Positions 1-37,079 of a DNA stretch of 37,079 nucleotides are shown here, piece by piece. This DNA comes from a virus: IMG/VR virus record IMGVR_UViG_3300020459_000034, positions 1-37,079 of that record. One strand, 5' to 3'. The notes below the pieces were generated by a model. The model was not told where the DNA came from. It was given only the letters and a program-made list of their open reading frames with translations, and ran no database searches. Position numbers and translations under genes: made by a program. Numbering within the stretch: the stretch's first letter is position 1; the number at the start of each line of letters is the position of its first letter.

Positions 1-4
1 AAAG

Positions 5-199
5 TCATCCATGTTTAACTCTTTGCTTTCTAACTTCTTGCAAATATTTCTGTTGAAGATCTTGTAGATCTAAATACATCTCTTTTAAGATCTTATCGTT
101 AACAGTATGATCTTCATGTGCGTATGGATATACATCATTACAGATGTGATTAAGATCCCTACAGGCATTGTATAAAATCATACCTTTATCAACTGACAT
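5..199 (-). CDS. Small hypothetical protein, last gene of leftward early operon
   Basis: A 64-residue soluble protein of mixed charge with a probable helical C-terminal half (residues about 35-60, rich in Leu, Gln and Lys). I do not recognise a family. The start overlaps the end of the upstream small gene by 11 bases, which suggests translational coupling. An AGAGGT stretch upstream could serve as ribosome binding site. It is the most distal gene of the leftward operon seen here and ends five bases from the window edge. Confidence 0.6.
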   Translation of the reverse strand: MSVDKGMILYNACRDLNHICNDVYPYAHEDHTVNDKILKEMYLDLQDLQQKYLQEVRKQRVKHG

Positions 200-326
200 C
201 TGGATCCGTACCTCTTAGCCATGTTCTTGTTTCTTTGCAGAACCATTGGTCCTCAAATCTCTTTGGTCTATGGCTGTACTTCTTGCCTTTAGATTTTTCT
301 TTTCCTGGTATCAACTTTTTAGCCAT
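189..326 (-). CDS. Small basic hypothetical protein (45 aa)
   Basis: Read by eye on the minus strand: starts MAKKLIPGKEKSKGKKYS and ends TWLRGTDPDVS, then TGA. The protein is very basic in its first half. Its start overlaps the end of the preceding gene (stop at 319-321) by 8 bases and its end overlaps the next gene by 11 bases, the tight packing expected of real phage genes. A TAAGGA ribosome binding site lies about 8 bases upstream of ATG. The family is unknown. A single WFC segment (residues 28-30) is the only striking feature. Confidence 0.6.
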   Translation of the reverse strand: MAKKLIPGKEKSKGKKYSHRPKRFEDQWFCKETRTWLRGTDPDVS

Positions 327-516
327 TTGGATTTTCCTTACTAAGTATTCCTCTTGTTAAAAACTCTTGTGCTTTTCGGATCAAGACTTGCTTGCTTGCC
401 TTGCATGTATAAACCTTGCCTTGCACTACTACTGTTATCTTGTTCTCTGTCGGTATCACCAGCAACTCGTTTAAGGGCAATTCGATTGAACCAGTAGAGC
501 TTTCCTTCTCTGACAT
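319..516 (-). CDS. Small hypothetical protein overlapping the excisionase-like gene in another frame
   Basis: A 65-residue protein beginning MSEKESSTGSIELPLNELL. The frame is open further upstream, to an ATG at 636, but the start at 516 is preferred because a near-perfect AAAGGAG lies 9 bases before it. Residues 12-60 look like an ordinary folded protein (strand-rich 'ITVVVQGKVYTCKAS', then a helix 'KQVLIRKAQEFLTRG'). About 176 bases overlap the 3' part of the excisionase-like gene in a different frame of the same strand. Function unknown. Confidence 0.55.
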   Translation of the reverse strand: MSEKESSTGSIELPLNELLVIPTENKITVVVQGKVYTCKASKQVLIRKAQEFLTRGILSKENPNG

Positions 517-643
517 GTTTGATGACTCCTTTGTTCGCAAGTCTTGTGGTCCTTCTTTGAGCCGAGGGAGAAATGTCTCCCCATAAAATTTGCGAAGCTT
601 GCTTAGTGTTGACCAAGATGCTGTTTTCCTCTGCATCTTTCAT
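341..643 (-). CDS. Excisionase-like helix-turn-helix protein
   Basis: A 100-residue protein. Residues about 10-62 fit a MerR/excisionase-type winged helix: 'TKQASQILWG' as first helix, 'QRRTTRLANKGVI' as recognition helix, then a wing with aromatic and basic residues ('KLYWFNRIALKRV'). Small proteins of this kind in temperate phages bind DNA and often steer the integrase toward excision; that role is inference. A GGAGGAG ribosome binding site sits directly before ATG. Residues 43-100 overlap the next gene in another frame, and the Ser/Gln-rich tail after residue 65 looks unconstrained. If the window ends join as a circle, this gene lies close to the integrase. Confidence 0.6.
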   Translation of the reverse strand: MKDAEENSILVNTKQASQILWGDISPSAQRRTTRLANKGVIKHVREGKLYWFNRIALKRVAGDTDREQDNSSSARQGLYMQGKQASLDPKSTRVFNKRNT

Positions 644-925
644 TTACTCCTCCGTATTACCAAATAAATTTACGCTTAATAATTTAATGAAATTGTCACC
701 AGCTTTTTCTTGGATCTGAACTCCAACTGTGTAGCTGTTTGTCTTTAGCCATTTGGTAAACATACTTATAACTTCTTGATCGTCTTGGCTGGGACCTTCC
801 TTGCCACAATTAATCCAAGCGGAAGCTTTAATATCTTTAAAGCCTGTAGCTTCTCCGTTAGCCCAGTTTTGCTTTATATCTTGATGTACTGTAACTCTTG
901 AGTTACCCATATGCGGTCTTCCCAT
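644..925 (-). CDS. Hypothetical protein in recombination operon
   Basis: A 93-residue soluble protein, start MGRPHMGNSRVTVHQDIKQ, not assigned to a family. It sits immediately downstream of the ERF gene with no gap (stop to start), with AAAGGAG 9 bases before ATG inside the end of the ERF gene, so the two are probably co-translated. The centre (WINCGKEGPSQDDQEVISMF) and the strand-rich end (TVGVQIQEKAGDNFIKLLSV) suggest a compact globular fold. Position next to ERF and exonuclease hints at DNA metabolism, but the sequence itself does not show this. Confidence 0.65.
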   Translation of the reverse strand: MGRPHMGNSRVTVHQDIKQNWANGEATGFKDIKASAWINCGKEGPSQDDQEVISMFTKWLKTNSYTVGVQIQEKAGDNFIKLLSVNLFGNTEE

Positions 926-1606
926 TTACTTTTTCTCCTTTAATTCAGTTTCTTTTTTCTTGTAGTGTTCAAAAATACGAACATGTCCTTCTGGATTTGT
1001 TTCTTCAAAAAATTTTAATGCATCTGCATTGTCCATCTTCCAGGACATGAGGGCTGGCAATCTTGTTGTTTTTACAATGCCATCGATCAAGTTAGCTTCC
1101 ATTGATTTTGGATCTTGTTTTTTTATTGGAGTTTCTTTTTTTATTAGAGTTTCTTTTTTTATTGGATTGCCATCCGTATCATCACCAGATGCAAGATTTA
1201 ACATGGCTGATAAAATGTATCTTTTAAGATAAGTAATATCAGATCCCAAGCCTTGCAAATTGTTACCAGCACGAAGACTATGTTCCTCTGGCATTTCAAC
1301 AATAGATGCTGGACTAAGATGTCCATTCTCATGGATCATGTGGGCTTGTATAAAGTTACCCCTGATCATTATGTATGGTGTAAGACCACATTCTGGTCCA
1401 TGCTCTCTAAAGGCTTCTATAAGCTTGTCATAAGTAGTGTATGTATTGTTATGAGACTTGCCGTCTTTTTCAATTAACCTCATCTTGCTTTGAAACTTCA
1501 CAAGAGATGAAGCTAGATCAGGATCTATCTTATCAATTGTACTGATCATCTCAGGAGCCTTTTCATTTTCTATTTTAACTATTGGTAAATTTAGATCTGC
1601 ATTCAT
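926..1606 (-). CDS. erf: ERF-family single-strand annealing protein
   Basis: A 226-residue protein matching the ERF superfamily of phage recombinases, which bind ssDNA and anneal complementary strands during recombination or genome circularisation. Visible hallmarks are the 'NNTYTTYDKLIEAFREHG' segment (residues 53-70), the glycine-rich core 'LQGLGSDITYLKRYILSAML' (117-136) and the acidic 'GDDTDGN' (141-147). After residue 147 comes a lysine-rich linker made of six-residue repeats (LIKKET/PIKKQ), then a short C-terminal domain. It starts directly at the stop of the exonuclease gene, so the two form a synaptase/exonuclease pair analogous to lambda Bet/Exo. Length is normal for the family. Confidence 0.85.
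   Translation of the reverse strand: MNADLNLPIVKIENEKAPEMISTIDKIDPDLASSLVKFQSKMRLIEKDGKSHNNTYTTYDKLIEAFREHGPECGLTPYIMIRGNFIQAHMIHENGHLSPASIVEMPEEHSLRAGNNLQGLGSDITYLKRYILSAMLNLASGDDTDGNPIKKETLIKKETPIKKQDPKSMEANLIDGIVKTTRLPALMSWKMDNADALKFFEETNPEGHVRIFEHYKKKETELKEKK
1118..1171. repeat. Three tandem 18-bp repeats inside the ERF gene
   Basis: Units start at 1118, 1136 and 1154; each begins with seven T followed by ATTGGA or ATTAGA. On the coding (minus) strand each unit gives a six-residue IKKET-type step, forming a basic linker between the ERF core and its C-terminal tail. Poly-A/T runs of seven within each unit are prone to slippage. Confidence 0.85.
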
Positions 1607-2617
1607 TTATATAACTCCAAATAATAATTTAGCTTCATCAAGGACCTCTGGATTCATACTGCTCCATGAGATGTGATCCCAATCAGGTATAACCATCTGG
1701 ACCAACTCTTTCAGGCTGTCGCTTTTTCTTAAAATGTGTTCGTGTCTTTTTAGATCTTGAACAATGTTCTGCATTGTGTTGTTCAAATGATCTTGTTCCA
1801 GCATCCAATCACCATTCTCTGGGTGATAAACTTTGCTCTCTACATTATTGGCGCAAACGATAACTGGTTGTCTGTTGAAATAGGAATTGTATACGCTAAC
1901 CTGATTAAGCCATCCAGCATAAGGTGTTTTCGGAATGCTACCTTTACTCCAGGTGCGTGAACCATCCTTCCGTGGAGGATTCAGACGAGGTGAACGGATT
2001 TTTAGCTCAATCAGGTTACAAAAGTCAGGCTTGAAGTAATACGGAAGCTCAATCCCATTAAGCTCCATAAATACATCTGTTTCTCCCTCCCATTGGTTTA
2101 AGCCTAACAATTGAAAGGCATGCTCTAAACCTTGCATAGCATGATGCACAGTATCATCTAAAGCTTCAAAGCATGCCTTTGCTTTAAGCTCGTCATTAGT
2201 GGCATATGCATAGGGTTTGTATACATCCATCTCATGTCGAGCTGTGTCCTCAATCTCCTTTCTATTTTTTGTTTGATAGATCCTCTGTAATTCGTCTAGG
2301 GGAAGCAGACGAGCATCACAGATGGTTTGAACTGTTCTACCAAGGCACATCGGAGCTGAGTCATACGAATATTTATCTATAATCTTAAATGCTTGTCTTC
2401 GTATTTTTTGTTCATCTATTTTTGAATCATTTAAAAGCTTCCAGGCTTTGTCAGTTTGAGGTCTTATAAAAGACTTATCAAAAACTGTTTTACTAAAATG
2501 TTTACTGGCTGGATTACTATGCCATTTGAATTGATGGATCTTAGCCCAATCTGGAAAGGTGCCAAATGAATCTCTGTTTTCTATGTTTAACTTTTCTTGC
2601 ATGATAAAAATATTCAT
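1607..2617 (-). CDS. PD-(D/E)XK exonuclease (YqaJ/RecB-like)
   Basis: A 336-residue nuclease-like protein. The catalytic core is visible: PD at residues 197-198 (YYFKPDF), the E-x-K pair at E204 and K206 (LIELKIR), and a Q-x-x-x-Y motif at Q239-Y243 (QVSVY), typical of RecB-family nucleases. Phage members degrade one strand of linear duplex DNA to load the partner annealing protein. The ERF gene follows immediately on the same transcript. It is the first gene of the leftward operon; the preceding gap carries AAGTCA half-sites that may be repressor operators. No clear Shine-Dalgarno precedes the first ATG; the ATG at residue 6 is an alternative start. Confidence 0.8.
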   Translation of the reverse strand: MNIFIMQEKLNIENRDSFGTFPDWAKIHQFKWHSNPASKHFSKTVFDKSFIRPQTDKAWKLLNDSKIDEQKIRRQAFKIIDKYSYDSAPMCLGRTVQTICDARLLPLDELQRIYQTKNRKEIEDTARHEMDVYKPYAYATNDELKAKACFEALDDTVHHAMQGLEHAFQLLGLNQWEGETDVFMELNGIELPYYFKPDFCNLIELKIRSPRLNPPRKDGSRTWSKGSIPKTPYAGWLNQVSVYNSYFNRQPVIVCANNVESKVYHPENGDWMLEQDHLNNTMQNIVQDLKRHEHILRKSDSLKELVQMVIPDWDHISWSSMNPEVLDEAKLLFGVI

Positions 2618-2740
2618 TTACAAGACCTAACAAGTCAACAATAAATTCTTACAAAATCACTCAAATGTCTTCACAAGTCATTAGAGATGTTTATAAGGCT
2701 GTGGATAACATTAAAAGACAGAAAAAAAATTAAAAAAAAA
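2618..2740 (-). promoter_or_regulatory. Upstream region of leftward recombination operon
   Basis: Non-coding gap before the exonuclease gene. It contains two CAAGTCA elements (2631-2637 and 2674-2680), matching half-sites at the repressor promoter. It also holds a perfect DnaA box (TTATCCACA on the minus strand, 2700-2708) and a long A-rich stretch (2722-2740). I could not pick one convincing -35/-10 pair; TATAAA read on the minus strand near 2690 is a weak -10 candidate. Confidence 0.45.
2700..2708 (-). other. Perfect DnaA box
   Basis: The minus strand reads TTATCCACA, an exact match to the bacterial DnaA box consensus. It lies beside an A/T tract (2722-2740) that could unwind. One-mismatch versions occur elsewhere inside genes, so a single site is only suggestive of a DnaA-assisted origin. 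Confidence 0.4.
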
Positions 2741-2760
2741 GGGACATTTCTGTCCCTTAA
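2731..2760 (-). terminator. Rho-independent terminator of the repressor gene
   Basis: Inverted repeat GGGACA (2741-2746) / TGTCCC (2751-2756) with a 4-base loop, extended by flanking A-T pairs. On the minus strand it is followed by nine T (2732-2740). It lies just downstream of the repressor gene and separates it from the recombination operon. The plus-strand side has only a weak T run, so it acts mainly leftward. Confidence 0.85.
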
Positions 2761-2782
2761 AATTTAAAATTTACATTGCACC

Positions 2783-3706
2783 TTATTCTTCGGTATCTTC
2801 AAAAGCTACTTTCATACCTTGCGCAAATGGATTTACTATAGAAGTTATTACTGGAGTAGCCCAGTCTAATTCTATCCCATCCAGATTTTGGTCTACAGGC
2901 AAAAACTTATAATCATCATGTAAATAATCTTCATCTAACAATTGAAATAACCTAGGAGCCTTTCTTGTCCTTCTTGGTTTTTCATACAAAATGCCAGTAA
3001 GAATTTTATCTGAATCTTTTAACTTACAAACAGACAAGCTATTTAAAGCATTCCTGTGAATAATATTTTTTACCATAGGTCTATGGATAACTAACCAATA
3101 ATGAAAATCTTGCATGTGAAAATCACTGTCATCTTGATAATTGTTTTGATCATCCCAGCCAGAGAACATAATAGCAGAGGTCTTTACTTCTGGTCGAGCT
3201 ACAGTCATCCAATGCGTTAAATACTCACATGTTAAAAACATCTTTCTATCAGTAGTTTTAAAAAGATTTACCTCTCTTTCAGGTCTATTGAAATGTCCAA
3301 TAATTTCCATTTGACCAGGCGCAAGAGAATTTTCATATAGATCTGCATCCTTGCATTTACTTGTCATTAAGCCGAGTGGATCTGTTGCTATGTTGTATTC
3401 ATCAATAAGAACTTCCGCATATTTTTCAGCCATCTCAAAACTTATTGGGCTTTTGCCATGCCTGTGCTTTGAAACTGTTTCTGCTTTAATATTAAGAAAC
3501 TCAGCAAGTTTATAATTTTCTAAATTATATGAAACTATTAACTCGTTTAATGCATTTCTTAAATGATGCGCATGCTGTTTATTTTCATTAAGTGATTGAA
3601 CATTATTTTTAGACAATTCTTTATCCTGTTGTATCTTATCGACTAAAATAGCATTAGCTCTCTCTTGATGTAAAACAAAAGCTGATGGGTTTATATTTTT
3701 TATCAT
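2783..3706 (-). CDS. XRE-type HTH transcriptional regulator, probable phage repressor
   Basis: A 307-residue protein. Residues about 47-100 form an XRE helix-turn-helix (LRNALNELI, then 'YKLAEFLNIKAETVSKHRHG' and 'SFEMAEKYAEVL'). The long C-terminal part (110-307) has no S24/LexA peptidase signature that I can see, so induction by self-cleavage is not evident. The location fits a lysogeny repressor: alone on its transcript, divergent from the rightward early operon, with a good promoter carrying an inverted repeat across the spacer and with its own terminator. GGAGG lies about 8 bases before ATG. Its C-terminal domain may sense an inducer or be involved in oligomerisation; unproven. Confidence 0.75.
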   Translation of the reverse strand: MIKNINPSAFVLHQERANAILVDKIQQDKELSKNNVQSLNENKQHAHHLRNALNELIVSYNLENYKLAEFLNIKAETVSKHRHGKSPISFEMAEKYAEVLIDEYNIATDPLGLMTSKCKDADLYENSLAPGQMEIIGHFNRPEREVNLFKTTDRKMFLTCEYLTHWMTVARPEVKTSAIMFSGWDDQNNYQDDSDFHMQDFHYWLVIHRPMVKNIIHRNALNSLSVCKLKDSDKILTGILYEKPRRTRKAPRLFQLLDEDYLHDDYKFLPVDQNLDGIELDWATPVITSIVNPFAQGMKVAFEDTEE

Positions 3707-3726
3707 GTCATTGACCTCCGCAAAAA

Positions 3727-3754
3727 AGTATATTAACTTGGTTTAATAAGTCAA
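3727..3754 (-). promoter_or_regulatory. Repressor promoter with overlapping operator
   Basis: Read on the minus strand: -35 TTGACT (3749-3754), 16-base spacer, -10 TATACT (3727-3732). The imperfect inverted repeat TTAACTT (3733-3739) / AAGTCAA (3748-3754) fills the spacer and covers the -35 box, so a protein bound there would block the promoter. This suggests autoregulation. Confidence 0.65.
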
Positions 3755-3790
3755 ACGAATTAGTTTTCGAAATCCCAAAAAATTATTAGT

Positions 3791-3824
3791 AAGTTAACAA
3801 GATGTGTTGATAAAAATTTAACAC
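3791..3824. promoter_or_regulatory. Candidate operators in the rightward early control region
   Basis: AAGTTAAC (3791-3798) matches the half-site of the repressor promoter. GTGTTGA (3804-3810) and TTTAACAC (3817-3824) form a near-palindrome 21 bases long ending 18 bases before the first rightward gene. Both lie where the rightward early promoter should be, although I cannot name a convincing -35/-10 pair for it. Confidence 0.45.
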
Positions 3825-3842
3825 GCCAAAAAAGGATTCGAA

Positions 3843-4118
3843 ATGTATTTAATAGATTGGAAGAAGTCGCAAGCAAAAGGTGAAAAGCAAATTACCTGGA
3901 AACAGCTTGCGCATAGATTTGGCATTAGTGATGGATCTATCATAAGACGATGGACTCTTGATGCGTATGACAAGAATTTTAATTTCCCTGGACCAGATAA
4001 TATTCTCAATGTTCAAACAGCCACGCTTGGCGAAGTGACGAGTAAAGATTTTTATGAATGGTTTGAAAACACACAAACTAAAGAAAAGGCGGAGAAATTT
4101 CATGCGAACAGAACCTAA
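3843..4118 (+). CDS. Putative small HTH protein, first rightward early gene
   Basis: A 91-residue protein whose residues about 17-40 ('ITWKQLAHRFGISDGSIIRRW') read as a helix-turn-helix of the kind found in small phage regulators. It is divergent from the repressor, the position of a Cro or CII-like protein in lambdoid phages, but no family match is certain. AAGGA sits 7 bases before ATG. The start of the next gene overlaps its 3' end by 17 bases. Confidence 0.65.
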   Translation: MYLIDWKKSQAKGEKQITWKQLAHRFGISDGSIIRRWTLDAYDKNFNFPGPDNILNVQTATLGEVTSKDFYEWFENTQTKEKAEKFHANRT

Positions 4119-4332
4119 AGTTAGAATGGTAGATAACAAACCAAGAAGAGAAGACGAAATATTTATGATAACGGCAGAACAATTACAATTTTGGATGGAC
4201 CAAGATGTTTCACCACAAGAAGCCATGGAAGCTCTTGGCATTAGACCAAACAAGTTTACTGGAGCTGGCTGGAAGAAGGCTGACTGGATGGATGTTGGTG
4301 TGTCTTTGGTAAAGATCTGGGCTGACCATTAG
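4102..4332 (+). CDS. Hypothetical early protein (76 aa)
   Basis: Starts MRTEPKVRMVDNK. The frame is open upstream to 4054, but the ATG at 4102 is preferred because GGCGGAG lies 8 bases before it. The sequence 'ITAEQLQFWMDQDVSPQEAMEALGI' resembles a helical segment preceding a turn, but I do not assign a family. It overlaps the upstream gene by 17 bases and shares one base of its stop codon with the next gene's GTG start, so the early genes appear translationally coupled. Confidence 0.65.
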   Translation: MRTEPKVRMVDNKPRREDEIFMITAEQLQFWMDQDVSPQEAMEALGIRPNKFTGAGWKKADWMDVGVSLVKIWADH

Positions 4333-4613
4333 TGGGAAAGAAGAAGGTTGTAAGTGTTGGTAAATGTTTTGTCTGCAATAGGATCCATTACAGCCATCTC
4401 GGTGGATGGGTTTTTAACGGCAAGAACCAACTACATTGTTACGAGCTTGACTTTCAAACAGGAGAATTAAGGACAGATTGTTTTGAAAAAACGAGAAGAG
4501 AAGCAGAAGCCAGAATGGGATTGGAATGCAATCGGAGCGGACTTCGAACTGTTTCCGCAAAAGAATTACTTAGCAAAATTAAGGGCAATATGGAGGAGGA
4601 TTTACAAACATGA
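4332..4613 (+). CDS. Cysteine-containing small hypothetical protein
   Basis: A 93-residue protein starting at GTG, which overlaps the preceding TAG by one base. Residues 12-15 give CFVC and a further HC occurs near residue 36, followed later by a DC pair, so a metal-binding zinc-ribbon-like knuckle is possible. No family recognised. No independent strong ribosome binding site is visible, which fits coupling to the upstream stop. The end overlaps the next gene by 4 bases. Confidence 0.6.
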   Translation: MGKKKVVSVGKCFVCNRIHYSHLGGWVFNGKNQLHCYELDFQTGELRTDCFEKTRREAEARMGLECNRSGLRTVSAKELLSKIKGNMEEDLQT

Positions 4614-4978
4614 CGAATTGTGATAACGAAAAGGCTTATATAAGCAAGGGCAACGAATCAGCCCAAGATCTGCTTAATCACCTAAAAAAAATTAACTTAA
4701 AAAAAGCAAGTGACTGCAAGCCATCAGTTAGCCAGGCTAATATAAGACAGGCAGATCTAAGCAAGACATTGCAAGACACAGTTAAGCATATGAATGCTTA
4801 TTATGTCGTAGCAAAAGACAAAAGCCAAAAGCATGGCTATGTCGAGAACATGACACATAAGAAGCTAACAAGAGCCAGCAGTAGCATGTCCAGAGATGCC
4901 TGGAAGGATCTAGCACTGCGAGTTAGCAATATGGACTACAATCAAAAGCAAGAATGGATTAAGCATGCAGACTATTAA
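4610..4978 (+). CDS. Hypothetical early protein (122 aa)
   Basis: A polar, Lys/Asp-rich protein beginning MTNCDNEKAYISKGNES. A GGAGGA ribosome binding site lies inside the end of the previous gene. The predicted helices at residues 18-33 and 50-65 and the C-terminal 'SMSRDAWKDLALRVSNMDY' suggest an all-alpha protein. I do not recognise a family. It overlaps the following HTH gene by 14 bases. No replication protein was found elsewhere, so this operon may hold the initiator, but nothing in this protein proves it. Confidence 0.6.
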   Translation: MTNCDNEKAYISKGNESAQDLLNHLKKINLKKASDCKPSVSQANIRQADLSKTLQDTVKHMNAYYVVAKDKSQKHGYVENMTHKKLTRASSSMSRDAWKDLALRVSNMDYNQKQEWIKHADY

Positions 4979-5453
4979 ACAGCATGAGATAGATCTCATA
5001 CTTAACAATGGCATAGATCACCTGGATAACCTATTAGCGGAAGCATGCGAGACTGAAAAGATGATGCCTTCTGTGAGGGTAAAACAAAGGCTAACACATT
5101 GGATGGACTACAAGACAGAATGGACTGCTTATGGCTATAGCAAAGGCAAGTCACGACTTCCTAAACCTACACCAAAACAAATTGACCGATACGATCTTGT
5201 CATAGAAATGCTAAGTGAGCATTGCACACTTGAAGAGAGAAAGCTTATCTGGGCTGTAAATCATAGCGGAGCATTTCGTGACAGAGGACCACAATGGTCC
5301 AAGATTGGAAAGATCTTGCACATCAATTACAGGACTGTGAAGAGACGATACCTGGATGCACTCTACAAGCTCTGGTACACACTGAAGCCAAACACACAAA
5401 ATATTGAGCATAAAGTGTTGCCAATGCAGTCAAATTCGCTTAATAATAGATAA
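4965..5453 (+). CDS. DUF6362-like helix-turn-helix protein
   Basis: A 162-residue protein. Residues 66-137 fit the DUF6362-type arrangement known from alphaproteobacterial phages: a 'PKPTPKQIDRYDLVIEML' lead-in, a 'LEERKLIWAVNHSG' helix, then 'WSKIGKILHINYRTVKRRY' as a sigma-like helix-turn-helix (108-130). These proteins are thought to bind DNA, possibly as late regulators; the exact role is unknown. It is the last gene of the rightward early operon, just before the packaging genes, which would suit a late-gene activator. Confidence 0.65.
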   Translation: MQTIKQHEIDLILNNGIDHLDNLLAEACETEKMMPSVRVKQRLTHWMDYKTEWTAYGYSKGKSRLPKPTPKQIDRYDLVIEMLSEHCTLEERKLIWAVNHSGAFRDRGPQWSKIGKILHINYRTVKRRYLDALYKLWYTLKPNTQNIEHKVLPMQSNSLNNR

Positions 5454-5467
5454 CCTAGAGCATTTTT

Positions 5468-5588
5468 GTGCGCACCTTATATCACAAATAAATCAAAAAA
5501 ATCATTACCTCCTCCCTATTGGCTAGTAGACTCATCGGCAGTCCTTTGCTTTGTCTTGCTCTGGGACTAGCCTTGAGAGGGGTATAAT
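5468..5588 (+). promoter_or_regulatory. Structured non-coding gap with a consensus -10 box
   Basis: Between the early operon and the packaging genes. It holds the palindrome GTGCGCAC (5468-5475), a perfect 7-bp inverted repeat GGCTAGT (5521-5527) / ACTAGCC (5566-5572) enclosing an inner GACT/AGTC pair, and TATAAT at 5583-5588. No good -35 sits 16-18 bases upstream of TATAAT. This could be a late promoter region or a small structured RNA. Confidence 0.35.
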
Positions 5589-5600
5589 CAGGAGAGGACT

Positions 5601-5726
5601 ATGAGAGTACTATTAGACAAATTTGAAGACACATTATTGGAATACTTTGAAGGACTAACAACACCAGGCTTATATAAGCTTCTTGGCATTACATTGGTCG
5701 TAGCAACAGTATTGTTTTTACTATGA
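5601..5726 (+). CDS. Small membrane protein (41 aa)
   Basis: Read by eye: starts MRVLLDKFEDTLLEYFEG, followed by a C-terminal hydrophobic stretch (LYKLLGITLVVATVLFLL) that looks like one transmembrane helix. AGGAGAGG lies a few bases before ATG. The stop overlaps the start of the next small gene (ATGA type). Function unknown. Its place next to packaging genes is not typical for a holin, so I leave it unassigned. Confidence 0.6.
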   Translation: MRVLLDKFEDTLLEYFEGLTTPGLYKLLGITLVVATVLFLL

Positions 5727-5863
5727 GCTTATACAAGAACATGAATGCTCGTAAGAAGGCTGGAACAAGTCGAAGCAAGAAAGATAGCACTGTGTCTGAT
5801 AAATCGTATGCCAACATGAAAGCTGGCTTCCCCAAGAAAAAGAAGAAAACATTAGTAGGTTAA
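5723..5863 (+). CDS. Small basic protein with KKTLVG C-terminus (46 aa)
   Basis: Starts MSLYKNMNARKKAGTSRSKK and ends in a lysine run followed by TLVG. Short basic proteins with a 'LYKN-N-RKKAGTSR' beginning are familiar to me from marine podovirus genomes, just before the terminase genes; their function is not known. It overlaps the upstream gene by 4 bases, and its stop directly precedes the small-terminase start. Its last residues resemble the end of the large acidic protein upstream of the portal gene. Confidence 0.65.
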   Translation: MSLYKNMNARKKAGTSRSKKDSTVSDKSYANMKAGFPKKKKKTLVG

Positions 5864-6262
5864 ATGGCTAAAGCAAGAGTTAACAAGACTACATTTAAAG
5901 AGATCTTAGATCGCATCATAGATGGTGAGAGTCTAAGACAGATCTGTACTGACGATGGCATGCCTTCGGACAGGACTGTTCTACGCCATGTGCAAGACAG
6001 TGACGAGAACTTTGAAGAGTATATGAAGGCTAGAGCATTACAAGCTGAGAAGATCTCAGACCAACTGTTAGACATGTGGAATGAGAGCTATCCAATAGAT
6101 GTTAAAGAGAAGCATACAGAGATATTAAGAAGGGATAAGATGTCCTATTGGCTTGATAAGAGAAGGACTCAACTACAGCCACGAGGATCTTTACGCAACA
6201 AGGTAGAGGACAAGCAAGACAGTGGTGAGATAACTATTCGATGGGGCAATGAAGATGGGTAA
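5864..6262 (+). CDS. terS: Terminase small subunit (Sf6-like)
   Basis: A 132-residue protein with an N-terminal helix-turn-helix (residues about 10-45: 'FKEILDRIIDGESLRQICTD', then 'GMPSDRTVLRHV'), followed by a helical oligomerisation region (YMKARALQAEKISDQLLDM). This is the pattern of Sf6-type small terminases, which recognise the packaging site and hand DNA to the large subunit. The ATG follows the stop of the preceding gene directly. The C-terminal segment 'GEITIRWGNEDG' is typical of the end of such proteins. The next small gene overlaps the 3' end by 8 bases. Confidence 0.8.
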   Translation: MAKARVNKTTFKEILDRIIDGESLRQICTDDGMPSDRTVLRHVQDSDENFEEYMKARALQAEKISDQLLDMWNESYPIDVKEKHTEILRRDKMSYWLDKRRTQLQPRGSLRNKVEDKQDSGEITIRWGNEDG

Positions 6263-6401
6263 GCTCAACATGAATAATCTATTACCACCAGGTATTAAAC
6301 CAACAACAGATCAAAGCAATAAGAAGAAGCAAGGACCAGTAGACCTAGGTGGAAGACCTAGCAAGTATGGATATGCTAGACCAAGAGATACATTACTGTA
6401 G
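6255..6401 (+). CDS. Small hypothetical protein between terminase genes (48 aa)
   Basis: Starts MGKLNMNNLLPPGIKPTT and ends GYARPRDTLL. It is proline- and lysine-rich and probably unstructured. Its start overlaps the small-terminase end by 8 bases; a second ATG at residue 6 is possible. Family unknown. Confidence 0.5.
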   Translation: MGKLNMNNLLPPGIKPTTDQSNKKKQGPVDLGGRPSKYGYARPRDTLL

Positions 6402-6628
6402 GTGGCTATGATGGTTATGCAATGCGGTGCGTGTCGGCTTTCTATGCGCGCATGCGATTGCTGACAGATCTGAGGGGTATGGTTCCCCTTAATATTGGCA
6501 GATCTGTGGGAATAAAATGATCGTGACTCCATTCACGACTCCAAACCTACAAAAAAGGTAAGGCGTACCCCCAAAAGAAAAGTCCGTGAAGCTTATATGC
6601 TTTTACACCTATCGAGGAGACACACACA
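6402..6628. other. Structured non-coding gap between terminase genes (candidate packaging site)
   Basis: A 227-base gap with no open gene. It contains the palindrome ATGCGCGCAT (6444-6453), two copies of CAGATCTG (6465-6472 and 6499-6506) enclosing an AGGGG/CCCCT hairpin (6473-6489), and CGTGA/TCACG flanking ACTCCAT-type sequence (6522-6537). The first part is richer in G+C than the surroundings. Packaging signals commonly lie next to terS, so pac/cos is a reasonable guess, not shown. Confidence 0.4.
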
Positions 6629-7930
6629 TTGACTGAGGTAATCATACCCTATACTCCCAGACCTTTGCAGAATGATCTGCACCAGGAGTTAGACAATCAT
6701 AGATGGGCTGTAATAGTTTGCCATAGAAGATTCGGCAAGACTGTTATGGCTATAAATCATTTACTACGAGCAAGCATTCTTAGCGATAAAAAAAATCCAA
6801 GATTTGCCTATGTAGCTCCCACATACCGACAAGCTAAATCGGTGGCATGGGATTATATAAAACAATTTACAAGTAAGATTCCCAATATAAAATTTAATGA
6901 AACAGAATTGCGATGTGATCTTCCGAATGGAGCAAGAATAACTCTCCTAGGATCGGAAAATCCAGACAGTCTTAGAGGTATATATTTAGATGGTTGTGTT
7001 ATCGATGAGGTCGCTGACATGCCAGAGAGTGTCTTTCCAGAAGTAATAAGACCAGCTCTATCCGATAGAAAAGGTTTTTGTTATTTCATTGGAACTCCTA
7101 AAGGACATAATATGTTTTATGATCTTTATGAGAATGGAGAAATACAGCCTGAGTGGTATACGGCTTTGTATAAGGCTAGTGAAACAAATATATTAGATGA
7201 AGAGGAATTACGCCAGGCATCACAAACCATGTCTCCAGATCAATACAATCAGGAGTTTGAGTGTAGCTGGGTAGCCAATATACCAGGATCTATTTTTGGA
7301 TCCGAGATGGAACAGTTACAAGAAGATGGAAAAATTACAACATGCCCTTACGATCCTTCTCTTAGGGTTGATACCTACTGGGATCTTGGTCTTAACGATA
7401 GCACTGCCATATGGTTTGCACAAACATCCAGAGGTGGAGCTGTATCTGTTATCGATTATTATGAAGTAAGAAACGAGGGGCTTCCGCATTTTGTTGGTGT
7501 CCTGGAAGATAAAGAATATTTATACGGCACACACAATGCACCACATGATATTGAGGTCCGTGAACTTGGTACAGGAAGATCCAGAAGAGAAGTAGCTTAT
7601 GATCTTGGAATTAATTTTAGGGTTGTTCCGAAATTGCCAATAGAAGATGGCATTCATGCTGTGAAGATGATGCTTCCCAGGTGCATGTTCGATGTCAAAA
7701 ATTGCAAAGATGGTATCGAAGCTCTTCGGCATTATCACCGAGCTTACAATGAGAGGACCAGATCTTTCCGAGCTACGCCAGTCCACGATTGGACCAGCCA
7801 CGGAGCGGATGCCTTTCGGTATATGGCAGTCGGTTTAAAACAACAACAAGTCCAGCAAGCTCCACAAAGTTTTGCTGATAATAAATGGGATCCGTTGGGA
7901 TCTGATAAAAGGATGAAAGCAATTGGCTAA
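6629..7930 (+). CDS. terL: Terminase large subunit
   Basis: A 433-residue packaging motor with ATPase and nuclease. An adenine-binding region lies at the N-terminus (TPRPLQNDLHQ), the Walker A motif CHRRFGKT at residues 31-38, the Walker B with catalytic acid VIDE at about 124-127 (D126-E127), and the 'GTPKGHNMFYDLY' coupling segment after it. The nuclease domain begins near D248/D252 (TYWDLGLNDST), with the final acidic motif in 'HDWTSHGADAFRY'. The start is TTG at 6629, supported by GAGGAG about 10 bases upstream; the first in-frame ATG would remove the Walker A motif. Confidence 0.93.
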   Translation: MTEVIIPYTPRPLQNDLHQELDNHRWAVIVCHRRFGKTVMAINHLLRASILSDKKNPRFAYVAPTYRQAKSVAWDYIKQFTSKIPNIKFNETELRCDLPNGARITLLGSENPDSLRGIYLDGCVIDEVADMPESVFPEVIRPALSDRKGFCYFIGTPKGHNMFYDLYENGEIQPEWYTALYKASETNILDEEELRQASQTMSPDQYNQEFECSWVANIPGSIFGSEMEQLQEDGKITTCPYDPSLRVDTYWDLGLNDSTAIWFAQTSRGGAVSVIDYYEVRNEGLPHFVGVLEDKEYLYGTHNAPHDIEVRELGTGRSRREVAYDLGINFRVVPKLPIEDGIHAVKMMLPRCMFDVKNCKDGIEALRHYHRAYNERTRSFRATPVHDWTSHGADAFRYMAVGLKQQQVQQAPQSFADNKWDPLGSDKRMKAIG

Positions 7931-8420
7931 AACAAAGAAAGTATATGTTCCAGTGGAAACACAAGCGCAAGCTAATCCAAATGATCCTTTGGAGACAGAT
8001 CCAGTAGCACCAGTAACGGAATCGTATACAACTGAATATTCAAACAAGAAATCTTTCATAGATCCAACAACTGGTGAAAGCATTATGTTAAATGCTGGGG
8101 ATCCAATAGATCCAACTATGATCAATGAAGGTGAAACTATATCTCCTGATCCAGTTATTCGTTATAAAGATATGGTTCAAAGAACAAAAGAAATGCTGAT
8201 GAGAAGGTTTTCCAGGAAGAGTACAATCGTCACTGGTCCAATGGGATTGATGTCACCGACTCCAGTAGCCTATGCTGGTGCTTTTGGTATTACCGATGGT
8301 GCAACTTCAGATCAGATTATTGAGCAAGGTGCAGACCAGGGCTTTGTTCCTTTAGATCAAATAACTATGACACCAGATGAAGAATTAGAAAGTTTAATTC
8401 TTGATACTTTGGACTCATAG
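7923..8420 (+). CDS. Hypothetical protein downstream of large terminase
   Basis: A 165-residue acidic protein starting at TTG (MAKTKKVYVPVETQ), with AAAGGATG upstream. It overlaps the terminase end by 8 bases. The first 80 residues are Pro/Asp/Thr-rich and probably disordered. A conserved-looking helix 'YKDMVQRTKEMLMRRFSRKS' follows, then a low-complexity 'GPMGLMSPTPVAYAGAFGITDGA' type region (glycine- and alanine-rich). No family recognised. Its location between terL and the head genes suggests a virion or assembly role. Confidence 0.6.
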   Translation: MAKTKKVYVPVETQAQANPNDPLETDPVAPVTESYTTEYSNKKSFIDPTTGESIMLNAGDPIDPTMINEGETISPDPVIRYKDMVQRTKEMLMRRFSRKSTIVTGPMGLMSPTPVAYAGAFGITDGATSDQIIEQGADQGFVPLDQITMTPDEELESLILDTLDS

Positions 8421-8459
8421 GTCAAAAAAATTTTTAACAATACCCCAGAAGGAAAGTAA

Positions 8460-10583
8460 ATGAGTACAACAGGATTAGAGTTAGATCTTAGCGGAATAGA
8501 TCCTAATTTGTTAATGGGACCAAACAATCAAACAGCTAATGCTGTCTCCTCTTCTGGTGGATCTTTAATGAATAATGATGCTGGTGTTGGTCCTGATGAG
8601 GTTGTGCCAGCCGAGGGAGAAACAATAGATGCTAATTCAACTCTTAAAACAACTGGTCTTGACACCACTTTACTCTCTACTGTTTCAGGTGAGACAACTG
8701 ATAACACTCCTCAAATTGCTGGTGCTGATGGGGCTACTTCTTCTGCTAGTATTGATGTTGAATCTGTAACTCCTGATTTTGTTTTAGATCCTAACTGGCA
8801 GACACTTGGGTTTGATAACGAACAATCTACTTGGACTGAAAACTCTGACGGAACTTTTACACAAAATCTTAATATTGATTTTGGCAGTAGCATTGGAATA
8901 GAAAATGCAAATTATGTGTGGTCCAAAGATGGACAATTTATAGGTCTTGATGACGGAACAAGAACACCAATCACAGGATCTAGCCAGGAGGATTCCATAC
9001 CTGGTGCAACTGGTGAAGATTCTATTGTTGGCGGTGATGGTAACGACACACTTGAAAATGTATCGACAATAAATACTGAGCCAATCGAATTAGATAATGG
9101 CGATCTTGCTTATGGATTTGATAGCAATAATGATGGCGAAATAGATACTTATAGAATTGAAGATTCAACTGGAGCTGAAGTAGAAACAATTAATGCTGAT
9201 CAATTTACTGGTGTTGGTTATGTTGCTGGAGCAACTACTACTACTGATATTGTTACAGCAGAGACACAGTCAACTGATGTAAGTTATACAACTATTGCTA
9301 GTGGTTTAGAATCTGGTGATGTTTGGCTTACAGGATCTACAGATGAAGATGGCGATGGTATACCAGATGGTATTTTAAAAACAGGACTATCAGCAGAGCA
9401 AATAGAAGAACATACATTTGAAGATGGATCTAAAGGGTTTATTTTTTCAACTGTCCTTGCTGGTGGTGGTAGAAACCCTTTTTTCAGCGAAGATATTGAT
9501 TTTGCAATGTATTGGAATGATAACGGACAGCTTGTTGGAAAAGATAACAAGGGTTATGAAGGCATGACTCTTACTTCTACAACTGTTTCATCTAGCGATG
9601 GCGATGGTGATGGTGATGGCGATACTAACACTGTTGGCAATACAGGCTTAGATCAAGAAACTTATGACACTGTTAAAACAACATTAGAAGGAATTTTAGT
9701 AACAACTGGATCTGATACAACAGATGAGCTTGTTGGTTACTATAGTGAAATAGAAGGTCTGTTTGCTACAGGCGAAGACGGATCTTTAACAGAAGAAGAC
9801 CAAGTTAAATTAACAGCTTTCTGGAACACAATGATAGACCAGGGTGAAACAACTGGCGTAATTATGTCCTCTAAAACTATGGGCGATTATTTTGAACTCG
9901 TAAAAGAATATACTGGTCAATATAACGGAACAATATCTGAAGCCGATATGGATCAATTCTTATCTGATTGGTTAGCTGAATCTGTACTCTTTGTTTCTGG
10001 ATTAGATAATTCTCAGAAATGGAGTTTAGATAATATACAAGATCATAGCCAATACGAAGGTTTAGGAAATTTAATACAGCTTGTTTATGGAGAAGGAAGA
10101 ACATTAACAGCCGAAGAAGCAATGCGTTACTTAACAGATTACTCCTGGAAGGCTGGCGATGATTGGACCTATGGTGTAGGCGGTGATGGTATTGCCGATA
10201 ATGAGCTTGGTGTAACTAACTTCCTTGTTCAACAAATGATTTTAGATGCTAGAGGTACGGACCAAGAATATGTAACTACCTTCTGGTTAGCTAATGAAGA
10301 TTTAGATCTATCGGCTTATGGGTTAACTCTAGATGAAGTAGCCGAAGCTTGGGGTACGACCACAGAAGAATTAAAAATCAATACAGCAAAAGCTAAAAAA
10401 GATAGCAAGAAAAAACAATCCAGTGGATCTTTCTTTGCACCTAAAGATGTTGTTCGTATAGGTGATGAAGATCCAAATGCAACAAAGCAAGGTCAGACAA
10501 GAGGACCTAATTTTAGAAACAAAACTCGTACTGCTTCCCTTCTCGGTGGAAGCGTAAACAAGAAAACTTTAGTAGGATCATAA
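8460..10583 (+). CDS. Large acidic protein with calcium-binding-like Asp/Gly motifs
   Basis: A 707-residue, strongly acidic, Thr/Gly/Asp-rich protein just upstream of the portal gene; GAAGGAAAG precedes ATG. It shows several Ca-binding-type motifs: an RTX-like GGDGNDTL (near residue 191), DSNNDGEID (near 221), DEDGDGIPDG (near 296) and a run of alternating Asp/Gly (about 379-387). The C-terminal 250 residues are more regular and partly helical, ending in a basic tail 'NKKTLVGS'. Function is not recognised. Possibilities are a virion-associated protein, a surface decoration or a scaffold-like factor. The last residues match those of the 46-aa protein before terS. Confidence 0.7.
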   Translation: MSTTGLELDLSGIDPNLLMGPNNQTANAVSSSGGSLMNNDAGVGPDEVVPAEGETIDANSTLKTTGLDTTLLSTVSGETTDNTPQIAGADGATSSASIDVESVTPDFVLDPNWQTLGFDNEQSTWTENSDGTFTQNLNIDFGSSIGIENANYVWSKDGQFIGLDDGTRTPITGSSQEDSIPGATGEDSIVGGDGNDTLENVSTINTEPIELDNGDLAYGFDSNNDGEIDTYRIEDSTGAEVETINADQFTGVGYVAGATTTTDIVTAETQSTDVSYTTIASGLESGDVWLTGSTDEDGDGIPDGILKTGLSAEQIEEHTFEDGSKGFIFSTVLAGGGRNPFFSEDIDFAMYWNDNGQLVGKDNKGYEGMTLTSTTVSSSDGDGDGDGDTNTVGNTGLDQETYDTVKTTLEGILVTTGSDTTDELVGYYSEIEGLFATGEDGSLTEEDQVKLTAFWNTMIDQGETTGVIMSSKTMGDYFELVKEYTGQYNGTISEADMDQFLSDWLAESVLFVSGLDNSQKWSLDNIQDHSQYEGLGNLIQLVYGEGRTLTAEEAMRYLTDYSWKAGDDWTYGVGGDGIADNELGVTNFLVQQMILDARGTDQEYVTTFWLANEDLDLSAYGLTLDEVAEAWGTTTEELKINTAKAKKDSKKKQSSGSFFAPKDVVRIGDEDPNATKQGQTRGPNFRNKTRTASLLGGSVNKKTLVGS
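9597..9624 (+). repeat. GATGGY triplet-pair repeat coding Asp-Gly
   Basis: Tandem GATGGC/GATGGT hexamers encode an alternating Asp-Gly run in the acidic protein. It resembles calcium-binding linkers and is prone to length change. Confidence 0.7.
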
Positions 10584-10584
10584 A

Positions 10585-12246
10585 ATGGCTGATGAAGAAA
10601 TAATAGATGTAGAGCCATCTATAAATGAAGATACAAAAAAAATAGCTTCTAAACTTTTAGACAGACTATCTTCTTTAGAAGAGCAAAGAGAATCTTGGGA
10701 AGATCATTGGCAAGATGTTGCTGATTATATTGTTCCTAGAAAAGCAGACTTTACTCGTACAAGATCTGCTGGCGATAAAAGAATGGATAAGATCTATGAT
10801 GGTACAGCCATACATGCATCCGAACTTTTATCAGCATCTATTCACGGCATGTTAACTTCTGCATCAACTAACTGGTTTAATTTATGCTACATGAACTTTC
10901 AGCTAACTTTGATTGACGAAGCAAAAGAATGGTTAGAAGAAGTAGAAGCAATAATGTATGCACATTTTCATAGATCTAATTTTCAAGAACAGATCCATGA
11001 ACTTTACCACGATCTTATAACTTTCGGCACAGGCGTTATTTATGTTGAAAGCAATCCTGAAACTGGTTTTCGTTTTGAGACAAGACATATCTCTGAGTGT
11101 TTCTTAGCTGAAGATAGCGAAGGAAGAGTCGATACTGTTTATAGAAAATATAAAATGTCCGTGAGATCTGCTCAAAAACTTTTTGGTGAAGAAGCATCTT
11201 CTCGTATTAACAAACTTATGAAATCAAATCCTCACGAAGAGATCGAGATCGTTCATGTTGTTATGCCAAGAGATGAAAGAGATATTGAAAAACTATCTTC
11301 TGAAAATAAACCCTTTGCATCTATTTACATAGATCCAGAGGAAAAAGTAATCATCAAAGAATCTGGTTTTGACGAATTTCCATACATGTGTCCTCGATAC
11401 TTAAAAGCAAGTTTTGAAAGAGGGTACGGAAGATCCCCAGCTATGCAAGCGTTACCAGATGTAAAAATGCTAAATAAAATGAGTGAAGTTACAATCCGAT
11501 CTGCTGAGAAACAAGTAGATCCTCCTCTTATGTTACCTGATGATGGTTTTATGTTACCAATAAGAACTGTCCCTGGTGGTTTAAATTTCTACAGAAGTGG
11601 AACAAGAGATAGACTGGAGCCTTTACAAACTGGATCTAATAATCCTCTTGGTCTGCAAATGGAAGACCAAAGACGACAAGCGATAAGATCTGCGTTTTAT
11701 GTCGATCAATTGGTCATGGGGGCTGGTCCTCAAATGACGGCTACTGAGGTGGTTGCAAGGACCGAGGAAAAAATGAGATTACTTGGTCCAGTCCTGGGGA
11801 GATTACAAGCTGAATTGCTCCAGCCCCTTATTAACAGAAGCTATAATATCTTATTAAGGCAAGAACAATTGCCACCACCACCACAAGTTATTGCTGGTCA
11901 AGATATTGAGATTGAATATGTATCTCCATTAGCTAAAGCTCAAAGGCAAACAGATGTGCAATCAACAATGCAAATGCTCCAGGTTGTTCAGCCAGTAGCA
12001 CAGATAGATCCAACTATTATTGATCACCTAGATGGCGATGGCTTAATTAAACATTTATTAAAAAGCTTATCCATACCAGCATCCGTTATACGATCAGAAG
12101 ATGAGATCCAAGCAAGAAGAAATAAAAAGCAAGAGGAGCAACAACAGCAAGGTCAGATGCAAGAGCAAATGCAACAAGCCGAAATAGCAAAAAACTCAGC
12201 TCCAATGGTAGAAGCTTTTAATCAAATGGACACGGAGGAAGTCTAA
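10585..12246 (+). CDS. Portal protein (head-tail connector)
   Basis: A 553-residue podovirus portal of the head-to-tail connecting family. The N-terminus carries the family pattern: 'ASKLLDRLSSLEEQRESWED' followed by 'WQDVADYIVPRKADF', then 'KIYDGTAIHASELLSASIHG' and 'TSASTNWFNL'. The middle includes 'YGRSPAMQALPDVKMLNKM', and the C-terminus is Gln-rich ('KQEEQQQQGQMQEQMQQAE'), as in many relatives. Twelve copies would form the vertex through which DNA passes. The gene follows the acidic protein with one base between and is followed immediately by the Bbp19-like gene. Confidence 0.92.
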   Translation: MADEEIIDVEPSINEDTKKIASKLLDRLSSLEEQRESWEDHWQDVADYIVPRKADFTRTRSAGDKRMDKIYDGTAIHASELLSASIHGMLTSASTNWFNLCYMNFQLTLIDEAKEWLEEVEAIMYAHFHRSNFQEQIHELYHDLITFGTGVIYVESNPETGFRFETRHISECFLAEDSEGRVDTVYRKYKMSVRSAQKLFGEEASSRINKLMKSNPHEEIEIVHVVMPRDERDIEKLSSENKPFASIYIDPEEKVIIKESGFDEFPYMCPRYLKASFERGYGRSPAMQALPDVKMLNKMSEVTIRSAEKQVDPPLMLPDDGFMLPIRTVPGGLNFYRSGTRDRLEPLQTGSNNPLGLQMEDQRRQAIRSAFYVDQLVMGAGPQMTATEVVARTEEKMRLLGPVLGRLQAELLQPLINRSYNILLRQEQLPPPPQVIAGQDIEIEYVSPLAKAQRQTDVQSTMQMLQVVQPVAQIDPTIIDHLDGDGLIKHLLKSLSIPASVIRSEDEIQARRNKKQEEQQQQGQMQEQMQQAEIAKNSAPMVEAFNQMDTEEV

Positions 12247-12489
12247 ATGGAAAATGAAGTTAACCCTGAAGAAGAGTTAAAAAGACTACATGCAATGTAT
12301 GCAAACTTTGCTCAAAATGCCATTGGTCAAATTGTATTAGATGATCTGAAAAAAAGATTTCACTACAATGCAACAACAGTAAAAACAGGGACAATAGATC
12401 CCCACGAATTAGCATATGCAGAAGGTCAGCGTTCTGTCGTGTTATTCCTCATAGCAATGGGGGAAATTGGTAAACAAGCTGAAAATTAA
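12247..12489 (+). CDS. Bbp19-like small protein
   Basis: An 80-residue protein matching the Bbp19-like domain of Bordetella phage BPP-1-type podoviruses: 'MYANFAQNAIGQIVLDDLKK', an aromatic 'RFHYNATT', and 'AEGQRSVVLFLIAMGEIGK'. It occurs between portal and scaffold in these phages; the role is unproven but probably structural or in assembly. The start follows the portal stop directly, with GGAGG inside the portal end. Confidence 0.75.
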   Translation: MENEVNPEEELKRLHAMYANFAQNAIGQIVLDDLKKRFHYNATTVKTGTIDPHELAYAEGQRSVVLFLIAMGEIGKQAEN

Positions 12490-12506
12490 TAGGAGAGTAA
12501 ATAAAA

Positions 12507-13382
12507 ATGTCTGAAGAAGCGCAAGTAGCTGAACAGGCAACTCCAGCAGAAGCCCCAGTGGCATCTACGGAGTCTGTCAGTCAAGAGCAAGTATCAGAAT
12601 CTTCATGGAGAGATAATCTTCCAGAAGATATTAGAGATCACAAATCAATATCTCATTTCACCGATGTAGGAGCATTAGCAAAAAGTTATATGAATGCTCA
12701 GACCATGATTGGAAAGGACAAGATAATAGTCCCTGGTCAATCAGCTACCGAGGATGAATGGAGAGAAACTTATACAAAGCTGGGATTACCATCCACCAGT
12801 GGCGAGTATCAGTTTGATTCAAATGCTGGTCTAGGTGAAAACATGGAAGCAGATGAAAATCTGATTGGATGGTTTAAAGATGTGGCGCATAAGGTTGGAT
12901 TAAACAACAGCCAGGCACAATCTTTAGTAGAACAGTGGAATGCTAATAATTCTGAAATGGCAAGTATGAATGAAGAAACTGCTCGTCAATCTCAGGAAGA
13001 TTCTGCGAAACAATTACGGCAAGAGTGGGGGCAAACTTATGATAATAAGTTAGCTATATCACAAAATGTTATAGATAAATTTTTTACTGGAGACAAAGAA
13101 GCTTTGTTTGAAACTTCATTAGCCGATGGAACTAGGCTTGGCGATAATGCTGAGTTTATTAAAATGATGGCTGGTGTTGGTGACTTTATAAATTCACGAA
13201 TAGGCGAAGATTCTATTGACGGATTGCAAGGAACAACTGCTTTCAATCCAACTCAATTAGAGGATGAATTAAATAAGCTACAAGATCTTAGCGGACCTTA
13301 TGGCGATAAAAAACATCCTGAACACGATTCTTATGTAAGAAAGGTTTCAGAATTATACGAACAACTATATCCTGAATCCTAG
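12507..13382 (+). CDS. Capsid scaffolding/assembly protein
   Basis: A 291-residue acidic protein. An Ala/Pro/Glu/Gln-rich disordered N-terminus (1-32) leads to 'SWRDNLPEDIRDHKSISHF' and 'GALAKSYMNAQTMIGKDKI', the recurrent pattern of podovirus scaffolds placed before the major capsid gene. The centre and C-terminus are helical and charged (QSQEDSAKQLRQEWGQTYDN; DELNKLQDLSGPYGDKKHPE). Scaffolds guide procapsid assembly and are then removed. AGGAGAG precedes ATG. The stop codon is part of a 6-bp inverted repeat in the following leader. Confidence 0.85.
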   Translation: MSEEAQVAEQATPAEAPVASTESVSQEQVSESSWRDNLPEDIRDHKSISHFTDVGALAKSYMNAQTMIGKDKIIVPGQSATEDEWRETYTKLGLPSTSGEYQFDSNAGLGENMEADENLIGWFKDVAHKVGLNNSQAQSLVEQWNANNSEMASMNEETARQSQEDSAKQLRQEWGQTYDNKLAISQNVIDKFFTGDKEALFETSLADGTRLGDNAEFIKMMAGVGDFINSRIGEDSIDGLQGTTAFNPTQLEDELNKLQDLSGPYGDKKHPEHDSYVRKVSELYEQLYPES

Positions 13383-13533
13383 TAGACAAGCGCAAGCCCT
13401 ACTAACCTTACAAGACTGGGACAAGCTGAAAAGCCCCTCCGACAGCAGACGGATTCTGCATTCCTAAAACCTTGGTCCATAGTTATATGGGTAGCCTACT
13501 TAATTTTTTTTAATAACAACTAAGGAGATAGTA
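13380..13533 (+). promoter_or_regulatory. Structured leader before the major capsid gene
   Basis: A 151-base gap. TAGTAG (13380-13385, containing the scaffold stop) pairs with CTACTA (13399-13404). Further on GCAGA pairs with TCTGC around a 5-base loop (near 13445-13460), and an eight-T run precedes the capsid ribosome binding site AAGGAG. This may stabilise or regulate the abundant capsid message, or process it. No promoter with a convincing -35/-10 pair was seen. Confidence 0.4.
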
Positions 13534-14391
13534 ATGTCTAATCAGATTACTACAGCGTTTGTACAACAATTTAGTGCAAACATTCAGCTACTTTCTCAAC
13601 AGAAAGTTAGCTTACTTAGGGGTTCAGTTAGAGAAGAAAGCATTAATGGTGAGAAAGCCTTTTTTGATCAAGTGGGAAGTACCACAGCTCAATTAAGAAC
13701 ATCTCGACATGCAGATACCCCTTTAATTGAAACTCCTCATGCAAGACGCATGGTCCTTACTTCAACTTATGAAGTCGCAGATTTAATTGACGATTCTGAT
13801 AAAGTCCGTCTTTTAACTGATCCATCTTCTACTTATGCAAAAGCTATGGCTGGCGCAATGGGTAGAGCTATGGATGATGCTATTATTGCATCTGCTACAG
13901 GATCATCCTTGACTGGAAAAACTGGCGCATCTTCTGTAGCGTTACCTGGCGGTAATGTTATAGCAACTGGTGGTGCTGGCTTAACAATTGCGAAACTTGT
14001 TTCTGCTAAAAAGAAACTTGATGAAGGAAGCGTTGATCCATCTATCACAAGATATATAGCTGTTTCTCCAGAGCAAATTGAAGATCTATTAAACTCAACA
14101 ACAGTAACCAGCGCAGACTTTAACACTGTTAAAGCTCTTTCAACTGGTGAAATTGATAGTTTTGTAGGCTTCAAATTTATCGTAACCAATAGACTTGGTT
14201 TAGACGGATCTGACAGAAAATGCTTTGCATGGGCTGAAGATGGTCTTCTATTGGGTGTTGGCAAGAATGTAACTTCTCGTATTGAGGAAAGAGCAGACAA
14301 GTCATACTCAACTCAAGTTTATTATTGTGCTGACTTTGGTGCTACCAGAATGGAAGAATCAAAAGTCATCCAAATCAACTGTGCTGAATAA
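13534..14391 (+). CDS. Major capsid protein
   Basis: A 285-residue protein of the BPP-1/podovirus capsid type. Signs are 'ITTAFVQQFSANIQLLSQQK', the conserved early segment 'EKAFFDQVGSTTAQLRTSRH' with 'DTPLIETPHARRMV', the 'DLIDDSDKVRLLTDP' stretch, the Ala-rich 'AMAGAMGRAMDDAIIASATG', and the C-terminal 'VGFKFIVTNRLGLDG' and 'YYCADFGATRMEESKV'. It follows a probable scaffold and precedes a decoration-like gene. TAAGGAGA gives a strong ribosome binding site, as expected for the most abundant virion protein. Confidence 0.92.
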   Translation: MSNQITTAFVQQFSANIQLLSQQKVSLLRGSVREESINGEKAFFDQVGSTTAQLRTSRHADTPLIETPHARRMVLTSTYEVADLIDDSDKVRLLTDPSSTYAKAMAGAMGRAMDDAIIASATGSSLTGKTGASSVALPGGNVIATGGAGLTIAKLVSAKKKLDEGSVDPSITRYIAVSPEQIEDLLNSTTVTSADFNTVKALSTGEIDSFVGFKFIVTNRLGLDGSDRKCFAWAEDGLLLGVGKNVTSRIEERADKSYSTQVYYCADFGATRMEESKVIQINCAE

Positions 14392-14404
14392 GGAGTAATA
14401 AAAA

Positions 14405-14833
14405 ATGGCTAGTGTAAAAGCAACAAATATTACTAACTTAGATGCATCACCATCTGTTCTTGCTAATGCAAGTGAAGTCCACGGATCAGTTAGAGTTTTT
14501 AAAGATACTTATGAAGCATCTTCACTCGGAGCTGGATCTGACATCACTGTAGCAAGATTACCTATTGGTGCTAAAGTCGTAGACATTCATGTTAAAGCTG
14601 ATGCTTTAGGTGGATCTGTTACTTTAGGTGTTGGCGATTCTGCTTCAGCAACTACTTACATCGCTCAGACTGCAATGAATACAGGCAACAAGCTTATATC
14701 ATTGTCCTCTGATGGTGTTATTGCTGGTATCGGAAACGAAATCACATCAACAACTACAAACATTTTGATCACAACTGCTGGTGGCTCTGCTACTGGTACG
14801 ATCACTACTGTAGTTTACTATACAGTTAGTTAA
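14405..14833 (+). CDS. Probable capsid decoration/minor structural protein
   Basis: A 142-residue beta-rich protein with 'VHGSVRVFKDTYEASSLGAG', 'VARLPIGAKVVDIHVKADAL', 'SVTLGVGDS' and a Thr-rich end. Similar small beta proteins directly after the capsid gene in marine podoviruses are taken as head decoration or minor structural proteins. That role is inference from position and fold type. GGAGTAATAAAAA precedes ATG. A hairpin terminator follows it. Confidence 0.7.
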   Translation: MASVKATNITNLDASPSVLANASEVHGSVRVFKDTYEASSLGAGSDITVARLPIGAKVVDIHVKADALGGSVTLGVGDSASATTYIAQTAMNTGNKLISLSSDGVIAGIGNEITSTTTNILITTAGGSATGTITTVVYYTVS

Positions 14834-14841
14834 TAACTAAG

Positions 14842-14882
14842 AATATGGGAGGGTTGAGTTATCGCTCTCCCATATTTAATTT
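14842..14882 (+). terminator. Hairpin terminator after capsid/decoration genes
   Basis: A perfect 10-bp stem, AATATGGGAG (14842-14851) and CTCCCATATT (14867-14876), has a 15-base loop and is followed by TAATTTAA. The T run is weak, so partial termination that lowers tail-gene expression relative to capsid is likely. Confidence 0.75.
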
Positions 14883-14893
14883 AAGGATTTATT

Positions 14894-15484
14894 ATGGCAA
14901 CTTCAGATGTAGATATATGTAATTCAGCCCTCAATATGATAGGGGCTTCCACAATACTATCATTAACAGAAGACAGTAAAGTAGGTCGTATCTGTAACCA
15001 AAGATACCCTCATGTAAGAGATGCCGTTTTTAGAGCGCATCCATGGAATTGTTTAATTAAAAGAACTTCATTGCCAGCCGACACAACTGCACCAGATTGG
15101 GAATTTAGTTATGCCTATTCGTTACCAGCCGATTGTCTAAGAGTATTAAGATTAGAATATCTTGACAGCGTTTATAAAATTGAAGGCAAAAAAATTGTAA
15201 CGAATGAAGGCGCACCATTAAAAATACAATATGTTGCTCAGTTAACTGATGCAATGCAATACGATGAATTATTAGTCGAAGCTATCGCATCAAGATTAGC
15301 TTCAGATATTTCATATCCAGTAATTGGATCTAACACCTTGTCAGCTCAAATGATGGACATCTACATGCTTAAATTATCAGAAGCAAGATTTGTAGATGCA
15401 ACAGAAGGAATGCCAGGTGCAACAGAAAATGTTGCTGATTATGGATCTATTCAATCCAACACATTTATTAATGCGAGAAGATAA
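14894..15484 (+). CDS. Tail adaptor protein (T7 gp11-like)
   Basis: A 196-residue protein with the gp11/tail-tube A pattern: 'DICNSALNMIGASTILSLTE', 'ICNQRYPHVRDAVFRAHPWN', 'FSYAYSLPADCLRVLRL' and 'IQYVAQLTDAMQYDELLVEA'. In T7-like phages a ring of this protein joins the portal to the nozzle. The next gene is the nozzle, two bases after the stop. AAGGATTT precedes ATG. Confidence 0.88.
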   Translation: MATSDVDICNSALNMIGASTILSLTEDSKVGRICNQRYPHVRDAVFRAHPWNCLIKRTSLPADTTAPDWEFSYAYSLPADCLRVLRLEYLDSVYKIEGKKIVTNEGAPLKIQYVAQLTDAMQYDELLVEAIASRLASDISYPVIGSNTLSAQMMDIYMLKLSEARFVDATEGMPGATENVADYGSIQSNTFINARR

Positions 15485-15486
15485 CA

Positions 15487-18051
15487 ATGGCTAAATCTGC
15501 CCCAGCCTTTAATGCTTTTACTTCTGGAGAGCTAAGTGAAAAAATGTCAGGTAGAACTGACTTAGAAAAATATTTCACTGGTGCAACTCAGATGAAAAAT
15601 TTATTGGTCCATCCTCATGGTGGCGTATCAAGAAGACCAGGAACTATATTTGTAAATGAGGTAAAGTCTTCGGCTAATGCTTCTCGTCTTATTCCTTTTG
15701 AGTTTAATGTAACACAAACTTATATCTTAGAATTTGGTAATAACTATATTCGTTTTTATCGTGATGGTGGAATTATTGTCGATGGTGGAAACACCATTGT
15801 TGAGACAGTTACAACATACACATCTGCACAACTAGCGGATATAAAATTTGTTCAATCTGCTGATGTAATGTACTTAGTACATCCAGATCATCCAGTAAGA
15901 AAGCTTACCAGAACAAGCCATATTAATTGGACCTTGACTGAAGTTAATTTCAAAAATGGTCCAATGATGGATATTAATTTAACAGCAACTACTATGCGAG
16001 CTTCAAGCCGTACTGGATCTGCATATATTTATGCAAGTGATGTTGTTGGCATAAATGATGGTCAAGGATTTTTAAGTACAGATGTAGGAAGGCTAATAAA
16101 GATTCACGATGGTTACACAAAAATTTCAGCCTTAGTAACAACAACATTATCGTCAGGAATAAATAACTCTGCGACTTCATTTAACATTGCAAGTAATACA
16201 GGATTTCAAACAGACAGCCCTGGTGGTTATTTTAAAATTGGTGACGAAATAATTAAATATACATCTATGTCTGGATCTTCTGTAAATTCAGGTGTAGCTA
16301 GAGGACAATTAGGAACATCAGCCGTAGCCCATAATTCTGGCGCAACTGTTACTAGCTTAACTTCTGTTAATACAACTATACAAGAAAACGAAGAGAACAG
16401 GGCAGAGCTAATGCCTTTTATAAGTAACAGTAAAATTAGTTTTGCAGAGGGTGATCCGTCTTCAACTGGGTTAGAGCATAACGATAGAATTGTTAACAGT
16501 GAAAAGAATTTTGTAACAGAAGGTTTTAAAACAGGAATGTCTATTGAGGTTACTGGAGCTTCAAACAATGAAAACAATGCAACAGTAGGAAGCTCAAGTT
16601 ACCCTCCTAAACTAATCGTACAATCTACAGAAGATACAATTTTATTAGCTCCGTCTGATGATCTTGTTAATGAAGCAGTAGGACAAGCTATAGCTATAAA
16701 TGGATCTTTAGAAGATGACTTAAATTGGTCTATGGGAGCATTCTCTTCTACAAGCGGTTATCCCAGAGCAATAGCTTTTTATGAAGAAAGATTAGTGTTA
16801 GCTGGAACAAGCTCAAATCCACAAACATTATTTTTTAGTAAAGGCGGAGACTTTGAAAACTTTGCAACTGGTGTCGCTGATGACGATGGTTTAATTTACA
16901 CAATTGGATCTAACCAGGTAAATGTTATCCGATATTTATCTTCTAGTAGCTCTCTTCTTGTTGGAACTTCTGGTGGTGAATTTGCTGTTAGATCTTCTGG
17001 ATCTGACGCACCATTATCACCAACATCTGCTCAAATAAAAAGACAAGCTTATTATGGAACTTCTAACATAAGCCCAGTGCAAGTAGGTAATGTTACCTTG
17101 TTCGTACAAAGAGCAAGAAGAAAGGTTAGAGAGCTAGTTTATAGTTTTGATACAGATTCATACACAGCTCCAGATCTTACGATTATGGCAGAGCATATAA
17201 CTTCATCTGGCATTAAAGAAATGGCACATGCGCAAGAACCAGACAATACAATTTGGTGCGTATTAAATAACGGCAAGCTTGCGTGTATGACATACCGAAG
17301 AGAAGAAAATATTGTTGCATGGCATGAGCATACTCTTGGCGGATCTTGGATTGATACATCTGTTTCACCAAACATAACTTATCCATATGGTGTTGTTGAA
17401 AGTATAACAACTATTCCAGGTGAACTTGATGAAGATGATATTTATGTTGTTGTAAAAAGAACTATTAACGGAGCCACAAAAAGATTTGTAGAAAGATTTA
17501 ATTATTTTGATTTTGGTACTGATGTAAAAGATGCCTTTTTTGTTGATTCTGGATTATCGTCTTACACATCAAATGCTTTTACTTCCTTCTCTGGTCTTGG
17601 ACATTTAGAAGGGCAAACATTATCTGTTCTAGCTGATGGTGCTACGCATCCAGATGTAACTGTCTCAGGTGGATCTATTACATTAAATAGATCTGCAAAG
17701 ACTGTTCACTTTGGGTTAAAATATACATCTACACTTCAGACTATGCGAGTAGATGCTGGAGCAACTCTAGGAACATCACAAGGTAAAACAAAAAGGATCT
17801 ACGATGTTACTATACGATTATTTAGAACTGTTGGATTAAAGATTGGACAAAGTTTAGCAACTAACGATCTTATTCCTTTTAGAAGCTCTGCTGATGAAAT
17901 GGACCAGCCTTTAGATCTGTATACTGGTGATAAGACAATTGAGTTTACTTCTGGTTATGATAGCGATGGATTTATTTATGTTGTATCGGACCAGCCGTTA
18001 CCATTAACAGTTTTATCTATCTATCCACGACTACAAACATTTGAGAGATAA
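15487..18051 (+). CDS. Tail nozzle protein (T7 gp12-like)
   Basis: An 854-residue protein with the typical start 'NAFTSGELSEKMSGRTDLEK', the motif 'NLLVHPHGGVSRRPGT' and then 'RLIPFEFNVTQTYILEFGN' with 'YIRFYRDGG'. It is a large beta-rich protein that forms the tail tip through which DNA leaves. In the middle 'FSKGGDFENFATG' and 'SSSSLLVGTSGGEFAV' match the conserved core of podovirus nozzles. The end overlaps the next start (ATGA type). Confidence 0.88.
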   Translation: MAKSAPAFNAFTSGELSEKMSGRTDLEKYFTGATQMKNLLVHPHGGVSRRPGTIFVNEVKSSANASRLIPFEFNVTQTYILEFGNNYIRFYRDGGIIVDGGNTIVETVTTYTSAQLADIKFVQSADVMYLVHPDHPVRKLTRTSHINWTLTEVNFKNGPMMDINLTATTMRASSRTGSAYIYASDVVGINDGQGFLSTDVGRLIKIHDGYTKISALVTTTLSSGINNSATSFNIASNTGFQTDSPGGYFKIGDEIIKYTSMSGSSVNSGVARGQLGTSAVAHNSGATVTSLTSVNTTIQENEENRAELMPFISNSKISFAEGDPSSTGLEHNDRIVNSEKNFVTEGFKTGMSIEVTGASNNENNATVGSSSYPPKLIVQSTEDTILLAPSDDLVNEAVGQAIAINGSLEDDLNWSMGAFSSTSGYPRAIAFYEERLVLAGTSSNPQTLFFSKGGDFENFATGVADDDGLIYTIGSNQVNVIRYLSSSSSLLVGTSGGEFAVRSSGSDAPLSPTSAQIKRQAYYGTSNISPVQVGNVTLFVQRARRKVRELVYSFDTDSYTAPDLTIMAEHITSSGIKEMAHAQEPDNTIWCVLNNGKLACMTYRREENIVAWHEHTLGGSWIDTSVSPNITYPYGVVESITTIPGELDEDDIYVVVKRTINGATKRFVERFNYFDFGTDVKDAFFVDSGLSSYTSNAFTSFSGLGHLEGQTLSVLADGATHPDVTVSGGSITLNRSAKTVHFGLKYTSTLQTMRVDAGATLGTSQGKTKRIYDVTIRLFRTVGLKIGQSLATNDLIPFRSSADEMDQPLDLYTGDKTIEFTSGYDSDGFIYVVSDQPLPLTVLSIYPRLQTFER

Positions 18052-18509
18052 TGAGATTAATACCTTTTGAGCCATCGCATGTTTCATGGTTAGAAAAACC
18101 ATATGGATCTGCTACTGAGGAAATGAGAAACCCATTAGTGAATTGGAGAGAGTGGTCTAGAAAACATGTTGACGATGGTGGTGCTTATACTGCCGTAGAT
18201 GATTCAGGTAAAATTATAGCTTGTGGTGGAATTATGGAACTATGGCAACATCATGGCGATGCTTGGTTTTACGGAACTCATCTTTTACCAAAACACGCAA
18301 AGTCAATAATAAAAATAACATCAAGAACAATTGATGTAATTGCAAAGCATAAAAAATACAAAAGAGTAAGTACCCATGTCTTAACTGACTGGAAAGAAGC
18401 GGTCCGATTTATTGAATACCTAGGATTTAAAAGAGAAGGCTTTCACCAAAAATACGGACCTAACGAAACAGATTATTATACATACGCAAAAATTTACAAG
18501 GAGCTATAA
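18051..18509 (+). CDS. GNAT-like acyltransferase-fold protein in the tail cluster
   Basis: A 152-residue protein with a GNAT-like order: N-terminal 'MRLIPFEPSHVSWLE', a central strand 'AYTAVDDSGKIIACGGIMEL', a helix after 'WFYGTHLLPKHAKSII', and the C-terminal 'HVLTDWKEAVRFIEYLGFKR' (the common '...A..f.e.lGF' end). Proteins like this occur between nozzle and ejection genes in T7-type phages, where gp13 sits; whether they acetylate anything is unknown. Its ATG overlaps the nozzle stop and it ends directly before the next gene. Confidence 0.7.
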   Translation: MRLIPFEPSHVSWLEKPYGSATEEMRNPLVNWREWSRKHVDDGGAYTAVDDSGKIIACGGIMELWQHHGDAWFYGTHLLPKHAKSIIKITSRTIDVIAKHKKYKRVSTHVLTDWKEAVRFIEYLGFKREGFHQKYGPNETDYYTYAKIYKEL

Positions 18510-19046
18510 ATGTCAGGAATGGAACCAGCATTATTATTAGGAATAGGGGCTACTACAACTGTAGCTGGAACATACATGTCTTACAAAGGAGCCAAGAAGG
18601 CTGGTAAGATGGAACAACAGGCACAAGAATATAATGCCAAGGTTGCAGAAAGAAACTCTAGGGTTGCAAGACTTTCTAAAGAAATCACAGCAAAACAGAC
18701 TGATTTACAAATTCTTGATTTTCAAAAAGATTTTGAAAACTTTCAAGCAACTACTTCACAACAATACCGAGTAAATGGATTTCAGGCTGGAACAGGGACA
18801 CCATTAGTAGTGGCTTTAGAAAATGCCTATGAAGCAGAAAAAGAAATTGCAATACAAAAATACAATAGCAAAATAAAAGAATCTCAACTTGAAGAGCAAG
18901 CCATACAAGGTGGTATGCAAGCTGATCTTAATAGGATGTATGGAGATCAAGCTAGGACCAGAGGTAAATACCAGGCATATGGAAGTTTATTAAGTGGAGC
19001 TTCAAACCTTGCAAGCATGGGAATGCAATACAAAGCAATTACTTAG
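18510..19046 (+). CDS. Internal virion (ejection) protein, T7 gp14-like
   Basis: A 178-residue protein with a hydrophobic N-terminus (PALLLGIGATTTVAGTYMSY) followed by a long charged helical region (residues 25-150, Lys/Glu/Gln-rich) and a Gly/Ser end (YGSLLSGASNLASMGMQY). This is the profile of gp14-type ejection proteins that insert into the outer membrane during infection. It is followed nine bases later by the next internal protein gene. An AAGGAG ribosome binding site precedes ATG. Confidence 0.78.
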   Translation: MSGMEPALLLGIGATTTVAGTYMSYKGAKKAGKMEQQAQEYNAKVAERNSRVARLSKEITAKQTDLQILDFQKDFENFQATTSQQYRVNGFQAGTGTPLVVALENAYEAEKEIAIQKYNSKIKESQLEEQAIQGGMQADLNRMYGDQARTRGKYQAYGSLLSGASNLASMGMQYKAIT

Positions 19047-19055
19047 GAGAATAGA

Positions 19056-20945
19056 ATGGCAATGAAAATCCCTACATTTAAAGCACAAACTCAACTATCT
19101 GGAGAGGTAGGTAATACAAATTTCTCTATACAAGCAAATCCTCAAGCATTGTCCCAAGGGGCTATGGCACAAGCTAATTTTGGAAATCAAGTCAGCCAGT
19201 TTGGAGGTCAAGTTTTTGAAATGGGAAAACAGCTTCAGGAAATTAAAAACACTTCTGATGCACAAAGAATTGAAAATGAATATAAGAAAATTTCAGTACA
19301 TATTCAAAAAAGAGCCGAGCTTTTAAATGGTGAAACAGATGTAACGGCTTGGGTAAAAACTGAAAGAGAAAAAGCAAGACTTGCTTTGTTAAGTGGAGCT
19401 ACTTATACATTAGAATCTCTTCATGGACAGGATGGTGATCAAATTGTTTTTAATGCTAAAGCAGATGGCAGTGCAAATGATATTGTTAAAAATAATAGTG
19501 TAAAAACTACTGCAAATTTATCATTTGATAACATTGATCTTTTGGGTGATCCAAATGTTCAAAAAATATCAGCAATACAATACACTAATAACTTAACGGC
19601 TTCATTTCAACAAAAAGAAGATGGTTTAATTTCTGATTTAATTGAAAACCACGATACTGCTGAAGGTGCAATTGCATACGATGCGATTTTTGGACCAGAT
19701 GGTCTTATTGATCAAAAAAGAAAAGCAAATTTATATAAAAACTATGCTGATCAATACGAGGATGTTCAAACACTAACAAATCTTATTAGTGAGGGCATAT
19801 TAAACAATATGACGGCTGGACTAGCACAAAATGAAAATTCTGATAACGAAGAAGTTTTGCAAAATCAAATAAAAGATTATGCTGATAGACTGAATGAGAA
19901 AGGTCCAAATGGATCTTATAAATTATTTCCCAATATGACAAAGACATTAAGAGATGAGTTAATTAAGAAATCTTATGATGCTGTTTATGAGAATATAAAA
20001 AAAAATAATCAAATGGAAGAGCTTGCATTAGACCTAGAAGAGTCAAGAAAACAAAAAGCAATCAAAGGTAAAGAGTTTGAATTTATACAAGATATAATTA
20101 CACAAAAAGAAAACTTTGATGTAAAAAGATTGGATCATGCTTTGTATAGTGAAAATATAGATGAAGCCACTTTTAAAACATTAAAACTATTTGTGAACAA
20201 TCAAGAATTTGGATCTTTAACAAGAGCATCAAGAAGCAATACTAGTGATTTTATGACAGCTTTGTATAAGGCTAAAGATCCTAGAGAGCTTGACAGGCTT
20301 CAAAATCAAATAAATACTCAATTTATTAATAAAGAAATGCTTAATGATGAATACTTGTCTCGAAATGCATTAATAACTTCAAGAAGGCAAAATAGAGATA
20401 CTGAGTATGGAAGACAAGTAGAATTACACACTGATAAATTAAAAGCTAAATTAAAACCATTAAGTTTAGAGGATGGATTTGGAACAAATACAACTCTTGC
20501 TGAAAGCTCAATTTTATCTAATTTTGTAGTAGCTATAGCACCAAAGGATGGAGTTTATCCTACTACAGATCAAATAAAAGCTAGTTATAATCAAGCAGTA
20601 ATAGATTACTACACAACTCAAGCAGAAATTATAGCAGATGATTTTACACCTTTAGCCATAGCGTTTGGATCAGATGTTATAGATAATTATAATTCTTTAT
20701 ATGAAGATGATGATGATCTTGGTGATGTGGCTTCACTATTTTTTCCAGTAATAAAAGCAAATCCAGAACAATTTAAAAAAGACATGCGTTTAGCTTATAA
20801 TGGTCTTCCTATAGCAAAAAGAACTGAAACTAGAAAAGCATCTTTTGAAGCAAAGCTAGAGGATGTTGTTTTAATGGCTAATGCTTATGATCCATCAGTT
20901 TTGGATAAATACAAAATAGATTCAGATGTAGATAAGGTTAAATAA
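19056..20945 (+). CDS. Internal virion (ejection) protein, T7 gp15-like
   Basis: A 629-residue, mostly helical, charged protein. The N-terminal 'FSIQANPQALSQGAMAQANF' and 'QVSQFGGQVFEMGKQLQEI' lead into long helices, the usual form of gp15-type proteins that build the periplasmic ejection conduit. The order gp14-like, gp15-like and large C-terminal proteins matches T7. The stop is followed two bases later by the next gene. AGGAGAAT precedes ATG. Confidence 0.75.
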   Translation: MAMKIPTFKAQTQLSGEVGNTNFSIQANPQALSQGAMAQANFGNQVSQFGGQVFEMGKQLQEIKNTSDAQRIENEYKKISVHIQKRAELLNGETDVTAWVKTEREKARLALLSGATYTLESLHGQDGDQIVFNAKADGSANDIVKNNSVKTTANLSFDNIDLLGDPNVQKISAIQYTNNLTASFQQKEDGLISDLIENHDTAEGAIAYDAIFGPDGLIDQKRKANLYKNYADQYEDVQTLTNLISEGILNNMTAGLAQNENSDNEEVLQNQIKDYADRLNEKGPNGSYKLFPNMTKTLRDELIKKSYDAVYENIKKNNQMEELALDLEESRKQKAIKGKEFEFIQDIITQKENFDVKRLDHALYSENIDEATFKTLKLFVNNQEFGSLTRASRSNTSDFMTALYKAKDPRELDRLQNQINTQFINKEMLNDEYLSRNALITSRRQNRDTEYGRQVELHTDKLKAKLKPLSLEDGFGTNTTLAESSILSNFVVAIAPKDGVYPTTDQIKASYNQAVIDYYTTQAEIIADDFTPLAIAFGSDVIDNYNSLYEDDDDLGDVASLFFPVIKANPEQFKKDMRLAYNGLPIAKRTETRKASFEAKLEDVVLMANAYDPSVLDKYKIDSDVDKVK

Positions 20946-20947
20946 CT

Positions 20948-23869
20948 ATGTCGTTTAGCAAACTTATTAATAGCGAATATATACCAAAGCATGAAGTCGA
21001 TGCTGACAATGCTTTGATCGATGAAGGTTATAATCCACAGCATTTAAAAATTCATAACAAGTCTGTAGATCTTCAGGAGATTGCTAAATTTAGAAAAAAA
21101 GAAAAAGAAAGAAAGAGTATGTATAGGGCTGACGGAACTCTTAAATCAGACCGAGGTTTTTTAGGACCGATAACTAATAATGTTACTAATGGCACCATGA
21201 CAGAAGTTACTGTAAGTTTTGAAGATGTTTTAGATAATAAGGAAATACCACTCTTAGTACCTGGACAAAGTGCAGAAGATTTAGATTGGCTTATGAATAA
21301 CCCAATAGAAGGCAATGCACAAAACTTTCCACAAACAATGAAAGATATTGCTATTGAGCATGCAATAAAAAGAACAGAAGAAGGCAAGAGTGTTTTTTTT
21401 AACGAAAGTGATTTGTTTGAAAACTCCAGAGCTGGTGAAATTTTTCACAATTATAAAGATGAGAATGGTGTTCAGCTATGGGCTGAATCTGCTCAACGAT
21501 TATTTGGAGATCCTGATTTATTTAATAAATTTTATAAACCGATGGACAAAAATTATGATGCATCCCCAGAGGAAATTTCTGAGTGGGCTTTAGAATTTAT
21601 TGCCAGAATAGATAACAATTTAATTTACAGTGCAAGTCATTTAAGATTTTTTGACGATATAAGTAATGAATCTAAATTAGACATATATAGACTTTTAAAT
21701 ATGTATACTACATCTTCTGATGAGGATTCAGACATTGGAGTGGCAGATTTATATTATACTAAAGAAAGAGAGAGAGGTGATAAAGACAATCAATTATTTG
21801 GTTATATGGATCCTGGTACACCTCAGTTTGATGGCATTGCCTGGGATGGATTAAGTAGAGCTTTTAGAGGTATACTTACAGACGCTACAACATATGGCGG
21901 AGGATTTACTTATCACTTTGCTAAAGGCATGGCTAAAAGATATGGAGGTAAAGGAGTAACAAAAAAAATAATGGAATTTATTCTTCCAAAATTAGTCGCT
22001 GGTTTTGAAGGATCTGCCTACATGTCAGCTTATGATTATATGAATCAAGAATTTCAAATAGAAGGACAAGCTAAAAATCCAGAAACATTTGGTGGTGGAG
22101 AGATCCCAACAGATGAGACAAATCCTTTTCCAACAGAAATAAATAAAGAATCTATAGGAGCTTCAGCCGTAATGGGCTTCTTTCTTGCTCCGTTAATTGA
22201 AGCTGGTTTTGCAACACCAGGAGCAATTGACAAGCAAATTCAGAAAATAAGAAAAAAACATAATATTGCCGATGATAAACCTATTGAAGATATGGTTATT
22301 CTTCACAACACAGGAGACGAAGCTATTCTTCAATACGATGAACTTGGAGGTATACCATCACCAAGTTTAGCGGTAACAAAATCAGACCAGGTGTTTGAAG
22401 GTTTTGGAGATATTCAACTTATTGCTAAACCTAAAAATTTTGATCCAGCAGAAGATCCTAAGAATGTAATTTATGGATCTGATGCCTATACTCCTAGGAT
22501 GCCAAGAGGAGAAAATTTATTTCTTGATAATGCTGATGATTTAATAGAAGCAGATTACAGACCATTAGTAGACAAATATGGTATTGAATTTCGATACATA
22601 GATCTTGATTATGATTTAAATAATTTTAAAAACCCTACACTTTTAACACAAATTAAATTTTTAGATGAAATGGGTTATGAGAAAGAGATTAGAGAAGCCT
22701 TAGATGTTGATGTTGAAAAGATGAGAAATAAGGCAATTAAAGAATATGAAGAAAAGCTTGCTGATCCAAATACAAGACCTGATATGATTGAAACACTACA
22801 AAAAGTTTTAGAAGATACTAAAAAAGGTTTAAAAGACCAAGATCCACAATTTGTGAAAGAACAAAATATTAGAAAATTAGTAAATGAAGTTATTGGAATG
22901 GATGGACAAAAAACTATTCGTGATTTTGTAAAGAATGAAAAAACAAAATATTCTAGTCCAAGCAAAACTTTTAATACTAAAAACAAAAAAGTACAAAGAA
23001 GAATTGATAGGCTTGTTGAGTTATTAAACAGTCCATTAGTTAGGAGAGATCAAGATCTATATGAAAAATATACTCTTGAACTGGAAGAACTTGAGTTTGG
23101 AGGATCAAAATGGATGGATCTACCATTTACCTTAAATAATATTTTAGACAACATGCTAGAAGAAGTCCAAAGAGGAGGAGAAGTAGGTTTTGGATCTGGT
23201 GGTCCTAATAAAGTAAAAGCTGTGGCATCTAAATCATACAAAAGTCTTGATGAGGTAAAAGCTGATAAAGATAGAATATTATCGCCAGATGAGCAATTAT
23301 CTCAAGAAAATGCTGAAGCTGGTAAAGTAATAAATGAAGATGGATCCTTTCAAGGAAGTGAAATAGATCTTGGATATAATTGGGGTAAATTAGAAAAAAT
23401 GGTTAATAGATTTTCTGAGGGTGGTGTTGAACCAGATCAATTATATTACTCAATGATTGATGCAATACGATCTGATAGATCTGATGAAGCAATTAAAGAA
23501 GCTTTTACATATATGGGTGGAGATAATTTTGGTCCTGATGAAATACAAAGAGTTAGAAATTTTATTGAAATTTTAAGAGAAGCTCCTGTTGATTATTTTG
23601 AAGCTAAACCTCAAAGGGTTGTTTATCTTGATGAGTTTGGTGGAGCTATAGTCCATAAAAATACAGATCCAAAAGTTATTGAAATATTAGAAAAGAATGG
23701 TTTAGAAATTATTATGGAACCTCCTAACATGTCAGGTGAAAAATCTTATGATGCTAGTGGCTATCAAGATCAGTTAAGACCAAAACTTAGCAAATACTTT
23801 TTCACTGTTCCACCAGCAATTGTTGTTGGAAATGAAATAATTGACGAAAATAATAGACAGGAAAAATGA
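20948..23869 (+). CDS. Large internal virion protein with conserved N-terminal phage domain
   Basis: A 973-residue protein. Residues about 55-135 hold a domain that recurs in phage virion proteins: 'LKSDRGFLGPITNN', 'TEVTVSFEDVLDNKEIPLLV' and 'IAIEHAIKRTEEGKSVFF'. The rest is charged, with two glycine-rich, partly hydrophobic zones near 310-345 and 395-415 that may contact membrane. No lytic transglycosylase motif was visible. It sits among the ejection-protein genes and probably enters the host with the DNA. The ribosome binding site is weak (AAGG about 13 bases upstream). Confidence 0.65.
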   Translation: MSFSKLINSEYIPKHEVDADNALIDEGYNPQHLKIHNKSVDLQEIAKFRKKEKERKSMYRADGTLKSDRGFLGPITNNVTNGTMTEVTVSFEDVLDNKEIPLLVPGQSAEDLDWLMNNPIEGNAQNFPQTMKDIAIEHAIKRTEEGKSVFFNESDLFENSRAGEIFHNYKDENGVQLWAESAQRLFGDPDLFNKFYKPMDKNYDASPEEISEWALEFIARIDNNLIYSASHLRFFDDISNESKLDIYRLLNMYTTSSDEDSDIGVADLYYTKERERGDKDNQLFGYMDPGTPQFDGIAWDGLSRAFRGILTDATTYGGGFTYHFAKGMAKRYGGKGVTKKIMEFILPKLVAGFEGSAYMSAYDYMNQEFQIEGQAKNPETFGGGEIPTDETNPFPTEINKESIGASAVMGFFLAPLIEAGFATPGAIDKQIQKIRKKHNIADDKPIEDMVILHNTGDEAILQYDELGGIPSPSLAVTKSDQVFEGFGDIQLIAKPKNFDPAEDPKNVIYGSDAYTPRMPRGENLFLDNADDLIEADYRPLVDKYGIEFRYIDLDYDLNNFKNPTLLTQIKFLDEMGYEKEIREALDVDVEKMRNKAIKEYEEKLADPNTRPDMIETLQKVLEDTKKGLKDQDPQFVKEQNIRKLVNEVIGMDGQKTIRDFVKNEKTKYSSPSKTFNTKNKKVQRRIDRLVELLNSPLVRRDQDLYEKYTLELEELEFGGSKWMDLPFTLNNILDNMLEEVQRGGEVGFGSGGPNKVKAVASKSYKSLDEVKADKDRILSPDEQLSQENAEAGKVINEDGSFQGSEIDLGYNWGKLEKMVNRFSEGGVEPDQLYYSMIDAIRSDRSDEAIKEAFTYMGGDNFGPDEIQRVRNFIEILREAPVDYFEAKPQRVVYLDEFGGAIVHKNTDPKVIEILEKNGLEIIMEPPNMSGEKSYDASGYQDQLRPKLSKYFFTVPPAIVVGNEIIDENNRQEK

Positions 23870-23909
23870 ACAGATTATATTTATAGATCTGCGCAATTAA
23901 GGAGTTAAC

Positions 23910-24059
23910 ATGGCATTATCAGATCAAGAAATAGAAAACATTAAACAACGCTATGGATCCAACTCCAGGACATTTCAATTAGTAACAACAGATCCAATTG
24001 CAGATAGTGATGGATCTATTAATTTAAGACCTGAGTTAGATACAAAAAATAGTAGCTAA
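23910..24059 (+). CDS. Small hypothetical protein (49 aa)
   Basis: Starts MALSDQEIENIKQRYGSNSR and ends ELDTKNSS. AAGGAG lies 5 bases before ATG, a very good ribosome binding site. It is polar, without cysteine or membrane segment. It lies between two ejection-protein genes and directly before a strong terminator. Function unknown. Confidence 0.65.
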   Translation: MALSDQEIENIKQRYGSNSRTFQLVTTDPIADSDGSINLRPELDTKNSS

Positions 24060-24091
24060 TGTAGCGAAATCAGATTATAAAAATATATATT

Positions 24092-24116
24092 AGGATGCTT
24101 ACGCATCCTTTTTTTA
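24092..24116 (+). terminator. Strong rho-independent terminator inside the tail gene cluster
   Basis: AGGATGC (24092-24098) and GCATCCT (24103-24109) form a perfect 7-bp stem with a TTAC loop followed by seven T. It lies 10-17 bases before the next large gene, which has no visible ribosome binding site. Confidence 0.88.
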
Positions 24117-24125
24117 TACCCAAAC

Positions 24126-27100
24126 ATGAATGAAGTAGAAGAGCTGGCTTTAGACTCCGTAGCAAGTGGTGGTCCAAAAGAGGTACTTACAGAACAGGCA
24201 AACAATAATCCAGATGTCCCAGAGGTGGATCCTGTAGACACTACTGCTTTGCCTAAAGAAACTGTTAATCTTGAAGGAGAAGATATAAATCAAGATAATA
24301 CAGATCCTATAGAAATAGAACCAGTAAACGACAATATGGAAGGTAATGATGTTTATACTCCCATAGATGAGTCTGGTGGTGGTGGATTTGAAACACCAAA
24401 TACAGAGGAGCTTGAAAACCCTCTTGCAGAACTAGCAGAAGATCCAGAAGGTTATAGATATTATGGAGACTTTGAGGGTGATCTTAATGCTGAAACAGTA
24501 AATTTAGCTGGTCTTTTAAATTTTGGAAATCCCATGGAGTTTATCCAAAAAATTCCTGGTCTAAAAACATGGGCGCAAGCAAGTAAACTTTTAAATGAAA
24601 AAAAACAAGCTTTGCAAGATGAAGTTAATAGAATTAACGAAGATGTATCATTAACGGCAAAAGAGAAAACAGAAAGAATAAGAAAAATATTATCAGAGGA
24701 AGGTGTTACTTACGATTCTGATAGACTTAATTATATTAAACTTACTGATAACGATTTTATAAACGATATATCTGATACAATATATGATGATCCAGCTTTA
24801 AACGATGGTCTTATTGGAAACACAAGAATTTTTGGAAAGAAAGATGGCAAGGTAGATCCTAACAATAACAAGTTTCCAGAAGATTTATATTTTGAAGAGT
24901 CCCTTGCTTATTTGGTAAAATATTATTCCAAGGCTTTTACTGCTGAAACTGGAGGAGTAGACAAGCTCTCTTTTGATCTTATGCAGAACATAAGTGATAT
25001 TACTTTTTTAACAGACAAAAAATTCTTAAAAAGGTTATTAGCTAACAAGCCAGGTGAAATCCCTCCTATGCCATATATCTTGGCTATGAGAGATCTCTAT
25101 AATATTGAAACTCGCAAACTTAACGACATGATTGATTTAATTAGAAGTGGCGAAGATGTTAGCAATGATATGTTGTTAAAAGCTAGACAGCAATATGAAA
25201 TAGTAGCAAATGTTCAATTAAAAATATCTGGAATTAAAACTAATTTAGGTAGAGCTGTAGTGTCTTTTAGAAGACCTTCTGGTTATGGTCCTGAAGGTCA
25301 AATTGATCAAAGAACTACTAAGCCAGAAAGTTTTGAATTTAAGGGATCTGATTTAGTAGAAGACAAAGAAACCAAACTAGGTGTCATTTCTGAAGAAGAA
25401 GCTAAAGTAATGCTTGATACTTTTGGTGGTAAAGAAAACTTAATTGATTTTTTTTATAAATATCAAGATATGCCAGAAGGTCATAGAAGAAATAGATTTG
25501 CAAGAGATTATTACAGGGCAAGTAAAGACGGATCTAACATTGGTATAGAGCTAGTAAATGAGCTTTGGATTAACTCTCTTCTAAGCTTACCAGTATCGCA
25601 TATTAGAAATATACTTGGTAACGGCTTAATGATGGGAAAGCATATGATAGAAAATTATGCTTTAGGAACTGTTGGAACAATATCAGAGAAATTAGGTTTT
25701 GATTATGGTGGAATAAAGCTTGATGAAGTACACGCTTCAACTGGAGCAATGTTGCTTGCTTTCGATGAAGCTATAAGGGCTTTTTATTATGGAACAGCAC
25801 CACATGTTGGTCGTAATAATAAATTTGACGAGCTTAATAAAAACAATAACAGCTGGAGTCCAGAGACTTTTGGTTATACATCTCCAAATAACTCAATAGA
25901 TAAATCAAATGTTATGGGTTATTTTGATCCAGAAGCTCCATTAATGGCACATATGTTTAATGCTATAGGCAAAACATTTAATGCACCGACAAATATTTTA
26001 AATTCAGAAGATGTATTTTTTAAAGTTTTAGCTCAAAGATATGAAATTACCATGCTTGCTCAAAGAACAGCAAAATCAAAAGGTCTTACTGGAAGTAGTT
26101 TTTTAAATTTTGTCGCAGAATTTGTAGCAGATCCTCCATACGAAGCATTAAAAGAATCTCAAAAATTTGCAAGCTACATGACATTTCAAGAAGAGCTAGG
26201 AAAAACAGCAAAGAATGCTCAAAGTTTTATTCAATCAACTCCAATGAGATGGGCTTTGCCGTTCTTTAAAACACCATTAAATATTGCAAAAGTAACATTT
26301 GCCGAAGGATCTCCACTAGCATTTGCATCAAAAGAGTTTCGAAGAAAATTAATATCTGGTACTGCCAGAGAAAGAGAAACAGCCATAATGAGATTTGCAA
26401 GCGGTAATACTTTGTTATTTGGATCAATGATGTTTGCAAGTGGATTTACAACTGGACCTGATGGACAGCAATATCCAAATGTTAAAGCTGGTACTTTAAA
26501 ATCACAATGGAAAGATAATAAAAGGGTTGCAAGAACTGTGGATGCTTTAGAATATGCTCCTGAATATTCTATATTAAGATTTGATGGGGAAGGTAAACCA
26601 TACTATATGCCAATAAGAGGTTTAGAGCCTTTTTCATCATGGCTTATGCTTGGTATGGATTTACATAAAATAACAAGCTCTCCAGAAATTTATGCTGATA
26701 ACGAAGGTGATGTTATGCAACTTATGCTCGCATCTGCTTTGGCTATTGAAAATGCAGTCTTAAACAAAACATTCGCTTCAGGAGCAGATCAATTTATAAA
26801 AGCTATTTTTGAACCAGAAAGATATGGTGAAAAATATATTCAAAATTTAGTAGCTTCTTTTATTCCAAATATTTTTAGAGCTGGAGCAAAAGTGGCAGAT
26901 CCAACAATGCGACAAACTATGAACATGAGAGATAAATTCATGATGTCTATACCTGGTTTAAAAGACAATCTAATTCCTAGGATGGATTTACATGGTCGTG
27001 AATTAAAAGAAGGAAAAGAAGGTTTAAGACAAATGTGGAGTCCATTTGCAAGCAAATCTTTTACCCCTGAAAATTTAACAAATTTGCAAAAGGATTGGAA

Positions 27101-27494
27101 ATTATTTGGAGGAGGACCAACTCTTGTAAAACCAAAGTTTCAACATAATGGTGTAACAATAGATTTTTATAAAGAAGATGATGGAGGTGATCTTTATGTG
27201 TTTTTGCAAAAGTATTATGCAAAAAATTACAACAGAATAATTGAGAGAAAATTAAGATCAGATAGGGATTATCGAATGAACAAAAAAAGGTTTGTTCTAA
27301 GCAACAAAACAGATCTTAACGCTAGAGATAGATGCATTGAACTAGCTCAAGGTTATGTAAGAAAATTAAGAAACGCAGATTTAAAAAAACTTTTGGCAAA
27401 CCCAAGAAGGTACGGACCTGAAGCTGTTCGTATAAGGCAAATTTATATGAAAGGATTAAGAGAAAATAAACTATTAGAAAGGCAAGGTTACTAA
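24126..27494 (+). CDS. Large internal virion (ejection) protein, T7 gp16-like
   Basis: A 1122-residue protein. Residues 1-115 are acidic and disordered. The middle is helical. The C-terminal half has the gp16-like pattern of marine podoviruses, e.g. 'SLLSLPVSHIRNILGNGLMM', 'ALPFFKTPLNIAKVTFAEGS', 'DQFIKAIFEPERYGEKYIQN' and 'SFIPNIFRAGAKVADPTMR'. It probably forms the inner part of the DNA-ejection channel. No Shine-Dalgarno is seen before ATG at 24126, and a terminator lies immediately upstream, so its expression is odd. A later start is possible, but no internal ATG in the first 120 codons has a better site. Confidence 0.75.
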   Translation: MNEVEELALDSVASGGPKEVLTEQANNNPDVPEVDPVDTTALPKETVNLEGEDINQDNTDPIEIEPVNDNMEGNDVYTPIDESGGGGFETPNTEELENPLAELAEDPEGYRYYGDFEGDLNAETVNLAGLLNFGNPMEFIQKIPGLKTWAQASKLLNEKKQALQDEVNRINEDVSLTAKEKTERIRKILSEEGVTYDSDRLNYIKLTDNDFINDISDTIYDDPALNDGLIGNTRIFGKKDGKVDPNNNKFPEDLYFEESLAYLVKYYSKAFTAETGGVDKLSFDLMQNISDITFLTDKKFLKRLLANKPGEIPPMPYILAMRDLYNIETRKLNDMIDLIRSGEDVSNDMLLKARQQYEIVANVQLKISGIKTNLGRAVVSFRRPSGYGPEGQIDQRTTKPESFEFKGSDLVEDKETKLGVISEEEAKVMLDTFGGKENLIDFFYKYQDMPEGHRRNRFARDYYRASKDGSNIGIELVNELWINSLLSLPVSHIRNILGNGLMMGKHMIENYALGTVGTISEKLGFDYGGIKLDEVHASTGAMLLAFDEAIRAFYYGTAPHVGRNNKFDELNKNNNSWSPETFGYTSPNNSIDKSNVMGYFDPEAPLMAHMFNAIGKTFNAPTNILNSEDVFFKVLAQRYEITMLAQRTAKSKGLTGSSFLNFVAEFVADPPYEALKESQKFASYMTFQEELGKTAKNAQSFIQSTPMRWALPFFKTPLNIAKVTFAEGSPLAFASKEFRRKLISGTARERETAIMRFASGNTLLFGSMMFASGFTTGPDGQQYPNVKAGTLKSQWKDNKRVARTVDALEYAPEYSILRFDGEGKPYYMPIRGLEPFSSWLMLGMDLHKITSSPEIYADNEGDVMQLMLASALAIENAVLNKTFASGADQFIKAIFEPERYGEKYIQNLVASFIPNIFRAGAKVADPTMRQTMNMRDKFMMSIPGLKDNLIPRMDLHGRELKEGKEGLRQMWSPFASKSFTPENLTNLQKDWKLFGGGPTLVKPKFQHNGVTIDFYKEDDGGDLYVFLQKYYAKNYNRIIERKLRSDRDYRMNKKRFVLSNKTDLNARDRCIELAQGYVRKLRNADLKKLLANPRRYGPEAVRIRQIYMKGLRENKLLERQGY

Positions 27495-27495
27495 A

Positions 27496-30400
27496 ATGAC
27501 ATTATCAACAACATCAAACAAAGTATCGTTTTCAGGAAATGGATCTACAACTGTTTTTGCTTACAACTTTAAGATATTAGCAAACTCAGATTTAAAGGTT
27601 TATATAAGATCTGCTACTGGGACCGAAACATTAAAGACAATATCAACTCACTACAATGTGTCAGGAGTAGGATCTGCTTCTGGTGGTAATGTAACTTTTA
27701 CTGGTGGCAATACACCAACTAATACCGAGACTGTTATTATACAAAGAGTAGTAGCTTTAACTCAAACCCATGATTATGTTGAAAACGATCCTTTCCCAGC
27801 CGAGTCTCACGAAGAAGGTTTAGATCGTCTCACAATGCATGTGCAACAGATCCAGGAAGAAGTCGATAGATCTATTAAAGCTTCTGTTACAAATACTATT
27901 TCTTCTTCAGAATTTTCTAACTCACCAACAGACAGAGCAAACAAAATATTCGGCTTTGATTCTACTGGTGATATTTCCGTTACAACAAATATTGGGACCA
28001 ATAGAGGTAACTGGGCTTCTGGCACAGATTATAATGAAAGAGATCTTGTCAAAGACACATCCACAAATAATGTCTTTCAGGTTAACACAACACACACATC
28101 CTCTGGGTCCCAGCCCCTAACATCTAATGCTAACTCAGCTAAATATACATTGCTTGTTGATAGTGCTTCGGCATCTACTAGCGCAACAGCTTCGGCTAAT
28201 TCTGCGACAGCTTCCGCTACTTCAGCTACAGCTTCCGCTTCTTCAGCGACAGCTAGTGCGAGTAGTGCAACACAATCAGCCAACTCTGCAACGGCTTCTG
28301 CTGGATCTGCTACAACAGCATCTAATCATGTTTCAACTGCAAGCGGTCATGTTACAACAGCGTCTAATCATAAAACTACATCTCAACGATTTGCTACGCA
28401 TACAGGATCAACTGTAACGGATGCTAATACTGGAAGTGATACAGGCTTATACTCTGCTAAACATTATGCAGACTTGGCTGAAACAAAACTAGATAATTTT
28501 GATGACACATATTTAGGAAGTAAAAGCTCTGCACCAACAGTGGACAATGATGGTGATGCTTTAGCGACAGGAGCATTATATTGGAACTCGTCAAATAATA
28601 ATTTATATGTATGGAATGGATCGGCTTGGGTGCAAGGAGCATTTAGCTCTGGTGGCTTCTTATCAACTGGAAACAATTTATCTGATTTAACTAACCCTGG
28701 AAATGCTAGAACTAATTTAGGTTTAGGAACATCTGCCGTTTTAAATGTTGGAACAAGTGCAAATAATATTCCTCAACTTGATGGTAATGCAAAACTACCA
28801 GCAGTCGATGGATCACAGTTAACTGGTCTAGCTTCTGGCGGTACTATCAACATGACTATTGGCTCTGGATCAAGTGCGGTTAGTGCTGGTACATCAGTAA
28901 CTAGAGAAACAAATGGCGAAGCAAAAAAAATAGAAATATCCACAACGACCACAAACAATACCTTTGCCACGACATCTGTTTCTACTGCTATACCAGCAAT
29001 TAGCTCAAGAACATCTACAACTAATAATAGTGCTGATATTGGTGCATCATGTGATGGTCGATATTTAATGGCTTTTAACACTTACCAAACTAGCAATGGT
29101 CAATACAATTATTGGTATCTTCAATCATTTGTTTGTGATAATAGCGGTGGTTTTACTGCTAGTACACCTACTCAAGTACAAAGTTATGGTCAATTTGGAC
29201 AGTACGGACATAATGCTAGGCAAGGTAATTTTAGAATTGAATATTTAAAAAGTGTTAACTCGGATGCTGGCGGTACATTCCTGTGCAATAGTTTGTATGG
29301 AGCTGGTTATGGTCAATATGGTGGTAATAGAATATTTTACTTTATTACTGTGGATGACGCTGGTGGAATTACTGTCGTACACCAAAGAAATATTGGTAAT
29401 GATATGCTTACGCAAGAGGGAACTTATTATAATAATTCTGGTGGATTTTGTTCATTTGATTATGGAGTACACGCTATAAGTGGAAACACATTTAAGTTAA
29501 TTGCTCATGGTTGTTATTCACATACTCAAGATTGGGTAGGTCATTTTAGTAAAAATCATTTAGTAGAATGGTCTGTTACTTGGAATGGTAGCTCATATGC
29601 TCTTACAAAAACAAGAGGTCGCCATCAAACAAGTGAAAACCCAACGAGTATGTCAGCCAATTATCATGGGGAAATGATGATTATACCTAATGGTGGTAGT
29701 AATGGAAATGAGGTGAATATTATAACTTTCGGAAGTGCTGGTAGTACATCAGGGAGTAATGTTTATAGAAATAGATATACTTATAGCGGAACAGATACAT
29801 TTCAAAGAAATTCTAATACATCAGTCGTCAGTAGTATAGGTAATAGAGATGGTAGAAGGATGAAAGCTATACATGGTAAGTTTTGTGGTTTCCTAGCTAT
29901 GGGATTTAACACGAGTGGTCAAAGCTCTAATCAAGCAATTAAGAGTGTTGATTATTATGGTAATTTTGATACTGATGTTCAAGGCTTTGTAAGTAATGGT
30001 GGTGATGCACCAAATGGAAAGTATGATTATATTAATAATGAACTTGTAACTACTGGAGATACTGCGTCTCGTAAAGGCTTTAACAATCATATAAGTAGCT
30101 ATCCCATTTCTTCAACAGATAATGGTGCCTCAATAACTGTTGGTACTCCAACTAATGTAAGCGATAGTGTTAATAATCACTCAGGTTCATCAAACTCTAC
30201 ACAAGCTTATAAGTATCAGCACGCATTAGGTTTTGCTGGAGCTTCAGTTTCCCTTATTGGTGAAACAAGTTTAGATGGACCATATGCTCAAAAAGGTAGA
30301 TTTTGGCTTTATGCAACTGGCAATGGTGCTGGTCAGCCATCTCTTACAGGATATAAAGCTGGTGTTATGAAACTAACCACCAATGTCACGGCTACAAACA

Positions 30401-31242
30401 AAGCCAAGTTTTTTGGTTTTGCTCAAGAAGCTGGATCAGCTGGAAGCTCTATTAAAGTTATGCCTAATGATACCGAAGGGCTAGAAAGTAATGTTAGTGG
30501 TTTGACACATGGTACTACTTATTATGTGGCTGATAATGGAACACTAACTTCAAGTGCTGGAACAGATAATCCTTTGGCTGGTCAATCTATAGGAACAGGG
30601 GCATTAAGACTACCAACAAAGTCTGTATCTGCTGGAAGTGGTTCTGATCCAGAAGTATTTTGTAGTGCTATAAATGTAAAAACTGAAGGTACACCAGCAA
30701 CTTTTACTTTATCAATACCAAACTCAATAACTGCCAGCAATGTAAGGTCTTATGTTATTCGATTTTACGGAGTAGGTTTTAGTACAAATACTGGTTATAA
30801 TTGTAGGTTTAAACCATACAATGGTGGTTATAGTGTTTTAAGTGGAAACACTTGGTATAACAATATTCACTACGCTTACAATGGTCAATCCAATCAAGTA
30901 TCATATAATAATTGGTCTTCCTATCTAAGCCCAGCTCAATGGGGTGGGGAAAACATAGCCTATGGTGGTAATACTTACACAATTCAAGATTATGATAGTG
31001 CTGATGAAAGCCCAAGATTGTCTGGTGAAATTTGGTATGAAAATAATAAAAAAAATGGTGGTTATAGATGGAGGTCAGAAGGAAGATACTCAGCAGACAA
31101 TAATGACTTATACATTGAGCATGGTGTTGCTGGAGCTTCTGGAGGAGAGACAACTTCTAACTATGCTGATGCCTTTTATTTTTACACCAGTAGTGGAACT
31201 TATCAGGAAGGCATATTTGTTTTATACGCAGTAACAAAATAG
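27496..31242 (+). CDS. Tail fibre protein with T7 gp17-type N-terminus
   Basis: A 1248-residue receptor-binding fibre. Residues 1-135 match the T7 tail-fibre N-terminal attachment domain ('KVSFSGNGSTTVFAYNFKIL', 'HDYVENDPFPAESHEEGLDR', 'QQIQEEVDRSI'). Residues about 221-295 are Ser/Ala/Thr heptads of SATASAx type. Then come 'GLYSAKHYADLAETKLDNFD' and a 'GALYWNSSNNNLYVWNGSAW' module common in phage fibres. The part from about residue 460 to the end is Gly/Ser/Tyr/Asn-rich beta structure, likely the receptor-binding tip. GATC content and Gly-Ser codons change sharply near base 28,870, suggesting the distal part was acquired separately. Confidence 0.88.
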   Translation: MTLSTTSNKVSFSGNGSTTVFAYNFKILANSDLKVYIRSATGTETLKTISTHYNVSGVGSASGGNVTFTGGNTPTNTETVIIQRVVALTQTHDYVENDPFPAESHEEGLDRLTMHVQQIQEEVDRSIKASVTNTISSSEFSNSPTDRANKIFGFDSTGDISVTTNIGTNRGNWASGTDYNERDLVKDTSTNNVFQVNTTHTSSGSQPLTSNANSAKYTLLVDSASASTSATASANSATASATSATASASSATASASSATQSANSATASAGSATTASNHVSTASGHVTTASNHKTTSQRFATHTGSTVTDANTGSDTGLYSAKHYADLAETKLDNFDDTYLGSKSSAPTVDNDGDALATGALYWNSSNNNLYVWNGSAWVQGAFSSGGFLSTGNNLSDLTNPGNARTNLGLGTSAVLNVGTSANNIPQLDGNAKLPAVDGSQLTGLASGGTINMTIGSGSSAVSAGTSVTRETNGEAKKIEISTTTTNNTFATTSVSTAIPAISSRTSTTNNSADIGASCDGRYLMAFNTYQTSNGQYNYWYLQSFVCDNSGGFTASTPTQVQSYGQFGQYGHNARQGNFRIEYLKSVNSDAGGTFLCNSLYGAGYGQYGGNRIFYFITVDDAGGITVVHQRNIGNDMLTQEGTYYNNSGGFCSFDYGVHAISGNTFKLIAHGCYSHTQDWVGHFSKNHLVEWSVTWNGSSYALTKTRGRHQTSENPTSMSANYHGEMMIIPNGGSNGNEVNIITFGSAGSTSGSNVYRNRYTYSGTDTFQRNSNTSVVSSIGNRDGRRMKAIHGKFCGFLAMGFNTSGQSSNQAIKSVDYYGNFDTDVQGFVSNGGDAPNGKYDYINNELVTTGDTASRKGFNNHISSYPISSTDNGASITVGTPTNVSDSVNNHSGSSNSTQAYKYQHALGFAGASVSLIGETSLDGPYAQKGRFWLYATGNGAGQPSLTGYKAGVMKLTTNVTATNKAKFFGFAQEAGSAGSSIKVMPNDTEGLESNVSGLTHGTTYYVADNGTLTSSAGTDNPLAGQSIGTGALRLPTKSVSAGSGSDPEVFCSAINVKTEGTPATFTLSIPNSITASNVRSYVIRFYGVGFSTNTGYNCRFKPYNGGYSVLSGNTWYNNIHYAYNGQSNQVSYNNWSSYLSPAQWGGENIAYGGNTYTIQDYDSADESPRLSGEIWYENNKKNGGYRWRSEGRYSADNNDLYIEHGVAGASGGETTSNYADAFYFYTSSGTYQEGIFVLYAVTK
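28160..28380 (+). repeat. Ser/Ala/Thr heptad repeat region of the tail fibre
   Basis: About ten degenerate 21-bp units encode seven-residue steps (SATASAN, SATASAT, SATASAS and variants, then HVTTASN-like steps). Such repeats form trimeric shafts in fibres and can change length by recombination. Confidence 0.75.
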
Positions 31243-31251
31243 GAAAAAATT

Positions 31252-31530
31252 ATGGCTAAAGAATTAGTATACGATGCTTTATTAAAAAAAGAGGTAGAGA
31301 TTGAGGTTGATAATCAAGAAGATCCTAACCTTGAACAAAACCTTATCAATGCAAAAAAATCTCAGAGAAATGCTCTTTTAAATAGTAGTGATTGGACAAT
31401 GGTTAATGATAGTAAACTTTCGGATGAACAGACTGCGGAAGCGACTACCTATCGACAATCATTAAGAGATCTACCAGATCAGGAAGGTTTTCCAGATATT
31501 GATTTTCCAACTAAACCAGATTTCATATAG
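31252..31530 (+). CDS. Tail fibre assembly chaperone-like protein
   Basis: A 92-residue protein. Its second half, 'RNALLNSSDWTMVNDSKLSD' followed by 'YRQSLRDLP' and 'GFPDIDFPTKP', matches the phage tail assembly chaperone family (R..LL..sDWt....s.ls.e....w..YRq.LRd.p....fP...wP). These helpers are usually next to fibre genes. It follows the fibre stop by nine bases. Confidence 0.8.
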   Translation: MAKELVYDALLKKEVEIEVDNQEDPNLEQNLINAKKSQRNALLNSSDWTMVNDSKLSDEQTAEATTYRQSLRDLPDQEGFPDIDFPTKPDFI

Positions 31531-31539
31531 GAGGACAAA

Positions 31540-31992
31540 ATGAGATTAGCAACATTAAAAGAAAATAATCAAATCGTGGCTATAGCCCAAGACACAGTTA
31601 CGATTGCTTTTAACGGAGACTTTAATCAATTAGCTTTGACTGGTGACAGAACATTTAAAGAAGTTATTGGTGTTGATGACAATGGTAAGCCCATTTATGA
31701 AGAACAATTAATTGAAGGAACAGAATTTCCATACCTTCAATTTGCTGGTTATACAGAAGACAATATTAATGTCTTTGAAGGTATTGATGATAGTGAAGCC
31801 CCTGATGGATTAATAGAAGACAGATGGTCTTATACAGAAGAAAAAGGTTTTTATGTTTCAGATGCCTATTTTGAAGAAGAAGGAACTAACGCAGAAGGTC
31901 ATAGATATATAAAATATTCTGATGGATTTTTGCATACCTTTTATGATCATGGCGAGCATGAAGGTTTTATAACCTTTGAAATAGAAAACTAA
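31540..31992 (+). CDS. Hypothetical acidic protein after fibre chaperone
   Basis: A 150-residue, acidic, beta-rich protein beginning MRLATLKENNQIVAIAQDTV. AGGAGG sits 6 bases before ATG. The repeated aromatic/acidic segments (DRWSYTEEKGFYVSDAYFEE; YSDGFLHTFYDHGEHEGF) suggest a fibre-associated or small virion protein. Family not recognised. Its stop overlaps the next ATG by one base. Confidence 0.6.
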   Translation: MRLATLKENNQIVAIAQDTVTIAFNGDFNQLALTGDRTFKEVIGVDDNGKPIYEEQLIEGTEFPYLQFAGYTEDNINVFEGIDDSEAPDGLIEDRWSYTEEKGFYVSDAYFEEEGTNAEGHRYIKYSDGFLHTFYDHGEHEGFITFEIEN

Positions 31993-32186
31993 TGCCTAGA
32001 ACAACTGTTGCAGATATAGACAAGAAAGTAGCTGTTCTCGAACAAGCTCTTAAAGATCACCAACGATCATGTGAAAGTTTATCAATAGAAACTTTGAGTA
32101 GAGTAAAAAGACTAGAGTACCTTTTATTTGCAACATTGTTTTCGGTCCTAGGTGGGACTGTTTTAGTCGTAGTACAAAATATATAA
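31992..32186 (+). CDS. XhlA-like membrane protein (possible holin component)
   Basis: A 64-residue protein: an N-terminal helix with heptad character (IDKKVAVLEQALKDHQRSCE, then ETLSRVKRLEYL) and one C-terminal transmembrane segment (LLFATLFSVLGGTVLVVVQNI region). This is the form of haemolysin XhlA-type phage proteins linked to host lysis. Its ATG overlaps the preceding stop. It opens a run of four membrane or exported proteins that probably make up the lysis cassette. Confidence 0.6.
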   Translation: MPRTTVADIDKKVAVLEQALKDHQRSCESLSIETLSRVKRLEYLLFATLFSVLGGTVLVVVQNI

Positions 32187-32195
32187 GGAGAGATT

Positions 32196-32333
32196 ATGAA
32201 ATATTTTTTAACAATAATGATTGCTGTTTTAATTACAGCATGTGCCGAGCCAGGCAGTGTTAATGTTTCTACTGTAACACCAGCAGAAACAGATCTAAAA
32301 ATAACAATTGAATCAACAAGCGCAAAAGACTAA
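32196..32333 (+). CDS. Small lipoprotein, possible Rz1-like outer spanin
   Basis: Read by eye, 45 residues: MKYFLTIMIAVLITACAEPG. It has a short positive N-terminus, a hydrophobic core and a lipobox LITAC with Cys16 as the lipidation site, leaving a mature peptide of 30 residues. AAGGAGAG precedes ATG, and the stop abuts the next ATG. Short lipoproteins in lysis cassettes often act as outer-membrane spanins. Rz1 proteins are usually proline-rich and this one is not, so the spanin role is tentative. Confidence 0.6.
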   Translation: MKYFLTIMIAVLITACAEPGSVNVSTVTPAETDLKITIESTSAKD

Positions 32334-32771
32334 ATGTTCTCAATCCTTGGAAGCTTGATAGGCTTCGCTGGATCTACTGTTCCCTCCATCATAGACATTT
32401 TTAAAGCTAAACAAGAAAACGCTTTTAAATTAAAGATGCTGGAAGCCCAGGCTAAATACAAAGTACAAGAACAGAAAGCTAAAACAGATACAGCAGAAGT
32501 AGCTGGTGTCTATGCGCATTCACAAACAATACAATCTAAAGCAAGCAAGTGGTCCGTAACTTTAAGCTCTACTGTAAGACCAGTAGTAACTTATATGATT
32601 ATTATTTTATGGCTGTCTGTAAAGCTACTTGCTGTGGTCCAGCTCTACATGGATGGCGGTGAATTATACAAAGTAATAGATAAGATCTTTACCGATTACG
32701 ATGCTGGTTTGATGTCGAGCATTTGTTGTTTCTGGTTTGGATCCAGATCTATTGAGAAGATGAGAAAGTAA
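32334..32771 (+). CDS. Holin-like membrane protein (GTA 3TM-type)
   Basis: A 145-residue protein. The N-terminus is hydrophobic (MFSILGSLIGFAGSTVPSII), then comes a charged helix (FKAKQENAFKLKMLEAQAKY). A strong membrane segment follows (RPVVTYMIIILWLSVKLLAV) and a C-terminal 'ICCFWFGSRSIEKM'. This order resembles the 3TM holins of gene-transfer agents and marine phages, which permeabilise the inner membrane. No Shine-Dalgarno is obvious, but it starts right after the lipoprotein stop. Confidence 0.65.
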   Translation: MFSILGSLIGFAGSTVPSIIDIFKAKQENAFKLKMLEAQAKYKVQEQKAKTDTAEVAGVYAHSQTIQSKASKWSVTLSSTVRPVVTYMIIILWLSVKLLAVVQLYMDGGELYKVIDKIFTDYDAGLMSSICCFWFGSRSIEKMRK

Positions 32772-32772
32772 T

Positions 32773-33339
32773 ATGATGGATAAAATTATTGATGCAATAA
32801 AAGGAATAATATCACCAGAGCAATCTTGGTCCGCTTTTGTAATGAAAATTACAAGCCTTATTATTGTCGCTGTAATTGGATATATAGGCTTTCAACAATA
32901 CCTCAGTCTTGGTGTTGAAGAAGATACTGAGATCCCAATAGTAGAAGTGTACGAGAACGATCCTGAGAAGAAAGTTAGAGTAGAGGATCTTATGACAAGG
33001 CTTCTAAGATCTGACAGAGATATTGATTCAATCTGGTTATATGATTGGGTAGATGCCAGAAACATTGTTCCATTATTTACTGAGCCAAGAAACAGCGCAG
33101 ATCTATTACCAACAGGATATTGGATGGAAGGTGACGAATATGTCATCGGTCATTTTGTTTTAAGTCAATGTACTTCTCTTGATAGAGATGTACCAAACAT
33201 TGCATGCCCTATAATGTCATCTGAAGATGCCTGGGGAGTTTTGTTAGTAACATATCGAGATGGTGTAACGCCTGATTTGAAAACTACAAAAGCAACAGCA
33301 ATGAAAATTTCAGAAGTTTTATATTTAATAACTAGATAA
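32773..33339 (+). CDS. Membrane-anchored protein with possible GAF-like periplasmic domain
   Basis: A 188-residue protein (start ATGATG; the second ATG at 32776 is also possible). One transmembrane helix near residues 25-46 (MKITSLIIVAVIGYIGFQQY) is followed by a soluble domain with two cysteines. The 'LMTRLLRSDRDIDSIWLYDW' start and 'AWGVLLVTYRDG...KISEVL' end loosely resemble a GAF fold; this is pattern recognition only. It sits where an endolysin would be expected, but no lysozyme, amidase or peptidase motif is visible. Confidence 0.55.
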   Translation: MMDKIIDAIKGIISPEQSWSAFVMKITSLIIVAVIGYIGFQQYLSLGVEEDTEIPIVEVYENDPEKKVRVEDLMTRLLRSDRDIDSIWLYDWVDARNIVPLFTEPRNSADLLPTGYWMEGDEYVIGHFVLSQCTSLDRDVPNIACPIMSSEDAWGVLLVTYRDGVTPDLKTTKATAMKISEVLYLITR

Positions 33340-33352
33340 AAGGGAGGTTATC

Positions 33353-33385
33353 ATGGATAGAAATTTAAAGGCAGATACAGGATAA
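33353..33385 (+). other. Ten-codon open frame with strong ribosome binding site
   Basis: AGGGAGG lies 5 bases before ATG, then MDRNLKADTG and a stop. The site is better than those of many real genes here, but the peptide is only ten residues. It may be a leader peptide or the remnant of a broken gene. Confidence 0.3.
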
Positions 33386-33407
33386 AATTAAACTTAGTTA
33401 GTTTATT

Positions 33408-33578
33408 TTGTCACATAGCTGGAAGCTAATCACAGTCAACATAATAAGTTTAATATGTGTCTTTAGTTTCAATTATTTCATCCATGAGAGAGTCTCAATG
33501 ACTTCGACTGATGTTTGTGTTGCATCGTGTAGTCGAAGAAGAAAATTAACCAACGAGTTAGACGATACAGATATGTAA
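33408..33578 (+). CDS. Possible small membrane protein (TTG start)
   Basis: The frame is open from 33402 to the stop at 33576-33578. With TTG at 33408 it encodes 56 residues: a short start, a hydrophobic segment (ITVNIISLICVFSFNYF), then a polar tail with two cysteines and an RRRK cluster. No Shine-Dalgarno is visible before TTG. An ATG at 33498 would give only 26 residues without the membrane part. It lies in an otherwise gene-free stretch of the lysis region. The membrane helix is the only support for coding. Confidence 0.35.
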   Translation: MSHSWKLITVNIISLICVFSFNYFIHERVSMTSTDVCVASCSRRRKLTNELDDTDM

Positions 33579-33590
33579 TGAGGAGAGTAC

Positions 33591-33776
33591 ATGAATACAG
33601 TATTAACATTTGCTAAGAGAGAAATATTTGGATGTACAGAATGTGGATCTATTGATTTCAATATTGAAGCCGAACAGCATTTAGATGAGCAAAAAATTAG
33701 CCAGCTAATATGTTCTAATTACGATTGCAGAACTGTTTATAGAATGAGTGATGATATAGACATAGAGACTAACTAA
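33591..33776 (+). CDS. Small zinc-ribbon-like protein
   Basis: A 61-residue protein with two cysteine knuckles: CTEC (residues 15-18) and CSNYDC (about 41-46), spaced as in a zinc ribbon. AGGAGAG sits 4 bases before ATG. The stop overlaps the start of the phosphoesterase by one base, so they are probably co-expressed. It may bind nucleic acid or protein; no specific partner is evident. Confidence 0.7.
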   Translation: MNTVLTFAKREIFGCTECGSIDFNIEAEQHLDEQKISQLICSNYDCRTVYRMSDDIDIETN

Positions 33777-34927
33777 TGGTTAAATCTACAAACTCAATGA
33801 GTTTTGAAGAAGCTGAAGATCTTGTTACTAAGGGTAGTCAAGTAGGTAGAAACAAAACTTGGAAGAAGCAATCAGATCTTGCTTTATCTATGGACCTTAC
33901 TCTTGATCAATTAAAAGGTAGATTAAAGTCAGCTAGGCATATTATTAAAATGCAAAGGGATGAAACAGATCACCAGCATTATACAATCCCTGGTCTTGAA
34001 AAAATGTCAGACCATGAAGAGATGTCTGCCGAAGAAATTATTTCTTATGCTCATCAAAATTGGAAAAAGAAAAAAGAAAAAGATGATCTACTTGAGCTAG
34101 TCCCTATAAAGTTTTCTAAGGATATTGTTACAGGCATATGCGTATGGGGTGATCCACATTTAGACGATGGAGGGGCAAATTGGGATGTCCTTACATCCTT
34201 AATGGAAACCTTAAAAAAATATGATCCAGATAGAGGATCTGAAGATCCAATCTATTCAGTAAACATTGGAGACTCTCACAACAATTGGATAGGAAGACTA
34301 AGCAGATATTACATTGAACAAAAAATGACTAAGTCGATGGTGTACAAAGTCATTGAACATTTAATTGAAGAAATTAATTTTATCTTATTAATTAGAGGTA
34401 ATCACGACATGTGGGATCCGAGTAATATTAACTATGATAAGATGGATTGGTTTGCACAAGCATCTGGAACACTTGCAGTAGATTGGAGAGCTAATATAGA
34501 TTTTCAATTTCCAAATGGAGTATCAGTCAAAGCCGATTTTCGCCATAATTTTTCTGGGACTTCGATGTACAATCCGCTACATGGAATGCAGAAAGCAAAC
34601 TTGTTTAACACTAATGCAGATATATATGTGGCTGGACATTTACATAATTATGCAACTATGGAAATGCCATCAACAAACAAATCAAATTATGAATCAGGGT
34701 TTAAATCACCAGCACATTTGTTAAGAGTAAAAGGATTTAAAGATATAGATTCATATGCTGATCAACATGGTTTTCCCAGACAAGATTACGGACATGCTGG
34801 ACTGATTGTAATAGATCCATTTACAACTCAACAGAACAGAATAAAGATCTACAGCGACATAGAATATGGAGCTAATATGATTAGATTATTAAATGACGAT
34901 TATAGAAAAAAAGGAACAATTAAATGA
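33776..34927 (+). CDS. Calcineurin-like metallophosphoesterase
   Basis: A 383-residue protein. The five metal-site motifs are all visible: D-x-H at D126/H128 (WGDPHLDDGG), GD at D166 (NIGDSHNN), GNHD at residues 208-211, a His in 'ADFRHNFSG' and GHLH with H288/H290. The first 110 residues form a helical N-terminal region with a possible helix-turn-helix-like segment (QSDLALSMDLTLDQLKGRLK). Such enzymes in phages may act on nucleic acids or nucleotides; the substrate is not shown by sequence. It overlaps the gene before by one base and the gene after by four. Confidence 0.88.
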   Translation: MVKSTNSMSFEEAEDLVTKGSQVGRNKTWKKQSDLALSMDLTLDQLKGRLKSARHIIKMQRDETDHQHYTIPGLEKMSDHEEMSAEEIISYAHQNWKKKKEKDDLLELVPIKFSKDIVTGICVWGDPHLDDGGANWDVLTSLMETLKKYDPDRGSEDPIYSVNIGDSHNNWIGRLSRYYIEQKMTKSMVYKVIEHLIEEINFILLIRGNHDMWDPSNINYDKMDWFAQASGTLAVDWRANIDFQFPNGVSVKADFRHNFSGTSMYNPLHGMQKANLFNTNADIYVAGHLHNYATMEMPSTNKSNYESGFKSPAHLLRVKGFKDIDSYADQHGFPRQDYGHAGLIVIDPFTTQQNRIKIYSDIEYGANMIRLLNDDYRKKGTIK

Positions 34928-35115
34928 CAACATTATTAGGATCTTCACAAAGAAAAAGGAAGCAAGGACAAACTGCTGGAGTAGGTGGATCTGCTTTACC
35001 AAGTGGAACAAAATCTAATTCACCAGCTCAAAGAATTGCTGATCGTGGTAAGACAAAAGGCGTAGTCAGAACATCTGCACAGCCAAAGAAAAAACAAAAA
35101 AAATCTAACTATTAA
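34924..35115 (+). CDS. Small basic hypothetical protein (63 aa)
   Basis: Starts MTTLLGSSQRKRKQGQTAGV and is Lys/Arg/Gln/Ser-rich to the end, probably disordered and perhaps DNA-binding. It overlaps the phosphoesterase stop by four bases (ATGA). Its TLLGSS start recalls the TLVGS ends of two other proteins of this phage. It is the last gene before the attP-like region. Confidence 0.55.
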   Translation: MTTLLGSSQRKRKQGQTAGVGGSALPSGTKSNSPAQRIADRGKTKGVVRTSAQPKKKQKKSNY

Positions 35116-35345
35116 AAAGGTCGCAGTCACAGATTAACCCTTTCGTGACTGCACTCGTGACTGCATTCTACGGATCAATAGGAGTCATTGTGTTTCACTA
35201 AATGCTTGTAATGTGCGCTAAATGAGACTACAAGACACTATTCAAGGGGTTCGATTCCCCTAGGGACTACCATCTCTAAGCCGTTGTTTTATAACGATAA
35301 TCACTTAAAAAAACTCTCTGTGACTCCGTCTGTGACTCCATATTT
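35116..35345. other. attP: Putative phage attachment site (attP)
   Basis: A 346-base non-coding stretch next to the integrase gene begins here. Its core is a tRNA 3'-end: a T-arm AGGGG-TTCGATT-CCCCT (35245-35261), an acceptor 3' strand, discriminator A and CCA ending at 35272. No 5' half of the tRNA is present. Arm-type repeats flank it: GTGACTGC at 35145-35152 and 35157-35164, with an inverted copy at 35123-35130, on the left; GTGACTCC at 35320-35327 and 35332-35339 on the right. Both direct pairs have 12-bp spacing. This is the architecture of a tyrosine-integrase attP. Confidence 0.75.
35221..35272 (+). other. tRNA 3'-end-like fragment (attP core)
   Basis: Contains a complete T-stem/loop and CCA end. 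The acceptor strand AGGGACT would pair with AGTCCCT, which does not occur nearby, so this is not a functional tRNA. Counting back gives a U33-like T and a 5-base variable loop, but the implied anticodon is not convincing, so host identity probably starts inside this fragment. A tmRNA 3' end cannot be excluded. Confidence 0.7.
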
Positions 35346-35351
35346 TCTGCG

Positions 35352-35383
35352 ATTTTCCGAAGATTTTATTTCTCTCGGAAAAT
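35352..35383. repeat. Perfect 9-bp inverted repeat beside attP
   Basis: ATTTTCCGA (35352-35360) and TCGGAAAAT (35375-35383) are separated by a T-rich 14 bases. It lies between the right arm repeats and the promoter of the YodL-like gene. It could be a protein site or a weak hairpin; no T run follows. Confidence 0.55.
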
Positions 35384-35390
35384 TCCCCTG

Positions 35391-35437
35391 TTGACAGGTA
35401 CGGCTATATTGGTGTAGTTTGTCTTTGTAAGTCAAAC
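35391..35437 (+). promoter_or_regulatory. Promoter and operator of the YodL-like/integrase genes
   Basis: A perfect -35 TTGACA (35391-35396), an 18-base spacer and a poor -10 TAGTTT (35415-35420). An inverted repeat with 8 of 9 matches, GTTTGTCTT (35417-35425) / AAGTCAAAC (35429-35437), overlaps the -10 and start region. Its right half is the same AAGTCAA element as at the repressor promoter, suggesting repressor control of integration genes. Confidence 0.6.
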
Positions 35438-35464
35438 ATATCAATTAACATATAGGAGGAAATG

Positions 35465-35875
35465 ATGGGTTACAGAATATATCAAATAGACAGAGAGTGG
35501 AGAAAAAGTTTAGGTGAGGATTGGAGAAAGCATGACTTGTCCTACATCGAATTTTCTAGCAGAGGAAATCTAGCAGATAGATGGAAGCCAGAATATTTGG
35601 ATCACTATAAACATGTTGTTTCATTAAATGTTTCAGACATAGATTTATGGGATGTTTATAGAACATTAAATGTTCATGCATTCTATCAAGACGATCAAGA
35701 CATTTATGAAAATGTTATCTCTGATTACGAAACAAAAACTGTTGAAAGAGATGGTGAAGAAATTACATACAAAATGTATCACTCTTTAAGCATCGGAGAT
35801 ATTGTTGAAGATCTTGAGACTGGTAAAAAGTTTATTCTGCATGAAGACTTTGTAGACTTAAAGGAGATTAACTAA
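35465..35875 (+). CDS. YodL-like protein upstream of integrase
   Basis: A 136-residue protein. The C-terminal 'YHSLSIGDIVEDLETGKKFI' leading to 'DFVDLKEI' fits the YodL-like family (SlSvGDiv....g..y......GF..i), common in phages and conjugative elements but of unknown function. Start: ATGATG; the second ATG at 35465 lies 5 bases from AGGAGG, a better spacing than the first at 35462. Its TAA shares one base with the integrase ATG, so the pair is translationally coupled. Confidence 0.65.
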   Translation: MGYRIYQIDREWRKSLGEDWRKHDLSYIEFSSRGNLADRWKPEYLDHYKHVVSLNVSDIDLWDVYRTLNVHAFYQDDQDIYENVISDYETKTVERDGEEITYKMYHSLSIGDIVEDLETGKKFILHEDFVDLKEIN

Positions 35876-37079
35876 TGAGATCTCCTTATAAAATTAGTCA
35901 AAGACAATTTAGAGCAAAAAAGAAAGGATGGTCCTCTTGGACCATCACTTTCCAAGATCCAAAATTAAAAGCTGAGTATAAAGATACTTATTTTAAAACT
36001 AGAGATCTTGCCGAAGCAACTGCTAAAGAAATTTACAAGAAAAAAGTTAATAACAAAATTGTACCTAAAGCTAAGAAGAAATCTGTAGACAATGTTTATT
36101 CTGTTTTCATGGAAAAAGATATTGATCCTCTTTATGATTCTAATCAGATGAGTAAAGATAGATATTCAAGATATGTCTTTGTCGGTAAATTATTAAAACA
36201 GCATGATCTTGGTAAAATGATTTGTGATGAAGTTAGGACCAGTGATGTTTCAGATTTTTATAGAGACAATAAATCTAAAGGCAGATCTAGGAAGACAATT
36301 CAAAATCATCATTCATGCCTAGAGAGATTTTTTGTTTGGTGTCAGATACAAGATTATATTACTGGAAGACCTACTGTGAAAAAAATGGTTAGAGGTTTAT
36401 TTCAAAATGATTCTAAATCTTTTGATATTAAAAGTATCTCTGAAGAGAACATTAAACTTATTCAAGAAAATATTTTTGATGATACATTTTCACAGTTAAT
36501 GTTTTTAATGGCTATTAAGACTGGCATGAGAGCTGGTGAGCAACTTGCCCTTACATGGTCTGATATTGATTTTGATAATGATGTTATCACTATTAATAAA
36601 AACATATCTGAAGGCGAGGGAACTAAAGCTGATAAGTTAAGTGAAAGTACAGTTATAATTGGTAGAAAGATTCCTCTTAATCCAGATCTTAAAAAAGCAT
36701 TATTGTCTTGGAAGATGGAAACTAAATACAGCCAGGAAGATAAAGAAGTGTTTACTAGATATGGTGAAAGATTTAAAGCTTATGGTGGTGCTTCTACTTC
36801 ATCAAGTTATAATTATGAAGGACAACCAGCTAGTTATGATTCTCTTAAATACATTCTTCATAACGCAATTAAAAAGAGTGGAGCAAGATCTATATCTTGG
36901 CACAGCCTAAGACATTATGTTGCAAGTAAGCTGATCCTAACTGATGGTGACTCAAAAGATAATCTTAAAAAAATATCATTGTTTCTTGGACACCAACAGA
37001 TCGCAACAACTGAGAGAGTTTATGCTCATGTGATTGCTTTAAATAATTATCAGGATGAAAAAACTTTAGATATGGTGGC
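35875..37079 (+). CDS. int: Tyrosine-type integrase (partial at window edge)
   Basis: 401 codons are visible with no stop before the window edge. The N-terminal arm-binding-like region (residues 1-60) is basic and aromatic. A SAM-like core-binding domain lies around 70-185. The catalytic domain has R219 (TGMRAGEQLAL), H343-x-x-R346 (WHSLRH), H373 (LGHQQ) and nucleophile Y383 (ERVYAH). All active-site residues are present, so only a short C-terminus is missing. AAGGAG precedes ATG. It would catalyse recombination between the adjacent attP-like site and a host tRNA gene. Confidence 0.93.
   Translation, partial: MRSPYKISQRQFRAKKKGWSSWTITFQDPKLKAEYKDTYFKTRDLAEATAKEIYKKKVNNKIVPKAKKKSVDNVYSVFMEKDIDPLYDSNQMSKDRYSRYVFVGKLLKQHDLGKMICDEVRTSDVSDFYRDNKSKGRSRKTIQNHHSCLERFFVWCQIQDYITGRPTVKKMVRGLFQNDSKSFDIKSISEENIKLIQENIFDDTFSQLMFLMAIKTGMRAGEQLALTWSDIDFDNDVITINKNISEGEGTKADKLSESTVIIGRKIPLNPDLKKALLSWKMETKYSQEDKEVFTRYGERFKAYGGASTSSSYNYEGQPASYDSLKYILHNAIKKSGARSISWHSLRHYVASKLILTDGDSKDNLKKISLFLGHQQIATTERVYAHVIALNNYQDEKTLDMV

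Follow-up and report, generated by a model that had tools for sequence, protein, structure and literature searches.

Metaviromic islands of marine phages, HTVC010P-type pelagiphages included, are marked by variable fibre C-termini (PMC3909814). Rad52-like recombinases, Erf included, recombine diverged sequences and thereby generate mosaics in temperate phages (De Paepe et al. 2014, PMC3945230), and some pelagiphage clades are strongly depleted of GANTC, a word methylated in Pelagibacter (PMC9516812). Fibre-tip swaps are well known, but the route that a tip has travelled usually becomes traceless after sequence divergence. The locus described here lies in a 37,079-bp stretch of DNA (the window), a phage record with T7-like structural genes. 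As in the metaviromic islands, its fibre C-terminus and neighbouring recognition genes vary in otherwise similar genomes; the islands, however, were observed by read recruitment, whereas here a cassette is traced across unrelated backbones, with linker boundaries and a mismatch in word usage as additional features. The window also encodes an Erf-type protein, although relaxed recombination was shown in E. coli phages and is suggested here by gene content and linker similarity alone. GANTC depletion was genome-wide in the pelagiphages, in contrast to the single GANTC-free cassette of the present GANTC-tolerant genome. Tip swaps are events of a known kind; less expected is that the cassette and its genome differ in the words they avoid. 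It is probable that the distal fibre is a mobile modular cassette among marine phages that still shows the word avoidance of its previous carriers.

The portal protein of the window is ~53-57% identical to those of HTVC010P, HTVC034P, Lederberg and Skadi, its tail tubular protein B belongs to family phrog_376, and residues 1-140 of its fibre share 58-69% identity with HTVC010P-type pelagiphages. These three homologies, in the portal, in tail tubular protein B and in the fibre N-terminus, place the phage among the HTVC010P-type podoviruses. SAR11 is its likely host, the host being known only for cultured relatives. No DNA-level relative was found among named phages. A near-twin, G006, has an identical portal (100%) and DNA identities of 92% over 1-19292 and 90% over 31985-35467, followed in backbone relatedness by G004 and then G002. 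Against this near-twin, the entire internal-virion-protein and fibre region (19300-32000) is hypervariable, beyond the fibre tip. A large virion-gene product encoded at 20948-23869 carries a PBECR5 domain (Barnase/EndoU/ColicinE5-like nuclease) at residues 447-553. The features of the fibre locus are as follows.

27496..31242, plus strand: tail fibre gene, 1248 aa; open reading frame whose N-terminus matches PHROG tail-fibre families and HTVC010P-type fibres
27496..27915, plus strand: residues 1-140, the virion-anchoring N-terminus, resident in the lineage; 92-96% amino-acid identity to G006 and G008
27916..28335, plus strand: Ser/Ala-rich shaft, along which the closest relative shifts from L007/L009 to L004, L001 and L005 in turn (60-nt identity bins)
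28486..28875, plus strand: conserved linker 1, residues 331-460, common to fibres with different tips and to GATC-free phages
28619..28871, plus strand: linker GATC sites 28619, 28811 and 28868, retained in relatives with other tips
28876..30375, plus strand: tip body, residues 461-960, a probable sialidase-type beta-propeller (low-confidence model), GATC-free within a 1,566-bp gap
30376..30615, plus strand: conserved linker 2, residues 961-1040; 84-92% identity in L005, L002 and the GATC-free L033
30616..31239, plus strand: C-terminal domain, residues 1041-1248, assorting independently; another version in G006, G004 and L033
31252..31530, plus strand: phage tail assembly chaperone (PF16778), adjoining every complete tip type
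31540..31992, plus strand: gene of 150 aa, confined to the clade of this tip body (window, G005, L070, G002, L033)
27958..32310, no strand: GANTC desert, 4,352 bp between sites, the genome's longest, covering the whole cassette
28330..32119, no strand: cassette inferred to be exchanged; ~79% DNA identity to G005, most of whose backbone proteins are 20-44% identical
926..1606, minus strand: Erf-type single-strand annealing protein (PF04404), a candidate for recombining linkers that have diverged

Modular exchange of fibre parts is evident when tips and backbones are compared. The tip body of G006 is unrelated to that of the window despite the near-twin backbone; because divergence between the two covers 19.3-32.0 kb, the tip belongs to a wider stretch of variation. 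The closest tip belongs to G005, a distant phage whose fibre gene and next two genes share ~79% DNA identity with the window (27492-32119) and whose other proteins are mostly 20-44% identical. Its tip is just ~65% identical to that of the window, and the actual donor has therefore not been found. L033/G010, whose contig is GATC-free, combines a different fibre N-terminus with homologues of the linker, the body, the chaperone and the partner gene. In the tip tree, the window groups with G005 and G002 with L033, which conflicts with the backbone order, and the partner gene at 31540-31992 tracks the tip clade rather than the backbone. Tip and backbone thus have conflicting histories, and the distal fibre is a horizontally exchanged module. 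The C-terminal domain exists in another version common to G006, G004 and L033 (57-60%). No match to the 150-aa gene was found in Pfam or PHROG; it is probably a tip-specific accessory or chaperone. Acquisition of the tip by recombination, as proposed in the initial annotation, is right in substance, on tip and backbone evidence that goes beyond GATC, but what was acquired exceeds the tip, taking in the tail-assembly chaperone as well as gene 31540-31992 and extending over ~28.3-32.1 kb. Tip homologues were not found in bacterial genomes. The tip body is all-beta in a structure model of low confidence (mean pLDDT 55), and Foldseek searches with such models returned mostly sialidases as top matches (best E 3e-6, TM 0.3-0.5). 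Receptor binding by the tip is suggested by its position and variability.

The junction had been placed at the GATC step at 28872, near residue 460, yet identity to a G005-like source starts at ~28.33 kb, ~540 bp upstream. Residues 1-140 of the window are nearest to G006 and G008, whereas from residue ~281 onwards the nearest relative is G005, with 88-95% DNA identity up to residue 380. The linker GATCs at 28406, 28619, 28811 and 28868 are common to L005, L002 and L001, and three of the four also occur in L004 and L036, whose tips differ. Because these sites sit in a piece common to relatives with different tips, GATC is not a junction marker; the step at 28872 is the end of a conserved linker and the start of a variable body, with no new junction in the window phage. 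In the GATC-free L081, three of the linker sites read GTTC (GGA-TC to GGT-TC), which is in keeping with GATC purging by synonymous change. Positions 28756-28815 of linker 1 are 96-98% identical in four relatives. In the identity profiles, peaks at linkers 1 and 2 show exchange at conserved stretches and place the approximate breakpoints in this flanking sequence.

The GATC counts themselves agree with those first made by eye: exactly two sites in 28872-31319 (30434 and 30646), 23 in 6601-8460, and 13 rather than about a dozen in the first 1,375 bp of the fibre gene, although the range overruns the gene, which ends at 31242, by 77 bp. The window contains 266 GATC, and its longest gap is 1,566 bp (28868-30434), the runner-up being 818 bp. 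At the plain rate ~17 sites are expected in 28872-31319; the plain comparison with 6601-8460 exaggerates the contrast, that stretch being one of the GATC-richest. Amino-acid composition, considered from the outset as a possible cause, explains the depletion in part: a model that preserves protein and codon usage predicts 5.2-5.8 sites in the tip against 2 seen (P ~0.03; Poisson P 0.07), and 1.8 in the tip body, where none is seen (P 0.14). One main source of GATC, an Asp codon next to a codon that starts with C, is used a single time in the tip. Composition accounts for most of the shortfall. Relative to the codon model, GATC is enriched ~1.5-fold across the genome (O/E 1.49), which makes ~9 sites a fair expectation for the tip, against which 2 remain low (P ~0.006). 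The shortfall is real but modest, and what is left after composition is weak, the desert having been chosen post hoc inside one genome. The claim that Gly-Ser pairs are nearly all GGA-TCT in other late genes is overstated (34/62), but the absence of this codon pair from the tip holds (0/10; Fisher P 0.001), and GGA-TCN is used in 47/62 pairs elsewhere in the late genes versus 1/10 in the tip (Fisher P 0.0001). Relatives share the low GATC content to a degree: pooled over six phages, O/E is 0.48 in tips versus 1.47 elsewhere. Low GATC is thus general to these tips and therefore dates no single event. Two other signs of foreignness were set aside: synonymous codon usage, which in the tip is ordinary for the genome (z -0.1) and speaks against the exchanged-cassette reading, and the dinucleotide signature, in which the tip is the most atypical window (rank 1 of 116 windows of 2.4 kb), an oddity that its Gly/Ser/Asn-rich protein could itself cause.

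Distinct avoidance sets are found in the different phage lineages. ACGT (0/35 expected), GGCC (0/33) and CCGG (0/17) are absent from the window; G009 has no GATC (0/57), ACGT (0/18) or GCGC (0/19) and hardly any GGCC; G002 wholly or nearly lacks ACGT, CCGG and GCGC (0/15) and uses GGCC (62/53 expected); G005 avoids GANTC almost completely, with 2 in 25 kb, although its tip itself contains one. Such lineage-specific gaps in palindromes look like restriction avoidance. The suggested source without a GATC habit is supported, in that homologous tips occur in phages lacking the excess (G005, O/E 0.98; L033/G010, 0.00; L088, 0.31), and receptor-binding parts are thus common to phages with opposite GATC regimes, from none to a 1.5-fold excess.

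The cassettes do not match the genomes in which they reside. Relative to its own genome, the window cassette contains 0 GANTC against 5.5 expected, 10 GATC against 18 and 0 GCGC against 3.4, a depletion that is modest on its own (GANTC P 0.004, GATC P 0.03). The G004 cassette lacks GANTC (0/7.4 expected), that of G006 is poor in GATC (2/14.5) and GCGC (0/4.8), and that of G002 lacks GGCC (0/5.9). Over 12 tests in four related phages, the words that other carriers avoid (GATC, GANTC, GCGC, GGCC) are depleted with a Fisher combined P of 3e-10; these tests are partly dependent through the related tips of the window, G005 and G002, and both words and cassette limits were picked after inspection from few, partly related cassettes. 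Other palindromes in the same cassettes are not depleted (90 tests, P 0.81). Non-palindromic words gave P 0.02 over 476 tests, and two of them, AGAT and GGAC, are as strongly depleted in the window cassette. GANTC is absent from L036 (0/10.0 expected) and L091 (0/9.2), tip relatives of G004 that were checked after its GANTC-free cassette had been seen. For the cassette, GANTC is a more telling word than GATC. Residue 995 is the sole synonymous site in the tip that is informative on scrubbing of GGCC after entry from G005, too little for a judgement.

That the desert is a product of amino-acid composition and chance, the tip having few GATC-capable residue pairs and its longest gap having been picked by eye, is unlikely, even though the codon model leaves 5-6 expected sites in the tip and the synonymous codon usage there is not foreign. 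In a sliding count, the tip has the lowest value among 506 overlapping coding windows of 789 codons (O/E 0.36; median 1.41), and six pooled tips contain 17 GATC versus 52 expected at own-genome rates, a discrepancy not seen for non-avoided palindromes. GANTC is missing as well, and the evidence for mosaicism is independent of word counts. The composition account has already been weakened by the pooled data.

Vertical inheritance of the tip with fast divergence under receptor pressure, which would produce low identity to G006 without any exchange, is very improbable. Fibre tips do evolve fast, and identity between the window and G006 drops across 19-28 kb as well, but three distant phages, G005, G002 and the GATC-free L033, are far closer to the window in the tip than G006 is, and gene 31540-31992 goes with the tip clade. 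Direct selection against GATC or GANTC in any tip, whatever its carriers, for example through methylation effects on late expression, would fit the GATC poverty of several tip types. It is nevertheless improbable: the missing words differ, being GANTC in the window and G004, GATC and GCGC in G006, and GGCC in G002, and the tips of G002 and G004 are near neutral in GATC.

The exchanged-cassette reading, which is preferred, would involve a unit of ~28.3-32.1 kb comprising tip body, C-terminal domain, assembly chaperone and 150-aa partner gene, moving between marine phages whose genomes are otherwise unrelated. Crossovers would fall in conserved stretches, namely shaft and linker 1 (residues ~280-460) and linker 2 (961-1040). 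The Erf-type annealing protein, tolerant of diverged homology, is a plausible agent, fitting because of the work on Rad52-like recombinases (PMC3945230) and its presence at 926-1606. Each lineage avoids its own set of short, presumably restriction-type words, and a freshly acquired cassette may keep the set of its former carriers before adopting the word usage of the new genome. The window cassette is GANTC-free and GATC-neutral as in G005-like phages, which may point to the direction of transfer; the genome around it contains GANTC and has GATC in excess. The GATC desert would be the visible part of this mismatch, made starker by the residue composition of the tip body.

A wider reading, put forward tentatively, is that mobile receptor-binding cassettes lack the restriction-type words avoided by former carriers, and hence defended by their hosts, and so form a readable record. 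If true, the missing words of a tip could reveal between which phage and host lineages receptor-binding modules are exchanged, and would indicate the class of donor even when the donor is unsampled. Receptor exchange would be tied to a restriction landscape that goes unseen in uncultured marine bacteria.

Further observations concern GATC usage across the phages. Backbone genes of the window, G006, G004 and G002 over-use GATC ~1.5-fold relative to codon usage, and over-use is much less or absent in eight named pelagiphage isolates (0.85-1.23). No methyltransferase that might explain the tolerated GATC was detected among window ORFs scanned with Pfam (small ORFs in part). The marine phage contigs L030 (0/46 expected), L031, L032, L028 and L033 contain no GATC, and L049 nearly none. 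Tail proteins of the GATC-free phages match mostly PHROG families that are uncharacterised, with a single weak match to a Rhizobium phage. ACGT and GCGC are also absent or nearly so from G009, G010 and L031. A partial C5 cytosine methylase is encoded, together with a PDDEXK nuclease, by L079, which shares its contig with L030.

Follow-up and report, generated by a model that had tools for sequence, protein, structure and literature searches.

A probable attachment site with a tRNA-Glu core and paired arm-type repeats beside the integrase gene of a marine podovirus-like phage

Results and Discussion

A tRNA-Glu 3' end as the attP core

The DNA analyzed here (the window, all 37,079 nucleotides of IMG/VR virus record IMGVR_UViG_3300020459_000034) carries near its right end a 28-bp core flanked by short repeats and followed by a tyrosine integrase gene. 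The core (35245 to 35272, + strand; AGGGGTTCGATTCCCCTAGGGACTACCA) is identical at 28 of 28 positions to the 3' end of tRNA-Glu(TTC), comprising the T-arm, the acceptor strand, and CCA. Immediately to its left the match to host tRNA genes ends, and ARAGORN found no complete tRNA at the window attP. The first-pass annotation had described this element as a T-arm plus CCA end without a 5' half, which holds, and had suggested comparing it with marine bacterial tRNA and tmRNA genes; the match is exact to tRNA-Glu(TTC) genes of many alphaproteobacteria. A tmRNA target was ruled out, since all host genes at the matches examined with ARAGORN are tRNA-Glu.

The layout is the classical one, with the phage copy being the portion of the tRNA 3' of the exchange point. 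The T-stem supplies inverted half-sites (AGGGG and CCCCT) on either side of the 7-base T-loop (TTCGATT, 35250 to 35256, + strand), which is likely the overlap region for strand exchange, judging from the symmetry of the core and the left limit of attP/attB identity.

Paired repeats on both sides of the core

Each flank of the core holds a direct GTGACT(G/C)C pair at 12-bp spacing, and the left side has one further inverted outer copy. The left pair consists of GTGACTGC at 35145 to 35152 and 35157 to 35164 (both + strand), and the inverted copy of GTGACTGC (GCAGTCAC on the + strand) occupies 35123 to 35130 on the − strand. The right pair consists of GTGACTCC at 35320 to 35327 and 35332 to 35339 (both + strand). 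Upon re-examination, the positions first assigned to these repeats (35145, 35157, 35320, 35332, and the inverted copy at 35123) were all correct, as was the exact 12-bp spacing of both pairs. The window contains 7 copies of the single motif GTGACTSC, where 1.07 would be expected, and 5 of the 7 are at the attP. Its paired form, GTGACTSC-N4-GTGACTSC, occurs at only two places in the 37-kb window, one on each side of the core, with 0 expected (shuffles give none). When any 6-mer was allowed, pairs with equal spacing left and right of the core arose in 1 of 20,000 dinucleotide shuffles, and the same two-sided pairing was seen at 0 of 5,029 other window positions. The two-sided repeat pattern is not a product of chance. 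A CTTGTA...TACAAG dyad left of the core was considered as an extra site and dropped, as it is lost in the related contigs L095 and L119. An IHF consensus scan of the attP sites returned no conserved match, and no excisionase gene was identified in the annotated parts.

The integrase gene and the segment preceding it

The integrase open reading frame (35875 to 37079, + strand), absent from the list in the first-pass annotation, begins 0.6 kb downstream of the core. It is cut by the contig end and appears otherwise intact; the 401 residues that precede the cut include the catalytic region. The product matches Pfam PF00589 (E = 1.5e-19) and the PHROG integrase family (E = 4e-41), and residues R219, H343, R346, and H373 are invariant among relatives. 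A search for close DNA in annotated phages returned short integrase matches only. Among solved structures the best sequence match is Tn1549 Int. Structure prediction gave a beta-beta-(beta)-alpha N-terminus (strands at residues 5 to 11 and 20 to 26, a short one at about 39 to 40, and a helix at 43 to 62; pLDDT, 75); the full-length model was poor and is usable for the N-terminal domain only. With moderate confidence, the first ∼62 residues, with their predicted strands and long helix, resemble described integrase arm-binding domains (PMC8138268). Foldseek and VIA-align searches with this domain gave no significant match; the weak matches were generic, many of them to dsRNA-binding domains, and no integrase arm domain was listed.

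From the right arm toward int, the window presents a hairpin (35352 to 35383, + strand), the motif TTCCCCT, and a TTGACA promoter element (35391 to 35396, + strand), all within 35352 to 35396. The hairpin helix is retained with altered base pairs and varied loop lengths in most relatives and is weak in L096, and TTGACA, the probable −35 element of an int-directed promoter, is conserved in 6 of 7 sequences. In a prophage, the hairpin may keep read-through of the host tRNA gene from reaching int. A 137-amino-acid open reading frame lies between attP and int (35462 to 35875, + strand); this slot holds different genes in L099 and L118 and none in L096 or L119, so the frame is not a required part of the attP. 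At the other end of the window, a product with a weak match to phage transcriptional regulators (a possible repressor; 2783 to 3706, − strand) and an Erf-like annealing protein (926 to 1606, − strand) are encoded, which is consistent with a temperate phage.

Conservation of the attP layout and form of the genome

The same attP layout is present in all integrase-bearing relatives (IMG/VR contigs whose integrases are 50 to 96% identical), and seven distinct attP sites were compared. In all seven, the left pair lies at −105/−93 from the T-loop, within 1 bp. The right pair keeps its 12-bp spacing everywhere and is located at +45 to +70 from the T-loop, and the inverted outer copy is found at −115 to −129 in all relatives. 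The recurrence of matching repeat spacing in relatives, on which the first-pass annotation had staked its reading, is thus observed, with 12 bp kept in all seven sites. Four repeat types were recognized: GTGACT (window, L094, L095, and L099), TGACGCT (L096 to L098), CAACAC (L118), and ATCAACA (L119). Three observations support the initial identification of this locus as an attP: the core matches tRNA-Glu exactly, a tyrosine integrase gene lies next to it, and integrase-bearing relatives share the layout.

The window is a linear IMG/VR record. L093/L094, L097, L098, and L099 continue from its right end to its left end through 733 bp that are absent from the window, and the closest relative (L112; 99.8%) has 1,076 bp across the same gap. 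Comparison with L093 (window 31989 to 37079 and 1 to 5781) places ∼0.7 to 1.1 kb of missing DNA between the right and left ends. The 38.6-kb L119 contig overlaps itself by 138 bp at its ends, with one mismatch, and has an intact attP. Since the genomes of relatives map as circles with an unsplit attP and no bacterial DNA, the window represents a nonintegrated phage genome. The first-pass annotation had argued for a free phage from the unsplit, internal attP; the relatives joining the window ends and the L119 circle bear this out, the window record itself being not closed. A prophage region such as a tandem lysogen would likewise hold an unsplit attP, but the relatives link both window ends without bacterial DNA, L119 closes as a circle, and the annotated window parts show no host gene, which makes this origin very improbable.

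Covariation of the repeats with the integrase N-terminal domain

Integrase alignment columns 1 to 42 were taken as the N-terminal domain for comparison with the rest of the protein. Between integrases whose attP sites share a repeat type, these columns are conserved as much as the rest or more. Where the repeats differ between integrases that are otherwise close, the domain is far less conserved: in the L095/L096 pair, its value is 63% versus 88% for the rest (P = 1e-4), and in the L099/L118 pair, it is 71% versus 90% (P = 0.001). The covariation rests on these two independent contrasts, as the other significant pairs share the same sequences and are not independent. The integrase DNA of L099 is window-like to about codon 42 and L118-like beyond it, and its repeats are window-like. 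By this comparison the L099 integrase gene is recombinant, with an apparent breakpoint near codon 43, at the end of the predicted arm-binding sheet. As the repeat sequence and the first ∼42 integrase residues change together, the repeats are putative arm sites. Most likely they would be read by the integrase N-terminal domain, and the simplest reading suggested by these alignments is that this domain reads the repeats and that both travel together.

These data also bear on whether the locus could be no working attP but a piece of a tRNA-Glu gene, decayed or captured, next to repeats that some other protein binds (e.g., a repressor or a replication initiator). Such an origin would fit the lack of a lysogen in the genomes sampled. 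It would leave unexplained why the 28-bp core is the same or nearly so across relatives while the flanks diverge, why the repeats covary with the integrase N-terminal domain, and why L117, a 10.5-kb fragment related through the neighboring gene and the only relative found to lack an integrase, has no attP in the corresponding stretch. We therefore regard a decayed fragment as highly unlikely and retain the attP as our reading.

Host range suggested by the core

The core ends in ...GGGACTACCA in the window and in GGGACTGCCA in L096 to L098 and L119. None of 117 genomes from what we take to be the SAR11 order, identified through one genome that contains a SAR11 16S probe sequence, has the ...GGGACTRCCA end of the core. 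Where read, tRNA-Glu genes of that order end in ...GGGACCGCCA, with C72 instead of the T72 of the core. The ACTACCA and ACTGCCA variants, by contrast, are matched exactly within one low-GC marine alphaproteobacterial order (10 of 18 genomes) that includes PS1-clade, OCS116, and other named genomes (loci L028, L081, L061, L046, L018, and L027). Because both core-end variants occur there and are absent from the 117 SAR11-order genomes, the tRNA sequences favor the PS1/OCS116 order as the putative host, with unsampled hosts possible.

The same attP could alternatively serve in SAR11, with integration into its tRNA-Glu gene despite mismatches at positions 72 and 73. The portal protein is closest to those of HTVC010P-type pelagiphages (∼55% identity), and most SAR11 tRNA-Glu genes read have the same T-arm as the core and the same exchange region at the T-loop. 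Set against these points are the different 3' end of the SAR11-order genes read, the absence of the core end from the 117 genomes, and the exact occurrence of both phage variants in the order containing PS1 and OCS116, so that a SAR11 host seems to us unlikely, with a real though minor share of the probability.

Prophages of this type with attL and attR carrying the core, which the first-pass annotation had proposed to look for, were not found in the sampled genomes: an integrase search detected none in 18 PS1/OCS116-order, 397 SAR11-order, and 385 class genomes, and a portal search of the PS1/OCS116 order returned nothing. As a positive control, the same search recovers all integrase-bearing relatives tried.

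Proposed integration mechanism and known systems

Collectively, we are highly confident that the site is the attP of a temperate podovirus-like phage whose integrase would recombine the core with a host tRNA-Glu(TTC) gene and bind the paired repeats through its N-terminal domain; the binding, the exchange points, the restoration of the tRNA, the host, and lysogeny are what we infer from the sequences. Recombination by the tyrosine integrase encoded nearby probably joins the 28-bp core to the host gene at its 3' end, with strand exchange most likely at the T-loop edges. The host tRNA would be rebuilt at attL, because the core would supply what is left of the T-arm together with the acceptor strand and CCA. 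As in lambda-type intasomes, the N-terminal domain would sit on the paired repeats, and the core would be handled by the core-binding and catalytic domains.

In a broader interpretation, whose chances we judge to be about even, the arm repeats and the integrase N-terminal domain (approximately residues 1 to 42) have been swapped together as a matching unit, with the tRNA-Glu core and the catalytic part left in place. A single attP scaffold would then have acquired four or more natural arm specificities, and the temperate HTVC010P-type relatives that bear it would infect the PS1/OCS116 order and not SAR11. Arm specificity may accordingly evolve by module exchange, perhaps separating the integration systems of co-infecting relatives. 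The series, with one spacing, four repeat sequences, and matched integrases, is ready-made for studying how arm domains read DNA. It also identifies the host gene at which this group of temperate marine phages would integrate and indicates a host lineage.

The closest parallel is found in Cluster K mycobacteriophages (CrimD, Anaya, Adephagia, and Pixie), in which Pope et al. 2011 (PMC3203893) described paired arm-type repeats around a tRNA/tmRNA core, with the outermost site inverted in Pixie, and matched repeat differences to N-terminal integrase residues. The window shares with them a tRNA/tmRNA 3'-end core 5' of the integrase gene, paired repeats on both sides, an inverted outermost left site (as in Pixie), and repeats that differ with the integrase N-terminus. 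Unlike Cluster K, it belongs to another phage and host group and has a direct pair per side with a spacing of 12 bp; its relatives differ by more than point changes, with four types of repeat and one integrase that is recombinant. The attP architecture and the arm/N-terminal domain covariation are thus already described in mycobacteriophages, and what is added here is an unusually clear comparative series.

Lambda attP and Int share the core with arm sites on both sides and a separate N-terminal arm-binding domain (predicted here), whereas the window core is directed at a tRNA gene, conserved IHF-like sites were not recognized, and the arms form symmetrical pairs plus one inverted site. The integrase has its best solved match in the Tn916/Tn1549 group (PMC8138268, PMC5871717), with which its N-terminus may share a predicted beta-sheet and helix. 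Those transposons are relaxed in their choice of target, and the phage has a tRNA gene as its fixed one. Mizuno et al. 2013 (PMC3861242) tied HTVC010P-related marine (uvMED) phages to hosts, SAR11, by integrase and att matches. Like tRNA-integrating pelagiphages and uvMED/uvDeep phages (PMC3861242, PMC4981710, PMC6811365), the window phage is marine and has an integrase beside an attP copying a host tRNA; it differs from them in its tRNA-Glu with a T72 end fitting the PS1/OCS116 order and in that arm sites were analyzed.

Additional tRNA-Glu copies

A complete tRNA-Glu(TTC) gene (L119, 5363 to 5437, − strand) lies beside the left attP arm of L119; it is the same tRNA as the attP target, and its T-arm differs from the core. 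The gene recalls tRNA-dependent lysogeny, in which a short core fails to rebuild the tRNA and the phage carries a copy of that tRNA (PMC10865867), or a spare copy; with exchange at the T-loop, the length of the L119 core would suffice for rebuilding the host tRNA. Other viral contigs with the core hold complete tRNA-Glu genes (in tRNA-rich phages or from GC-rich hosts) or an unrelated element and are not the window phage. In one 17.3-kb GC-rich contig of the viral collection, two intact tRNA-Glu copies (L145, 206 to 280; L146, 12474 to 12548) have differing downstream DNA and perhaps flank an inserted element. In the unrelated element (L150), a tyrosine recombinase gene (85 to 972, − strand) directly adjoins this tRNA-Glu 3' end; mobile elements of more than one kind thus make use of the tRNA gene.
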